Of a DNA stretch of 47,837 nt, positions 1 through 47,837 are shown piece by piece. The notes beneath the pieces are model-generated. The model was given only the letters and a program-made list of their open reading frames with translations. It was not told the DNA's origin and searched no databases. Numbering within the stretch: position 1 is the stretch's first letter; each line of letters opens with the position of its first letter. A program made the translations under genes and the position numbers. The stretch is from a virus, in IMG/VR virus record IMGVR_UViG_3300032307_000186, positions 1-47,837 of that record. The stretch is one strand, 5' to 3'.

Positions 1-40
1 AAGATCCGCCATCTAGGTTCACCTTTTCTGAGAGATAGTT

Positions 41-340
41 CTATGAACCATTCAGAACAGATCCAGAAGCTGCTTCAACAATCTTGTAAACTGTTGGCAA
101 GTCTAGCAAGTCTTCCAGCTTTGCTGGATCTGCTGCTAGCTCTGGATTGTACTGCTTCATAGCAATTGCTACACAATCTAGCAATAGGTTCATTGATTTT
201 TCGTTATCCTCTGCTACCAAAGACACCCCTTCAAACTTTTTCATAAAAGGCTTGAGAAGCGAAATCTTTAGTGGACGTACCTCGATTGTTGTTCCATCAA
301 TTAGTGTTAGTACTTCTGGTGTGTATGTTGTTGTTGCCAT
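41..340 (-). CDS. Tail assembly chaperone, short form
   Basis: Small protein of about 99 residues that would help assemble the tail around the tape measure. It is recognisably paralogous to the next gene upstream: both share an early I(E)V/I-PLK segment, a central A-I-MKQY segment and a later L(E)DL-DL---Y block. I chose the ATG at 340 because GAAGGAG lies 8 nt upstream; an in-frame ATG at 355 lacks a good site. An extended -10 box (TGGTATAAT, 379-387) lies upstream. It ends at 41 in its own frame, but the -1 frame stays open from there to the window edge, as expected if a longer frameshifted form exists. Family call is from similarity of pattern and position next to the tail tube gene; moderately sure. 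Confidence 0.55.
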   Translation of the reverse strand: MATTTYTPEVLTLIDGTTIEVRPLKISLLKPFMKKFEGVSLVAEDNEKSMNLLLDCVAIAMKQYNPELAADPAKLEDLLDLPTVYKIVEAASGSVLNGS

Positions 341-378
341 GTTTTTCTCCTTCATCTACCTACCGTAGGTTATAACCA

Positions 379-387
379 ATTATACCA
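379..387 (-). promoter_or_regulatory. Extended -10 promoter, TGGTATAAT
   Basis: On the minus strand the sequence reads TGGTATAAT, a TGN plus perfect -10 hexamer, about 38 nt before the start at 340. This leaves a leader with a Shine-Dalgarno site, unlike the leaderless promoters elsewhere. Confidence 0.55.
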
Positions 388-392
388 TAACG

Positions 393-1130
393 CTAGGGTT
401 TTTTAAGGACTGAAGGATCTCTTTGATCTTCATATCCAAGACCAAGACCAATACCAAAACCAGCTTGTCTAGCTGCTGTTCCCTGTAGTGCAAGAATATC
501 TCTAGAGTCAGTTGCTTTGCCACCAGAAGCAACCCTTGCCTTAAGGTCTTCCCATTCTTTTTGACCCTTAGCCTTTCCGCTTTCTTTACCAGTCTGCTCA
601 TCAAGATTTACGCCCTGCAGTGCAGCCAAAAACTTTTTTTCCTCATAGTCAAGCTCTCTGGTTATAGATAGTATTTGCATTAGCTCTTCTATAGATATAG
701 ATGTCTCTAGTTCGTCAAAGTTCTTCCAGATACCCAGCAAAAACACCTCTGACTCAAGCTTGGCTAGGTCTAGCCCCTCCCAAGTGGTGGTCTTTTCTTT
801 TTCTTTATCTGCAGCTTCCTCTACAACGTTTTCGCTTTTTTTCTTTAAATCAATGCCAGCTGAATAATTTAGTAGGTCATAAATAGAGGCTAGATCAAAA
901 CTGTCTTCTAAATCTTCTACTGATTTAAACTGATTTGGTAGATACTGTTTCATTGTTATAAGTGCACATTCTGTCAATACCTCAATAATTTCTTCTTCTG
1001 TTTTAGCATCTTGAATCTTGGTAAAGGTATTCATTAGCTCTTTTAAATATTTTATTTTTAATGGGATAATCTCAATCTCTTGATTATCAATTGTGCTTAT
1101 TTTTCTAACTTTATATATTTCAGTAGGCAT
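393..1130 (-). CDS. Tail assembly chaperone, long form (paralogue)
   Basis: Protein of 245 residues. Its first ~95 residues resemble the neighbouring short chaperone; the rest is Lys/Glu-rich, then a helical block (about 115-175) and a low-complexity Gly-rich tail. In many siphophages the longer chaperone is made by frameshifting; here both parts are in one frame. The gene lies between the tail tube gene and the short paralogue. The start codon has no ribosome site but sits 6 nt after a TGATAAAAT box, so the mRNA is probably leaderless. The last codons contain a run of six A, but a -1 slip there adds only a few residues. Confidence 0.55.
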   Translation of the reverse strand: MPTEIYKVRKISTIDNQEIEIIPLKIKYLKELMNTFTKIQDAKTEEEIIEVLTECALITMKQYLPNQFKSVEDLEDSFDLASIYDLLNYSAGIDLKKKSENVVEEAADKEKEKTTTWEGLDLAKLESEVFLLGIWKNFDELETSISIEELMQILSITRELDYEEKKFLAALQGVNLDEQTGKESGKAKGQKEWEDLKARVASGGKATDSRDILALQGTAARQAGFGIGLGLGYEDQRDPSVLKKP

Positions 1131-1136
1131 TATCTA

Positions 1137-1145
1137 ATTTTATCA
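1137..1145 (-). promoter_or_regulatory. Leaderless promoter, TGATAAAAT
   Basis: Minus strand TGATAAAAT; the hexamer ends 6 nt before the ATG at 1130, placing the transcription start on or next to the start codon. Confidence 0.55.
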
Positions 1146-1157
1146 TAGAATGACAAA

Positions 1158-1182
1158 TCCCACCCCCAAAAAGGAGGTGGGA
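1158..1182 (-). terminator. Terminator hairpin after tail tube gene
   Basis: A 10-bp stem with one G-U pair, TCCCACCTCC against GGGGGTGGGA with a TTTTT loop when read on the minus strand, followed by TTTGTC. It lies just downstream of the tail tube gene and could terminate or attenuate readthrough into the chaperones. The T tract is short, so termination efficiency is uncertain. Confidence 0.6.
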
Positions 1183-1204
1183 CTGTCTATTTAATTATTA
1201 TTGC

Positions 1205-1840
1205 TTATGAAGCAACAGTAATAGTGCGGTCAATGATCTTTCCGTAAGATCCTTCAGCGTCATCTGGTAGAAGACGGAACGATACTTCAAACATTGAAGC
1301 CTCGTCACGCTTTGCAGATACAGTTACGTTCTCGATTGATAGAGCACGGTAAGCTGCGTAGACACGCTCAAGAGCAGATCCAAGTTCACAGTCTCCTGTT
1401 CCTGGACCCACAGCAATGATTCCACGCTCAACTGGACATTCTCCAAGCTCTCCAGCAGATAGGTTTAATACCGATCCGTCTGAAGTTGTCTTGTTTCCTG
1501 ATAGCTGGTTGTCTCCATATGCTAGAGCAATAAGAAGGTTCTCAAGTGTTGCTTCAGCAAAAGCAGTGTTCAGGTTAACCTGCATACCCTGCTTGAATAG
1601 CTTTGCAACGTCCAGTAGCTGGTCAACCTGTACTTCTCCGAAGTCAGGCTGGAACTGGATCTCAAGGCCGTTCATTGTGTATCCGATGTTTTCAAATCCT
1701 GGCTCGTCAGACAGTGTCTCACGGTAAGACTCATTGGCATCGAAATCTGGCAGGGTAGTACCGTCAAGGACGGTGTCAGCTACGAAGAACGATGCTGCAC
1801 CAACGATGATGTTGTTGGAATTACCACGTGTATATGCCAT
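1205..1840 (-). CDS. Major tail tube protein
   Basis: Protein of 211 residues that should polymerise into the tail tube. It begins MAYTRGNSNN and ends in a short beta-strand pattern (IIDRTITVAS); length, acidity and alternating strand pattern fit siphovirus tube proteins. It sits between the neck/terminator genes and the chaperones, the usual place. A strong ribosome site (AGAGGTG) precedes the start, and a strong hairpin follows the stop, consistent with high expression. Assigned from position and general features, without a decisive motif. Confidence 0.7.
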   Translation of the reverse strand: MAYTRGNSNNIIVGAASFFVADTVLDGTTLPDFDANESYRETLSDEPGFENIGYTMNGLEIQFQPDFGEVQVDQLLDVAKLFKQGMQVNLNTAFAEATLENLLIALAYGDNQLSGNKTTSDGSVLNLSAGELGECPVERGIIAVGPGTGDCELGSALERVYAAYRALSIENVTVSAKRDEASMFEVSFRLLPDDAEGSYGKIIDRTITVAS

Positions 1841-1903
1841 ATTTTCACCTCTTTTTCCTAATAATATATTCAGTTATAAATGGCGATTGTTTCCTCGCTA
1901 ACA

Positions 1904-1912
1904 AGTATATCA
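1904..1912 (-). promoter_or_regulatory. Extended -10 promoter, TGATATACT
   Basis: Minus strand TGATATACT upstream of the tail tube gene, giving a leader of about 60 nt that contains the AGAGGTG ribosome site. Confidence 0.45.
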
Positions 1913-1922
1913 GTGTTTTTAT

Positions 1923-2495
1923 CTATTTAAATGTGGTGCCATTTGATGCATGATAGTCATACTCAATGATTATCTTTGACGCCCACTCGCTCATGTTTAC
2001 TGAGTTTAGCTCTAAAATATCTCTAGTTTCGTCTATTTGGTATACTTTAAAATTGTGAAAAAATACGTTAGATTGTATTGTTTGTCCGTTTAGTGATATT
2101 GGGTTGGCCTTAGCCCAGTCATTAACATCCTGAGCTGCTGCATCTTCTCTGTCAAGTAGTTGTGATACTATTACGTTGATGTTTTGAACTGACTGAACAC
2201 TTCCGTATATTGTATAAATTAGCTGTTCTCTTTTAATTCCATAGAATGGTGTAGCCCTAAAACGCATAAGTCTGTCATATGTTATCATGGTTGGCTGTAC
2301 CAGCCCTGTATTAGATACTAGCTGTTGATAAATTTCTTCACGTCCCGTGGTTGTTGGGGCAAAAAATGGTACGATTGTTTGGTCTGGACCTATCCCAACT
2401 TTTGTTGGTCCATAATCATTTCCTAGTTTATCAAATAGATATGCGTTTATCCAGTGTGGTGGAAACGGTATTGTTTCAAGATTAACTATTGTCAT
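1923..2495 (-). CDS. Probable tail terminator / tail completion protein
   Basis: Protein of 190 residues between the gp10-like neck protein and the tail tube gene, the place where siphophages encode the tail terminator that caps the tube and joins it to the head. Its start overlaps the preceding stop (ATGA), so translation is coupled. No decisive motif is visible; function rests on gene order. Confidence 0.5.
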   Translation of the reverse strand: MTIVNLETIPFPPHWINAYLFDKLGNDYGPTKVGIGPDQTIVPFFAPTTTGREEIYQQLVSNTGLVQPTMITYDRLMRFRATPFYGIKREQLIYTIYGSVQSVQNINVIVSQLLDREDAAAQDVNDWAKANPISLNGQTIQSNVFFHNFKVYQIDETRDILELNSVNMSEWASKIIIEYDYHASNGTTFK

Positions 2496-3169
2496 TCAAG
2501 TCCTACCTTTGCGTTTACGATCCATCTGTATCCAGTCTTAACTCCAAGTCCCCTGCCAGCTTTAGCACCTGCTGCAAAGTTTTGTTTGTAGATTTTTGGG
2601 TTTGATATGTAGTTAGACAGTCCAGATGATTTTAAGAATGCCTGTGTAAAATAACTTTTAAAAAATGTGTCAAATACTCTTTGATATGATCCTTGAACCT
2701 CTACTCCTCCTGGATCAGCAATATTAACTTGTTTTTTGGTAAACACTGTTTGTCCAGCATCTTCAAATACAAGAGCTGAAGCTTTTTTAGGTTTGATGGT
2801 AACTGGTATTCCCATTTCCATAATTCTTGCTTTATCGTAAAATGGTCTATTGCTATCTTTTGAAATTGATGTTGATTGTCTAAATGATGACTTTACAGAT
2901 AGTCCTAAATTGCTAACGGTGTAGTTTAAGTCAAATAGCCTTGCTGCTGGAGAGCCAGTCTGGTACCATTCATAAACGTGGTGTAGGGCATCTCTATCTG
3001 ATCTTGCCATAGCATCTATATATTTATTTAATACTTCAATTACGCTTCCACCTAGATTGTCTAGAAAAACCTTTTTGCCAGACTGAGCACCTTCAAGGAA
3101 TCCAGTAGAATACTTTACAATATTTGTTAGTTGTTTTTCTAATGATGATGCATTCATTGTAACTCTCAT
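2492..3169 (-). CDS. HK97 gp10-like neck/tail component
   Basis: Protein of 225 residues. Its N-terminal half has a helical segment and a WYQTGSPAARLFDL stretch, followed by conserved basic and glycine patches, as seen in HK97 gp10-type proteins that bridge head and tail. Start shares one base with the preceding stop (TAATG). A second ATG lies four codons downstream. It is the third of four tightly coupled neck genes. Family assignment from position and size; moderate. Confidence 0.5.
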   Translation of the reverse strand: MRVTMNASSLEKQLTNIVKYSTGFLEGAQSGKKVFLDNLGGSVIEVLNKYIDAMARSDRDALHHVYEWYQTGSPAARLFDLNYTVSNLGLSVKSSFRQSTSISKDSNRPFYDKARIMEMGIPVTIKPKKASALVFEDAGQTVFTKKQVNIADPGGVEVQGSYQRVFDTFFKSYFTQAFLKSSGLSNYISNPKIYKQNFAAGAKAGRGLGVKTGYRWIVNAKVGLE

Positions 3170-3621
3170 TAATTATCTACCGCCTGGTTTTCGGTTTTTC
3201 TCCAAACCATCTTGTAGTATTCAACATTTGCGAATGGACCAATAAACGGTTCAAGGGTTGCTATTTCATAAACGCTTCCTCTACCAGCTCTTGGTCCTGA
3301 AGTTTCTTTATATAGTAATTCTCCATTTGAAGATCTAATATTAGTTATTAAGATGTTAGTATTAGATTCCTTGGTTTTTCTTGAAGATATTCTTACATCT
3401 GTTTTACTTCTTGCTACCAGCTTATTTTCGTGTTGTATAAACACCTCTGGCTTAATTTCTTCTTTTCCAGCACCGCCAAAGCCATTGGCGTTACATGCAA
3501 TGGTACGATCAAATACCCATTCTTTTTTAATTTCTCCATAACTACCCTGATTGATCATTGGGTAGTAGATATCCGCAAGCATTGGATACATGAAGTCTGA
3601 AGTATCTTCGCAGCAAGACAT
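3169..3621 (-). CDS. Probable head closure / connector protein
   Basis: Protein of 150 residues with a CC pair near the start (MSCCEDTSDF), then a beta-rich body (about residues 75-140). It lies directly after the larger adaptor gene and before the gp10-like gene, which is the place of the head-closure (stopper) protein in siphophages. Overlapping start and stop with both neighbours indicate coupled translation. Assigned from gene order only. Confidence 0.5.
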   Translation of the reverse strand: MSCCEDTSDFMYPMLADIYYPMINQGSYGEIKKEWVFDRTIACNANGFGGAGKEEIKPEVFIQHENKLVARSKTDVRISSRKTKESNTNILITNIRSSNGELLYKETSGPRAGRGSVYEIATLEPFIGPFANVEYYKMVWRKTENQAVDN

Positions 3622-4592
3622 TATAGCATTCCTGGTTTTTTAACATCCGTAATGTATTTGTCTAGGATTTTATCAACTAGAATGTTTCCAGTTCCAGACA
3701 AGGCTGCGGAATCAATTTTAATTTTAAATTGATCTGTTGAGTAGTCTGTAATATATCTTTTAAAGTATTCTAATTTTCCACAAGCAATGTCATTAATCAA
3801 CATCTTTATGGCATCTTGAATGTCATTTGGCACCACCTTGTATCCTGCTTCTATATGAATTAGGTAGTCTGTTCCTGCATTAAATAATACCCCTGACTTT
3901 AAACCAATAGTGTTTCCACTGTCAGAAGTATCAAACATGCTGATTGAATCTGATGATGCCATGTTTAGTCCAACAGGTGCTGACTCTGCACGATTAAAAT
4001 CTGTAATTACGTAGCTTGGGTCTTTTGTAATTGCTGTTTTGTCTTTGGTAATTACGTAATTCCATTCACCAAGTGCTGGATCCTCTAATGACGAATCATA
4101 GGTGAGCTCTGCATTTTCATAAACTTTTAAGATCTTGTATATTTTTTCCCAAACTGGAATGTAGTCTGTTCCTTGCCCAGTGGTTTCAAGCCATTTTGTT
4201 TCAAAATAAAATCCACCAGTAATAGAATCAATAATTGCTCTTGCAAGTCTTTCGTTATATGTAGCAGCAGTAATATCTGAAGCAGTTTCCCCAAGAGTCG
4301 CAGGATCTACATATGGTCTTTCTACTGTGATATTGTCTTCTACGACAATTTCATCATCTAGAGTAATTTCAAGATGATATGTTTCATCATACTTTCTAAA
4401 ATCATAGGGTGTGTCGTTTTCTCCATAAGTCCCAGTCCAGGATATTGATAGTATTCCATTTACACCAACATTAACCATTTCTTCATATGCTATGTCAAAG
4501 TCGCTATCTTTAATTACAACGCTATACGATGCTGATGGCTCTACTGTATAGCTAACAAAACTATCGTATGGGGGCTTTCTAAGTACGATCAC
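3621..4592 (-). CDS. Head-tail adaptor protein with N-terminal beta domain
   Basis: Protein of 323 residues. The first ~95 residues form a beta-rich, Ig-like region; residues ~100-180 resemble a linker; the C-terminal ~60 residues are helical (VPNDIQDAIKMLINDIACGK), like the helical core of gp6/gp15-type adaptors that bind the portal. This is larger than a typical adaptor (~100-150 residues), so it may be a fusion with a decoration-like domain. It is coupled to its downstream neighbour. Confidence 0.5.
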   Translation of the reverse strand: MIVLRKPPYDSFVSYTVEPSASYSVVIKDSDFDIAYEEMVNVGVNGILSISWTGTYGENDTPYDFRKYDETYHLEITLDDEIVVEDNITVERPYVDPATLGETASDITAATYNERLARAIIDSITGGFYFETKWLETTGQGTDYIPVWEKIYKILKVYENAELTYDSSLEDPALGEWNYVITKDKTAITKDPSYVITDFNRAESAPVGLNMASSDSISMFDTSDSGNTIGLKSGVLFNAGTDYLIHIEAGYKVVPNDIQDAIKMLINDIACGKLEYFKRYITDYSTDQFKIKIDSAALSGTGNILVDKILDKYITDVKKPGML

Positions 4593-4798
4593 TATTTACT
4601 CCTATTGTAAGCTTGGGCTACCTCTTCTGGCGTTGCTATACGAACTGCCTCGTGAGTTAGCCAGAAATCTGATGCGTCTTTTGTTACAATGTTGTATCCA
4701 ACTCGTAGCTTTCCAACATCATATTTAAATAAATTTTTAGAGGAGTATACGGCAACTTTCTCAACAACTCTTTTGTCGTTAGAAACTGTTTTAGTCAT
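4592..4798 (-). CDS. Small protein between capsid and neck genes
   Basis: About 68 residues, starting MTKTVSNDKR. I chose the ATG at 4798 because GGAGAAG sits just upstream and a TGATATAAT box lies at 4816-4824; a longer reading from upstream would start inside that promoter. It contains a YSSKNLFKYDVGKL stretch and probably one small beta/alpha fold. Location suggests a head decoration or connector role, but I do not recognise the family. Confidence 0.6.
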   Translation of the reverse strand: MTKTVSNDKRVVEKVAVYSSKNLFKYDVGKLRVGYNIVTKDASDFWLTHEAVRIATPEEVAQAYNRSK

Positions 4799-4815
4799 AT
4801 CTTCTCCAAGTTTAA

Positions 4816-4824
4816 TTATATCAG
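4816..4824 (-). promoter_or_regulatory. Extended -10 promoter, TGATATAAT
   Basis: Minus strand TGATATAAT located between the capsid terminator and the neck genes. It would restart transcription of the neck/tail operon with a short leader carrying GGAGAAG. Confidence 0.6.
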
Positions 4825-4839
4825 AATATAACAAAAGAG

Positions 4840-4859
4840 GGCAGACTTTCGTCTGCCCC
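4840..4859 (-). terminator. Terminator after major capsid gene
   Basis: Minus strand reads GGGCAGAC-GAAA-GTCTGCCC followed by TCTTTTGTT: a perfect 8-bp stem with a GNRA tetraloop and a T-rich tail. It lies 20 nt after the capsid stop codon. Confidence 0.75.
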
Positions 4860-4879
4860 CTAATGCTACATGGTTAGTA

Positions 4880-6022
4880 TTAGCTAACGTCTGTTCCATC
4901 TGCATCAGCAAATGCAACTGCGTCAAGCTCTTCCCACTGAAGACCAAAGCGTACAAATACTGTGTACTCAATTGTGTCTTTCTTTGGAACATACTGACGG
5001 TTTACAGTGATGTCTCTCTGGAATCCCCATACACGGTTCTGTGGGAATGTTAGGTCAACATATCCTGCAGGGTAGTAAGGAACTTCCTGAACTTCAACAC
5101 CTAGAACACGTGTTGTACGTGCTCCACCAAATGTCTGTGCTGCACCGTCTAGGTAGTTCTGACGGTTAGCCTCAGTACCTGGCTTGCCAGTGAATGCTTC
5201 AGCAATTGCGTCAGCTAGTGTACCGTTGTTCTTAACGATACCCTGGAATGCGTCTGTACCAGCATAGAACTTTAGGTTGTTCTTCAACGCACGGTACTTA
5301 CGTGGCAATGCAAGAATAATGTTCTGCATTACGTCTGTGGTCCATTCGTTGTTTGCTACAGTCACAACTGACTCGTGTGCATCTCCAGATGTGGTCGCCT
5401 TGTGTACGAAACCTTCCATGATGGAAAGGAATGCACCAGTTGTACCGTCTCCGTTGATCGCTAGATCCTCAATGTCATTTGCAAAAGCAGATGTCATTAG
5501 ACGAACTAGGTGATCCTCAAGAGCACCACCTTCAATATTGTCTTCTAGCGCCTCAGTTGATACTTCCCAGTCTAGACGAATCTTCTTGGTAGTTAGTTCA
5601 ACCTTGGTAAAGGTAGCACCTGCGTTTGTAAAAGCTGGGTCAGCCTGTGCTGCTGCACGGATAACACGCTCTCCAACGTTTACTTTTTCAAGCTCAATGG
5701 TGTTAGCTCTCATTGTTACTCTACGTCCATCCTTTGCCAGGACTGTACCGTCCCAAACATAGTCAATGAAGCGGCGAGCCTGCTCTGGAGCTAGAATACC
5801 ACCAGGAGTACCTGTTGGATTAACTGCATTCGGTCCTGCTGTTGTACCCCAAGCTGGCGTAGCGATGTTTCCAAGGCTAGCTGCTGGAGAAAGATTACCA
5901 GATGAGTTAGTTGTTGTTGCACCACCCACAGCACCAGATGCAAATGCACCATCACCGTTAATTTCAGCGGTAGTGTTTGACTCTGAACCAGGGTAGTTCT
6001 TAATTAGTTCTTGTTCCGACAT
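4880..6022 (-). CDS. Major capsid protein (HK97 fold)
   Basis: Protein of 380 residues that would form the capsid shell. It has an N-terminal arm rich in Gly/Ala/Ser (to ~65), a helix-strand block beginning RRFIDYVWDGT and then LDWEVSTEALEDNIEGG, a typical spine-helix region of HK97-type capsids, and a C-terminal VFVRFGLQWEELDAVAF segment. The start at 6022 has AGGAGG 8 nt upstream, the strongest ribosome site in the arm; a GTG at 6031 in frame overlaps that site and is less likely. It follows the protease/scaffold gene and is followed by a terminator, as expected for the most abundant head protein. Confidence 0.9.
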   Translation of the reverse strand: MSEQELIKNYPGSESNTTAEINGDGAFASGAVGGATTTNSSGNLSPAASLGNIATPAWGTTAGPNAVNPTGTPGGILAPEQARRFIDYVWDGTVLAKDGRRVTMRANTIELEKVNVGERVIRAAAQADPAFTNAGATFTKVELTTKKIRLDWEVSTEALEDNIEGGALEDHLVRLMTSAFANDIEDLAINGDGTTGAFLSIMEGFVHKATTSGDAHESVVTVANNEWTTDVMQNIILALPRKYRALKNNLKFYAGTDAFQGIVKNNGTLADAIAEAFTGKPGTEANRQNYLDGAAQTFGGARTTRVLGVEVQEVPYYPAGYVDLTFPQNRVWGFQRDITVNRQYVPKKDTIEYTVFVRFGLQWEELDAVAFADADGTDVS

Positions 6023-6045
6023 ATATTTCACCTCCTAGTGATATT

Positions 6046-6660
6046 TTAAAATAAGTCGTTATTAGTGAGGAAACGACCTCCCCATAGGGATTTTTGAACC
6101 TTAACTTCAGGTTCCTGTACGATGTCGCCAACATCGCCAGACTTGCGGAAAGCAGTGTCAGCCACTACAGCGTCTACTCTCTTTCCAAATTCATCAAACA
6201 CAGTCTTGCTTGCAGTTACGTCGTTCTTAACTGCATCTAGGGACTTGCTTAGTTCTGAAACGTGCTCGTAAAGAGACTTTACAGTTTCAGTTAGATCGCT
6301 AAAGGCTTTTGAAACGGTGTCTTTGACGTCTGCAATTGCAGCCTCAAAACCATCGTCAGACTTAGCTACCTCAGTTTTTTCATCTTCTGGCATAGCAGAC
6401 TTAGCTTTAGACATGTCGTCTTCTTCCTCATCCTTACCATATGCCTTGTCAGACTTAGCCTTAGACATTTCGTCCTCGTCTTCGTCTTCCTTGTCATCCA
6501 TATCCATATCGTCAGACTTTGCTGCCTTTTCTACGGATGCTTCTGCTGATTCTACTGTGGTGTCAGCCTCTGGAGCGACCTGTGATTCTTCAACAGCAGC
6601 CTCTTCAACTACAGCTTCTTCAGCTGCAACCTCTACTGCCTCATTTGTTGCGTCAGTCAT
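6046..6660 (-). CDS. Nested scaffolding protein (internal start)
   Basis: In-frame ATG at residue 254 of the protease gene, preceded on the minus strand by AAGGAGGTAAGTCCT, a near-perfect Shine-Dalgarno at good spacing. The product (~204 residues, MTDATNEAVEVAAEE...) is acidic and coiled-coil-like and lacks the protease, exactly the arrangement of lambda C/Nu3. It would be the free scaffold. What is seen: site and frame. What is inferred: that it is used. Confidence 0.65.
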   Translation of the reverse strand: MTDATNEAVEVAAEEAVVEEAAVEESQVAPEADTTVESAEASVEKAAKSDDMDMDDKEDEDEDEMSKAKSDKAYGKDEEEDDMSKAKSAMPEDEKTEVAKSDDGFEAAIADVKDTVSKAFSDLTETVKSLYEHVSELSKSLDAVKNDVTASKTVFDEFGKRVDAVVADTAFRKSGDVGDIVQEPEVKVQKSLWGGRFLTNNDLF

Positions 6661-7419
6661 AGGACTTACCTCCTTAGTTATCTCAATTGTATTAATGCCT
6701 TTAGCACTATCAACTAAGAACTTTATTACGTCAGAATTATCTGCATCTGTTTTTTCAACAAACCCAATATTCTGCATTGGCTTACCAGATGTTGGACTCA
6801 CTGCTGAGTCTGAATCTGATAGCAAAACCATATCATTTTCTGAATCCCAAAAAACATTTTCAATTTCTGTCTTAGATAGGTATCCGTCAATGGTTGTTTC
6901 TCCGTTTACCTTTTCAATAGAAAAAATGTTTGCAAACTGATTTGCAGGATTGTCTACTAGTGATAGTTCGTGAAGTTCGTATTCTTTAATGATACGGACG
7001 GCTTTGTCCATACCCTCGTTATACTCGTCATCAAACTTCTTGATGTTACCACCAATAGAAAAGCCTGAGTAAGTTCCATCTAAAACTTTTTCCCAGGCAT
7101 CTTGTGCACCCTTAGATACATAAGCAGAAACATAAACACCAGAGTAAAACTTCTTGGTGCCTGGATCAAAATACTTGTCTTCCTTGAATGAAACGATTTT
7201 TCCAACAGCAGAAGGCTGGTGCATTTCACGAAGATTTCCACGGAAGTTTTTAAAAGCATTTAGGCTAGCAGATGTGTCAACCACATCACCCTGCTTGTCT
7301 ACATTGTCAAGGGTAGCAAATCCAGAAACGATACGACGTTCCTTATCTACTTTGCCAATAGGCATTGACAGACGAACATTGTCGCCGTCAGTCACCCATT
7401 GTGCTTTATTAATATTCAT
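6046..7419 (-). CDS. Capsid maturation protease with C-terminal scaffold
   Basis: Protein of 457 residues. Residues ~1-170 match the HK97-type prohead protease pattern: VSGFATLDNVDKQGD, a catalytic-type His at about 67 (REMHQPSAVGK), a catalytic-type Ser at about 121 (YSGFSIGGNIKKF), and the diagnostic HELSLVDNPAN near 150-160. Residues ~254-457 are acidic, helical and repetitive (two DMSKAKS-like repeats), like a scaffolding protein. The N-terminal domain would cleave scaffold and capsid arms inside the prohead. A TATAAT box lies 9 nt before the start, with a GAGGG in the leader. An internal start with a strong ribosome site is listed separately. Confidence 0.85.
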   Translation of the reverse strand: MNINKAQWVTDGDNVRLSMPIGKVDKERRIVSGFATLDNVDKQGDVVDTSASLNAFKNFRGNLREMHQPSAVGKIVSFKEDKYFDPGTKKFYSGVYVSAYVSKGAQDAWEKVLDGTYSGFSIGGNIKKFDDEYNEGMDKAVRIIKEYELHELSLVDNPANQFANIFSIEKVNGETTIDGYLSKTEIENVFWDSENDMVLLSDSDSAVSPTSGKPMQNIGFVEKTDADNSDVIKFLVDSAKGINTIEITKEVSPMTDATNEAVEVAAEEAVVEEAAVEESQVAPEADTTVESAEASVEKAAKSDDMDMDDKEDEDEDEMSKAKSDKAYGKDEEEDDMSKAKSAMPEDEKTEVAKSDDGFEAAIADVKDTVSKAFSDLTETVKSLYEHVSELSKSLDAVKNDVTASKTVFDEFGKRVDAVVADTAFRKSGDVGDIVQEPEVKVQKSLWGGRFLTNNDLF

Positions 7420-7428
7420 ATCCCTCTA

Positions 7429-7434
7429 ATTATA
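7429..7434 (-). promoter_or_regulatory. -10 box before protease gene
   Basis: Minus strand GCTATAAT with the hexamer ending 9 nt before the ATG at 7419; the very short leader carries GAGGG. Confidence 0.4.
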
Positions 7435-7477
7435 GCAAACATTTTATCGTTTTGATCACTTTTTACAGTATATCAAA

Positions 7478-9109
7478 TTATTGACTTGCTCGTCCTTCAC
7501 CTTGTGGATTTCGTCCAGAAAGTGTCGCTGGGCTGTCAGATGAATTATTAGTTCTTTCTGCATCCCTTTGTCTTGCTTGCCTAGTGTTGGCTGCAGCATC
7601 TGCTGCCTGGCGTGAGTTCATTTCCATTGGCTCATCTCCGCCTTTACGCTGTGGCAAGTCAAGGACTTCACGTGCTTCGTTAGGAACCATAATCTTGTTA
7701 CGTACATAACGCTCTAAGATTTGAGACTGTGCAATTTCATCAGTCAAAGTTAGCTCATTAAACTTAAGCTCAAGGATGTCTGTCTTTTCTTTAATAATCT
7801 TGTTTACCATTTTTTCAAGGTGCTCTTGTGCTGGTCTTGCAACCTGCTCTTTAAATGTACGATCTTGAGATAGAGCTGCTGCAATTCCTGAATCAGTTCC
7901 ACCAAGTTTTGAGATTGGCACTTGGTGAGCAATTAGAATATCATCTCTATTTTGCTTACGGTATTCTTTGAACGATCCATCTTGAATGCCGTTTTCAATT
8001 GGGTCCATTTTAAACTCAACTTTATTTCCGTCTGAGTCTCCTGGAAGTGGAATATACAGGGTTCTGTGCGACTGGGATTTTAATCCAGTTTGCAAGAAAC
8101 GGAACATCTTGTCTTCAGCATCTCCAGAAAGCTTTGCACCCTTAAGAGTAATAATGTATCTTGGCACAGCTTTGTTCTGGAAGTAATCAATGTTGTATTG
8201 TGCAGCTAGTGAGTCACCAACCAATGAGCTTACAGCAGATAGGATATCTGGAATTCCGTAGAAAGTGTTTAGTGGTGAGTAAGACTTGTAGTGAATAAGC
8301 TCGTTTGGTCTTGGGTCGCCTGTTACTGGGTTTGGATTGTTTGCCCCAAAATTTCTAAAGTAAACAACCTTGTTTCCAATAATTTGAAGATATCCATCAC
8401 GAAGTCTACGAACACGAATTGTGGTTGCTGGAACGTGACCAACATAGCCAATCTGACCTAGAGCCGTTCTACCAATTTCTAGATATCCATTACCAGTTGA
8501 CTCGAAATCAATTAGCATTTTTTTCATGGTAGTAGTAAATGAATCATCGTCATTTACAGACTCTAACCAATCACGCAATTCAATCTTCATTCTTTCAATT
8601 CTTTTGCGAGCTTTTTCTACCGCACTACTGTCTTCTTCTCTTGATTCAAGTCTTAGGGTTGTACGGTCTGTAACATTAAAAGAGTAACCCAAACCAACAA
8701 TGTTTGCAACCTTGGCATCAATAGCTGCGTGGTTTGCAAAAGATGCATCGTAGTAGTTTGCTAATTCATAAAGATTATATGGTGGTGTAATTACATCAAA
8801 TAAGCCATATCCATTACGATAAACAGACCCAGGATTAATTTGCTTGCTTCCAGTGCTATCTATGCCCATGCTTCTTGCTGAAGCAGAATTTAGATATTCT
8901 TCTGATGAGGGGTTTACGTTGGTTGGCACAGAATAGTCGTATTGTGCCTTTATTAGTCTGTCTGTTCTGCGCTTAAAGTTCTTTTCTAAACCAGCATAGT
9001 TTTTGAGATCGTCCCAGCTTTTAGTAAATGGGTCAGAATCCTTGAACTTGTTTATCTCTTCTTCTTGGGTGTTTAGAGATGCACCAACATAGTATTCATT
9101 TTCGCTCAT
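7478..9109 (-). CDS. Portal protein
   Basis: Protein of 543 residues forming the portal vertex ring for DNA packaging and head-tail joining. It shows the hallmarks of the large portal family (Phage_portal): an early FANHAAIDAKVANIVGLGYSF segment, ELIHYKSYSPLNTFYGIPDI, QYNIDYFQNKAVPRYI, then the stem/clip region and a HQVPISKLGGTDSG segment, with a basic, Gln-rich tail. It lies immediately before the protease gene and its start overlaps the previous stop by one base. Confidence 0.9.
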   Translation of the reverse strand: MSENEYYVGASLNTQEEEINKFKDSDPFTKSWDDLKNYAGLEKNFKRRTDRLIKAQYDYSVPTNVNPSSEEYLNSASARSMGIDSTGSKQINPGSVYRNGYGLFDVITPPYNLYELANYYDASFANHAAIDAKVANIVGLGYSFNVTDRTTLRLESREEDSSAVEKARKRIERMKIELRDWLESVNDDDSFTTTMKKMLIDFESTGNGYLEIGRTALGQIGYVGHVPATTIRVRRLRDGYLQIIGNKVVYFRNFGANNPNPVTGDPRPNELIHYKSYSPLNTFYGIPDILSAVSSLVGDSLAAQYNIDYFQNKAVPRYIITLKGAKLSGDAEDKMFRFLQTGLKSQSHRTLYIPLPGDSDGNKVEFKMDPIENGIQDGSFKEYRKQNRDDILIAHQVPISKLGGTDSGIAAALSQDRTFKEQVARPAQEHLEKMVNKIIKEKTDILELKFNELTLTDEIAQSQILERYVRNKIMVPNEAREVLDLPQRKGGDEPMEMNSRQAADAAANTRQARQRDAERTNNSSDSPATLSGRNPQGEGRASQ

Positions 9110-9492
9110 TAGTCAACTTCCAATGCTTCTTGTCCATATGTATCAACAGTCTTTTGAGCATCTGCCCAGGCTCCGTAATCAGTCATAGATGGGATATAGC
9201 CCTGCTTCATGCGATCTACTTGCTCTGAATGTGTTTCATCGGATACCCTGGTTAATCCAGGCACAAACTTTGCGTCTCCATCTCCAGAATCTCCATGATA
9301 CTTGGCTGCTGAAAATAGCTGTGCAATCTTGGATAGGTCACCCTTCATAGATGGAATGTTTAAAACATTGCCCTCACCATCTGTAAAATACTTGCCATCT
9401 GCCTTTTTGTAGACATATAGCCCCCACTCAACGTCTGTTTCTATGACTCTTCTGCGAACGTTACTAACTTTTGATAAAATATCGTTTTCCAT
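9109..9492 (-). CDS. Conserved hypothetical protein upstream of portal
   Basis: Protein of ~127 residues, mostly hydrophilic, with a WGLYVYKKADGKYFTDGEG beta-hairpin-like stretch near residues 25-45. I do not recognise its family; its stop is coupled to the portal start, so a head assembly role is likely. The ATG at 9492 is 7 nt after TGGTATACT, implying a leaderless mRNA; a TTG two codons upstream is less likely. Confidence 0.6.
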   Translation of the reverse strand: MENDILSKVSNVRRRVIETDVEWGLYVYKKADGKYFTDGEGNVLNIPSMKGDLSKIAQLFSAAKYHGDSGDGDAKFVPGLTRVSDETHSEQVDRMKQGYIPSMTDYGAWADAQKTVDTYGQEALEVD

Positions 9493-9499
9493 AACCAAC

Positions 9500-9508
9500 A
9501 GTATACCA
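9500..9508 (-). promoter_or_regulatory. Leaderless promoter, TGGTATACT
   Basis: Minus strand TGGTATACT, hexamer ending 7 nt before the ATG at 9492. It could drive the head operon independently of the fibre genes. Confidence 0.5.
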
Positions 9509-9510
9509 TA

Positions 9511-12500
9511 TTAAGCTGGTACTTTGACAAGATTAGACCAAGAAACTTCTTTGTACGCTGTAAATTTTTCTGGACTAATCAATAATCCAGCAGACTCGTC
9601 ATCAATAATTATCCTATCAGAACCAGTGTATTTTTCGTAACTTGCTTTTGAGTCAATGTTGTATATCTGACTTTGGCTAATAACCTTTACATCTTGCCAA
9701 GTAGCAAATGGTGGCTGCCAGTCTTCTTCTATATATTCCCAGGTTCTTGGCAAATCACCTACATTTTCTACAGAGTTCCAAGTTCTTGTTTCCAAAAACT
9801 CTGTTCTTTCGATGTTTGTAGCAAGAGTATAAGAAATATTGTTATACATGAGAGGGCCATTAAGGTTGATTGTTCCAGACATACCGCTAAAACTAAGCAA
9901 ACTTGGAAATTCAACACTCAGAACCGTCCACTCTTCATTTATTAAGAATGGTGTGTTTACTGGCTGGCCATTTATGTAATAGTTTAATCCATCAAGAATT
10001 TCAGAAGATTCTCTATCTACCCCAAAAATAAACCCTCTTTTTTGGCTTGAATCTGCTTCAAGGAAAAAGTCATATATGCCATCTTTGTAGCTAATAGAAA
10101 AGACCATAATTGGACCAGATGGAAATATATTTTGGTAAAACCTAACCCACATTTGAACAGATCCAACTTGCTTTTGTTCTGCTGCAGACTGATTTACTAA
10201 AATTGATAAACCACGATCTGTTGTGGGACTAAACTCTCCCTTAATTGCCCAACCACTTTGTCTATTCAGATATAGGTGTGGCGTACTTCTTTTATAGGTG
10301 GCTATTGGGTTTTTACCTTTTAGATCAAAATAAAGTCCAGATCTTGAATAGTAAAACGCTGGCACTCCAAATTTGGAACCTACTGGAGTAAACTCTGTTC
10401 TTTCAAGAACTTGTGATGCCAATTGCAGCTCTCTAACTCTAATGGGGTGATGAATGATTCCATTAGACACAAACTCTAAATGATAAACAATAGCATAATC
10501 GTTAAAGTTTATACGAGATCCAGAGTAGGTTTGTTTTGGTGGGTAGATAATTGTTCCTGTAGTTACTTCGTATGCCGTGTTTTTCCAATCTAAAGAATGA
10601 ATGTTTTCAGGGTCAAGGATTCCAGAAATTAGTGGTCTGTGGTAGTTGTCAAACTCTACAAGGTTTTTGTTTGCTCCATCAGTAATTTTTTGAAAAGAAA
10701 CATAGCTTCTTACAATATCTTCATCCGTGTTGTAGAATCGTGTTGTAACTGTGTCACCTGACATGTCTTCATAATTTTCCCAACCAGTATAGAAAGAGTT
10801 GCCAAGTGTTTCGTATGTTAGCAAGACTGGCTCTGAATACTCATCTAGCAAGTCGTCGTATGTCCAAGCAGTTGTTGTCTCATTTGATTGAGTTGTTGGT
10901 GGTTCTGGAAAGTCTATGTTAAACTGAATAGAGTCTAGTTCATAGTTTTCATTTCCTTCATAATCTAAAACAGCTTTGCTAAAGTATGACAATGGCATAT
11001 AGTCTTCCCAATACCCTGCCACAGCAATATCAGGAAATAGTAAGTCATACTCGTTAACAGTTGTAAGGGTGTAGTTGGCGGTATGAGCAAATAGGCTATT
11101 AGAGTTGGTGTTGGTTGTGCTCATAATTCCGTCTTCGCCATACAAAGACAAGATTTTTCTGTTGTTATATGCTCCATCAAATCCAAACCTATAGACTCTT
11201 CCAGAAAACTTTTTAGAGCCATCTCCTGCCAAGAAAACATCAAGAGTGGTTTTGTCTGTAAAAAATCTAGCAATGTCTACGTTTTGGCTAGACACAAGTT
11301 TTTCAATGTTGATTCCTGCTGCAAACTTTTTACCAGTTTCTACAGTTTTTGTTGCCAAGGTTGTGTTAGTTCCAGATAAGTTAATGCTGTAGGTTACTGT
11401 AGTGCCAGTTATGGATACTAGCAAATAATCGTTGTTAAACTTATTTGTAATTTTAAATAGTGGTGCGTTTGTTTCTGTACCGTCAGTTTTAAAGATACCA
11501 TAAATTGTTTCAACTGGGTCATTCAAAATAGCAAAATTGTCAAAATAAATAAAATCTGAGTCTGAGTCCCAATCTTCGTTTGGTTTTAGAGTTAGATATT
11601 TTATTTCTGCAACGTCGTCAGGATCTTCTTCATCTGGGTCTATAGCCTCAATATCACTGTATAAATCGTTTATGGTATTTTGACCTATTGAAAATTGTGG
11701 CAACTGATATTCTGGTAAACTTAAGATTTTTGATCCAGCCTCAACATTGCTAAAAAATGCTTGCTTCCAGTTAGCAAAGTCAGGGTAATTATAATTAGCT
11801 GAATAATTAGCAAAGGCATAGTCGTTAAACGCAGTAATGGCGTTAATAGAAGAGTTGGTCTGTTCTGGTGCTGTAACTGCTTGACCCCAAACCCAGTGAC
11901 GTTTTGCAACCTCAGTGGGCATTCCGTATGAGTAAATTGCAAACGTATCAATGTCTATTGGGTCAATGTCTTCGTATGCATAAAATCCCAGCCAGTCCTG
12001 ATCTTTTTCATTTGATAGTTCTGGCGGTAGTAAAATTGTATTTTGATTAAAGCTTAGAGTAATCACTTCTTCTCCATTAAGAAGCACAATCAAGGAGTCT
12101 GTAAGAAGTCTAATGTGAACCATCATTGGCCTATACCATTCTCCTACAAAGTGAGAGCCAACCTGATCTCCAAGCTTAAAGCTTAAGTGTGCGTGGTCTG
12201 CATATAGTCCATCAGTGCTTGCAATTGGTCCGAATATTCTACGTGGTGCTGTAGCTGACGTATTTGCTTTAATCCACATTTCAATTGTATATTCATTATG
12301 TCTTCCACGTTCATTTAAGAATCCATACCCTGGCAAAATTAAAGATGGGTATGTAATGTTGTCGTAAACATTTGGAGATAATTTTGTAACGTTATAAGAT
12401 CCATAAACTAGTGGCACTCCAAAGTTTTTACAAGAAAGAGTATTTCCACGAGAAAGATAGTAGCCTTCATTTCCAGATGTTCCATATGGAAAAGCTGGAA

Positions 12501-13197
12501 GAGCCTTAAAGTTTGCTGCTGTTGGTAAGTTTATGTTTGATGGAATGCTTGTTGGTGTTACCCCATACGAAACTTTGTTAAAGTCTTCTGACCACTGACC
12601 CAAAGAAAGTCCGCTAGCAAAAAAGTTATAGCTTTCTACACCACCATCTTCGCTAACATTAATCTTGATAACAAGCTTTATGTCTGTTGCAGTTGTTGGT
12701 GGTAGGTCAAACGTGTGGGAGAAAAACCTCCAACTAAGCCTGTCTGAGTTTCTAACTAATACAGTATAAAGCTGCTCTTGTTCGTTTGACAAGCTATCAA
12801 CATATTTATACCCAAACGAAACTGAGTTTGCCAAGGAGGTATCAAAGTAAATGTAAAAACCAAGATTAATGTTGGACAACTCTTGAGCTATTATAGATTG
12901 TGGTATAGCAAAATTGCTTGTAAGGGTAATGTCTTGTGTTGGTGTTGTTGGTACGCTACCTGCAATTTTAGAAATTGAAGACTCTAGTATTGGTGTGCTT
13001 GGTGATCCAGCAATCCCAGATGCATCAACAACGGTTCCATTAGAAATGTCCCAATTATTTGAATTCCAAAAGTTTCTTTGACTATTTGTAATCTGAGTAA
13101 TATAGTCAACCTGCTCACTTAGCATCCACAAAGCTAGGGGGTGCTCAGAGCTAGCTCTTTCAACGTATAGATTGGAAAGGGTAGTGTTAGTGGCCAT
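9511..13197 (-). CDS. Large LamG-like minor tail / fibre protein
   Basis: Protein of 1,228 residues, the largest in the window. An N-terminal HPLALWMLSEQVDYI segment and a region near residues 300-430 (YTIEMWIKANTSA..., LLNGEEVITLSF, WLGFYAYEDIDPIDIDTFAIY) have the pattern of concanavalin/LamG-type jelly-roll domains. A second similar region is near 1000-1130 (SVQMWVRFYQ, FSGMSGTINLNGPL). Such proteins bind surface glycans or form baseplate appendages. RBS AGGAG and a TGGTAAAAT box precede the start. Exact role uncertain. Confidence 0.7.
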   Translation of the reverse strand: MATNTTLSNLYVERASSEHPLALWMLSEQVDYITQITNSQRNFWNSNNWDISNGTVVDASGIAGSPSTPILESSISKIAGSVPTTPTQDITLTSNFAIPQSIIAQELSNINLGFYIYFDTSLANSVSFGYKYVDSLSNEQEQLYTVLVRNSDRLSWRFFSHTFDLPPTTATDIKLVIKINVSEDGGVESYNFFASGLSLGQWSEDFNKVSYGVTPTSIPSNINLPTAANFKALPAFPYGTSGNEGYYLSRGNTLSCKNFGVPLVYGSYNVTKLSPNVYDNITYPSLILPGYGFLNERGRHNEYTIEMWIKANTSATAPRRIFGPIASTDGLYADHAHLSFKLGDQVGSHFVGEWYRPMMVHIRLLTDSLIVLLNGEEVITLSFNQNTILLPPELSNEKDQDWLGFYAYEDIDPIDIDTFAIYSYGMPTEVAKRHWVWGQAVTAPEQTNSSINAITAFNDYAFANYSANYNYPDFANWKQAFFSNVEAGSKILSLPEYQLPQFSIGQNTINDLYSDIEAIDPDEEDPDDVAEIKYLTLKPNEDWDSDSDFIYFDNFAILNDPVETIYGIFKTDGTETNAPLFKITNKFNNDYLLVSITGTTVTYSINLSGTNTTLATKTVETGKKFAAGINIEKLVSSQNVDIARFFTDKTTLDVFLAGDGSKKFSGRVYRFGFDGAYNNRKILSLYGEDGIMSTTNTNSNSLFAHTANYTLTTVNEYDLLFPDIAVAGYWEDYMPLSYFSKAVLDYEGNENYELDSIQFNIDFPEPPTTQSNETTTAWTYDDLLDEYSEPVLLTYETLGNSFYTGWENYEDMSGDTVTTRFYNTDEDIVRSYVSFQKITDGANKNLVEFDNYHRPLISGILDPENIHSLDWKNTAYEVTTGTIIYPPKQTYSGSRINFNDYAIVYHLEFVSNGIIHHPIRVRELQLASQVLERTEFTPVGSKFGVPAFYYSRSGLYFDLKGKNPIATYKRSTPHLYLNRQSGWAIKGEFSPTTDRGLSILVNQSAAEQKQVGSVQMWVRFYQNIFPSGPIMVFSISYKDGIYDFFLEADSSQKRGFIFGVDRESSEILDGLNYYINGQPVNTPFLINEEWTVLSVEFPSLLSFSGMSGTINLNGPLMYNNISYTLATNIERTEFLETRTWNSVENVGDLPRTWEYIEEDWQPPFATWQDVKVISQSQIYNIDSKASYEKYTGSDRIIIDDESAGLLISPEKFTAYKEVSWSNLVKVPA

Positions 13198-13211
13198 TAT
13201 TCTCCTACCTT

Positions 13212-13220
13212 ATTTTACCA
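13212..13220 (-). promoter_or_regulatory. Extended -10 promoter, TGGTAAAAT
   Basis: Minus strand TGGTAAAAT ahead of the LamG-like gene, followed by a short leader with AGGAG. Confidence 0.5.
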
Positions 13221-13232
13221 TACTAATAGAAA

Positions 13233-13258
13233 TACCCTGCCAAAATAATAGCAGGGTA
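13233..13258 (-). terminator. Terminator hairpin
   Basis: Minus strand TACCCTGC...GCAGGGTA, a perfect 8-bp stem with a 10-nt loop followed by TTTCTATT. It follows the small coiled-coil gene and precedes the promoter of the LamG-like gene. Confidence 0.65.
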
Positions 13259-13273
13259 AGTCTTTAAGAAGCG

Positions 13274-13504
13274 TTATTCAGATGCTGGCAAAGAACCCAG
13301 CTCTTCTTGATGGATTTTAATTGCTGAGTCAAGAAGCTCAATTGTTTTTTTGATCTCCTCTACTTGTTCTTCTGTGCCCAAAGTTTCTGCGGTTTTTAAA
13401 TTAAGGGTATACTGATACGCCTCTGAAGCAAATTGCTGAATACGATTTTGTAGCAACTCTTTTTTTTGCTCTAGTGTTAGTAATGAACTGTAGTCTAGTG
13501 ACAT
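13274..13504 (-). CDS. Small coiled-coil protein
   Basis: Protein of 76 residues predicted almost entirely helical, with heptad-like spacing (EQKKELLQNRIQQF, EEQVEEIKKTIELLDSAI). RBS GAGGAG and a TGATATACT box at 13527-13535 precede it. It ends a transcription unit closed by the hairpin at 13233-13258. In fibre clusters such proteins are often chaperones or trimerisation helpers; this is inference. Confidence 0.6.
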   Translation of the reverse strand: MSLDYSSLLTLEQKKELLQNRIQQFASEAYQYTLNLKTAETLGTEEQVEEIKKTIELLDSAIKIHQEELGSLPASE

Positions 13505-13526
13505 TTTTTTCTCCTCTGTTTTATTT

Positions 13527-13535
13527 AGTATATCA
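13527..13535 (-). promoter_or_regulatory. Extended -10 promoter, TGATATACT
   Basis: Minus strand TGATATACT upstream of the small coiled-coil gene, with a leader carrying GAGGAG. Confidence 0.45.
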
Positions 13536-13886
13536 CGAAGAAGGAGATTTTTCTACCCAAGACACTGTGTCTTCGTCCCAAGAATAACTGTTACCATCTT
13601 TAGGATATGCTACTGGTGGTTCCCATAATGCAGAGTCTTCATCAAGAATCCAAGAATTGTATGGCTTGGGTGGTACAAAAGCATCTAGCTCTTCGTTATA
13701 GGTATATCCTATACCTGCATAGTTTTTTCTTATGTTGTTATTGTAAGAAGTTCTTTTACAGACTTGCCCCCGAAATTCTCCATACCAGGTTTCTGGGTCT
13801 TTGCCTTCAATTAATTCTGTTTCGTCAATACCAGCGATTACTTCAGTAACAACGTTGTTTTCGTCTAAGAATGCGTAGTGTGCCAT
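13533..13886 (-). CDS. Fibre-associated protein of the MAHYAFLDENNVVT type
   Basis: Protein of 117 residues. The MAHYAFLDENNVVTEVI start, the SYNNNIRKNYAGIGYTY middle and the FVPPKPYNSWILDE end match a family common in marine and freshwater phage fibre loci, function unknown. I start at the ATG at 13886, which shares one base with the preceding stop (TAATG); further upstream starts lie inside the previous gene. Five Trp/Tyr-rich repeats near the end (WILDED-LWEPP, YSWDEDTVSWVE) suggest a carbohydrate-facing or fibre-binding surface. Confidence 0.65.
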   Translation of the reverse strand: MAHYAFLDENNVVTEVIAGIDETELIEGKDPETWYGEFRGQVCKRTSYNNNIRKNYAGIGYTYNEELDAFVPPKPYNSWILDEDSALWEPPVAYPKDGNSYSWDEDTVSWVEKSPSS

Positions 13887-14752
13887 TAGCCTACCGTCCA
13901 ACTTATATTGCCAGTGCCTGATGTAATTCTAGTAATCTTGTCAGTACCTGAAAAAGTTGTAGATGTAGATAGACCAGTAGAGTTTATGCTATATGCATTT
14001 GGATATCTAAGAACCACTACTCCAGACCCCCCATTAGATCCATTACTGTTACCTCGCCCCTCTCCACCAGTGGCACCAACACCACCGTTTCCTGTATTGC
14101 TTTCTGCGTTTGGTAGAGAGATTGGGTCTGCTATCCTTCCTCCTCTACCGCCAACTGCAAGCGTTGAAGTGTTGCCATTAAAAAATGTATTAGACAAACC
14201 AACACCACCTAGGCCAGCAGTGTTAGACACACCAGCACCGCCAAGTCCTCCAGCACCACCACCTCCTCCGCCAGCACCACCTGTACTAGCATTACCACCA
14301 GAAAATCCCTGAAGGGCTGTTCCTAATCCACCAGTAGCTCCGCCATTACCGCCGCCGCCGCCAGAACCACCTAGAGCTCCGACTCTATCGTCGCCGTTGC
14401 CTCCTCGGCCGCCACCAACGGCAGAAACGTTACCAAAAGAAGAACTGGTCCCACTAGATCCAGCACCGCTGCCACCTGCACCAATAGTAATTGAATAATT
14501 TGTAGAGGTGGTAAGTGTAGAAGAGCCTAGTGGTGAAGAGTTTGCACCAGAAACACCTTCAGTAGAAATGTAACCACCAGCTCCACCTCCACCTCCACCC
14601 CCTGCTTCATCCTCATCTATTGTTCTTCCACCGCCTCCGCCACCTGCGATAACCAAGTAGTTAACGACTAGTGGAGGAACTTCTAGTATAGACAAACGGC
14701 CAAAACCCAAAGCTCTTGCCGAACTAGAACCAAAACCACTAATTATTGGCAT
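13886..14752 (-). CDS. Glycine-rich tail tip protein
   Basis: Protein of 288 residues. After a ~30-residue N-terminus it has YLVIAGGGGGG, then about 170 residues of Gly-rich segments (GGGRGGNGDD, GGSGGGGG), ending VVVLRYP and a Thr/Ser-rich C-terminus. This matches the glycine-rich domain found in phage tail fibre tips and adhesins, which folds as a polyglycine-II-like bundle and determines receptor specificity. The high local GC explains long Pro-rich open frames on the other strand. Confidence 0.75.
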   Translation of the reverse strand: MPIISGFGSSSARALGFGRLSILEVPPLVVNYLVIAGGGGGGRTIDEDEAGGGGGGGAGGYISTEGVSGANSSPLGSSTLTTSTNYSITIGAGGSGAGSSGTSSSFGNVSAVGGGRGGNGDDRVGALGGSGGGGGNGGATGGLGTALQGFSGGNASTGGAGGGGGGAGGLGGAGVSNTAGLGGVGLSNTFFNGNTSTLAVGGRGGRIADPISLPNAESNTGNGGVGATGGEGRGNSNGSNGGSGVVVLRYPNAYSINSTGLSTSTTFSGTDKITRITSGTGNISWTVG

Positions 14753-15471
14753 TAACCGTAAACCTTCCCTGAGAAAAAATATGACCCAACATGTGTTACT
14801 TTTGCCTTAAGGTCTAAGTATATTTTACCATTTTTTTGCCTAAAAAGTTTGCAGAAGTTATAGTCTTCAGAAAGTAGCCTATTGCTTTCTGGATCAATAG
14901 ATGTTGTCCAGTATTCTTTTATCTCTTCCCCCAAGGGCAATCCCCCCATAGCAATACTATCACTAATATAAGATCCAACTAAATCAGATATTTTTTCAAA
15001 TACAGACCTATGAATAAGAATCATTCCAGACCCTACGTGTCTTACCTCAAGTGGTTCATCTATATTAGCTGTAGGATTATTTTCAAAAGAATTAACGTTA
15101 TAGTAAGCCCCATAGCTTTCAAAATCTTCTTTGCCATCTTTTATGGCATTCTTAATTCCTGCCCAATTTATCTGCTTCATTGGAACTGGAGCGGCTATAA
15201 CCTCTTTGTTTGCCTCAACCATTCTTTCAACATCTTCTGGCAAAAAAGATTGATCAGCATCTATAAAAAGCAAATATTCGCACTCTGACTTTAAGAAAAG
15301 ATGGGTTAGAGCATTTCTTGCTCTGGTTATAAGACTTTCATTATATAAATCTGCGTATTGTAGCTTATAGCCTTTTTTAGTTAAATATAAAAAAGTGTTT
15401 AAAAGACTTTTGTTATAAATTCCAGATGCCATACCGCCATACATTGGGGTAGCTACAAATATGGATTTCAT
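14752..15471 (-). CDS. Glycosyltransferase (GT-A type)
   Basis: Protein of 239 residues. It shows a Rossmann-like first strand (KSIFVATPMYGG), an ARNALTHLFLKSECEYLLFIDADQ region with a D-x-D motif at about residues 71-73 for metal and sugar-nucleotide binding, a VGSGMILIHRSVFEKI block and a late LSEDYNFCKLF acceptor-site block. It would transfer a sugar to an unknown acceptor. Sitting inside the fibre locus, it could glycosylate fibre or capsid proteins. It has its own canonical promoter and a leaderless start. Confidence 0.75.
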   Translation of the reverse strand: MKSIFVATPMYGGMASGIYNKSLLNTFLYLTKKGYKLQYADLYNESLITRARNALTHLFLKSECEYLLFIDADQSFLPEDVERMVEANKEVIAAPVPMKQINWAGIKNAIKDGKEDFESYGAYYNVNSFENNPTANIDEPLEVRHVGSGMILIHRSVFEKISDLVGSYISDSIAMGGLPLGEEIKEYWTTSIDPESNRLLSEDYNFCKLFRQKNGKIYLDLKAKVTHVGSYFFSGKVYG

Positions 15472-15477
15472 ATGATT

Positions 15478-15506
15478 ATTCTATCTGATTAGCTTTGATT
15501 TGTCAA
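15478..15506 (-). promoter_or_regulatory. Canonical promoter, leaderless
   Basis: Minus strand TTGACA (15501-15506), 17-nt spacer, TAGAAT (15478-15483), then 6 nt to the ATG at 15471. The best consensus promoter in the fibre locus, driving the glycosyltransferase. Confidence 0.7.
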
Positions 15507-15538
15507 TATTTTATTATGTTGACAAAAGTATTACATTA

Positions 15539-16258
15539 TTATGATTTAAATCTTGATGCACTGGCCAAGTAAATTAGCCCAATGCTATTAGTTACGTTAG
15601 CGTATGGCTTTGTAATGTTAACCGTATAAACATTTCTACCGCCTGACTGAGAAGAAGTTGGTGGCCCATCTTGCCAAAATACCACACCTGCGTTTGAGCC
15701 ATCTACTTGAAAGTTAAGTGGGTATGTTGTAGAGTTGTCTGTGCTATTTATATATGATGCCGTGACTGATTCACCAGCCTCTAGTGCAGATATTAAGTTT
15801 CCTCCTGGACCTTGTATGTTGATAACAAAAGTTCCATTAGAAGATGATGTGTTTATCCAAACTGATGCTTGTGCTAAATTTAGATTAACATCTCCGCTAA
15901 GGCTACTTAGCAATCCAACTTTTTCTATAGGTGATTGCAATGTAGTGTTTGTTAGAAGTGCACCAGTAGTATTTGCTTTAGCTGCTAAATCAGTAGTAAG
16001 GTTTGTAATGTCTGATTGTGAGTGGGTGTGTGTAGTTGAAGCTTTTCCAGATAAATCAGTTGTAAGATTAGTCACCTGAGACTGAGCAATTGTAATTTCA
16101 TCAGTACCGCCGTCTTCGTGGGTTTCTGCATGAGCAGTTGGTGTAATTGATGCAGCACCAGAACTTTTCCAAACAGTTCCAGTCCATTCCCAAGTAATGT
16201 CGCCTACTGTAAATGTGTCTCCAATTGTGGGGGAATCTGGAAAGTTAATTGCTGTCAT
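15539..16258 (-). CDS. Tail fibre protein
   Basis: Protein of ~239 residues from the ATG at 16258 (MTAINFPDSPTIGDTF). The N-terminal FPDSPTIGDTFTVGDITWEW segment recurs in several proteins of this locus and is probably the attachment domain. The middle carries ITNLTTDLSGKA/ITNLTTDLAAKA repeats of trimeric fibre type. The start is 6 nt after TGGTATAAT, so the mRNA is probably leaderless; a farther in-frame start has no support. Confidence 0.7.
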   Translation of the reverse strand: MTAINFPDSPTIGDTFTVGDITWEWTGTVWKSSGAASITPTAHAETHEDGGTDEITIAQSQVTNLTTDLSGKASTTHTHSQSDITNLTTDLAAKANTTGALLTNTTLQSPIEKVGLLSSLSGDVNLNLAQASVWINTSSSNGTFVINIQGPGGNLISALEAGESVTASYINSTDNSTTYPLNFQVDGSNAGVVFWQDGPPTSSQSGGRNVYTVNITKPYANVTNSIGLIYLASASRFKS

Positions 16259-16264
16259 AATGTT

Positions 16265-16273
16265 ATTATACCA
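16265..16273 (-). promoter_or_regulatory. Leaderless promoter, TGGTATAAT
   Basis: Minus strand TGGTATAAT, hexamer ending 6 nt before the ATG at 16258. It overlaps the stop codon of the preceding small gene. Confidence 0.6.
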
Positions 16274-16442
16274 GATCTTCTTTATTGTTTTCAGCAACCC
16301 AAGCTAGGTATGCCTGGTAGTCACTGTTAGCTGGGTCTTGAGGGATCCAGAAAATAAGACCATCAGTGCTGGTCGCCTTGATACCTTGACCTGTCACTTT
16401 CTTGGTGTATGTATCAATCATGTCAACTACTTCGTATTTCAT
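16266..16442 (-). CDS. Small fibre-cassette protein, copy A
   Basis: 58 residues, MKYEVVDMID... with a conserved C-terminal block PQDPANSDYQAYLAWVAE. Two paralogues (24079-24234 and 25141-25296) follow two other QRYY-type fibre genes, always overlapping or abutting the fibre stop, so it is the second gene of a repeated two-gene cassette. RBS GGAG lies within the fibre's final codons. Function unknown; a dedicated assembly factor for the fibre is a reasonable guess. Confidence 0.75.
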   Translation of the reverse strand: MKYEVVDMIDTYTKKVTGQGIKATSTDGLIFWIPQDPANSDYQAYLAWVAENNKEDLV

Positions 16443-18100
16443 TACAACTCCGCACTAAATTCTAAGCAATCATTGAGAATGGCACAGACTCGACCGTCAG
16501 CGCCAGAAGCAAAACCACCAAGCTGAATCTTTGATGCTGCTCTTGTTGTCCTAGTTCCACCGTTAGCATCAACCACAAAACCAGTTGTTTGCGAGCCAGT
16601 TTGAGTTTCGGCTACTTGCGGATTGATAATAATTGGCGCAGCAATAGCAGAGATTGTTGGCTGACTTCTCATCTCCACTGGATAGGGGAGGCTGAATCTG
16701 GCAGTAGTTGCTGCGTTGAAAATTCCAGTCGCTGCGTTTCCACCTCTGAAGTAATACCGTTGACAAGCAGCTAGCTCGGCTTGGATACTTGGAGCATTGC
16801 GCCTAAATGGTGTTACTGCTGTGCCTGCTTCTAGTTGAACTCCCCAAAAATCAAAGGTGTTTTGTTGAAGTCCTAAAGTATTGGTACGAGCATTAAAATC
16901 GCTTCCTGCTGAACACCAAATTCGCAGTTCTAAATAAGATGTATTAATAGTAGTTCCAATGGTTTTACCAGAAATTGATGGAATAGTTATGGTTTCAGTA
17001 TACCTAGTCCAAGAAGTTGACAATGCTATTTTATCTACATAAGTATTTACTTCAGAACTTGGAGAACCACCAGAACCAAAGTTTTGATTTAACTCAATAG
17101 ATATGCTTGGCGTTCCAGAACCAGCTTTAGCCCAAAATGAAATAGTTACAGTTTGTCCTGCAAAGGTACGCACATCTTCAATTCTTTGTCCAATAGACTC
17201 AGACATAGTAGATTTAGTTGTTAGGGGGCATGAGGCTCTCATAAAGTTTCTAGGCTCGTGTCCAGCAATTGCGTTTCCAGGCGTAAAGGTCTCTACACTG
17301 TAAGTTCCAGCACCTTCTGATGAAAGCCCAAACCATCTATCAAATAAATAACCAGGAGTTCCAGCCCCTGGGTTTATTCCCGTTGCTGCTCTTTGGTTGA
17401 TTTCAAATGCACCATTAATAATAAAATTAGGAGACAAAGCTCCATCATTTCCAGGATCTCCTTGTGGCCCTGTTGCACCATCTGCTCCATCTGCTCCTGC
17501 TGGACCTTCTGGACCAATAATTGCAGGAGATAAAGGAACCCAAAAACCGTCATAGTAAATGTATGAGGTACCTTCAGAAGAATTAAACCAAACATTGCCA
17601 GCACTTGGGCTTGATGGTGCTGTGTCAGAAACAGTTACTCCATACTCATCAAGATTTAATTCTGTCCAGCTTGCATCTGTGCCATCAGTTGTTAAAAACT
17701 TTCCTTCATTATCAGTCTGATCTGGAAGAGCATCTACAGTTTCCCAGGTAGCATCTGTTCCGTCAGTAGTTAAAAATTTACCAGTGTTTCCAGTTTGATC
17801 TGGTAATGCATCTACTGATTCCCAGCTTACATCTGTACCGTCCGTAGTTAGGTACTTACCTTCGTTATCTGTTTGATTAGGAATTACTGTAACATTAAAG
17901 TTTAATTTTCCAAGCTCATCGTTGTAGGTTACAGAAATACCATTTTCTGTATTTGAGCTGACCATTCCGCCAACGGTATCTTGAACAAGTTCTCCAAGAG
18001 AGGTGTCTATTTTTTTAGCTAGTAGCTCAATATCTTCAGCAACGTTTACTGGATCAGATGGCTCTGGGTACGGTAATGCATAATTTGAAGTAGTTGCCAT
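16442..18100 (-). CDS. Tail fibre with QRYY C-terminal domain, copy A
   Basis: Protein of 552 residues. It has an N-terminal ALPYPEPSDPVNV attachment motif, three LPDQT(D/G)N repeats (~75-145), a collagen-like GPEGPAGADGADGATGP segment (~190-215) and a C-terminal beta domain with GTAVTPFRRNAPS, AELAACQRYY and a terminal FSAEL. These C-termini are typical of phage carbohydrate-binding fibres. Its IYYDGFWVPLSPAIIGPEGP region is nearly identical to that of the fibre at 25296-27107. A TGATATAAT box ends 9 nt before the start. Confidence 0.8.
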   Translation of the reverse strand: MATTSNYALPYPEPSDPVNVAEDIELLAKKIDTSLGELVQDTVGGMVSSNTENGISVTYNDELGKLNFNVTVIPNQTDNEGKYLTTDGTDVSWESVDALPDQTGNTGKFLTTDGTDATWETVDALPDQTDNEGKFLTTDGTDASWTELNLDEYGVTVSDTAPSSPSAGNVWFNSSEGTSYIYYDGFWVPLSPAIIGPEGPAGADGADGATGPQGDPGNDGALSPNFIINGAFEINQRAATGINPGAGTPGYLFDRWFGLSSEGAGTYSVETFTPGNAIAGHEPRNFMRASCPLTTKSTMSESIGQRIEDVRTFAGQTVTISFWAKAGSGTPSISIELNQNFGSGGSPSSEVNTYVDKIALSTSWTRYTETITIPSISGKTIGTTINTSYLELRIWCSAGSDFNARTNTLGLQQNTFDFWGVQLEAGTAVTPFRRNAPSIQAELAACQRYYFRGGNAATGIFNAATTARFSLPYPVEMRSQPTISAIAAPIIINPQVAETQTGSQTTGFVVDANGGTRTTRAASKIQLGGFASGADGRVCAILNDCLEFSAEL

Positions 18101-18109
18101 AATGTTTTA

Positions 18110-18118
18110 ATTATATCA
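18110..18118 (-). promoter_or_regulatory. Extended -10 promoter, TGATATAAT
   Basis: Minus strand TGATATAAT, hexamer ending 9 nt before the ATG at 18100; a near-leaderless start. Confidence 0.5.
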
Positions 18119-18141
18119 TATTAGGATGTTTATAATTTTTA

Positions 18142-18438
18142 TTAAGACGGTAGGTCTGGAAAGACAATCTTTTTTGGATCAGTAAAGTTGTCACTAAGAT
18201 CTCTTAGCTCTGTTCTGTACTGTCTCCACAATTCCCGCTGACTTTCGCTCAAAGCGTTGTCTGGTGCTTGTGACCAATCTGACTCATTTAGGAGTGCGTT
18301 CCTCCACCACTTAGCAATAGCCCACCACTGTTCATTCGTTATTTCAGACTCTTCCATAGTTTGAGCTTGTTGCTCTATGCTTGGAAAGCAATCAATTAAT
18401 ACACCCCAAAATGGAATCTCTGTAATTTTTTTACCCAT
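18142..18438 (-). CDS. Tail fibre assembly protein
   Basis: Protein of 98 residues. The RNALLNESDWSQAPDNALS motif followed by LWRQYRTELRDLSDN is the signature of the phage tail (fibre) assembly chaperone family, in which RN.LL..(S/T)DWTQ.PD and YR..LR are conserved. RBS AAGGAG is ideally placed. It follows the collar-domain fibre and probably assists its folding. Confidence 0.75.
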   Translation of the reverse strand: MGKKITEIPFWGVLIDCFPSIEQQAQTMEESEITNEQWWAIAKWWRNALLNESDWSQAPDNALSESQRELWRQYRTELRDLSDNFTDPKKIVFPDLPS

Positions 18439-18446
18439 TTTTCTCC

Positions 18447-19727
18447 TTATGTTTTAATAATGTAGTTTACCACAATGTATGGTTGCAAGTTGTTGTGAGC
18501 TTGATCACTACCAGCTGAAGAAGTGCTAAAGCTATGAGTGTGGTTTGCGGAAATTCCACCAGTTGAAAAATTGTGAGTGTGTCCAGAGCTAACAGTTCCA
18601 GTTGCACCACCATGAGAGTGAGTTCCAGCAAATGCGGTACCTGATGCAGCTGGTTCGTTAGCTTGGAAAGTGCTTGTAGTTCCAGCCTGTCTACCTCCAG
18701 AAAATCTAGTCTGAACCGCAGTATACGAATGATTGTGGTTTCCATCTCCACCAATTGCGTGACTGTGATTCTGATTAATATCACCAGTAACACCGCTATG
18801 TGAGTGGTCTGAACTAACTGTTCCAGTTGTTCCAGAGTGAGAGTGGGATGGCATTTGTCCAGGTGTTAGGGCAACCGTCTTAGCTCCAGCGGTTTCACCC
18901 AATGCATCAAATTCTGTTTGAGCAGTATCTCTACCTACTGGCACTCTACCCTTTAGATTTGGAATTACAAAGCTAGAACCAGAACCACCATAAGTATATC
19001 CAATTGCTGCAAACAAATCTGCAAATGTAACAGTGCTTACAGATTGTCCCTCACACAAAAGGTATCCTGCTGGAGCTGTTGAACCTGCAAACTGAGAAAT
19101 TACACCAGCTGGTGTTCCACCACTTGTACTAGCCAATCTTCCAGTAATTGTATTGTTGGCTGCCTCAAGGCTTATTGTTTTGTTTGTGAGGGTTTGTGTA
19201 GTATTTGTTCCCACAAGCTCTGTAGAGGCATCTGGTAGCGTTATAGACCTATTTGCTGTTGGAGTGGTAGTTCCTAATACAACAGAAAAAGCATTTCCAG
19301 CTGGTCCTAAAAAGCTAATACCGCTATTTGAAATAGAGTTATTTGTTAAAGTTTTGTTTGATACGGTTACTGAGTTAATCAGTGTTACTTCTGGAGTTTG
19401 CCATGCAATACCAGTACCCCCAGTTCCAGACGCTACTGTTAAAACTTGTCCAGGTGTAGTGCTTAGTGGAATTGTTGCTAAAGTTTCTGCTGCCGTAGAA
19501 GAAACTAAAGCACCTCTAGCTGGCCATAGGCTTAGTGGCACAGGAGTTGGAATGCTGTCAATCTGATTTTGAAGATCTGTTAAATGGTATACCATTGACT
19601 TTTCAGCATCTGAATTAAGACCGTAGTGATACAGCCTAAATGCTGCTTGAATATCAGCGGTATCAGTAATAGATGGAATCTTTGTATTGTATTCAGTATC
19701 TAAACCTGAAGCAATATCTTCTGGCAT
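18447..19727 (-). CDS. Tail fibre with collar domain, copy A
   Basis: Protein of 426 residues. A tail-collar domain (about 205-270) reads GVISQFAGSTAPAGYLLCEGQ, then FAAIGYTYGGSG and IPNLKGRVPVGRD. It is followed by a His-rich region with several HSH and H-x-H motifs, which in phage fibres coordinate metal ions in the trimer core, and ends NNLQPYIVVNYIIKT. Very similar to the fibres at 20941-21903 and 27122-28480. Confidence 0.85.
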   Translation of the reverse strand: MPEDIASGLDTEYNTKIPSITDTADIQAAFRLYHYGLNSDAEKSMVYHLTDLQNQIDSIPTPVPLSLWPARGALVSSTAAETLATIPLSTTPGQVLTVASGTGGTGIAWQTPEVTLINSVTVSNKTLTNNSISNSGISFLGPAGNAFSVVLGTTTPTANRSITLPDASTELVGTNTTQTLTNKTISLEAANNTITGRLASTSGGTPAGVISQFAGSTAPAGYLLCEGQSVSTVTFADLFAAIGYTYGGSGSSFVIPNLKGRVPVGRDTAQTEFDALGETAGAKTVALTPGQMPSHSHSGTTGTVSSDHSHSGVTGDINQNHSHAIGGDGNHNHSYTAVQTRFSGGRQAGTTSTFQANEPAASGTAFAGTHSHGGATGTVSSGHTHNFSTGGISANHTHSFSTSSAGSDQAHNNLQPYIVVNYIIKT

Positions 19728-19735
19728 TTAAGTTC

Positions 19736-20299
19736 CTAACTTAGGTATGAAATAAACGTGTGGACTTTATGGTCTCCACTTAGGTTGCTCCAACTAGTAC
19801 CGTTCCACTCAGCACCTTTAATAATAATTTGAACATACTTTACAGTAGAGATTGTTGCAATACTATAAGTAAAAGAAGAAGCGACTGGATTTCCAGCGGC
19901 ATTTTCAAGATTGTACCTAACAGTAAACTGACTAGCAGCTATAGTTGTGTCAGAGGTAATTGTTGATACTGGAATATTTAGTGTAGCTTCTCCAGCAGTA
20001 AACGAAACAGTCGTAATTGCAGAAGCTTGCTGTGGATTAAGTTTTAAGATTTTAATCCAAGCTGGGGTACCAACTTCAGCTACATACTGATACATCCAGC
20101 TATAGTCTGCAGAACTTGTATTAATATAAAGATCGTATAACTTTACATCTTGAGATGCTAAAACTGTTGCTGGGTTACCGCTTCCCACCCAAGTTCTACT
20201 GCCTCTTTCACCAGATCTTCCAAAGTCTACGGATACGTCAACAGTTGCTGGTCCACCAAAAACATCCAGATCTTCATTCTCAAGAATGTAATCTACCAT
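19736..20299 (-). CDS. Tail fibre / baseplate protein
   Basis: Protein of 187 residues, beta-rich, with VDVSVDFGRSGERGSRTW near residues 20-40 and YDLYINTSS near 55-65. It is translationally coupled to the preceding BppU-like gene by TAATG overlap. Family not certain; position suggests a fibre or receptor-binding component. Confidence 0.6.
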   Translation of the reverse strand: MVDYILENEDLDVFGGPATVDVSVDFGRSGERGSRTWVGSGNPATVLASQDVKLYDLYINTSSADYSWMYQYVAEVGTPAWIKILKLNPQQASAITTVSFTAGEATLNIPVSTITSDTTIAASQFTVRYNLENAAGNPVASSFTYSIATISTVKYVQIIIKGAEWNGTSWSNLSGDHKVHTFISYLS

Positions 20300-20673
20300 T
20301 AGGACTCTTCTGATTCTTCTGATACTGGGGCTTGGGTGACATCATTCGTTACAGAGATAGTTCCCCTTAGCAGTGTATAAACTGTAAACGCATTTCTAAT
20401 TTCAACATCGTAAAAGTAGGTTGTACCTTCATTTAGGGATTGACCAACTGTTGGGGTAATCGTGCAAGTAATAAAATCATTTACTGTATTAACTACTGCC
20501 AAACCAGTGTTGCGTATTCCACCTGGGCCAGTTACAGTAGATATAGTAAAAGTTGCACCATTTAGGTAATCATCAAGTGGAAAGGGATTTCCATTACCAT
20601 CTTTTGGACGGATGATAAATTCAAAGGTATCACCTTTGTAATAGTTAAAATTGTATGTACCTGGAAATGCCAT
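20299..20673 (-). CDS. BppU-like baseplate protein
   Basis: Protein of 124 residues. The start MAFPGTYNFNYYKGDTFEFIIRPKDGNGNPFPL matches the N-terminal domain of upper baseplate proteins (BppU family), which anchor receptor-binding proteins. A serine/glutamate tail follows. It has TGGTATAAT upstream at 20691-20699 and an AAGGAG ribosome site. A related domain occurs at 34710-35108. Confidence 0.65.
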   Translation of the reverse strand: MAFPGTYNFNYYKGDTFEFIIRPKDGNGNPFPLDDYLNGATFTISTVTGPGGIRNTGLAVVNTVNDFITCTITPTVGQSLNEGTTYFYDVEIRNAFTVYTLLRGTISVTNDVTQAPVSEESEES

Positions 20674-20690
20674 CGTTACTCCTTGTTAAG

Positions 20691-20699
20691 ATTATACCA
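20691..20699 (-). promoter_or_regulatory. Extended -10 promoter, TGGTATAAT
   Basis: Minus strand TGGTATAAT upstream of the BppU-like gene; the leader carries AAGGAG. Confidence 0.55.
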
Positions 20700-20708
20700 T
20701 ATAAGAGC

Positions 20709-20930
20709 TTAAGACTCTTCTGTCTCAATAATTTCTTCAACAATTGATCCAGGTGGCGGAGGTGGTGGTGTAAATTCTGCCTGATCTAAAACTTCGCAAT
20801 CAGTGATTATCATTCCGCAAATACCACATGAATGTGATGTTGTTGGATTGTCATACCAAAAAGATGAGGAGTTTTCATTATTTATACAGCCCTCAGTAGA
20901 GCATTTAACACTCAAAAAATATCTAATCAT
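20709..20930 (-). CDS. Small Cys-pair protein with Pro-rich tail
   Basis: Protein of 73 residues: CSTEGC and CGIC pairs (about residues 10-38) are spaced like a zinc ribbon, then FTPPPPPPG and an acidic tail. Coupled to the preceding collar fibre gene (GGAG site in its last codons). Role unknown; it may stabilise a fibre or bind nucleic acid. Confidence 0.55.
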   Translation of the reverse strand: MIRYFLSVKCSTEGCINNENSSSFWYDNPTTSHSCGICGMIITDCEVLDQAEFTPPPPPPGSIVEEIIETEES

Positions 20931-20940
20931 TTTTTATCTC

Positions 20941-21903
20941 CTATGTCTTAATTATATAGTTTAGCACAATGTATGGCTGAAGATTATTGACTGGAGAAGA
21001 AGTACCAGTGCCGTTACCAGTAGTAAAAGTGTGATTGTGTGTTGCACTTCTTCCACCAGTTGTAAAGCTGTGGCTGTGGTCGGAGCTCACTGTTCCAGTA
21101 GAGTAATTAAGACCAAACTGAACTCCTCCAGCTGCTCTTCCGTGACCAAAACCGTTTCCTTGGTCAAATCCAGCTAGACCGTTAAGTCCATGGGTATGGT
21201 TTGCAGAAATTCCACCAGTTGAACCAGAGTGGGTGTGCTCCTGAGTTTCAGCATTTGTGGTTCCAGTGTGAGTGTGGGCTGCCATGTTTGCTTCAGTAAG
21301 CGTGACAGTTTTGCTACCGCCAGTTTCTCCAAGAGCATCAAATTCAGTGTCAGAACCCCTACCTACAGGAACTCTGTTTTGTAGGTTTGGTATGTTAAAG
21401 CTTGAACCTGATCCACCATAGGTATAACCAATAGCTGCAAACAAATTAGCAAAAGTTGTTGTGCTTACAGACTGACCTGTGCATAGCAAGTAGCCGTCAG
21501 GTGCGGATGATCCAGCAAATTGAGAAATTACTCCAGCAGGAGTTATAGCTGATATTGGAGCTTTTCCTGAAAGATCAGTTGTTAAATCAGTAACCTGTGA
21601 TTGAGCAATAGTAATTGGGTCTGACCCATTTGAAGAATGACTGCTAGCATGAGAATGTGGAGTTCTTGCATCAGTTAGCCTTGAGTCTGATTCTATTACT
21701 GCTGTTCCTGTAATTTGAGTTGGTGTAATTTCGATTGGATCAGTACCGCTGGAATGATGCGTTTCGCCATGCTCTATCAAAGTTGCAAGGGTACCAAAAA
21801 GAGCTTTCCATACTTCATCAGTTTCTGACCATTGCCAAGCTCTGCCAGGTATCTCAAAAATCTGACCATCAGTTGGTTCATTTGGAAAATTAACAGCGGC
21901 CAT
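20941..21903 (-). CDS. Tail fibre with collar domain, copy B
   Basis: Protein of 320 residues. N-terminal FPNEPTDGQIFEIPGRAWQW attachment segment, LTTDLSGKA repeats, a collar domain (GVISQFAGSSAPDGYLLCTGQ ... IPNLQNRVPVGRG), a His-rich HTHTG/HSHS region and the end NNLQPYIVLNYIIKT. Closely related to copies A and C. The ATG sits 7 nt after TGGTATAAT, implying a leaderless mRNA. Confidence 0.85.
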   Translation of the reverse strand: MAAVNFPNEPTDGQIFEIPGRAWQWSETDEVWKALFGTLATLIEHGETHHSSGTDPIEITPTQITGTAVIESDSRLTDARTPHSHASSHSSNGSDPITIAQSQVTDLTTDLSGKAPISAITPAGVISQFAGSSAPDGYLLCTGQSVSTTTFANLFAAIGYTYGGSGSSFNIPNLQNRVPVGRGSDTEFDALGETGGSKTVTLTEANMAAHTHTGTTNAETQEHTHSGSTGGISANHTHGLNGLAGFDQGNGFGHGRAAGGVQFGLNYSTGTVSSDHSHSFTTGGRSATHNHTFTTGNGTGTSSPVNNLQPYIVLNYIIKT

Positions 21904-21910
21904 ATTAGCT

Positions 21911-21919
21911 ATTATACCA
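21911..21919 (-). promoter_or_regulatory. Leaderless promoter, TGGTATAAT
   Basis: Minus strand TGGTATAAT, hexamer ending 7 nt before the ATG at 21903. Confidence 0.6.
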
Positions 21920-21935
21920 TAATTAACTATTTAGA

Positions 21936-22262
21936 CTAGACTGGCTTAGGGTATTTTGCTTTTACTGCTAAGCAAGCAGCAATGTAGGCATCAATCTGTT
22001 CTTGATCACCTTTTGCAATACCGTCAAGATAATCAGTGATTGGTGGGTACTCTCGTGCACGAAGACGTTGATACTGTAGTGCATCGTAAGCAGCTTGTAG
22101 TCTTGCTACTTCCGCTAGGCATTCTTCTTCAGTTGGTTGAGACTGATCTTCATCTAGCCAGTCAAGGCCAGAGTAATCTTCACCAGTTAAGGACCACTGT
22201 GCTCCTGGGGTAAGAGACATAAGTGCGTCTGATATCCCTAATATTCTATTTATGCTATCCAT
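21936..22262 (-). CDS. Conserved fibre-cluster protein
   Basis: Protein of 108 residues. PTEEECLAEVARLQAAYDAL, QRLRAREYPPITDYLDG and DAYIAACLAVKAKYPKP match a conserved family widespread in aquatic phage fibre loci, of unknown function and probably related to tail fibre assembly. RBS AGGATAATA overlaps the start region. The C-terminus is a helical, Lys/Pro-ending segment. Confidence 0.65.
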   Translation of the reverse strand: MDSINRILGISDALMSLTPGAQWSLTGEDYSGLDWLDEDQSQPTEEECLAEVARLQAAYDALQYQRLRAREYPPITDYLDGIAKGDQEQIDAYIAACLAVKAKYPKPV

Positions 22263-22264
22263 TA

Positions 22265-22762
22265 TTATCCTATCTTATAAATTGTTGCTACAATAGCTCT
22301 TCCAGCTTGTACATCTGGAGTAGCCTGAACCATAGTTCCACCAGCCCTATACAGGCGGATTTGATATGGGCTATTTGCCTGAGTTATATTTACTAACAAG
22401 GAAAAATGAAACGGACCTGGATCGTTAACTACGTTTCCAGTTCCATAACTTCTGGCAATTATTGTATCGGTTGCTGGGTGATAAACATTGACACCAGTCC
22501 AGACGTCACTTGAGGTGCTACCTATTCGCATTCCCACATTTAGGTTGTAAATTCCAGTATAAGCAAAGGTAATCTGATTAGAAGACAAGGATATATTTTT
22601 GTTGTTTACTATTTCATCCCAAGTTATATTTTGATGACCTGAGCCAAAAGTTACCCCAGCAATTTTATTTATTTGAGCATAGGCAGGCACAAGCTCAGTT
22701 GCTTCAGATGGGTGTGTTCCCAAAGTAGTTTCCCATTTGTCAAACCTCATTGTTGATGTCAT
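22265..22762 (-). CDS. Receptor-binding beta-sandwich protein 1
   Basis: Protein of 165 residues with the pattern of a TNF/C1q-like jelly-roll: YAQINKIAGVTFG near 27-40, a YTGIYNLNVGMRIG strand pair near 88-101, and a final RAIVATIYKIG. Such domains form trimeric receptor-binding heads. It is one of three consecutive coupled genes of similar fold. Confidence 0.55.
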   Translation of the reverse strand: MTSTMRFDKWETTLGTHPSEATELVPAYAQINKIAGVTFGSGHQNITWDEIVNNKNISLSSNQITFAYTGIYNLNVGMRIGSTSSDVWTGVNVYHPATDTIIARSYGTGNVVNDPGPFHFSLLVNITQANSPYQIRLYRAGGTMVQATPDVQAGRAIVATIYKIG

Positions 22763-23238
22763 TGTGCTATCTCCATAACTGTAATTGTTGATCGATTTTG
22801 ACCGCCACCATCAACATAATTAACGGTAAACGCCATTCCAGGGTTAAAGTTTCTCATGTATGCGCTATAGGTCACTGGAGATGTTGTATTGGGTGAGTCT
22901 AAAAATTGCATAGTTCCGTAATTAAATTCGCCAGCTTGATAAGCGTAATACCCAGAGGTAGCAATATTTGTTGTGTTATTTCTAAAAATTGACAAAAATC
23001 CAGTTACAAGTGATGACGTATACAATCCAATATTTAAAGTAATTAATATTCTGCTATTTGCAAGTCTTGGTGTTATTGTGGCTGATAACGCCGAACCACC
23101 AACCTGAACAAAAGATGTTGAGCTTACCGTTGTTGTGGTGATTGATTCGGCATAAGCAACTTGCACCACATGACCTGGAGCGTAAGTAGAGCCAGTTCCG
23201 CTGATATCGGTAATCGTGTTCACTCTCAGTTGACTCAT
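22759..23238 (-). CDS. Receptor-binding beta-sandwich protein 2
   Basis: Protein of 159 residues: starts MSQLRVNTITDISGTG, then YAPGHVVQVAYAESITTT, ARLANSRILITLNIGL-like strands and a final RSTITVMEIAQ. Related to the next gene (shared APGHVIQV and SRI strands). GGAGG ribosome site. Probably a fibre tip. Confidence 0.6.
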   Translation of the reverse strand: MSQLRVNTITDISGTGSTYAPGHVVQVAYAESITTTTVSSTSFVQVGGSALSATITPRLANSRILITLNIGLYTSSLVTGFLSIFRNNTTNIATSGYYAYQAGEFNYGTMQFLDSPNTTSPVTYSAYMRNFNPGMAFTVNYVDGGGQNRSTITVMEIAQ

Positions 23239-23819
23239 TGTGCCACCTCCATTAGCATCATTCCACTAGTTCCAAGTTCAAAACCGTTTGCTTGACCAGA
23301 CCAGCCAACTGTTCTATTTGTAAAAATAGTTCCAGCGTATTGAGGAAGCCAAGTAACTCTATAAATAACCTCCGAAAGTGTACCAGGAGAGTCTGATGTA
23401 AAAAAGCTCATTGTTTCAGGGGTGCTATCATTATCAGCCGCAGTATAAGAAGTTGCGCCAATAGTAATACCGTTTTGGTTAGTTGAGCCAAGACCTTCAG
23501 TTTGTCTAGCAATTTGAACGCCGTTTCTACTTAGTCCAAAAACAGAGTCCCAAGTCAAGCCGTGGCTATTAAACTCACCAAACCATCTAGCTTGAATTAC
23601 TATTCTGCTGTTAATACTTTTTGGTGTAATTCTTGCTTCTAATCCAGTAATTGCAGTTGCGGTATTAGCAGCAACACCCTGGGAAACTCTGCCAATATAA
23701 TCTACATTTACAACTTGAATAACGTGACCTGGAGCAAAGAGTTCATGCCCAGATGGTACTCTAACAACATTGTTATTGACTGGCAAGCCTCTAAGCTGGC
23801 CTACAGTTAGCTCACTCAT
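23235..23819 (-). CDS. Receptor-binding beta-sandwich protein 3
   Basis: Protein of ~194 residues, starting MSELTVGQLRGLPVNN at 23819 where ATGA overlap and GGAG support the start. Contains FAPGHVIQVVNVDYIGR and a C-terminal GTSGMMLMEVAQ shared in pattern with the neighbour. The duplication of this domain in adjacent genes suggests tandem expansion of receptor-binding heads. Confidence 0.6.
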   Translation of the reverse strand: MSELTVGQLRGLPVNNNVVRVPSGHELFAPGHVIQVVNVDYIGRVSQGVAANTATAITGLEARITPKSINSRIVIQARWFGEFNSHGLTWDSVFGLSRNGVQIARQTEGLGSTNQNGITIGATSYTAADNDSTPETMSFFTSDSPGTLSEVIYRVTWLPQYAGTIFTNRTVGWSGQANGFELGTSGMMLMEVAQ

Positions 23820-24079
23820 ACAACACTCCAAGAAGATCCGCTGGCTATAGTTACAGTTACTCCACTAGCAATAGTGATTGGTCCTGCACTTACTCCATTA
23901 TACCCTGAATTTATATTATAGTTTTCAGAAATAGTCTGTTCATTAATCTGGATCGCAAATGTATCTGGAATTGTGACGGCACCAACAGAGTCCCATGCTG
24001 TACCATTCCAAACCCAAGACCTGTTTAGATAAGTGTAAACCTGCCCAGTGGTAGGGCTGTTAGGAAAATCAATAGGCAT
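23816..24079 (-). CDS. Small fibre attachment protein
   Basis: Protein of 87 residues: PIDFPNSPTTGQVYTYLNRS followed by WVWNGTAWDS, the same attachment module found at the N-termini of larger fibres (16258, 21903, 25141), then a short Thr/Ser/Val beta tail. It is either a minimal fibre base or a former fibre that lost its head. Coupled by overlap on both sides. Confidence 0.6.
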   Translation of the reverse strand: MPIDFPNSPTTGQVYTYLNRSWVWNGTAWDSVGAVTIPDTFAIQINEQTISENYNINSGYNGVSAGPITIASGVTVTIASGSSWSVV

Positions 24080-24234
24080 TATTCTGTCTCCTCTGCTTCG
24101 TTACCTTCGGCAACCCAAGCAAGGTATGCCTGGTAGTCGCTGTTAGCAGGATCTTGTGGAATACCCCAGACCGTGCCGTCTTCGTCTGTTCTTGTAATAA
24201 AAGAACCAAAATCGTTTTTAAATATTTTATACAT
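24079..24234 (-). CDS. Small fibre-cassette protein, copy B
   Basis: 51 residues from the ATG at 24234 (MYKIFKNDFGSF), with GGAG just upstream inside the fibre's stop region. C-terminal block PQDPANSDYQAYLAWVAEG is nearly identical to copy A. Follows the QRYY fibre at 24236-25141. Confidence 0.75.
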   Translation of the reverse strand: MYKIFKNDFGSFITRTDEDGTVWGIPQDPANSDYQAYLAWVAEGNEAEETE

Positions 24235-24235
24235 T

Positions 24236-25141
24236 TTATAACTCCGCCGATACATCAATAAATTTTTGAGACGCATTTGTAGCTAGGTACATTTTTACTG
24301 CATCTGAAGCAGCAAAAGATGCATTTAAGTTAAACTCAATATCAATGGCAGTTCTTGTAGTAAACCATTGATTAGTGAGCCATGTTCCAGTTCTTGTATA
24401 CGCTCCATTCCAAAAATCAAATGTTCCAGAAGCAGAAATAGAAGGATTGGCCCTCATTTCAACTGGTAAAACAACAGAAACTCTAGAAGCACCACCTGAA
24501 GTACCGCCAGTACCAACACCAGCACCAGCTGGATCAATTAGCCTAACAAAATATCTCTGACAAGCAGCTAGTTCAGCTTGCAAAGTTGAACCGTTTCGCC
24601 TGAATGGTGTGGCTACTGGGCTTGCTTCAAGCTGAACAAAACCTAGAGTCCTCGTTCCAACGCTGGCAGTAAACTCAACTTCAACGTTTGCTAAGCCGTC
24701 AAGGGTTAGGGTAATAGGCGACGCTGCGTAGGCGGGTGCTGTAGACCCAGCGTTATAGACACGACCAGTTGCGGTACCCTGCCAAGAAAGCGTGTAGACC
24801 CCAGGCCTAATGTTTTGCCTTTCTACAACTTGCTCAATTCTTCCACCTTCATTAAGTGTTACTAGCTGTCCTTGTGGGGCAGCGGTAAAAGTAAGGTTTA
24901 CGACATCACCTGTTGATTTCCAACGGTCAAAGCCATATGTTCCATTAAGGTTTGTACCTGAAACGTAAGCTCTTTGGTTTATCTCAAATGCACCATTGAT
25001 AAGTATGTTACCAGTAGGTATAGCTAGCGGAGGGTTAGTTGAGCTAGGGCTATCCCAAGTAGCGCCAGTCCAAACCCATGATCTACCACCGCTTGTAAAC
25101 ACTTGCCCTACTGTTGGGCTAGTTGGAAATAAAATTGGCAT
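24236..25141 (-). CDS. Tail fibre with QRYY C-terminal domain, copy B
   Basis: Protein of 301 residues. Starts with the FPTSPTVGQVFTSGGRSWVW attachment module, then a jelly-roll-like region with ILINGAFEINQRAYVSGTN, and the shared ATPFRRNGS, AELAACQRYFVRL and terminal DVSAEL. Shorter than copies A and C because it lacks the collagen-like spacer. Start shares one base with the stop of small protein copy C. Confidence 0.8.
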   Translation of the reverse strand: MPILFPTSPTVGQVFTSGGRSWVWTGATWDSPSSTNPPLAIPTGNILINGAFEINQRAYVSGTNLNGTYGFDRWKSTGDVVNLTFTAAPQGQLVTLNEGGRIEQVVERQNIRPGVYTLSWQGTATGRVYNAGSTAPAYAASPITLTLDGLANVEVEFTASVGTRTLGFVQLEASPVATPFRRNGSTLQAELAACQRYFVRLIDPAGAGVGTGGTSGGASRVSVVLPVEMRANPSISASGTFDFWNGAYTRTGTWLTNQWFTTRTAIDIEFNLNASFAASDAVKMYLATNASQKFIDVSAEL

Positions 25142-25296
25142 TATTCTGTCTCCGCCTCAAGTTGTGCTAGGTAAGCCTGGTAGTGATTGTTAGCTGGGTC
25201 AGCTGGGATCATCCACTCTTTTCCATCTTCTTCAATCATTACAATTTGTTCAACTATATTAGACATAAACTCAACCTCTCTTAATTCAAATCTCAT
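25141..25296 (-). CDS. Small fibre-cassette protein, copy C
   Basis: 51 residues, MRFELREVEF..., ending PADPANNHYQAYLAQLEAETE. Third paralogue of the cassette protein, directly overlapping the stop of the fibre copy C. Two adjacent ATGs (25299, 25296); the second has the better GGAG spacing. Confidence 0.7.
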   Translation of the reverse strand: MRFELREVEFMSNIVEQIVMIEEDGKEWMIPADPANNHYQAYLAQLEAETE

Positions 25297-27107
25297 CATA
25301 ACTCCGCACTAAACTCTAAAACTCCAGAACCAATATTTGTGGCTGGAGTACTATAAAATCTACCAGTTGTTAGACCGCTAATTCCATTTAAAACCAATCT
25401 TCCACCAGAAAGATTTTGCCCCTGAATCAGACCAATTGAAGTTGAACCTCCAGCAAGGTCAGTTACATACTGATCACTTACCCATATTTGACCAGAGGCT
25501 GAGGCTGCTGGAATAGCCCTCATTGGTAAATGAGTAAAACCCATAATTAAAGATGATCCTGAGTTTGCTATTCCAATAAAGCTACACCCAACAGCTCCAC
25601 TAAACCTCTGATAGTACCGTTGACAGGCAGCAAGCTCGGCATGGATACTTGGAGCGTTACGTCTAAATGGTGTGGCTATTGTGCCTAGCTCAAGTTGAAC
25701 GCCAGCTAAGTAAAAGTTTCTGTTTGAGCCAGTCATAAACTGGGTTGCTAAATCACTTTGCGGAGTAGCGGCAGAATAGGTTGTCCAACCAGAATTGTAG
25801 GATGAACCAGTTCTGTTTGCGTTTGCTCCAAGCATCCAAGAAATTCCCAAACCGATTCCATTTGTGGTATTCCATGTGCCAGCGCTTGTAGCAGCAGCCA
25901 TGTCTAAAACAATTGTTTTTCTTTCCCAGGTGTTAGCAGCGTTAACTGTATAAGTCGGGGAAAATGCCCTAGTTGTCGTGCCAACTTCCCAGTTTCCATT
26001 TTCAAGAAAAAGGTTATACACGCCAACAACACTAGAGCGAACATAAAAAGATAAAGTTGCGGTTCTGCCGTACAATGATTCTGCATCGAAACCTTCTATA
26101 AAGGTTTTAATATATTGAATACCACCAGAGTTAAAGGTTAAACCTGTTGCACCAGTAGAGACTCTATAGGAAGCAGACACTCCCACATTGCTTGGAAAAA
26201 CTGAGGTGTCATTGGCAACTGTTATGTTGCTTCCAGCAGACCATGAAAAATCAAGCGAGAAGAACCTGTCGGCACCAAAAAACCTAGTTCCTCCACCAGA
26301 GCCAAAAGTAAAGCTTGTGCCACGCTGGGTAATATCCATGCCACCATTAATAATCACGTTTCCAGTTGGAGCGGTAGCAGTGCCATTGGAGTCAAGCTCA
26401 ACCCAAGCATTGCTGTAGTAGATGTAAGATTTACCGTTAGATGAATTAAACCACTGCATACCTACTACTGGGCTAGCTGGAGCAGTATCAGAAATAATTG
26501 GTGCACCTGAGTCACCAGAGATGGATGTCCAGTAGTTGTCGTAGTAAATGTAAGTAGTACCATTTTCAGTATTAAACCAAATTGAGTTGGTATTTTCTGG
26601 AGGGGTGGCTGATGAAACTACCCCAGAACTTTCTGGAAGATCCTGCCAAGAAGTATCATAGTCAGTACTTGAATCTTTTGTTAAGATTTGTCCTGCTGTA
26701 CCGCCAGCAGCTACACCTGGGCCTGGATCACCCTGTTCCCCTTGTGGTCCTGGAACTGTAGAGTCTGCACCAGCTGGTCCTTCTGGACCAATAATTGCAG
26801 GAGACAAAGGAACCCAAAAACTGTCATAGTAAATATAGGAAGTACCTTCAGAAGAGTTAAACCAAACATTTCCAACTTCAGGACCTTCTGGAGCTGTTGC
26901 AGAAACTGTTACACTGGAGCTTTCTGGTAATTCAACCCATTCAGTGTCATAATCTGTGGATGAAGATTTTACAAGAATTTGTCCTTCAGTACCGCCAACA
27001 GGTACACCCTCGCCTGGCTCACCTTCTGGTCCAACATCACCCTGTGCACCAACAACAGCATATTCCCACTGTTCAGTAACCTGGTTATAGTATTTTAGTC
27101 TTGGCAT
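25296..27107 (-). CDS. Tail fibre with QRYY C-terminal domain, copy C
   Basis: Protein of 603 residues. N-terminus MPRLKYYNQVTEQWEYAVVG, collagen-like GPEGEPGEG and GPEGPAGAD segments, four repeats of the W(F/V)NS-NG-(T/S)YIYY-N/D-FW type (a sugar-binding-like hairpin) and the C-terminal FRRNAPS, AELAACQRYYQRF and EFSAEL. A TATAAT box ends 6 nt before the ATG at 27107, so the mRNA should be leaderless. Confidence 0.8.
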   Translation of the reverse strand: MPRLKYYNQVTEQWEYAVVGAQGDVGPEGEPGEGVPVGGTEGQILVKSSSTDYDTEWVELPESSSVTVSATAPEGPEVGNVWFNSSEGTSYIYYDSFWVPLSPAIIGPEGPAGADSTVPGPQGEQGDPGPGVAAGGTAGQILTKDSSTDYDTSWQDLPESSGVVSSATPPENTNSIWFNTENGTTYIYYDNYWTSISGDSGAPIISDTAPASPVVGMQWFNSSNGKSYIYYSNAWVELDSNGTATAPTGNVIINGGMDITQRGTSFTFGSGGGTRFFGADRFFSLDFSWSAGSNITVANDTSVFPSNVGVSASYRVSTGATGLTFNSGGIQYIKTFIEGFDAESLYGRTATLSFYVRSSVVGVYNLFLENGNWEVGTTTRAFSPTYTVNAANTWERKTIVLDMAAATSAGTWNTTNGIGLGISWMLGANANRTGSSYNSGWTTYSAATPQSDLATQFMTGSNRNFYLAGVQLELGTIATPFRRNAPSIHAELAACQRYYQRFSGAVGCSFIGIANSGSSLIMGFTHLPMRAIPAASASGQIWVSDQYVTDLAGGSTSIGLIQGQNLSGGRLVLNGISGLTTGRFYSTPATNIGSGVLEFSAEL

Positions 27108-27113
27108 TAGTCT

Positions 27114-27119
27114 ATTATA
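27114..27119 (-). promoter_or_regulatory. Leaderless promoter, TATAAT
   Basis: Minus strand AGGTATAAT; hexamer ends 6 nt before the ATG at 27107. Confidence 0.5.
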
Positions 27120-27121
27120 CC

Positions 27122-28480
27122 TTAAATCTTAATCATGTAGTTAAGCACTACATATGGCTGCAAGTTATTGTGTGCCCCGCCACCACCAGTATTTTGGTTA
27201 GTAGCGGTTGTTGCTTGGTTAGTTGCGGTAGTGGCATTGTTTGTTGCAGTTGGTGAGCTTGTAGTGCCGCTAATAGAGTGTTGGTGACCACCTTGAAACG
27301 AACCATAGCCAGCACCATCAGCTTCAAACTGTGTTCTAAAGTTAGGGTCGTATGCTCCGTTGGAGCGCATTGGATAGTCTCCAGCTCCAGCTGCGCCACC
27401 GCCAATACCCATACCCATTGCGTGAGTGTGAGCACCTCCAGTTGTTGTTGCGGAAAAAGTGTGTGAATGAGCGTTTTGTGTGTGGTTGTGAGAGTTTTGA
27501 ATGTGGTTGTGAGAATCTTGGATGTGGGTGTGGGAAGGCATTTCTGCGCTGGTTAGTGTGTGAGTTTTTGCTCCACCAATTTCTCCCAAGGTATCAAATT
27601 CAGTTTGAGAACTATCAAAACCAACAGGAACTCTTCCTCTAAGATTAGGAATATTAAAAGTAGTAGAGTTATCTCCAGCTCCATAAGCTGTTCCAATTGC
27701 ATCAAATAGTGAAGAATATGTTGTTCTTGATATTGCGCTACCGTCGCAAAGAAGATATCCAGCTGGGGCCGTTGCTCTTGCGGTTTGGTTAATTGTTCCT
27801 GAAGGAACTAGTGCTGCTAAAGCATTTGCTACCGTGGTAGAAAAATTAGGATCATCATTTAGTGCTGCAGATAATTCATTAAGAGTGTCTAAAAGAGCTG
27901 GCGATGAATCTACAAGGTTTGATACTGCTGTAGAAATAGCGTTATCAGTTTCTGCTTCTGTGTAGTATCTGTCGTCATGCAAATGTCCAACATCTGATTT
28001 ATTATCTAAAAGATCATCTATTTCTTCTGGAGTGTAAGTATCAACCCACTCAGTATTAAAAGACCCAGAATCTATCTTAGCCAATACTTGACCAGCAGTT
28101 CCTCCTATAGGAATTCCTACACCATCTTCATCAGTGTCTAACCATAAAACGTTTGTGTCTAGTGGTTCTTCTTCACTTGCAACAATTCCTGGTTCTCCCA
28201 TTGGACCAGTAGGACCAACCTCAGATGGGTTAGCTTCAATCCAAAAACCATCATAGTAAATATAGGTAATAGTATTAGAAGAATTAAACCAAATGTCTCC
28301 TTCTGCTGGAGAGCTTGGAGGTGTTTGAGAAACTTGTGCAGAGCTACCCTCAGAAACTGAGCCATCTGCTTTTAAGAATTGGACGGATGTTCCACCATTT
28401 TTTACAAAAGAGTTAGCTGTGGCAGCACCATTTACGTCAAGACCATTCTTGACTTTAAAGTTTTTGTTTGAAGTTGCCAA
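27122..28480 (-). CDS. Tail fibre with collar domain, copy C
   Basis: Protein of 452 residues. It starts at a TTG codon (28480) with AGGTG upstream; the first residues (ATSNKNFKVKNGLDV) match the ATG-started fibre at 30901, which supports this start. Contains a GPTGPMGEPG spacer, YTEAETDNAIS repeats, a collar domain (INQTARATAPAGYLLCDGS ... IPNLRGRVPVGFD) and a His-rich HNH/HTH region, ending NNLQPYVVLNYMIKI. Rare TTG start may lower its level. Confidence 0.8.
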   Translation of the reverse strand: MATSNKNFKVKNGLDVNGAATANSFVKNGGTSVQFLKADGSVSEGSSAQVSQTPPSSPAEGDIWFNSSNTITYIYYDGFWIEANPSEVGPTGPMGEPGIVASEEEPLDTNVLWLDTDEDGVGIPIGGTAGQVLAKIDSGSFNTEWVDTYTPEEIDDLLDNKSDVGHLHDDRYYTEAETDNAISTAVSNLVDSSPALLDTLNELSAALNDDPNFSTTVANALAALVPSGTINQTARATAPAGYLLCDGSAISRTTYSSLFDAIGTAYGAGDNSTTFNIPNLRGRVPVGFDSSQTEFDTLGEIGGAKTHTLTSAEMPSHTHIQDSHNHIQNSHNHTQNAHSHTFSATTTGGAHTHAMGMGIGGGAAGAGDYPMRSNGAYDPNFRTQFEADGAGYGSFQGGHQHSISGTTSSPTATNNATTATNQATTATNQNTGGGGAHNNLQPYVVLNYMIKI

Positions 28481-28498
28481 ATATATTCACCTCGCTTA

Positions 28499-28507
28499 AT
28501 TATACCA
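28499..28507 (-). promoter_or_regulatory. Extended -10 promoter, TGGTATAAT
   Basis: Minus strand TGGTATAAT about 20 nt before the TTG start at 28480; the leader carries GAGGTG. Confidence 0.55.
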
Positions 28508-28553
28508 GATAATAAAGTTTATTAGGCTAGTAGTTTATAGAGATGATTTTGAT

Positions 28554-28576
28554 GGGGGATTTTGAAAGGATCCCCC
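28554..28576 (-). terminator. Terminator hairpin
   Basis: Minus strand GGGGGAT...ATCCCCC, 7-bp stem with 9-nt loop, directly after the long fibre gene stop and before the next promoter. The tail is A/T-mixed, so efficiency is uncertain. Confidence 0.5.
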
Positions 28577-28591
28577 TTAACCTTTAATAGC

Positions 28592-30901
28592 TTAAGCTAG
28601 TAGTGTTCCTATAGATGTAATTGTTGAGTTGTTATTAAGTGTTGTTACACGAATTCGTGCCCACTGTCCACCCATTCCTGGGCTATAAGTGTCTGCTGTA
28701 ATACTCATTAATGAACCATTTGTTCCAACATTTCCATACTCTGTAATAGCAACATTATTTGATGTATCAATTGTCAACAAAACTTTTGATATTTCGGTAT
28801 GTGTTCCTTGTGCAGTCTTAACTAAAATCTCAGCAGCTTTATAATCACTTACTGGCCATTCAACTATAGTTTCCTGGCTTGCTGTTGCAACTGTATCAGA
28901 TGTAGCAAAGGTCCTAGAAATTGAGCCTATGTCAACTGTGTTTGCTCTAATACCTGTAAAGTTTGCAGAAATGGTTCCACCAGTAACTAAGTCGGTAACT
29001 CTACTGTCTGTGTAGTAAAGGTTTGTTCCTTCAGCAACGTCTGTTGTTGTTAGTCCTTCAATAGCTTCCGTTACGTTTCCTAGCTGACTTAGTGGAACCT
29101 GTCCTTCTTCATCTAGAGTTGCTACTCCATCTGCCTCGCCTTTTTGGGTTAGAGGAACGTAGTCGTCTAGCTCTCCAGGAAGGTCTGCAACGTTAACAAA
29201 ATTAGTGTCTACATAGTTCTTTGTTGTTGCATCTTGACCAGAAGTTGGATCTACTAGATTTACAACCTTGTAGGTGTTAGCTCCGTCTAGGTCTGCTCCA
29301 AGAACTGAACCAGAACCAAGAGTCTTGTTTGTAAGAGTCTGGGTATCTGAAGTTCCTACAACAGAACCAGTAACTCCGTGAACGTTAGACGAAAGCTCTA
29401 CGTGATCATCAATTGCATCATCTACATAAGAATTAGTTGCTGTGATTGATGTATCAATTGAAAACTCTGTACCAGTTAGAAGTAGCCCATTTCCTGCAGT
29501 GTATGTTCCAGCACCAGAAAACTGAATAAATAGAACTGGATCTGTTCCAACTGCTGTTACTGGCTCTGATAGTACCCAACCAGTATCTGCATAGCTATCA
29601 CCATGTGTTACGAAGATGAAGTCACCACCAGCCATTTCTGTTGGGGTATCAAAGTCACTAGCACGAGTAAGTACTGTAGTAGAAGTAATTACATAAACAC
29701 CATTATGTGCAGTGTTTGTCTCTCCAACAATTAATACTCTGTCAGTTACTACAATATCTGTATCTCCATCTAGATCTCCTCCAGAGAGGTCTAGGGCTGT
29801 TGACAATGTAAGTGTTGCCCCAACTCCATCAGTGCCGTTGTCATAGGTTACAGTACCTCCAGTAATTGTTGCTAGTGGTGTTATAACAAGAGCATGTACC
29901 TGTTCGTGAACATGTAGTCCTTCAGAAACAGCGTCTACATAACCCTTTGTGGCTGCGTCAGATGCCTGACTTGGTGCTGCAAGGTTGGTAATTGTAAAGC
30001 CTTCTGCATCAAGATTTGCAGAAAGGTTTGTTCCAGAGCCTAGCTGCTTATTTGTAAGAGTTTGAAGATCTGAAGTTCCAACAACATCTCCAGATACACC
30101 GTGAATTCCAGTGGTCAGGTCTGAGTGAGCACCAATGTCATCTGATAGATCAGTTTGGGTAGCTACAATATTATTGTCAATCTCAATCTGACCAGAGCCA
30201 TCAATCTGTAGACCATTTCCAAGATCTGCTGAGAATGTTCCAGTTGAAGAGTTGTAGTCAAGACCATCTCCTGCAGCCATTGCATCACGAGCACGAGTGT
30301 CAGTGTAGTAAAGGTTTGTTGACCCTTCGTCAATGTCGTCTGTATCTGCCATATTTTGCAAAAGTGTTGGTAAAGACGTTGGTGACCACGTACCAGCAGC
30401 ATATGCCAGAATGTCACTACCAGAAGTTCCTGCTGTTATTACGTCGCTAAGGTCGCCCAGAGCTATGTTTTCTTTAACTGCATCAATTGCTCTCTGATTT
30501 GTGAAGTAAAGGTTTGAAGAACCTTCTGTCAAATCGTCTGTGTCAGAATCTGCAACACCATTTTCTGCGGTAATGGTTAGACCAGCACCTGTTCCAGTAA
30601 TTGTGATGTTTGTCAAAGTTGCATTTGTTAGTAGATCTGCAGCAGAATCTTTTGCACGTCCATCAGTGAAGTATAGATTATCTTCACCTTCTGTCAGATC
30701 GTCTGTAGTTGAATCAGCAACACCGTTTTCAGCAGAAAAGTTTAAAACCTTATTCTGAGCATCGTATGTTACTGTAATGTTTTCTTGAGTACCACCAGTA
30801 ATGATGTCCTCTGTAATAATATCTGAGCCGTCAACGGTAGCATTTGCACCTTCAACAATTAACCCATTTTTGACTCTAAAGTCTTTGTTTACTGTTGCCA
30901 T
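28592..30901 (-). CDS. Long trimeric tail fibre
   Basis: Protein of 769 residues, elongated and repetitive. Two units of the form ENGVADS(T/D)TDDLTEG..NLYFT(D/N).RA near residues 75-140, plus later related TDDIDEGSTNLYYTDTRA and TTDVAEGTNLYYTDSRV units, and two STHGV-type LTNK-LGSG segments, are typical of triple-beta-helix fibres. RBS AAGGAG. N-terminus MATVNKDFRVKNGLIVEGA shared with the collar fibre copy C. Confidence 0.8.
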   Translation of the reverse strand: MATVNKDFRVKNGLIVEGANATVDGSDIITEDIITGGTQENITVTYDAQNKVLNFSAENGVADSTTDDLTEGEDNLYFTDGRAKDSAADLLTNATLTNITITGTGAGLTITAENGVADSDTDDLTEGSSNLYFTNQRAIDAVKENIALGDLSDVITAGTSGSDILAYAAGTWSPTSLPTLLQNMADTDDIDEGSTNLYYTDTRARDAMAAGDGLDYNSSTGTFSADLGNGLQIDGSGQIEIDNNIVATQTDLSDDIGAHSDLTTGIHGVSGDVVGTSDLQTLTNKQLGSGTNLSANLDAEGFTITNLAAPSQASDAATKGYVDAVSEGLHVHEQVHALVITPLATITGGTVTYDNGTDGVGATLTLSTALDLSGGDLDGDTDIVVTDRVLIVGETNTAHNGVYVITSTTVLTRASDFDTPTEMAGGDFIFVTHGDSYADTGWVLSEPVTAVGTDPVLFIQFSGAGTYTAGNGLLLTGTEFSIDTSITATNSYVDDAIDDHVELSSNVHGVTGSVVGTSDTQTLTNKTLGSGSVLGADLDGANTYKVVNLVDPTSGQDATTKNYVDTNFVNVADLPGELDDYVPLTQKGEADGVATLDEEGQVPLSQLGNVTEAIEGLTTTDVAEGTNLYYTDSRVTDLVTGGTISANFTGIRANTVDIGSISRTFATSDTVATASQETIVEWPVSDYKAAEILVKTAQGTHTEISKVLLTIDTSNNVAITEYGNVGTNGSLMSITADTYSPGMGGQWARIRVTTLNNNSTITSIGTLLA

Positions 30902-30911
30902 TATTATCTCC

Positions 30912-31418
30912 TTATAGTTTTAGACCCATACGTGAATATCTCACGGTGATTGGTCTTATATTTGGAAGGGGAACAACTGTAATTTCTAAATTGCTTCCAT
31001 TCCTAGAGACGCTAATGGTTCCCATATCCCCATCGTTGTCTATCACCCCAGATTCTGAAACATTGATATTGTTTTGATCAATTAGAATCGTTAATTCTGT
31101 AGCATAAAACTTGTTTGCGCCATCAGAAGTCTTTGAAAGAGAGACCATATATTTTAGCCATCTCCACTCACTTATACTTACGCTGTCAATAACAGTACTG
31201 TTTTCAATACCAAATATTTCTAGCTCATTATTTCCAGCTGCCCCTAGCTGTTCTAAACCTGGGCCTGGAGGTCCTGCTGGTCCTGGCTCACCCTGAATAC
31301 CCTGTGGACCTTGACCCAAAAATTCAGGTACAGGTACAATTCTGACGGTATTGTTTTGATTAGGACTTACTACTAATTTAAACGTTAGGTCAGGATCGTC
31401 AGCAAAGGGATTAGCCAT
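30912..31418 (-). CDS. Fibre protein with collagen-like segment
   Basis: Protein of 168 residues. After a ~35-residue head-side segment it has a GPQGIQGEPGPAGPPGPG collagen-like repeat (about 36-54), then a beta-rich C-terminal domain starting GAAGNNELEIFG. Collagen-like repeats form triple-helical spacers in phage fibres. RBS GAGGG. Confidence 0.7.
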   Translation of the reverse strand: MANPFADDPDLTFKLVVSPNQNNTVRIVPVPEFLGQGPQGIQGEPGPAGPPGPGLEQLGAAGNNELEIFGIENSTVIDSVSISEWRWLKYMVSLSKTSDGANKFYATELTILIDQNNINVSESGVIDNDGDMGTISVSRNGSNLEITVVPLPNIRPITVRYSRMGLKL

Positions 31419-31420
31419 TA

Positions 31421-34400
31421 TTAACCCTCAGTATCTACAATGTAGTCGCCATAGATGTGGAAGCTATCTTCAACTGCCAAAGCAATTGGAGCAGTTGCTG
31501 TAAACGGAATATTGAAAGTAACGTTACCTGTGTTATCAGTGCTCTCTAGTCTCATTTCAGGATTCCCTGCAAAAACGTGTCCATTAATTGCATACGTTCT
31601 TCCAGTAGAAGCATCGTGTAAGCATCCACCTGTAAACATATAGTTGTACTTAGGAGTAAACGGTAGGTTGAGGTAATACTGACCAGTTCCAAAAGAAGTA
31701 ATGTTGTCAAAGTCAACGTCAATTCTGAAGTGAACCATTACACCAGCTTTTACATATGAGCCAGTGAATAACGGAGCACCATCAAAAGTTGGCTGGGTAC
31801 CTAAAGTTCCACCTTCAACAGTAAAGACAGTATCAACAGGGCTTACAGCAGTGTTTATATCTCCAATAGTTGCAATCTGGTTGTCTGCAGAGCTAGAATC
31901 TCCTATGAACTCTCCACCATCACCGCTACTAAGAATGATGCTTTGATCTGACCCAAGGTATAGGTCACCATTAGGATTCATAATACCTGTAACATATAGG
32001 CCACCCATTGCAGGGCCATTTAGGTATCCATTTTCTTCAAATGCCCAGTAGTTTTCATAGTTTGATTCATGGATTGTGTACGATTCACCTGTTACAAATG
32101 TTGCAGGTGTTGCTGTAATTTCTGTAACAGGAGATCCTTCAATGTCAAGAACTTGAACAGAGTCAATTACGTATAGCGTTCCACCTACTTCAACACTAAA
32201 GTTTGCATTTGGAGATATGTTAGAAAGGTCTGCATTAATAACAAAGATAGGACCTTCATCTCCATTAACATTTTCATAAGTGTCGGTTGTGTCTGGTCGC
32301 TTTGAAGAAATGTAGACTGTTCCATCGGTATCAGATACCCTGACGTTAGTTCTTTCACCACCAAGAATCAAGTCTGCATTTGAGTTATCTTGCTGTCCAC
32401 CTGCACGAATGTGAATGTGGCTTGGAGAACCAAAAGTTGGGTCAATGATTAGGTACTGGTCAGTGTCCTCACGGTTACTGTCTGGAACAATCTTAATTGT
32501 GTCGTTACCGCTTTCGTCGCCAGAACCATTGACAACATTTTCGATATAGCCATCACCAGGAAGCCTAAATTTACCATTTGATCCCATTGCCCAGGTGTAC
32601 TCGCTATCCTCATCTAGATTAGACGTAAATGAGATGTCCTCTGTTGATTTAAGTTTTACATCTAATCCTTTACCCTCAATCAAGATTTCTTCATCATCAT
32701 CGTTAATCTCAATAACTGACCTAACCTGATATCTAAACTCAAGTGAAGTTACTGTGGTTGAAGATTCGGGAGCACCAGTTATCGTGTAGATAGTTACGTT
32801 TTCGGAGTTACCTGACATTCCGTCATATGCGTAGTATTCTGAACCATTTATGCTTACAGACCTGACAGGTGCTTGATTAAATGTTTCATTAAGGAACGTA
32901 ACTAGTGCAGTAGCACCAGCTAGAACTACTTGGCTTCCGCCTTCTCCGTATGATGACCAAGTTGCATTGCCAGTCCAGTCACTTGTTGAGTAAGAGGTAG
33001 TGTTGCCACCTGTATATCCGTAAAGAGAAACTCGACCATCATTTGGGTCTAGCTCAACATCAGCACCTAATGCTGAATCCTCACGCAGACCCTGAATACT
33101 CATTGAGCCTTCAGTAAACATTGTGCTGTTATTGAACTCAAAGTTACCAGTTGTTAGAGACTGGATGTCGCCAATGGTTGCAACTCGGTTGGTTGCGTCA
33201 GGAGTGAGATTTGCATCTCCCCAGCCAATGTAGACGTTTCCTGGACCTTCGTCACCAGCAAAGAGAGTTATGTCTCTAGCAGAGCGAAGTGAGAGGTCGT
33301 CCTGTGGGGTTTCAATACGAGCAGTACCTGTAGAAGTTCTTGTGAAGGTGATGAAGTCATCGCCGTTATCATCCTTGATGGCTGTTGGAACAACAAGGTT
33401 TGCGGACCCTCCTCCGATTATTGTGGAGTCTCCATCATCAAGGCTGTCATAGTGGTCAATCTCATTATCGGAGGTAACGATGCTTAGATTAGTCATGTAA
33501 GTTCTTACATTTGGATTGTTTTGGTCTGCTGCAAAACCAACTCGGTAAGGACCAGAAGGTAGAGCCTCATTAAGGCTAATCGTTGCGATAGTCTCGTCAG
33601 AGCCTTCTACTTTGTAAGAGACAGTTACCTTGTCAGTAGACGCTGTTGGGTTGTATGTAAAGGTAACGGTGTAGATTCCTTCGCTTGGTACACCCTCTCC
33701 ATCTCCAGCAGCTACCTGTGTTGTGCGGCCATAAATTTTTAGGTCGAAGCAATCAAACTGAGCAGCGATTCTTGTTGTGTTTGGATTATCATCCCACACT
33801 GGGGTGGTTGCTGCGTTATAGATAGCAACACCCATGTCAGAGCACTCGGAGTTGATGTTGACATCAAAGCTTACTGTGACACCCACATTTTGTGGAATGG
33901 TAAAGTTTGTAAAGATTGGATAGGAACTTCCGCCCTCTGCAGCGCCTGTAAACCAAACACCGTCAGAGTCCCAACCAAAGTGTGTGTTTAGATATTGAAG
34001 GTGACCACGCTGCTCTTCCCATGTTAGGAAGTCTTCGAGTGGGTCAAGGCCTTGACCAGCACTAATCTGCATGCTTCCGTCTGGAAATGTAATTCTTCCG
34101 TTTTTATCAAAGACCCATTCTTGTTGGCTTCCATAGAGTGGCTGGCTGTCAGTTCCGTCTCCTCTGTAAGTATTACTTGAGATTGTTACATCTGAAGCTG
34201 CGTTGATATCAATCTCATCTCCATATGCACGAATAAACACATCATCTGCTGCCTCGATATTGATGTCGCAATCTGAACCTACAGAATCTTCATCACGAAC
34301 AGTTTGAATAGTCATGTCGTGGTCTGTGACAGTCATATAGCTGCCATCACCACCGTCATCAAGGAAAACAAAGTCAGCAACATTTGCAGACCCACCTGCG

Positions 34401-34552
34401 TAGTACTCAAGCTCTTCCCAAGTACTTGTGCCATCACCAATCTTAAACTGGCCTGTGGTTGTATTTACGCCAACCTCTGCTTGAGCAAGAATTGGGTTTT
34501 CTGCTTCCCAAGCTGCTGCACTGTCATTTCTTAATTGAATCTGTTGGGCCAT
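31421..34552 (-). CDS. Large tail fibre with MTD-like N-terminus
   Basis: Protein of 1,043 residues. The start MAQQIQLRNDSAAAWEAENPIL and FKIGDGTSTWEELEYY match the N-terminal module of major tropism determinant/hyaluronidase-type fibres that fixes the fibre to the baseplate. A long middle part is beta-rich with ATIGDIQSL/ATIGDINTA modules, and the C-terminus ends in a small beta domain. Coupled to neighbours. GGAAGG precedes the start. Confidence 0.8.
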   Translation of the reverse strand: MAQQIQLRNDSAAAWEAENPILAQAEVGVNTTTGQFKIGDGTSTWEELEYYAGGSANVADFVFLDDGGDGSYMTVTDHDMTIQTVRDEDSVGSDCDINIEAADDVFIRAYGDEIDINAASDVTISSNTYRGDGTDSQPLYGSQQEWVFDKNGRITFPDGSMQISAGQGLDPLEDFLTWEEQRGHLQYLNTHFGWDSDGVWFTGAAEGGSSYPIFTNFTIPQNVGVTVSFDVNINSECSDMGVAIYNAATTPVWDDNPNTTRIAAQFDCFDLKIYGRTTQVAAGDGEGVPSEGIYTVTFTYNPTASTDKVTVSYKVEGSDETIATISLNEALPSGPYRVGFAADQNNPNVRTYMTNLSIVTSDNEIDHYDSLDDGDSTIIGGGSANLVVPTAIKDDNGDDFITFTRTSTGTARIETPQDDLSLRSARDITLFAGDEGPGNVYIGWGDANLTPDATNRVATIGDIQSLTTGNFEFNNSTMFTEGSMSIQGLREDSALGADVELDPNDGRVSLYGYTGGNTTSYSTSDWTGNATWSSYGEGGSQVVLAGATALVTFLNETFNQAPVRSVSINGSEYYAYDGMSGNSENVTIYTITGAPESSTTVTSLEFRYQVRSVIEINDDDEEILIEGKGLDVKLKSTEDISFTSNLDEDSEYTWAMGSNGKFRLPGDGYIENVVNGSGDESGNDTIKIVPDSNREDTDQYLIIDPTFGSPSHIHIRAGGQQDNSNADLILGGERTNVRVSDTDGTVYISSKRPDTTDTYENVNGDEGPIFVINADLSNISPNANFSVEVGGTLYVIDSVQVLDIEGSPVTEITATPATFVTGESYTIHESNYENYWAFEENGYLNGPAMGGLYVTGIMNPNGDLYLGSDQSIILSSGDGGEFIGDSSSADNQIATIGDINTAVSPVDTVFTVEGGTLGTQPTFDGAPLFTGSYVKAGVMVHFRIDVDFDNITSFGTGQYYLNLPFTPKYNYMFTGGCLHDASTGRTYAINGHVFAGNPEMRLESTDNTGNVTFNIPFTATAPIALAVEDSFHIYGDYIVDTEG

Positions 34553-34554
34553 TT

Positions 34555-34710
34555 CTAGCTACCTTCCGTTTCGTGGTTCTGTCCAGCAGCGTTGCCACCG
34601 TCTACTTTTTGGAGTTCTGTGTAAATGCTTCCAGATCTTCCACCATCAATATTTCCAGGTCCTGCAGGCCCCTTTGGGCCAGGCATTGGAACAATCTTTA
34701 CAATTGGCAT
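34555..34710 (-). CDS. Small collagen-like linker protein
   Basis: 51 residues, MPIVKIVPMPGPKGPAGPGN..., with a short G-x-y tract and a hydrophilic tail. ATG at 34710 shares a base with the previous stop and has GGAGG upstream. It may be a short fibre spacer. Easily overlooked because of its size, but in a coupled operon. Confidence 0.65.
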   Translation of the reverse strand: MPIVKIVPMPGPKGPAGPGNIDGGRSGSIYTELQKVDGGNAAGQNHETEGS

Positions 34711-35108
34711 TACAATCCTCCATATAGTGTCATGTCTGCAGATACACTAATAACACCAATTACTGGGGTCCAGACGGTGTTGTCATCAAATGCTACCTGT
34801 AGGTCAAAGTCCAGCTCTGCGGATATGCCAGATCTGGCAGTTCCCCATTCTGCTGTTAAGTCTGCTGAAGCAACGATATCTACGTAACCTGGCTGTGGTG
34901 TAACGCTCAAAGAATGAGCTATGCCAGTTGCCTTATCGTAGGCGGTAGATGTATAAATCCAATCAGAAGTATCGTAATTGTCTACCTCATTATTTTCTAA
35001 AAACTCAACCCTTAGCCTAGAGGTGTCTCCCCTAACAACCTTCCAGTTAATCATAGCTGGATTAGATCCAATAGTTTGGATTTCTGGGGGACAATCAATA
35101 CAAGACAT
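34710..35108 (-). CDS. BppU-like N-terminal baseplate protein
   Basis: Protein of 132 residues with a CxxC at the N-terminus (MSCIDCPPEIQ), a WKVVRGDTSRLRVEFLE strand segment near 22-38 and further strands through VDIVASADLT; this is the pattern of upper baseplate proteins. First gene of the fibre locus. Start is 6 nt after TGATATAAT, so leaderless. Confidence 0.6.
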   Translation of the reverse strand: MSCIDCPPEIQTIGSNPAMINWKVVRGDTSRLRVEFLENNEVDNYDTSDWIYTSTAYDKATGIAHSLSVTPQPGYVDIVASADLTAEWGTARSGISAELDFDLQVAFDDNTVWTPVIGVISVSADMTLYGGL

Positions 35109-35114
35109 ACTGTA

Positions 35115-35123
35115 ATTATATCA
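35115..35123 (-). promoter_or_regulatory. Leaderless promoter, TGATATAAT (fibre locus)
   Basis: Minus strand TGATATAAT, hexamer ending 6 nt before the ATG at 35108; the entry promoter of the fibre locus. Confidence 0.65.
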
Positions 35124-35142
35124 TAATAAATAGAATAAAAGA

Positions 35143-35190
35143 CTAGTGCCTAGGTTGCAGAGGGGTGGGTAGATGGTACCTAGACACTAG
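35143..35190. other. Hairpin, 12-bp interrupted stem
   Basis: CTAGTG-C-CTAGGT pairs with ACCTAG-A-CACTAG around a 22-nt GGGG-rich loop. The structure is symmetrical, so strand is uncertain. Located just upstream of the fibre locus promoter; could be a terminator, a protein site or part of a short RNA. Confidence 0.5.
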
Positions 35191-35251
35191 CCTAAACAAT
35201 TATAACATAACATTTTTATAACAAATCAATAAGTAAAAGGGAAGTAGAGCT

Positions 35252-35271
35252 TGTGGATAAAATGTGAATAA
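35252..35271. other. DnaA-box-like pair
   Basis: TGTGGATAA (35252-35260) is a perfect match to the DnaA box on the complementary strand; TGTGAATAA (35263-35271) is one mismatch away. Start-to-start spacing 11 nt, close to one helical turn. Two similar pairs lie near 37.35 and 37.95 kb. Confidence 0.45.
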
Positions 35272-35312
35272 CATTGTTATAAAAGAGTTATAAAAAATCA
35301 GGGTAAAAAGAG

Positions 35313-35340
35313 TTGACAATTGCAAATGTGTATGTATAAT
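35313..35340 (+). promoter_or_regulatory. Strong rightward promoter without an evident gene
   Basis: TTGACA (35313-35318), 16-nt spacer, TATAAT (35335-35340): close to a perfect consensus. Downstream on the plus strand there is only an extremely AT-rich stretch (35341-35405) and then the antisense of the holin-like gene. It could make a small RNA, an antisense RNA or transcribe into 35830. Confidence 0.65.
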
Positions 35341-35405
35341 ATAATATATAAATATAAATAGCTAGCTAGATACCAAGTATATTATATATATTATATATAG
35401 AGAAA
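35341..35405 (+). other. AT-rich stretch downstream of promoter
   Basis: No coding frame. Contains GCTAGCTAG and a TATATTATATATATTATATATA run; may be a DNA-unwinding or RNA element. Confidence 0.3.
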
Positions 35406-35675
35406 TTATTTAGATTTTCTAGAACTAGACTTTAATCCATTTTCGACAATAACATCGTAGATCTTATCAACTTTAGATTTAAGTTCGCCGTGTTGAGCTT
35501 CGAGTCTATTAACTTGATCCTTTAAAGATCCACCACCATTTGGTTTAAACTCAGCTTTAATTTCGTCGAAATAGTGTTTTGTAAGCCAGCGAATACCAGC
35601 TGCGGAAACTGCAATAACTGTTGAAAATCCAACTATAAGTCCGACGATTGCAGCTAGAGTTTCTACTGTTGACAT
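35406..35675 (-). CDS. Membrane protein, possible holin
   Basis: Protein of 89 residues. Residues ~5-30 form one hydrophobic helix (AAIVGLIVGFSTVIAVSAAG), followed by a charged, coiled-coil-like C-terminus (LKDQVNRLEAQHGELKSKVDKI) and a basic tail. That layout fits a one-span phage holin or small membrane accessory protein, but no lysin is visible in the window. Start is 6 nt after TGATATAAT: leaderless. Confidence 0.5.
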   Translation of the reverse strand: MSTVETLAAIVGLIVGFSTVIAVSAAGIRWLTKHYFDEIKAEFKPNGGGSLKDQVNRLEAQHGELKSKVDKIYDVIVENGLKSSSRKSK

Positions 35676-35681
35676 TCTACA

Positions 35682-35690
35682 ATTATATCA
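35682..35690 (-). promoter_or_regulatory. Leaderless promoter, TGATATAAT
   Basis: Minus strand TGATATAAT, hexamer ending 6 nt before the ATG at 35675. Confidence 0.6.
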
Positions 35691-35817
35691 AAGTTTTTAT
35701 TTAAATACGGCGAATTAAGCTCGGCGTGATATAAGAGTAACCAAACCCCCTATTGACAAACCATGGTTTTAACAAACCACCTATGTCAACTTTTGGGTTA
35801 TTTTCCAGGGTATACGC

Positions 35818-35823
35818 TATAAT
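35818..35823 (+). promoter_or_regulatory. Leaderless promoter, TATAAT
   Basis: TATAAT followed by AGTCCT and the ATG at 35830; no clear -35, but TTGGGT lies 19 nt upstream of the hexamer. Confidence 0.45.
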
Positions 35824-35829
35824 AGTCCT

Positions 35830-36063
35830 ATGACCAATTCCCCTGATGAAGATAAAGTAATAAGAGAAGATACAATAGAAGCACGTCCTTGGCATATGGT
35901 CACAGAGTCTAAAGTAGACCAAACCGAATTTGATCGTAGAATGACTATTTGTCGTAGCTGCGAATTTCTCAAAAGACCAGCAGAACAATGTTCTAAGTGT
36001 GGATGTTTTATGAAGCTTAAGACTAAGATAGAAAGAGCTCATTGTCCTGTGCATAAGTGGTAA
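35830..36063 (+). CDS. Cys-rich zinc-ribbon-like protein
   Basis: Protein of 77 residues. The C-terminal half has CRSCEFL, CSKCGCFMKLKTK and AHCPVHKW, six Cys and a conserved end seen in small zinc-ribbon phage proteins of aquatic phages. Function unknown; likely binds metal. Apparently leaderless. Confidence 0.65.
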   Translation: MTNSPDEDKVIREDTIEARPWHMVTESKVDQTEFDRRMTICRSCEFLKRPAEQCSKCGCFMKLKTKIERAHCPVHKW

Positions 36064-36195
36064 TGGTTTTCTAGCTTCGCCATCAGAGATGACTTGATAC
36101 CCCGAAAATATAGGCTATCTAGCTAATATCAAACCATTTTTCTTGACAAACCATTATTTGTTGACAAACCAAGGTTTTGCTGCTATCCTGGATAT
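36064..36195. other. Intergenic region, repeats
   Basis: No gene. Contains TTGACAAACCA-type segments (36143 and 36161), a CCCCGAAAA motif repeated at 36096 and 36261, and imperfect inverted pieces. It carries the promoter of the next small gene. Confidence 0.4.
36161..36189 (+). promoter_or_regulatory. Canonical promoter, leaderless
   Basis: TTGACA (36161-36166), 17-nt spacer, TATCCT (36184-36189), then 6 nt to the ATG at 36196. Confidence 0.65.
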
Positions 36196-36276
36196 ATGAC
36201 ATCAGAGTTAGCTTTATGGTTTATTGTTATAGCATTGGCTATTAAGGTGTTCTTTGGAGATACCCCGAAAAAGTAA
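36196..36276 (+). CDS. Micro-membrane peptide 1
   Basis: 26 residues, MTSELALWFIVIALAIKVFF... ending in DTPKK. One hydrophobic helix (~6-20) with a basic tail. Leaderless start under a good promoter supports it as real. Function unknown. Confidence 0.55.
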   Translation: MTSELALWFIVIALAIKVFFGDTPKK

Positions 36277-36298
36277 CCAAACCGTTACCAAACCGTTA
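36277..36298. repeat. Tandem 11-bp direct repeat
   Basis: CCAAACCGTTA twice in tandem, 36277-36287 and 36288-36298. Sits directly after micro-peptide 1 and at the end of the minus-strand operon; may be an operator. Confidence 0.5.
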
Positions 36299-36300
36299 TA

Positions 36301-36348
36301 TTAGTTTTTCTTCTCACATTTGCATGTGTCGCATTTGCAATCATTCAT
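36301..36348 (-). CDS. Tiny Cys-rich peptide
   Basis: 15 residues, MNDCKCDTCKCEKKN, with a C-x-C-x2-C-x-C pattern. It starts 2 nt after the stop of the upstream micro-peptide. Metal binding is plausible; so short that coding cannot be established. Confidence 0.3.
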   Translation of the reverse strand: MNDCKCDTCKCEKKN

Positions 36349-36350
36349 GA

Positions 36351-36431
36351 CTAGTCCCTATCTCTGTATTTGATCAAGATGGCAATAGATATTGTTATCA
36401 GGAGGATTATGGATCCTTCTATGATTGCCAT
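36351..36431 (-). CDS. Micro-membrane peptide 2
   Basis: 26 residues, MAIIEGSIILLITISIAILI followed by KYRDRD: a single hydrophobic helix with a charged C-terminus. A TATAAT box ends 5 nt before the ATG (leaderless). Confidence 0.55.
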   Translation of the reverse strand: MAIIEGSIILLITISIAILIKYRDRD

Positions 36432-36436
36432 GATTA

Positions 36437-36442
36437 ATTATA
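36437..36442 (-). promoter_or_regulatory. Leaderless promoter, TATAAT
   Basis: Minus strand TATAAT, 5 nt before the ATG at 36431. Confidence 0.4.
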
Positions 36443-36458
36443 CACCTGATACCCCCAA

Positions 36459-36535
36459 AAATCTGAAAAATATTGTAAAGGTGGTTTGGAGGAAATCTGA
36501 AAAAATTTTTAAATTCAGATCTAGCAAAATCTGAA
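36459..36535. repeat. AAATCTGAA repeat cluster
   Basis: Three direct copies of AAATCTGAA (36459, 36493, 36527) and one inverted TTCAGAT (36514). The first and second, and second and third, start exactly 34 nt apart, about three helical turns, so it may bind a protein as an array. Confidence 0.5.
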
Positions 36536-36547
36536 TATTTTATTGAG

Positions 36548-36560
36548 ATGTATGATACAT
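36548..36560. promoter_or_regulatory. Palindromic operator-like site
   Basis: ATGTAT-G-ATACAT, a perfect 6-bp inverted repeat, next to the AAATCTGAA cluster. Typical size for a small repressor operator. Confidence 0.4.
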
Positions 36561-36589
36561 GATTTTATAAAAAAATAAATAAAAAAATA

Positions 36590-36620
36590 GTGCGCACACA
36601 AACTAGGCAGGGGGGGATAC
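36590..36620 (-). terminator. Possible terminator of small operon
   Basis: After the small zinc gene the minus strand has AGGGG-TAT-CCCCC, then the palindrome GTGCGCAC (36590-36597) followed by TATTTTTTTATTTATTTTTTTA. This combination could end the minus-strand operon; stems are short. Confidence 0.4.
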
Positions 36621-36626
36621 CCCTAC

Positions 36627-36710
36627 TTAGTAATCACATCCAATTTCGGGATGCGTGTTTACATAAACATCTTGACCACATCTTGGGCATTCAAACATTT
36701 CATTTTCCAT
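36627..36710 (-). CDS. Small zinc-finger-like protein
   Basis: 27 residues, MENEMFECPRCGQDVY..., ending EIGCDY. CPRCG fits one half of a zinc ribbon with a later Cys. Immediately follows the stop of the next gene upstream (TAA/ATG), so translation is coupled. Confidence 0.5.
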   Translation of the reverse strand: MENEMFECPRCGQDVYVNTHPEIGCDY

Positions 36711-36809
36711 TTATTTATTTTCACTTTCATTTAGATTTATTGTTAGAGAGGCGATAGAAGAAATTGCGTCATCAAATTCTTCCCAAGTTTCAAAAGTTAG
36801 AGTAATCAT
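36711..36809 (-). CDS. Small acidic protein
   Basis: 32 residues, MITLTFETWEEFDDAISSIA..., acidic and helical, with GAAAGGA ribosome site inside the preceding gene's last codons and ATGA overlap. Unknown function. Confidence 0.5.
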   Translation of the reverse strand: MITLTFETWEEFDDAISSIASLTINLNESENK

Positions 36810-37036
36810 TTTTTCCTTTCATTGTATTCTTTATTCATCTTAGCTATCATCTTATCCCAACGAGCGTTAGCCTCGTTAGTGATTTGGTTATCAGTAAAGT
36901 AATCTTGACTAGCTAATGCTTTTTCATAATTCCATTCATCACGCTTGATAGCGTTGCTGTCATCACTACTTTCAGCAGTGTAGCAATTAGTCTTTAGTCT
37001 AACTAATGACTCAAACATTTCTTGTATCTTGTTCAT
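36806..37036 (-). CDS. Small charged helical protein
   Basis: 76 residues, MNKIQEMFESLVRLKTNCYT..., rich in charged residues and helical; contains YEKALASQDYFTDNQITNEANARWDKMIAKM. Overlaps the preceding stop (TAATG). Unknown function. Confidence 0.55.
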   Translation of the reverse strand: MNKIQEMFESLVRLKTNCYTAESSDDSNAIKRDEWNYEKALASQDYFTDNQITNEANARWDKMIAKMNKEYNERKK

Positions 37037-37170
37037 TAGTTACACTCTCCGTAAGCGTTGTAGCATAATTCGCAACACTCTTGAGCAAATTCATCTACCC
37101 ATAATCTAGGAGTGTAGTTATCGCAAATCTCGCAAAACTCTACATTTACCATTTCTACTAAGTTCATCAT
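37036..37170 (-). CDS. Cys-rich small protein (left copy of mirrored pair)
   Basis: 44 residues. FCEICDNYTPRLWVDEFA then CCELCYNAYGECN carries CxxC, CCxxC and a terminal Cys. GGAG lies 5 nt before the ATG at 37170. Clearly related to the plus-strand protein at 37523, which faces away on the other side of the origin-like region. First gene of the leftward early operon, driven by the TGTC-box promoter. Confidence 0.65.
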   Translation of the reverse strand: MMNLVEMVNVEFCEICDNYTPRLWVDEFAQECCELCYNAYGECN

Positions 37171-37213
37171 CTGAACTCCTTTCTATTTATCTAATCTTTC
37201 TTTCTATACTTAT

Positions 37214-37235
37214 AACCTATCACATACCCCCGACA
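37214..37235 (-). promoter_or_regulatory. TGTC-box promoter, leftward
   Basis: Minus strand TGTCGG, exactly 10 nt, TAGGTT. Only leftward member of the family; drives the small operon starting at 37170. CCCAAAATGT occurs twice in a row just upstream. Confidence 0.6.
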
Positions 37236-37323
37236 TTTTGGGTACATTTTGGGGTGTGTTGCGTACAAACTTTTGACCAATTTTTTGTGCCAAGGCTACA
37301 ATGCTACACCCCGCATAAATACT

Positions 37324-37349
37324 GGGCGACACGCCGCAAGCGCCGACCC
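37324..37349 (+). repeat. Hairpin-GCCGACC element 1
   Basis: CGC-CGCAA-GCG small hairpin then CCGACCC, followed directly by the DnaA box TGTGGATAA. Confidence 0.4.
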
Positions 37350-37370
37350 TGTGGATAACTCTGTGGATAA
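37350..37370. other. DnaA-box pair
   Basis: Two perfect TGTGGATAA boxes at 37350-37358 and 37362-37370, start-to-start 12 nt. Reverse complement TTATCCACA is the bacterial DnaA consensus. Confidence 0.6.
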
Positions 37371-37456
37371 CTTATGAATAGGCTACGAAATCCCTGAAAA
37401 TTCGTTATCAATTTGTTATAAAAAACTTTTACAAACACGGCGTGTCGATTTGACTT

Positions 37457-37478
37457 TGTCCTAGGTCTATGTTAGGTT
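37457..37478 (+). promoter_or_regulatory. TGTC-box promoter
   Basis: TGTCCT-N10-TAGGTT, plus TTGACT at 37450-37455, 17 nt before the -10. Drives 37523. Confidence 0.55.
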
Positions 37479-37522
37479 ATAGATATAAAGATAAATAGAA
37501 ATAAAAAGAAAGGATGTAAAAG

Positions 37523-37633
37523 ATGATTGATTTCAAATTTTGCGAAATAGATGATAACTATGTTCCAACCGTAGAGGTTGATGGCGAGGAAGCTTGCCAG
37601 TATTGCTATGAAGCTTATGGTGAAATAAACTAA
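37523..37633 (+). CDS. Cys-rich small protein (right copy of mirrored pair)
   Basis: 36 residues, MIDFKFCEIDDNYVPTVEVD..., with CQYC and CYEAYGEIN at the end. Aligns with the leftward protein at 37170-37036 (FCEI-DNY-P, C-YC/LCY, AYGE-N). RBS AAAGGA upstream. Unknown function, possibly nucleic acid binding. Confidence 0.6.
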   Translation: MIDFKFCEIDDNYVPTVEVDGEEACQYCYEAYGEIN

Positions 37634-37652
37634 GCTAATACGGCGTGTCTGC

Positions 37653-37701
37653 TTGACAGATCGCTAAAAAAATGCCGACCGCATTTTGATTGTTTTGTCA
37701 A
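37653..37701 (+). repeat. Hairpin-GCCGACC element 2
   Basis: TTGAC...GTCAA ends, 49 nt apart overall; inner AAAATGC-CGACC-GCATTTT can form a second stem; contains GCCGACCGCATTTTG. Confidence 0.55.
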
Positions 37702-37762
37702 CAAGACTTTATAAGAATGTCTAAAAATTCACTGAAGTTTTTGGCGTGTCGTATTTGACAAA

Positions 37763-37784
37763 TGTCGTAGGTCTGTGATAAGTT
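37763..37784 (+). promoter_or_regulatory. TGTC-box promoter
   Basis: TGTCGT-N10-TAAGTT; TTGACA at 37755-37760, 18 nt from the -10. Drives 37809. Confidence 0.6.
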
Positions 37785-37808
37785 TTAGCTATAACGAAAG
37801 GATACCAA

Positions 37809-37913
37809 ATGGATGACTGGAACTGCACCACTGAGGAGTTTTTCTGCTTTGAAGGGGAGGCTTACATTGAGCCTGATTGGGATAACGAGCCTCCCAGCTT
37901 CTTTGAGGAGTAG
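37809..37913 (+). CDS. Small acidic protein
   Basis: 34 residues, MDDWNCTTEEFFCFEGEA..., acidic with aromatic residues and two Cys, ending PPSFFEE. CGAAAGGA precedes the start. No recognisable family. Confidence 0.5.
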   Translation: MDDWNCTTEEFFCFEGEAYIEPDWDNEPPSFFEE

Positions 37914-37915
37914 GC

Positions 37916-37945
37916 TTGACAAGCCCAGGTAAACCTGGTCGGCCC
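37916..37945 (+). repeat. Hairpin-TCGGCC element 3
   Basis: TTGAC, then CCAGG-TAAA-CCTGG hairpin, then TCGGCCC, followed directly by TGTGGATAA. Confidence 0.55.
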
Positions 37946-37966
37946 TGTGGATAACTATGTGTATAA
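37946..37966. other. DnaA-box-like pair
   Basis: Perfect TGTGGATAA (37946-37954) and TGTGTATAA (37958-37966), start-to-start 12 nt, the same spacing as the pair at 37350. Confidence 0.5.
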
Positions 37967-38044
37967 CTCTTTACGTTATCTACAAAAATCCTCACGAAAG
38001 TTTTAGGAAATCCACAAAAGAAAATAGGGCGTTTCTATTGTAAA

Positions 38045-38066
38045 TGTCGTAGGTGTGTGATAGGGT
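38045..38066 (+). promoter_or_regulatory. TGTC-box promoter
   Basis: TGTCGT-N10-TAGGGT; TTGTAA 17 nt upstream of the -10. Drives 38096. Confidence 0.55.
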
Positions 38067-38095
38067 TTTAGTAAGTCAAGAGAAAGAAGGAACAA

Positions 38096-38236
38096 ATGGA
38101 CAAGATGTGTGTTTACTGCGAGAGCGTGTTCACAAGCGATACTATCGTTTGCCACAACTGTAATGAGTATGACGGAATGATGCCGTTGGAAAAAGCAATA
38201 GACTACCTAAACCTTGACCCTAACGACTATCTATAA
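38096..38236 (+). CDS. Small zinc-ribbon-like protein
   Basis: 46 residues, MDKMCVYCESVF... CHNCNEYDGMM...; CVYC and CHNC are 12-14 residues apart, as in a zinc ribbon. AAAGAAGGA precedes the start. Unknown role. Confidence 0.55.
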   Translation: MDKMCVYCESVFTSDTIVCHNCNEYDGMMPLEKAIDYLNLDPNDYL

Positions 38237-38237
38237 A

Positions 38238-38259
38238 TGTCAGTAGGGTATGCTAGGTT
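38238..38259 (+). promoter_or_regulatory. TGTC-box promoter
   Basis: TGTCAG-N10-TAGGTT, starting 1 nt after the previous stop codon. Drives 38282. Confidence 0.55.
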
Positions 38260-38281
38260 AGAACTAACGAAAGGAAATAAA

Positions 38282-38449
38282 ATGGAAAAAGTAGAAACAC
38301 TAGGAACTAGGGACTTGGTTGAGCTTGTAAAAGCAACAACAGGTCTAACAGACATTGGCGGTTATTCTTACGCTCTAACCCTTATGTGGGAATTGGCAGA
38401 CAACAAGCTAAAGAATAAAGTTCTTGAGCTAATTGAGGAGAGCAACTAA
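38282..38449 (+). CDS. Small protein of unknown function
   Basis: 55 residues, MEKVETLGTRDLVELVKATTG, then LTDIGGYSYALTLMWELADNKL, mostly helical. I start at 38282 with AAAGGA upstream; a longer reading would translate the promoter. Overlaps next gene (TAATG). Confidence 0.55.
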   Translation: MEKVETLGTRDLVELVKATTGLTDIGGYSYALTLMWELADNKLKNKVLELIEESN

Positions 38450-38598
38450 TGAACGAGCAAGAGTTTGATGAATTACTTGATGAGCTTTACCCTGTTTACC
38501 AAATTGGAGAGCTAACTTTTTACCCTTCACAAATTCTAAAAGCTTGCGACCCAATTGCTTATCGTATAGGATTGTCAGAGGTTGAGGTTGATGAGTAA
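38449..38598 (+). CDS. Small acidic protein
   Basis: 49 residues, MNEQEFDELLDELYPVYQIG..., acidic N-terminus, later CDPIAYRIGLSEVEVDE. Overlaps both neighbours. Unknown. Confidence 0.5.
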   Translation: MNEQEFDELLDELYPVYQIGELTFYPSQILKACDPIAYRIGLSEVEVDE

Positions 38599-38686
38599 AG
38601 AAGAATTAGAGATGTTGATTTACCAAATTGACCTAATGCTAACAGAAAATGTTGGCGAACTATTTACAACACCAGAGGAGAAATAA
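38591..38686 (+). CDS. Small helical protein
   Basis: 31 residues, MSKEELEMLIYQIDLMLTEN..., amphipathic. Its ATG overlaps the end of the previous gene by 8 nt in another frame. Unknown. Confidence 0.45.
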   Translation: MSKEELEMLIYQIDLMLTENVGELFTTPEEK

Positions 38687-38688
38687 AA

Positions 38689-38829
38689 ATGGACTACTTG
38701 ATTTTTGGAATTGTTATTCTAGCTTTGCTAATTGTTTTTGTTGGAACTCAACTAATGGCAATTTTGTTTTTGATGTCAGAGAACGAGAAGATACAAAAAG
38801 AAGCAGAGAAAAACTTTCCGCCTTTTTGA
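38689..38829 (+). CDS. Small membrane protein
   Basis: 46 residues with one long hydrophobic helix (about 3-30, FGIVILALLIVFVG), then a charged tail ENEKIQKEAEKNF. GAGGAG upstream. Possible inner-membrane accessory protein. Confidence 0.55.
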   Translation: MDYLIFGIVILALLIVFVGTQLMAILFLMSENEKIQKEAEKNFPPF

Positions 38830-38830
38830 T

Positions 38831-38879
38831 TTGACAAATCCACCGAAAGGTGGTCGGCACATTTTGATCCAAAAGTCAA
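38831..38879 (+). repeat. Hairpin-TCGGC element 4
   Basis: TTGAC, CCACC-GAAA-GGTGG hairpin with a GNRA loop, TCGGCACATTTTGATCC, then GTCAA; outer TTGAC/GTCAA pairing over 49 nt. Confidence 0.6.
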
Positions 38880-38920
38880 TTACGTAGTCTATTAAAAAAG
38901 TCGTGGAATATCCCACAAAA

Positions 38921-38942
38921 TGTCAGTAGTTTGTGTTATTCT
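38921..38942 (+). promoter_or_regulatory. TGTC-box promoter
   Basis: TGTCAG-N10-TATTCT, preceded by CCCACAAAA. Drives the HNH gene at 38966. Confidence 0.5.
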
Positions 38943-38965
38943 TTTACTACAAGAAAGGAAGCCAA

Positions 38966-39310
38966 ATGAAGAAACTACCCTATGGCAAGACAAGGCTTGA
39001 GCGTAGAAAATTCTTAGATTCTTACAAGATAGGCAAGGGATGTGAAGAATGTGGATACAAAGACTATCCAGAAGCTTTACAGTTAGACCACTTAGACCCT
39101 AAGACCAAATACCGCACAAAAAATGGCAAGACCCTAAATCCAGGAGAAATGATAGGAATGTCTCAAGCTATCTTTTTTGCTGAGCTGAAGAAGTGTCGTG
39201 TTATTTGTGCCAACTGCCATGCTGTTCACACTAAGAAGCAACAGGCTGAAATTAGGATGCTAAACAGTATGCTAGAAATGTCAGAGGGTTATGCTAGGCT
39301 ATTGGTATGA
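38966..39310 (+). CDS. HNH endonuclease-like protein
   Basis: 114 residues. CEECGYKDYPEALQLDHLDP and later KCRVICANCHAVHT give the two CxxC pairs and the DH-centred motif of the HNH family. Such proteins nick or cut DNA, either as selfish homing enzymes or in packaging/repair. I start at 38966 (AAAGGA upstream). Its last residues, EMSEGYARLLV, are encoded by the next TGTC-box promoter. Confidence 0.75.
   Translation: MKKLPYGKTRLERRKFLDSYKIGKGCEECGYKDYPEALQLDHLDPKTKYRTKNGKTLNPGEMIGMSQAIFFAELKKCRVICANCHAVHTKKQQAEIRMLNSMLEMSEGYARLLV
39279..39300 (+). promoter_or_regulatory. TGTC-box promoter inside HNH gene
   Basis: TGTCAG-N10-TAGGCT within the last codons of the HNH gene; would drive the following small genes. 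Confidence 0.5.
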
Positions 39311-39468
39311 TAGGTAAAAGAAATGAAGCAAGACGCAAGGCAGAAAGCCAAGCGCTATTCCAGTCTATGCTAAAAGCCCCTCACCTAGTAGAAACCCCAA
39401 AGAAATACAAAGGCACACGCCAAAGCAACAAAGTAAACGCTATCAAAGAAAGTAGAGCTAATGGTTAG
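39307..39468 (+). CDS. Small basic protein
   Basis: 53 residues, very basic (MIGKRNEARRKAESQAL..., KKYKGTRQSNKVNAIKESRANG). Likely nucleic-acid binding. Overlaps the HNH stop (ATGA). Confidence 0.5.
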   Translation: MIGKRNEARRKAESQALFQSMLKAPHLVETPKKYKGTRQSNKVNAIKESRANG

Positions 39469-39604
39469 TTATGTATGCGAAGACTGTAGAAAGTTCGTTC
39501 ACTCAGATACAGTGTATGGCTATCTACTCAAGAATGTCTGTGGTAGATGTTATGCTATTTATGCTAATCACCCCTCAACAAGAAAGCTGGTAAAGAATGT
39601 TTGA
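39461..39604 (+). CDS. Small zinc-finger-like protein
   Basis: 47 residues. CEDC and CGRC pairs ~18 residues apart, then a basic end. Starts inside the previous gene's last codons. Metal binding likely; role unknown. Confidence 0.5.
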   Translation: MVSYVCEDCRKFVHSDTVYGYLLKNVCGRCYAIYANHPSTRKLVKNV

Positions 39605-39692
39605 GAATGTAATCAACGAAGAAGCTATTGAAGCCCTAAGCGAAGATGCTATTGATGAGCTATTGGCTATGTTTGAGAAGGCAGGATACTAG
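39597..39692 (+). CDS. Small acidic helical protein
   Basis: 31 residues, MFENVINEEAIEALSEDAID..., acidic and helical. Overlaps the previous stop. Unknown. Confidence 0.4.
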   Translation: MFENVINEEAIEALSEDAIDELLAMFEKAGY

Positions 39693-39817
39693 TGTTAGGA
39701 CAACTAAGCGTTCACTTTTGTGAAACCTGTTGTGAGTTTGGTATGGTGTCAGTAGTCAATGGTAAACTAATGGTTCAGTATTGTGATTGTGAAACAGAAA
39801 CAGTAGAAGGAGAATAG
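39692..39817 (+). CDS. Cys-rich protein with GTG start
   Basis: 41 residues, LGQLSVHFCETCCEFGMVSV... QYCDCETETVEGE: CxxCC and CDC. GTG start shares a base with the previous stop; start is inferred. A TGTC-box motif lies inside the gene (39747-39768). Confidence 0.4.
   Translation: MLGQLSVHFCETCCEFGMVSVVNGKLMVQYCDCETETVEGE
39747..39768 (+). promoter_or_regulatory. TGTC-box promoter inside gene
   Basis: TGTCAG-N10-TAAACT with a ~65-nt leader to the ATG at 39820. Confidence 0.4.
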
Positions 39818-39819
39818 CA

Positions 39820-40107
39820 ATGGGAATGTCAACAGCAATGGGCATAGCAGGAACAGAAGTATCCTTAGAGCAACAACTAGCAATGCACTTTAGTAGTAAT
39901 TGTTATCCACCAATTCCTAGCAAGATGATACCAGTAGCGAAGATGGCTATCTTCCACTATTGGGAACAAGACTATCATGCCATGGTTGAGCTACCAGAAG
40001 GCGTAGAGTTTAGAAATGGAGCAACCTCCATTCCTGCAAGTCAAGTTATTGAGTCACTTAGACTTGACGCTTGGGTAATGGAAGACGAAGAAGGAGAGGA
40101 ATACTAA
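39820..40107 (+). CDS. Conserved hypothetical protein
   Basis: 95 residues, MGMSTAMGIAGTEVSLEQQL..., with NCYPPIPSKMIPVAKMAI. No recognisable family. GAAGGAG upstream; overlaps the next start (TAATG). Confidence 0.55.
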   Translation: MGMSTAMGIAGTEVSLEQQLAMHFSSNCYPPIPSKMIPVAKMAIFHYWEQDYHAMVELPEGVEFRNGATSIPASQVIESLRLDAWVMEDEEGEEY

Positions 40108-40253
40108 TGGCGTATCTAACTAACACTTGGTATGTTGAGTATCAAGATGGATCAATTGAGCCCGTTGCTAATCTGGCTACTGCCAGGCACTTGGTGATGT
40201 CTAATGTTGCTATTAGAATTGTAGACACTAACAGAATGTTAGCAACAGCCTAA
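40107..40253 (+). CDS. Small beta-rich protein
   Basis: 48 residues, MAYLTNTWYVEYQDGSIEPVA... ending NRMLATA. Short strand-rich fold; unknown function. Confidence 0.5.
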   Translation: MAYLTNTWYVEYQDGSIEPVANLATARHLVMSNVAIRIVDTNRMLATA

Positions 40254-40262
40254 ATAATAGAC

Positions 40263-40312
40263 TTGACAAGTCCCCTGAAAAGGGGCCGACCAGATTTTGC
40301 TGCAGATGTCAA
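40263..40312 (+). repeat. Hairpin-CCGACC element 5
   Basis: TTGAC, CCCCT-GAAA-AGGGG hairpin, CCGACCAGATTTTG, then GTCAA; 50 nt from end to end. Confidence 0.6.
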
Positions 40313-40352
40313 ATTAAGAATGTTTAAGAAACCCCTGAAAGATCCTTAGAAA

Positions 40353-40374
40353 TGTCAGAGGGTATTGCTAAAAT
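40353..40374 (+). promoter_or_regulatory. TGTC-box promoter
   Basis: TGTCAG-N10-TAAAAT. Drives 40399, with ACGAAAGGA in the leader. Confidence 0.55.
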
Positions 40375-40398
40375 AATCTTATAAACGAAAGGACCCCA

Positions 40399-40917
40399 AT
40401 GGACTACTATGCAGCATACACAGGAATAGTAAAGAGCGCTACTTTTGGACAAGTAGAGCAAGCAAGTAAATGGTACGTAGACGCAGAGCGTATTGCAGAG
40501 AAGGTTGCAGAAAACCTAAACACTACTCTAGAGGTTGGTGCAAGTGTTGTTTCTGCATTCTCACCTAGAGAGCGTTGGTCAGTAAATGTTGCTAGGGCTA
40601 TTGCTTGGTCATTAGGGCAGGATGTTGCTTGTCTAAAGAATAACCTAGTAATGGCTAACAATGCCTTGACACTTGGCTTTGGTGCTTTGAAGGGTATGAA
40701 AACTAATGCATTCGCTAAGGCTATTGCAGGTGATGAGCAAGCTGTCGTGATTGATGTATGGATGTTACGGGCAGTTGGAATTGAGCGTAAGACACCTAAC
40801 CAGTCTCAATACAATGAGCTAGTAGAGGCAGTAAAGAAAACCGCATTTGATTTTGGTATGACACCTAGAGCAATGCAAGCCCTAATCTGGATTGTAGTTA
40901 GAGGGAGTGCCCAGTGA
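40399..40917 (+). CDS. Conserved hypothetical protein, possible DNA-glycosylase-like fold
   Basis: 172 residues, largely helical: SAFSPRERWSVNVARAIAW, MKTNAFAKAIAGDEQAVVID-W-LRA, and a C-terminal FGMTPRAMQALIWIVVRG. The pattern of helices with conserved D and W is reminiscent of helix-hairpin-helix DNA glycosylases, but I see no catalytic residues I would trust. Family common in phages of actinobacteria, to my recollection; treat as unknown. Confidence 0.5.
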   Translation: MDYYAAYTGIVKSATFGQVEQASKWYVDAERIAEKVAENLNTTLEVGASVVSAFSPRERWSVNVARAIAWSLGQDVACLKNNLVMANNALTLGFGALKGMKTNAFAKAIAGDEQAVVIDVWMLRAVGIERKTPNQSQYNELVEAVKKTAFDFGMTPRAMQALIWIVVRGSAQ

Positions 40918-40946
40918 TTGACAAGTTAGGTAGATTGTGAGATAAT
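40918..40946 (+). promoter_or_regulatory. Canonical promoter near-leaderless
   Basis: TTGACA (40918-40923), 17 nt, GATAAT (40941-40946), then 8 nt to the ATG at 40955. Confidence 0.55.
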
Positions 40947-40954
40947 GGTAGACT

Positions 40955-41023
40955 ATGGAAATTATAATACTCTCTCTAGCCCTAATTGCCCTAATGATAC
41001 TCTGGTTAGCAGGAGCTAACTAA
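40955..41023 (+). CDS. Micro-membrane peptide 3
   Basis: 22 residues, MEIIILSLALIALMILWL followed by AGAN: one hydrophobic helix. Third such micro-peptide next to a strong promoter. Confidence 0.5.
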   Translation: MEIIILSLALIALMILWLAGAN

Positions 41024-41032
41024 ATACCCTGG

Positions 41033-41086
41033 CCCCTTGACAAAAGGGGTACAGGTGTGCCGACCACATTCCGATCCTAAAATCAA
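41033..41086 (+). repeat. Hairpin-GCCGACC element 6
   Basis: CCCC...GGGG with TTGAC inside; GTGCCGACCACATTCCGATC; TTGA (41037) to TCAA (41086), 50 nt apart overall. Confidence 0.5.
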
Positions 41087-41150
41087 GTTACGAAGTATAA
41101 CGATTTTCCCCCAGAAATGTTATAAATAAATTGCTAAATAGAGTTGATAA

Positions 41151-41172
41151 TGTCGTAGGGTTAGGCTACAAT
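41151..41172 (+). promoter_or_regulatory. TGTC-box promoter
   Basis: TGTCGT-N10-TACAAT; TTGATA 17 nt upstream of the -10. Drives 41223. Confidence 0.6.
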
Positions 41173-41222
41173 AGAGCTATCAACAAAAGTTGATAATCAA
41201 AATAAAATAGATAGGAAGCAAA

Positions 41223-41375
41223 ATGTCAAACACCACTCTAACTGTTGGCTCACAGTTCACCACCGCCAAGTCAAAGGTATCTGGCGTAATTGAGGAAATC
41301 GTAAAGAACCCTAGTGGCTCTGCTCGTGTCAAGCTCAATGTAAATGGACAGACTCGCTGGACTACTGTAAAGTAA
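41223..41375 (+). CDS. Small conserved protein
   Basis: 50 residues, MSNTTLTVGSQFTTAKSKVS, then GVIEEIVKNPSGSARVKLNV and a basic end with W. Beta-rich; a similar short protein occurs in other actinophages, to my recollection. RBS AAGGAAG lies upstream. Unknown function. Confidence 0.55.
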   Translation: MSNTTLTVGSQFTTAKSKVSGVIEEIVKNPSGSARVKLNVNGQTRWTTVK

Positions 41376-41444
41376 TCTAGTTTGTGTTGGCGTTGGACTA
41401 CATAAAAGGGATAATCAGAGTCCGTTCGAATCCCCCTGCCACCA
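41376..41444 (+). tRNA. tRNA-like 3' end or remnant
   Basis: Contains GTTCGAATC and CCCCCTGCCACCA, i.e. a T-loop-like segment plus a CCA-type end. GTTGGCG upstream could pair with TGCCACC (6 of 7 pairs) and GGACT pairs with AGTCC. But the T stem does not pair and there is no D arm. More likely a decayed tRNA, a tRNA-like structure or an attachment-site core than a working tRNA. Confidence 0.25.
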
Positions 41445-41513
41445 CTTTATTAGGTTAGTTATCCATAATTGAGGCTCGTAGAGATAACCGAAAAGCACCC
41501 TCTCCCTAATAAA
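41445..41513 (+). other. Nested hairpin after tRNA-like segment
   Basis: TTTATTAGG...CCTAATAAA (approximate ends 41445 and 41513) encloses GTTATC...GATAAC. Could be a structured RNA or terminator between the tRNA-like segment and the next promoter. Confidence 0.4.
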
Positions 41514-41535
41514 TGTCAGACCCTAATGGTAAAAT
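41514..41535 (+). promoter_or_regulatory. TGTC-box promoter
   Basis: TGTCAG-N10-TAAAAT; drives 41581. Confidence 0.5.
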
Positions 41536-41580
41536 AAGAAAGTAAACAAAACCCCAAAGAAGAAAAGGAAGTAATAAACT

Positions 41581-42027
41581 ATGGCAAGAACAATGTCAGT
41601 AAAAATCCCAACGGCAAGTCTAATCGCAGACATAGAAAAGTCTATTGCTAAGATTGACGCAGATGTTGAGGCGTATGCTGGATTGCGTAAGCAGTATGAG
41701 CTAGATGTCAAGAAGTATCAAGATGACCTAGTTGCTCACGCTATCAAGGCACTATCAGACCCAAGCAACATTGGAACAGAACACGGAAGTTTGGTTCGTC
41801 TTAGCACTAACCACTATCGTAATGATGTGTCTGTTGAGTTTGACCCAGAGGGACTAGGCTTTCCAAAGAAGCCAGAAGAACCAACCAAGCCAAATGACAA
41901 AACCTATTTTGGTCGTGAGTATGTAACTCGTAAGGAATTGTTACAGCGTAATCTTCGTATCCTGAAGATGACAACTCAAGAAGAAGTATCAGCGAGTTCT
42001 TACTCCGCTGTTATTGACCTTATCTAA
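41581..42027 (+). CDS. Hypothetical coiled-coil protein
   Basis: 148 residues. N-terminal ~60 residues are helical, heptad-like (LIADIEKSIAKIDADVEAY), then PKKPEEPTKPNDKTYFGREY and a helical end. AAGGAAG upstream. Unknown role; may be a structural or DNA-binding accessory. Confidence 0.55.
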   Translation: MARTMSVKIPTASLIADIEKSIAKIDADVEAYAGLRKQYELDVKKYQDDLVAHAIKALSDPSNIGTEHGSLVRLSTNHYRNDVSVEFDPEGLGFPKKPEEPTKPNDKTYFGREYVTRKELLQRNLRILKMTTQEEVSASSYSAVIDLI

Positions 42028-42064
42028 TAACAGATAACCACCTAAGCAAGTGGCTAAACTGCTT

Positions 42065-42130
42065 CCACTCCCCTCCACCGCTGAAGGATCTTGTATCCAC
42101 AAATACTGCGAGGGGAAAAAGTGGGCCGAC
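42065..42130 (+). repeat. Hairpin-GCCGAC element 7
   Basis: CCCCTC...GAGGGG (long loop) with flanking CCAC...GTGG, then GCCGAC. Same design as element 9. Confidence 0.5.
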
Positions 42131-42183
42131 AAAAGTAACAGATTGATAACAACTTTAAGAAATAAGCTTAAGAACTCCCAAAA

Positions 42184-42205
42184 TGTCAGTGGTGCTTGGT
42201 AAAAT
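42184..42205 (+). promoter_or_regulatory. TGTC-box promoter
   Basis: TGTCAG-N10-TAAAAT. Followed 6 nt later by an ATG (42212) and later by GTG (42230) with an AAAGGA site. Confidence 0.55.
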
Positions 42206-42229
42206 ATAGCTATGAAGAAAGGAACCCAG

Positions 42230-42352
42230 GTGGACGAGCAAGCAGCAGAGATTAGACAAGACCTAGCAGACTACTATGCTAACCCAGAAGAATATACTCT
42301 TGAAGACTTTGAGGAAATCTTTCAGGATAGGGACCCCTTTGAGTTTCTATAA
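42230..42352 (+). CDS. Small acidic protein (GTG start)
   Basis: 40 residues from GTG at 42230, DEQAAEIRQDLADYYANPEE... acidic. GAAAGGA sits upstream as in other genes here. An in-frame ATG at 42212, 6 nt after the -10, would add six residues in a leaderless mode. Unknown function. Confidence 0.5.
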   Translation: MDEQAAEIRQDLADYYANPEEYTLEDFEEIFQDRDPFEFL

Positions 42353-42374
42353 TGTCAGTGGTTCGTGGTAGAAT
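42353..42374 (+). promoter_or_regulatory. TGTC-box promoter
   Basis: TGTCAG-N10-TAGAAT, 1 nt after the previous stop; drives 42400. Confidence 0.55.
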
Positions 42375-42399
42375 ACAAACAAACAACGAAAGGAAAACA

Positions 42400-42597
42400 A
42401 TGTCATACGTACTAGAACAGACAAGCTATGTTTCAGAAGACGGAAACTATGGAACAGGATACCTACTAACTTTCCCATACGATTCTTTAGATGAAGACCA
42501 GTGGGCTATCCTTGACACGCTACCTGACAATGACAAAATGTTGTATGCTCAGGCCATACTTGACGGACAAGCGGACTTATCAGAATGGGAAGACTAA
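42400..42597 (+). CDS. Small protein
   Basis: 65 residues, MSYVLEQTSYVSEDGNYGTG... DSLDEDQWAILDTL. Start at 42400 (AAAGGA upstream). Coupled to the next gene by TAATG. Confidence 0.5.
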   Translation: MSYVLEQTSYVSEDGNYGTGYLLTFPYDSLDEDQWAILDTLPDNDKMLYAQAILDGQADLSEWED

Positions 42598-42788
42598 TGC
42601 CAAAATACTATGTAAAGATGAGAATTGATTTCGATGGAGAAATTGAAGCAGATTCAATGCACGAGGCGGAGCAATTAGCTCATACCTCATGGGGAGACAG
42701 CATGACTGATGATATTTCTTTTGACGGTGTCTACAGCATAGACGTCGAAGAACTTGAAGACGAAGATGAGGATGAAGAGGATGAGTAA
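42597..42788 (+). CDS. Small protein with acidic tail
   Basis: 63 residues, MPKYYVKMRIDFDGEIEADS... MHEAEQLAH, ending in a run of E/D (EELEDEDEDEEDE). It has the pattern of a small alpha/beta (DUF-like) protein; the same fold type appears at 45696. Unknown. Confidence 0.5.
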   Translation: MPKYYVKMRIDFDGEIEADSMHEAEQLAHTSWGDSMTDDISFDGVYSIDVEELEDEDEDEEDE

Positions 42789-42900
42789 GCACTTTAGGTG
42801 TGGAACCACTGTTTCTTTTGAAGACGTATCTGATGGATACTTTGCTCAATGCCCCAGCTGTGATGAGGATGTTTTTAGTTTTGAGTTGACAGACATGTAG
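42781..42900 (+). CDS. Small zinc-ribbon-like protein
   Basis: 39 residues, MSKHFRCGTTVSFEDVSDGY... CPSCDEDVFSFEL. A single Cys near the start and CPSC later; metal binding is possible. Overlaps the previous stop region by 8 nt. Confidence 0.45.
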   Translation: MSKHFRCGTTVSFEDVSDGYFAQCPSCDEDVFSFELTDM

Positions 42901-42939
42901 TGCATTCCCTTACTTCCTTTCTGGAATGTACTACCGTCC

Positions 42940-42997
42940 TGGCCATGACGTAAAACTGGCCACAAGCCTGGCCGACCCATTTTGATCTAAAAGTCAA
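42940..42997 (+). repeat. Hairpin-GGCCGACC element 8
   Basis: TGGCCA...TGGCCA pair, then GGCCGACCCATTTTGATC and AAAAGTCAA; 5' TTGAC is farther upstream (in the previous gene's last codons). CATTCC/GGAATG hairpin lies just before it (42903-42928). Confidence 0.5.
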
Positions 42998-43041
42998 GTT
43001 TAAGAAGGTAATTAAGAAAACCATAGAAATAAGCTTGACAA

Positions 43042-43063
43042 TGTCAGAGGGTGGGTGTAAGAT
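43042..43063 (+). promoter_or_regulatory. TGTC-box promoter
   Basis: TGTCAG-N10-TAAGAT; TTGACA 17 nt upstream of the -10 (43035-43040). Drives the DUF932 gene. Confidence 0.65.
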
Positions 43064-43100
43064 AGTCTTATCAAAACAAAACACTAAAGAAAGGCAACAC

Positions 43101-44111
43101 ATGGCACATTTGCTAGAATCAGTAAACGGAGAAACCGCATTTGCTTCACTTAGAGAGCCAGCTTGGCATGGCTTGGGTGAGGTATTTACTGAGGAAGTAT
43201 CCACAACAGAAATGCTAAAGAAAGCTAAGCTAAACAACTGGAATGTTCGCTTAGAAGAGGTAGCAATTCCAACAGGTATGGAATCAGACAAAAACTATTC
43301 TTTTGTTGTTCGTGATAACCCATTTACCAAGGGCAACAAAGATGTTCTAGGTATTGTTGGTGAGCGCTATGCCCCACTACAAAACGAGGAACTATTTGAT
43401 TTTGCTGATAACATTCTTGACAATGGCGGACGCTGGGAGACAGCTGGTTCAATCAAGGGTGGCAGAATTGTTTTTGGTTCCCTTGCCCTTGAGCGTGAAA
43501 CTGTTATTGACCCTAACGGCGTATCAGATAAAGTAAACACCTATCTGCTAGTAAACACTAGCCATGACGGTTCAATTTCAATTCAGGCAAGTATCACACC
43601 TGTCAGAGTTGTATGTGCCAACACACTAAACCTAGCGTTAGGTAATCGTGGTCGTGGTGGTTCTGTCAAGCAGTCCTTCAAGATTCGCCACACCCAAACA
43701 GCTTCTGGTAAAGTTGCTGTTGCTCGTGAGGCATTGGGTCTAGCTAACCAATACATGGACGAGTTTAGCGTAATGGCAAACGACATGATTCAAACAGAAG
43801 TAAACAAAAAGAAGTTTGATGAAATTGTTTTGGCATTGTATCCTAAGCCAAAAGATGAGGCGAAGAACGCAATTAGTCGTTGGGAAAACAAGATAGACCT
43901 TATCAACGAAATCTATGTTGGACAATTCAACAACACCATTTCTGGAACAGCTTGGGGTGTTGCTAACGCTCTAACTGAAAGACTAGACTGGTATCGCACA
44001 GGCAGAGGTGGCAAGACAGAATCTGTTCTTGCTGGTGCTTCTGGTTTTGACGCTATGGTAAACGCAGAGAAGAACAAAATCTTCAAAGCTGTTTTGTTGG
44101 CAACAGCATAA
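43101..44111 (+). CDS. DUF932 phage/plasmid-like protein
   Basis: 336 residues. N-terminus AFASLREPAWHGLGEVFTE, then GIVGERYAPLQNEELFDFAD, VCANTLNLALG and KIRHT match the DUF932 family of phage/plasmid proteins. Function unknown; sometimes linked to DNA recombination or host takeover. ATG at 43101 has AAAGGC upstream. Moderately expressed early-type gene. Confidence 0.8.
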   Translation: MAHLLESVNGETAFASLREPAWHGLGEVFTEEVSTTEMLKKAKLNNWNVRLEEVAIPTGMESDKNYSFVVRDNPFTKGNKDVLGIVGERYAPLQNEELFDFADNILDNGGRWETAGSIKGGRIVFGSLALERETVIDPNGVSDKVNTYLLVNTSHDGSISIQASITPVRVVCANTLNLALGNRGRGGSVKQSFKIRHTQTASGKVAVAREALGLANQYMDEFSVMANDMIQTEVNKKKFDEIVLALYPKPKDEAKNAISRWENKIDLINEIYVGQFNNTISGTAWGVANALTERLDWYRTGRGGKTESVLAGASGFDAMVNAEKNKIFKAVLLATA

Positions 44112-44145
44112 ACCAAAAGTCCTAGGCATGACTGAAAACTGCCTT

Positions 44146-44176
44146 CCACTCTGTGGATCAAAAAAGTGGCCGACCC
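44146..44176 (+). repeat. Hairpin-GGCCGACC element 9
   Basis: CCAC...GTGG around TCTGTGGATCAAAAAA, then CCGACCC. Confidence 0.45.
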
Positions 44177-44253
44177 TTCTTAATATTTATCTTATTAGTT
44201 TAAAAAAAGTAATTAAGAATGTTATTAAAAATTTCCCAGAATGTATTGATAAA

Positions 44254-44275
44254 TGTCGTAGGGTTGGTATAGAAT
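44254..44275 (+). promoter_or_regulatory. TGTC-box promoter
   Basis: TGTCGT-N10-TAGAAT; TTGATA 18 nt upstream of the -10. Drives 44302. Confidence 0.6.
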
Positions 44276-44301
44276 GATACTACCTAAAAGAAAGGCAACA
44301 A

Positions 44302-44805
44302 ATGGGAACCAGAAACCTAACAGTAGTAAAAGACAAAGCAGGAACAACTAGAATAGCACAATACGGACAATGGGACGGATACCCACAGCATTCAGGTCTA
44401 AAGACTTTAGACTTCCTAAGAGATGAAATCCTAAAGGATAATCTACTACAAAGACTGACACTCGTCCAGTTTATTTCAGATAAAGAATGTGATGAGCTGT
44501 ATAACGCTAGTAAGAGTAGCACTGATTGGGAGAATAAAGAGTTTCTAAACGAATACCCTGGACTACATAGGGATACAGGTGTGGACATTCTGTTAGCGGT
44601 TGCTAGTGCTACTGAAACTCTAAAGACTATTGACAATTCAGAGTTCGCTAAAGATGAGCTATTTTGTGAGGGTATCTATGAGGTAGACTTCTCCACTAAT
44701 AACTTTATCTCTACTTATCACGGTAAGACAGTTCAGTTTGACTTGGATACCCTGCCAACAGACGAGGAATACCTAGAGGCTATGGGGGTAGAAGCTCTTG
44801 TTTGA
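44302..44805 (+). CDS. Conserved hypothetical protein (MGTRNLTVV family)
   Basis: 167 residues. MGTRNLTVVKDKAGTTRIAQ and YGQWDGYPQHSG are the conserved start of a family found in phages; function unknown. RBS AAAGGC. Mixed alpha/beta, acidic end. Confidence 0.6.
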   Translation: MGTRNLTVVKDKAGTTRIAQYGQWDGYPQHSGLKTLDFLRDEILKDNLLQRLTLVQFISDKECDELYNASKSSTDWENKEFLNEYPGLHRDTGVDILLAVASATETLKTIDNSEFAKDELFCEGIYEVDFSTNNFISTYHGKTVQFDLDTLPTDEEYLEAMGVEALV

Positions 44806-44962
44806 TAACTTAGATACTAAATACCTATCAGGCGACCTAGCAACAGATGTCCAGTTTATCAAGGATAATCTTAGTCTTGAAGATAAGGACTTTTTCAAGA
44901 GACAGCTACACCTAATAATGTCAGAGGGTAATGCTAGAATTGACGAAACGGAAGGAAAGTAG
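44798..44962 (+). CDS. Small protein with TTG start
   Basis: 54 residues from TTG at 44798, FDNLDTKYLSGDLATDVQFI... acidic/helical, ending in the MSEGNARIDETEGK block that is encoded by the next promoter. TTG start is inferred. Overlaps the previous stop by 8 nt. Confidence 0.35.
   Translation: MFDNLDTKYLSGDLATDVQFIKDNLSLEDKDFFKRQLHLIMSEGNARIDETEGK
44919..44940 (+). promoter_or_regulatory. TGTC-box promoter inside gene end
   Basis: TGTCAG-N10-TAGAAT inside the end of the 44798 gene; drives 44963. Confidence 0.5.
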
Positions 44963-45157
44963 ATGATGAAGCTAACAAGCACAGACCTAAAGACTTGGCA
45001 GGTAGAGTATTCTGCTGCTTATTGGGTAGAGGCTACAAGCGAAGATGAGGCAATTGAGAAGGCTATGGACATACACGCTGACTTGCCTGACGGTAGTTGG
45101 GAAGCTATGATTGACCCCTATGATAGCAACAACTTCAATACCCTAGGAGAAAAGTAA
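44963..45157 (+). CDS. Small protein
   Basis: 64 residues, MMKLTSTDLKTWQVEYSAAY then WVEATSEDEAIEKAMDI; alternating strand and helix. Related in pattern to the genes at 42597 and 45696 (W-V-EA-SE-EA). GGAAGGA upstream. Coupled to the next gene. Confidence 0.55.
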   Translation: MMKLTSTDLKTWQVEYSAAYWVEATSEDEAIEKAMDIHADLPDGSWEAMIDPYDSNNFNTLGEK

Positions 45158-45228
45158 TGGAACACGAATGTACAAGGCTGGTAGACGTAGATACAGATTG
45201 CTGGATTTGCGGTAAGGACTTGGACTAA
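45157..45228 (+). CDS. Small MEHEC-type Cys protein, copy 1
   Basis: 23 residues, MEHECTRLVDVDTDCWICGK then DLD; C4, CWIC. Paralogous to the 45467 gene (MEHEC...C-ECGKEL). Confidence 0.45.
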   Translation: MEHECTRLVDVDTDCWICGKDLD

Positions 45229-45250
45229 TGTCAGTAGGTGTTACTATAAT
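45229..45250 (+). promoter_or_regulatory. TGTC-box promoter
   Basis: TGTCAG-N10-TATAAT, the most consensus -10 in the family; 7 nt before an ATG (45258). Confidence 0.6.
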
Positions 45251-45257
45251 GGAGCCT

Positions 45258-45467
45258 ATGATGATTGAATGTCCTAGGCACGAAGGCAACTTTGATTGCA
45301 CACCTTTTTGTAATGTATGCGAAGGCGAGCAGGAGTATCAGTATACAGAGACTATTCCTTGTAGGGATTGTTCTACCCCAGTTGACCACGATATCTGGTT
45401 TGAAGAACTAGAGATGTGTGTTGATTGTTCAAATAAGTTCTATACCCACGAAGACGAGGAAGACTGA
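45258..45467 (+). CDS. Zinc-ribbon-like protein
   Basis: 69 residues, MMIECPRHEGNFDCTPFCNV... with CxxC-type sites (CNVC, CRDC, CVDC). Start at 45258 is 7 nt after the -10 (leaderless) or 45261 with GGAG; the two differ by one Met. Metal-binding; unknown role. Confidence 0.55.
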   Translation: MMIECPRHEGNFDCTPFCNVCEGEQEYQYTETIPCRDCSTPVDHDIWFEELEMCVDCSNKFYTHEDEED

Positions 45468-45562
45468 TGGAACACGAATGCTATGGCTACATAGATCTGT
45501 TCAACATAAGCAACAATAAAAATATAAAATGCCATGAGTGCGGAAAAGAGCTGGGTACATAA
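45467..45562 (+). CDS. Small MEHEC-type Cys protein, copy 2
   Basis: 31 residues, MEHECYGYIDLFNISNN... CHECGKELGT. Paralogue of the 45157 gene. ATGA overlap with the previous gene. Confidence 0.5.
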   Translation: MEHECYGYIDLFNISNNKNIKCHECGKELGT

Positions 45563-45569
45563 CCAGATC

Positions 45570-45587
45570 CCTCGAAAGAGGTCGGCC
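45570..45587 (+). repeat. Hairpin-TCGGCC element 10
   Basis: CCTC-GAAA-GAGG hairpin then TCGGCC. GNRA loop as in elements 4 and 5. Confidence 0.55.
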
Positions 45588-45640
45588 AGCTTTACATAAC
45601 TATTTATATTAAGAATACGAAAAAAACCTTTAAGAAGGTA

Positions 45641-45669
45641 CTTGACAAAATCACTGAAATATGGGACAA
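45641..45669 (+). promoter_or_regulatory. Sigma70-type promoter
   Basis: TTGACA, 17-nt spacer, GACAAT (approximate ends); no TGTC box. Drives 45696. Confidence 0.5.
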
Positions 45670-45695
45670 TTGACTATCAACCCCAAGGAGACAAA

Positions 45696-45866
45696 ATGCC
45701 CCTATATAAAATCCAAAGAGAATACACCAACTGGGAAGAAATTACAGTTGAAGCTGATTCAGAAGAGCATGCCCTAGAACTTGCAGATGAAGAAGAAACC
45801 TGGGAAATGGCATATGACGTCAACTCATACAATTACACTGGAGAAGTTTGGGTAGGTCTAGACTAA
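45696..45866 (+). CDS. Small acidic alpha/beta protein
   Basis: 56 residues, MPLYKIQREYTNWEEITVEA then DSEEHALELADEEETWEMA. Same A/S-EE-A-E-A fold as 42597 and 44963. AAGGAG upstream. Unknown. Confidence 0.55.
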   Translation: MPLYKIQREYTNWEEITVEADSEEHALELADEEETWEMAYDVNSYNYTGEVWVGLD

Positions 45867-45970
45867 TGGCTAAGCACATCCACTACTATTCATATGGAGC
45901 ATGCATTCATTGTAATAAGGTTATCAATAAAGGCCTAGGCGTTGACATGTACAATGGGAAGAAGGTATAA
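45866..45970 (+). CDS. Small protein with CxxC
   Basis: 34 residues, MAKHIHYYSYGACIHCNKVI... with one CIHC. Overlaps both neighbours (TAATG). Unknown. Confidence 0.45.
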   Translation: MAKHIHYYSYGACIHCNKVINKGLGVDMYNGKKV

Positions 45971-46200
45971 TGCCTATATACGTTGATAAGAGACCTAGGG
46001 TAAATGATACTACTTGGACCAGGATCTTCCATTATGATACCCTCCAAGTTTTAGAAGCAGATGGGTATTACGACTTCTATAAAATAATCACTGAAGGTGA
46101 ACGCCCTAAGTACTTTTTTGGAGAGACCGCATGGAGCGATGTGCAGCGTGTCGCTATTGACAAAATAGGATTTCAAGGCTATAATGTATTTAGAAAGTAA
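45970..46200 (+). CDS. Hypothetical protein
   Basis: 76 residues, MPIYVDKRPRVNDTTWTRIF..., mixed with several aromatic residues. Coupled with the previous gene. Unknown. Confidence 0.5.
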   Translation: MPIYVDKRPRVNDTTWTRIFHYDTLQVLEADGYYDFYKIITEGERPKYFFGETAWSDVQRVAIDKIGFQGYNVFRK

Positions 46201-46227
46201 ATAACCCCAAAAGAAAGAAGACCCCTA

Positions 46228-46770
46228 ATGCATGTATTGCAATGGATAGCTGTGCAAGCTGATAATAAAGATGAAGCATATCGTAGAGTAGAAGATACTC
46301 TTCAGACTATGCTAGGTGAATACGAATCAATAACGAACACGTGGTATGACTGGTTTGTTGTTGGTGGTGGACGTTGGAATACCCAAGAGGGCGATGACTA
46401 CAAAGAGGCATATACTGAGGGTAAAACTAATCTAATACTATCTGCTAAAGAAGAGCCAGACCTGTTTGACGAACGTATTTTGTTGTCTATGGAAGAACGT
46501 AAAGCAGAGTTTGACCAGTATGCCAAGGATGTAGATAGCAGTGCTATTGATAAGATAATTACTGACTATAATCCTAGAGAGCATGACTTCCTTGCATTTC
46601 AGAAACTTTATCCTATCAAGAAGATAATTGATATGGCTTATGGAACTTGGGACTATAACTCATATTACTATGACATGGTTCATGATTCAACTACCCCAAA
46701 ATATTTATTTGATTCTATTGACAAAGACCCAGAAAACTGGTATCTTGTTCCTGTAGACTTCCACTTTTAG
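46228..46770 (+). CDS. Hypothetical protein
   Basis: 180 residues, MHVLQWIAVQADNKDEAYRR, then WYDWFVVGGGRWNTQEGDD; acidic, rich in Tyr/Trp at the end (YGTWDYNSYYYDMVH). AAAGAAGA upstream. Unknown. Confidence 0.55.
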   Translation: MHVLQWIAVQADNKDEAYRRVEDTLQTMLGEYESITNTWYDWFVVGGGRWNTQEGDDYKEAYTEGKTNLILSAKEEPDLFDERILLSMEERKAEFDQYAKDVDSSAIDKIITDYNPREHDFLAFQKLYPIKKIIDMAYGTWDYNSYYYDMVHDSTTPKYLFDSIDKDPENWYLVPVDFHF

Positions 46771-46781
46771 AAAGGTAGAAA

Positions 46782-47171
46782 ATGACACATACAGAATATC
46801 AAGGTTGGCAAGAATGGGAAACCAAGTTCAAGCCTATCCATAATCACTTTAGCAACGACCCTGACCAGAATATGTTTGAGACCTATGGCGAAGAAGTAGA
46901 CTTTGTATGTACACAAGATAATAAATATGTTTGGACTTGGATACAGGGAGATATGTCTGACCTTATTGTGGCAGGGTATCACTATGTAAACAGACTTGGC
47001 TACTACATCACAGAGGTTCCTTGGGACGACGAGGACGACTACGCATTGCTATCAGTAGAGGTAGAGTGTGAGTGCTACCAAGAAGATGGCTATGAAGACG
47101 GAGAGTTTGGCGATGTCAATTGTCCAGAATGCGAAGGGTATGGGTTGGTGACTAAATATGTTGGAGACTAG
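46782..47171 (+). CDS. Hypothetical protein with CxC...CPEC
   Basis: 129 residues. C-terminal CECYQEDGYEDGEFGDVNCP and PECEGYGLV resemble a DnaJ-type CxxCxGxG zinc knuckle. GAAAGG upstream. Possible metal binding; unknown function. Confidence 0.5.
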   Translation: MTHTEYQGWQEWETKFKPIHNHFSNDPDQNMFETYGEEVDFVCTQDNKYVWTWIQGDMSDLIVAGYHYVNRLGYYITEVPWDDEDDYALLSVEVECECYQEDGYEDGEFGDVNCPECEGYGLVTKYVGD

Positions 47172-47508
47172 AAACAAGAACATAGATAAGACTAAGTATA
47201 TCTATGACCTAAACATCTTTCAGCGTGAGTTACTTAATGGAGATGGAGAGTATGAGCACATGGGCCCATGGTACATCCATATCTACGAATACGTTGACGG
47301 TAACATTGAAGAAGTAATGAGCCCCATCGAGTTAACAGATGAAGAAACTAATAGTCTTATCAATAATGATCCATATTTCCAGGACCACGACCCAGACCTG
47401 TGGTATGGACTAGATGGATTCATGTTTGAGAAGTGGGAGGTAATGTCAGATGGCCTGAAGAGGATATTTGAAAACCTACCAAAATATAAGGAGGAAACTT
47501 TATTTTGA
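47158..47508 (+). CDS. Hypothetical acidic protein
   Basis: 116 residues, MLETRNKNIDKTKYIYDLNI..., acidic with aromatic residues. Its ATG overlaps the end of the previous gene by 14 nt. Unknown. Confidence 0.5.
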   Translation: MLETRNKNIDKTKYIYDLNIFQRELLNGDGEYEHMGPWYIHIYEYVDGNIEEVMSPIELTDEETNSLINNDPYFQDHDPDLWYGLDGFMFEKWEVMSDGLKRIFENLPKYKEETLF

Positions 47509-47511
47509 CTC

Positions 47512-47540
47512 TTGACAAAGTAATGCAAAACCTGTACAAT
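47512..47540 (+). promoter_or_regulatory. Sigma70-type promoter
   Basis: TTGACA (47512-47517), 17 nt, TACAAT (47535-47540). Drives 47592, whose leader holds AAAGAAGAGAAAGAA. Confidence 0.6.
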
Positions 47541-47591
47541 AAAATAGCAACAACTATAACCAATAACAACAAACAGAAAGAAGAGAAAGAA

Positions 47592-47801
47592 ATGGCAGTA
47601 TTTCCAAAAGCAAAGAAGGCACAACCAAAGCGCTTAACCAAGGCAACCAAGAAGTTCCTAGCAGTGGGTCCAGTGATTCCATACCTAGAAACTTGGAACA
47701 CACGCTACGGAACATCAGAGCGTATTGTATACCGTCAGAATGGTAAGTTCATTGACAGTGTATCTTTGGACGCCCTACGTAAGGGTACCAAAGTAGCATA
47801 A
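47592..47801 (+). CDS. Small basic protein
   Basis: 69 residues from ATG 47592, MAVFPKAKKAQPKRLTKATK then KFLAVGPVIPYLETW; very basic N-terminus, likely nucleic-acid binding. The upstream in-frame region is the promoter, so this start is preferred. Just before the window edge. Confidence 0.55.
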   Translation: MAVFPKAKKAQPKRLTKATKKFLAVGPVIPYLETWNTRYGTSERIVYRQNGKFIDSVSLDALRKGTKVA

Positions 47802-47837
47802 CTAGGTTTGGTGGGTAGAGCTTGCTCCCTGCCAACG

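Follow-up and report, generated by a model that had tools for sequence, protein, structure and literature searches.

The window, by which we mean the whole 47,837-nt stretch of virus record IMGVR_UViG_3300032307_000186, comes from an uncultivated phage, probably one of actinobacteria. Its early arm carries 18 candidate promoters in which a TGTC box stands at a fixed distance from a TANNNT hexamer. The leftward one (TGTCGGGGG..TGATAGGTT; 37214–37235, minus strand) is followed by a small CxxC ORF starting 43 nt past the −10. Between it and the first rightward site lies a stretch (37235–37457) with two exact DnaA boxes on the reverse strand, at 37358 and 37370, a possible origin. The rightward sites (plus strand) are at 37457–37478, 37763–37784, 38045–38066 (with a small CxxC ORF 3' of it), 38238–38259, 38921–38942 (preceding an HNH endonuclease gene), 39279–39300, 39535–39556, 39747–39768, 40353–40374 (preceding a DUF7178 gene), 41151–41172, 41514–41535, 42184–42205, 42353–42374, 43042–43063 (preceding a DUF932 gene), 44254–44275, 44919–44940 and 45229–45250, the final one of the array. 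A start codon after a Shine–Dalgarno-like stretch (loose criterion) was found 10–51 nt past the −10 at 17 of the 18 sites, and within 90 nt at all except 39279–39300. A Pfam scan of 10 early proteins gave two above the curated cut-off, each with a domain whose function is unknown, and no repair gene was seen among the nameable genes 3' of the array promoters. The window holds a single tandem repeat, at 36130–36171.

The initial annotation had described the sites as TGTC-N10-TANNNT with an invariant spacer. Counted literally from TGTC, this spacing was rejected, as its frequency in the window is that of chance (10 vs 8.5 expected). The N10 of that annotation begins two bases later, the two bases after TGTC being counted as box, and the pattern becomes TGTC-N12-TANNNT, with 27 matches in the window vs 9.3 expected and a maximum of 22 among 100 shuffles. 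The claimed rigidity was borne out when spacers of 4 to 19 nt were compared at positions ≥36000: the 12-nt spacer gave 18 plus-strand and 3 minus-strand matches, the runner-up spacers 6 in all. Three of these 21 matches (40198 +, 40268 − and 44335 −) were discarded by eye as chance, and a matrix was built from the remaining 18, which score 18.0–30.3 (the discarded three score 3.4, −2.6 and 1.5, respectively). At a matrix score of at least 14, the early arm holds 17 plus-strand sites and 1 minus-strand site and the 36-kb late arm (positions 1–36000) none, which agrees with the partition between arms noted earlier; the leftward count is also the same, and the rightward count is 17 here instead of 16.

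As a control on spacing, all shifts of the −10 from −8 to 12 nt were scored. Outward shifts of 1–12 nt left 0–4 matches in the window. Inward shifts of 5 and 6 nt left 9 and 6, respectively, the box and −10 halves overlapping at shifts −7 to −5 so that the same bases are counted twice; the maximum over these overlapping shifts was 9 vs 18 at the true spacing, and at a looser score of 10, shift −5 gave 19 vs 21. The pattern is in excess over shuffled and late-arm sequence. We conclude that the motif and its spacing are real and confined to the early arm. The shuffles and spacer controls exclude a chance motif. The other non-regulatory explanation, a repeated coding leader (ATG TCA GNG GGT), draws on the fact that AATGTCAG reads as a start codon, at or just before which four listed ORFs begin; yet at 37763, 38045, 41151 and 44254 the frame runs ATG TCG TAG, with a stop at codon 3. 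The leader peptide was rejected on these four sites, and we give practically no credence to a non-regulatory origin of either kind.

The proposal of a rigid box near −25 that replaces the −35 element proved right in kind. A TTGACA-like hexamer (5 or 6 matches) lies 17–18 nt 5' of the −10 at 5 of the 18 sites, close to the six or so first reported: TTGACT at 37457–37478, TTGATA at 41151–41172 and TTGACA at 43042–43063 (all 17 nt), and TTGACA at 37763–37784 and TTGATA at 44254–44275 (both 18 nt). The other 13 have no hexamer with at least 5 matches to TTGACA at 15–19 nt, and the 18 sites appear to be independent of a −35 element.

Box and spacing resemble the actinobacterial RecA-independent DNA-damage promoter (RecA-NDp), whose consensus is printed as tTGTCRgtg-8nt-TannnT, with the gtg after TGTCR in lower case (PMC5656591). 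RecA-NDp promoters are activated by PafBC, a WYL-domain heterodimer that requires single-stranded DNA (ssDNA); it contacts a −26 motif and is wedged between the DNA and domain 4 of SigA, a mode termed sigma adaptation, in which the −35 contact is replaced. Published work on the WYL regulator family ties it to DNA repair and to defence against phages. Tested on the 18 sites, the phage box equals the RecA-NDp core TGTCR with exactly 12 nt from TGTC to TANNNT, a purine following TGTC at 16 of them. TGTCRGNG occurs at 7 early-arm sites (shuffled mean 0.04) and the exact TGTCRGTG at only 2 (shuffled mean 0.01), 42184–42205 and 42353–42374, where TGTCAGTGG is the full RecA-NDp core. The host consensus TGTCR-N11-TANNNT has 17 matches at 36001–46000, including the discarded 40268 (mean 0.85 and maximum 5 in 300 shuffles), and 3 at positions 1–36000. 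The identity of the box with RecA-NDp, in print the target of PafBC, had been missed in the initial annotation. In the papers searched, we found no phage with a PafBC-type promoter array of this sort.

We looked for the same arrangement in candidate hosts. The NrdA of a relative is closest to Rhodoluna metagenome-assembled genomes (MAGs; 78%) and, by a small margin, next to Curtobacterium (77%). Upstream of recA, a box with the 12-nt spacer is present in 13 of 20 genomes from the Rhodoluna-MAG genus (that of G018) and in 21 of 30 from another order (that of G022); each other spacer (2–23) was found there in 0–2 genomes. TGTCRGNGGNNNNTGNTANNNT has 24 matches in 61 candidate-host genomes vs 2 for the reversed pattern. 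For AATGTCRGWGG-N7-TANNNT, the 60 genomes searched in the Rhodoluna-MAG genus gave 64 matches vs 3 for the reversed pattern; of 30 loci that were read, 5 precede recA. The AA prefix common to the phage boxes and the recA boxes of this genus hints weakly at a host link. A matrix from the recA promoters of that genus (threshold 10) gave 11 early matches in the phage vs 0–4 at other spacings, and 6 in the late arm; one from the recA promoters of the other order did not detect the phage sites. All 61 candidate host genomes have 2–4 WYL matches, and adjacent WYL pairs were present in 6 of 6 candidate host genomes. The G018 pair matched solely chains of PafBC entries (6sj9, 7p5x, 9fnd and 9fne); three host WYL proteins were left unassigned by NCBIfam. 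The candidate hosts carry PafB–PafC-like pairs.

The search in relatives showed that the array recurs: loci L008–L025 have 153 sites at the true spacing vs 1–30 at spacings widened by 1–12 nt and up to 54 at the overlapping shifts (−7 to −5). Across 80 viral loci, chosen by the pattern and so with at least one match each, the counts were 333, 1–47 and up to 104, respectively. The commonest letters at 131 relative sites are TGTCGGTGG. In G004, a 124.5-kb relative with terminal repeats, all 18 sites fall within 112127–119021 and its terminal-repeat copy, that is, one block of ~7 kb and the repeat of that block. The array is not universal among relatives: G017 (59% DUF932 identity) has three scattered matrix matches and no array. 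The nearest isolates are Streptomyces cluster BE phages (Stanwilliamsviridae; best portal identity ~46%, DUF932 ~53%), which, like these records, have DUF932 genes at two places in each record. Early promoters of three BE phages are mostly TTG..TGnTAGACT without the box, and their regions of 16, 50 and 16 kb have 1, 2 and 1 matrix matches; we rejected the array as a general BE-phage trait. Regions of Rhodococcus phage Francesca, Streptomyces phage Blueeyedbeauty, Arthrobacter phages Abba and Racecar, Microbacterium phage Pickles13 and Mycobacterium phage Stinger, partial genomes except for Abba and Pickles13, gave no matrix match of at least 14. WhiB, a weak actinophage marker here, was found in 7 of 28 array records vs 1 of 22 single-match records.

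Could the phage encode its own activator? A non-WYL phage protein might read the box much as MotA does in T4, and the resemblance of the box to RecA-NDp would then reflect convergence or competition for the host site. Phage middle promoters typically form arrays of a single activator site, and only two of the 10 early proteins scanned passed the Pfam cut-off, neither with a known function. However, the same box and spacing stand before host recA and elsewhere in host genomes. Moreover, WYL searches of the window, of 17 relatives and of another 50 viral records, many of which are fragmentary, all came back empty, as did a Sigma70_r2 search of 23 phage records. A phage-encoded WYL protein or sigma factor was rejected for the records searched; the search covered these two Pfam families and leaves room for another phage activator, which we regard as unlikely.

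Alternatively, the box could be an operator at which a phage or host repressor silences the early genes. The initial annotation had pointed to the stoperators of mycobacteriophage L5, and L5-like phages do have repeated, asymmetric sites containing TGTCA, used for repression and free of any locking to a −10. This comparison is not supported. All 18 phage sites lie 12 nt from TANNNT (they were found by that spacing, other spacings being near background), most precede a nearby start codon, and the same box occurs at host recA. Reading through the listed ORFs of the window and of G004 by eye, we noted no integrase or repressor gene, and we consider silencing through these sites very improbable.

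We propose that the 18 sites are RecA-NDp-type promoters and that the phage uses host PafBC for early transcription, because box and spacing are those printed for RecA-NDp and found before candidate-host recA, and because the array recurs in relatives, candidate hosts carry PafB–PafC-like genes and the phage records searched yielded neither a WYL nor a sigma-70 region 2 match. On this sequence evidence we judge the proposal probable. The candidate −26 box AATGTC[A/G]G[T/A]GG, set a constant 12 nt from an extended −10 (TGnTAnnnT), would be bound by PafBC, which with the housekeeping RNA polymerase would transcribe the early block by sigma adaptation; the extended −10 might also function with SigA alone. 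The trigger during infection would be ssDNA from DNA entry or replication. In each of the four array genomes inspected, the leftward box promoter is separated from a rightward one by exact DnaA boxes, a candidate replication origin. More tentatively, and at somewhat less than even chances, PafBC may serve the phage as a sensor of infection progress in a self-amplifying loop: phage DNA entry and replication would yield ssDNA, which would activate PafBC and, through it, the origin-flanking early promoters. Once active, PafBC would in addition induce host repair functions that benefit the phage.

If the proposal is true, a group of uncultivated actinophages has put its early regulon under a stress activator of the host without having one of its own, a case of phage takeover via sigma adaptation in which an ssDNA-sensing WYL regulator is exploited. 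Hosts without PafBC would then be predicted to resist these phages. Metagenomes could then also be searched with the motif as a signature of such phages and of their hosts.

The likeness to T4 middle promoters first suggested holds in part. There, a MotA box at constant distance from the −10 takes the place of the −35, and the phage sites appear analogous in both respects. T4 encodes MotA and AsiA; we recognised no activator of phage origin here, and the box differs from that of T4 and fits the host RecA-NDp regulon instead, leaving an analogy only. LexA-controlled phage promoters, such as those of tectivirus GIL01, likewise place phage genes under a host DNA-damage regulator; LexA works by release of repression, whereas PafBC is an ssDNA-requiring activator. 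The closest system is the RecA-NDp/PafBC regulon (recA P1 in mycobacteria), with which the phage sites share the TGTCR core, the 12 nt to TANNNT, a non-palindromic box at about −26 and no need for a −35. They differ from it in forming an 18-site array on an early arm and in their extended −10, and from the printed box in the AA before TGTC and the GG at box positions 8–9.

The initial annotation described 17 early-arm sites (16 rightward, one leftward) as a TGTC box placed exactly 10 nt before TANNNT. A single spacer was borne out, but its length is 12 nt: literal TGTC-N10-TANNNT occurs in the window at chance level, whereas TGTC-N12-TANNNT occurs 27 times vs 9.3 expected (maximum of 100 shuffles, 22), a discrepancy that arises because the earlier box took in two bases after TGTC. 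Comparing spacers of 4 to 19 nt at position 36000 or beyond, we obtained 21 matches for spacer 12 and 6 for the next best. A scoring matrix was built from 18 of these 21 (40198 on the plus strand and 40268 and 44335 on the minus strand were left out by eye). At a score of at least 14 it identified 17 rightward and one leftward sites in the early arm, close to the array first described, and none in positions 1–36000. Shifting the -10 half 1 to 12 nt away left 0 to 4 sites; bringing it nearer by 5 or 6 nt, so that the two halves overlapped, gave 9 and 6.

The commonest letters at the 18 sites are AATGTCAGAGG and TGnTAnnnT. A Shine–Dalgarno-like stretch and a start codon follow 10 to 51 nt downstream at 17 of them, and a TTGACA-like -35 is additionally present at five, in line with the "about six" estimated earlier. 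Between 37040 and 38235, very small ORFs each have their own putative box promoter, with CxxC pairs in three of four. Two further repeats were seen in this arm. GCCGACC has nine copies on either strand (37342–45586), all in the early arm and mostly intergenic by eye, with two copies in the viral relative G004, one in G017 and none in G009 or G005. GGCGTGTC surrounds the array start (37439, 37642, 37743 and, in reverse, 37335), three copies lying just upstream of TTGAC, and is also close to the array start in G004, G009 and G005.

The 18 box sites resemble the RecA-independent DNA-damage promoters (RecA-NDp) of actinobacteria. The consensus printed for Mycobacterium tuberculosis, tTGTCRgtg - 8 nt - TannnT (PMC5656591), has the same core and spacing as the sites in the window; the fit is imperfect, TGTCRGTG being present at only two sites. 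Searched without the matrix, the printed core TGTCR-N11-TANNNT gave 17 matches in 36001–46000, including one site left out of the matrix, vs a shuffled mean of 0.85, and three in 1–36000. As described in PMC6789036, PafBC activates target genes via this type of motif, which according to PMC8223512 is also found in other Actinobacteria. The account in PMC11804915 has the PafB HTH engaging the -26 motif and the PafC HTH contacting SigA domain 4 in the transcription initiation complex, with PafBC activated by ssDNA bound to its WYL domains.

The window, a linear IMG/VR virus record, has DUF932 (~53% identity) and portal (~46%) proteins nearest to those of Streptomyces cluster BE phages, filed as Stanwilliamsviridae; closer DUF932 relatives (59–90%) occur in 18 viral loci from 17 records. 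The motif search in relatives suggested with the initial annotation, run here with spacer 12, found 153 matrix sites in these loci vs 1 to 30 with the spacing widened by 1 to 12 nt. Since the loci are related, two of them being the opposite ends of a single contig (131 sites are distinct in sequence), this recurrence reflects conservation, not independent events. The G004 contig is 124.5 kb long and carries direct terminal repeats of 8.5 kb; its 18 sites (13 with repeat copies counted once) all fall in 112127–119021 and the repeat copy of this block. G009 has 19, one duplicated at overlapping contig ends, all from 110498 to 8480 across the joint, and 13 of 14 in G005 lie within 80168–87103; the more distant G017 has three sites and no array. 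An exact-pattern scan of viral contigs returned at least 120 stretches, and the 80 loci analysed, each chosen for at least one match, hold 333 matrix sites vs 1 to 47 at widened spacings. Four or more sites were present in 39, and 36 of these encode at least one protein common to the window phage group. Promoters in three BE phage regions are mostly TTG..TGnTAGACT (matrix hits 1, 2 and 1), and six other actinophage isolate regions gave no match at a score of at least 14. Within the first 10 kb of each BE region there is a single site resembling a box promoter (L026, 9898; L028, 9709; L027, 8162), and the sequence downstream of it is nearly identical in Jay2Jay and Evy.

No WYL match was found in the window, the 17 relatives' records or 50 pattern-found records, nor a sigma-70 region 2 match in 23 phage records, many of the records in both searches being fragments; for these two families, no phage activator was recognised. 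Candidate hosts do carry PafBC-like genes. Among the best 80 of 568 relatives of the G004 NrdA, two Rhodoluna MAGs rank first (78%), followed by Sanguibacter, Curtobacterium and others (76–77%), and all six genomes picked from these relatives have an adjacent WYL pair. Two to four WYL matches per genome were among those listed for all 61 genomes of the order of G022, one of these six candidate hosts. The pair of G018, from the Rhodoluna-MAG genus, matches only chains of PafBC entries and lies, by eye, near a TatC-like gene; NCBIfam assigns it no family.

The same box precedes recA in candidate hosts. In G022's order, 21/30 genomes have the spacer-12 pattern upstream of recA; 12 of these 21 read TGTCAGTGG, and 19 have an SOS-box-like TTCGAAC beside the pattern. 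In the Rhodoluna-MAG genus 13/20 genomes have it, ten of them with AATGTC. Other spacers appear in 0 to 2 genomes in both sets. Across 60 Rhodoluna-MAG-genus genomes, AATGTCRGWGG-N7-TANNNT has 64 matches vs 3 for the reversed pattern; 5 of 30 loci read precede recA, and others, by eye, an oligoribonuclease, a UvrD-like helicase and LysM proteins. Of the relatives' 131 sites, 82% have A at -1 and 85% have A at -2, as in recA boxes of the Rhodoluna-MAG genus and unlike those of G022's order. This shared AA prefix points weakly to a Rhodoluna-like host. A contig of that genus with chromosomal genes (L376) has box-promoter-like sites at 13172, 14570 and 18535, within 5.4 kb, and its ORF at 17532 is 45–46% identical to ORFs of two viral loci (L264 and L247).

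Beyond the motif, spacing, position, recurrence and host counterpart of the box, which are direct observations, we infer that host PafBC would drive the early block of the phage. The ssDNA that PafBC needs could come from phage DNA entry or replication. When phage WC1 infects Rhodococcus, the host pathways reported as enriched include homologous recombination, with RecA, and recX is upregulated at 5 min (PMC10986025), an actinobacterial precedent for an early damage-type response to phage. Beyond the array, the distal early arm has two promoter-like sequences (TTGACA-(17/18)-TATAAT, 12/12 letters; 45942–45971 and 46157–46185) that may be used in the first minutes of infection.

In all four array genomes examined, the 163–257 bp separating a leftward box promoter from the rightward one that follows contain exact DnaA boxes: two in the window (37358, 37370; others at 37954 and 35260), three in G004 (112206–112325), two in G005 (80465–80476) and one in G009 (111105), where an additional rightward site lies left of the leftward one. 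Binomial probabilities, calculated after the pattern was seen, are 1e-4, 1e-7, 9e-6 and 0.01, respectively. This arrangement suggests a putative DnaA-type origin. G017, which lacks the array, has three exact DnaA boxes close together (28507–28672), and their presence is therefore independent of the array; that replication starts at the divergence point and is coupled to PafBC is a guess.

PafBC promoters as such are already known. The mostly open-access literature searched, at the level of titles and abstract openings, yielded no description of them as a phage early regulon.
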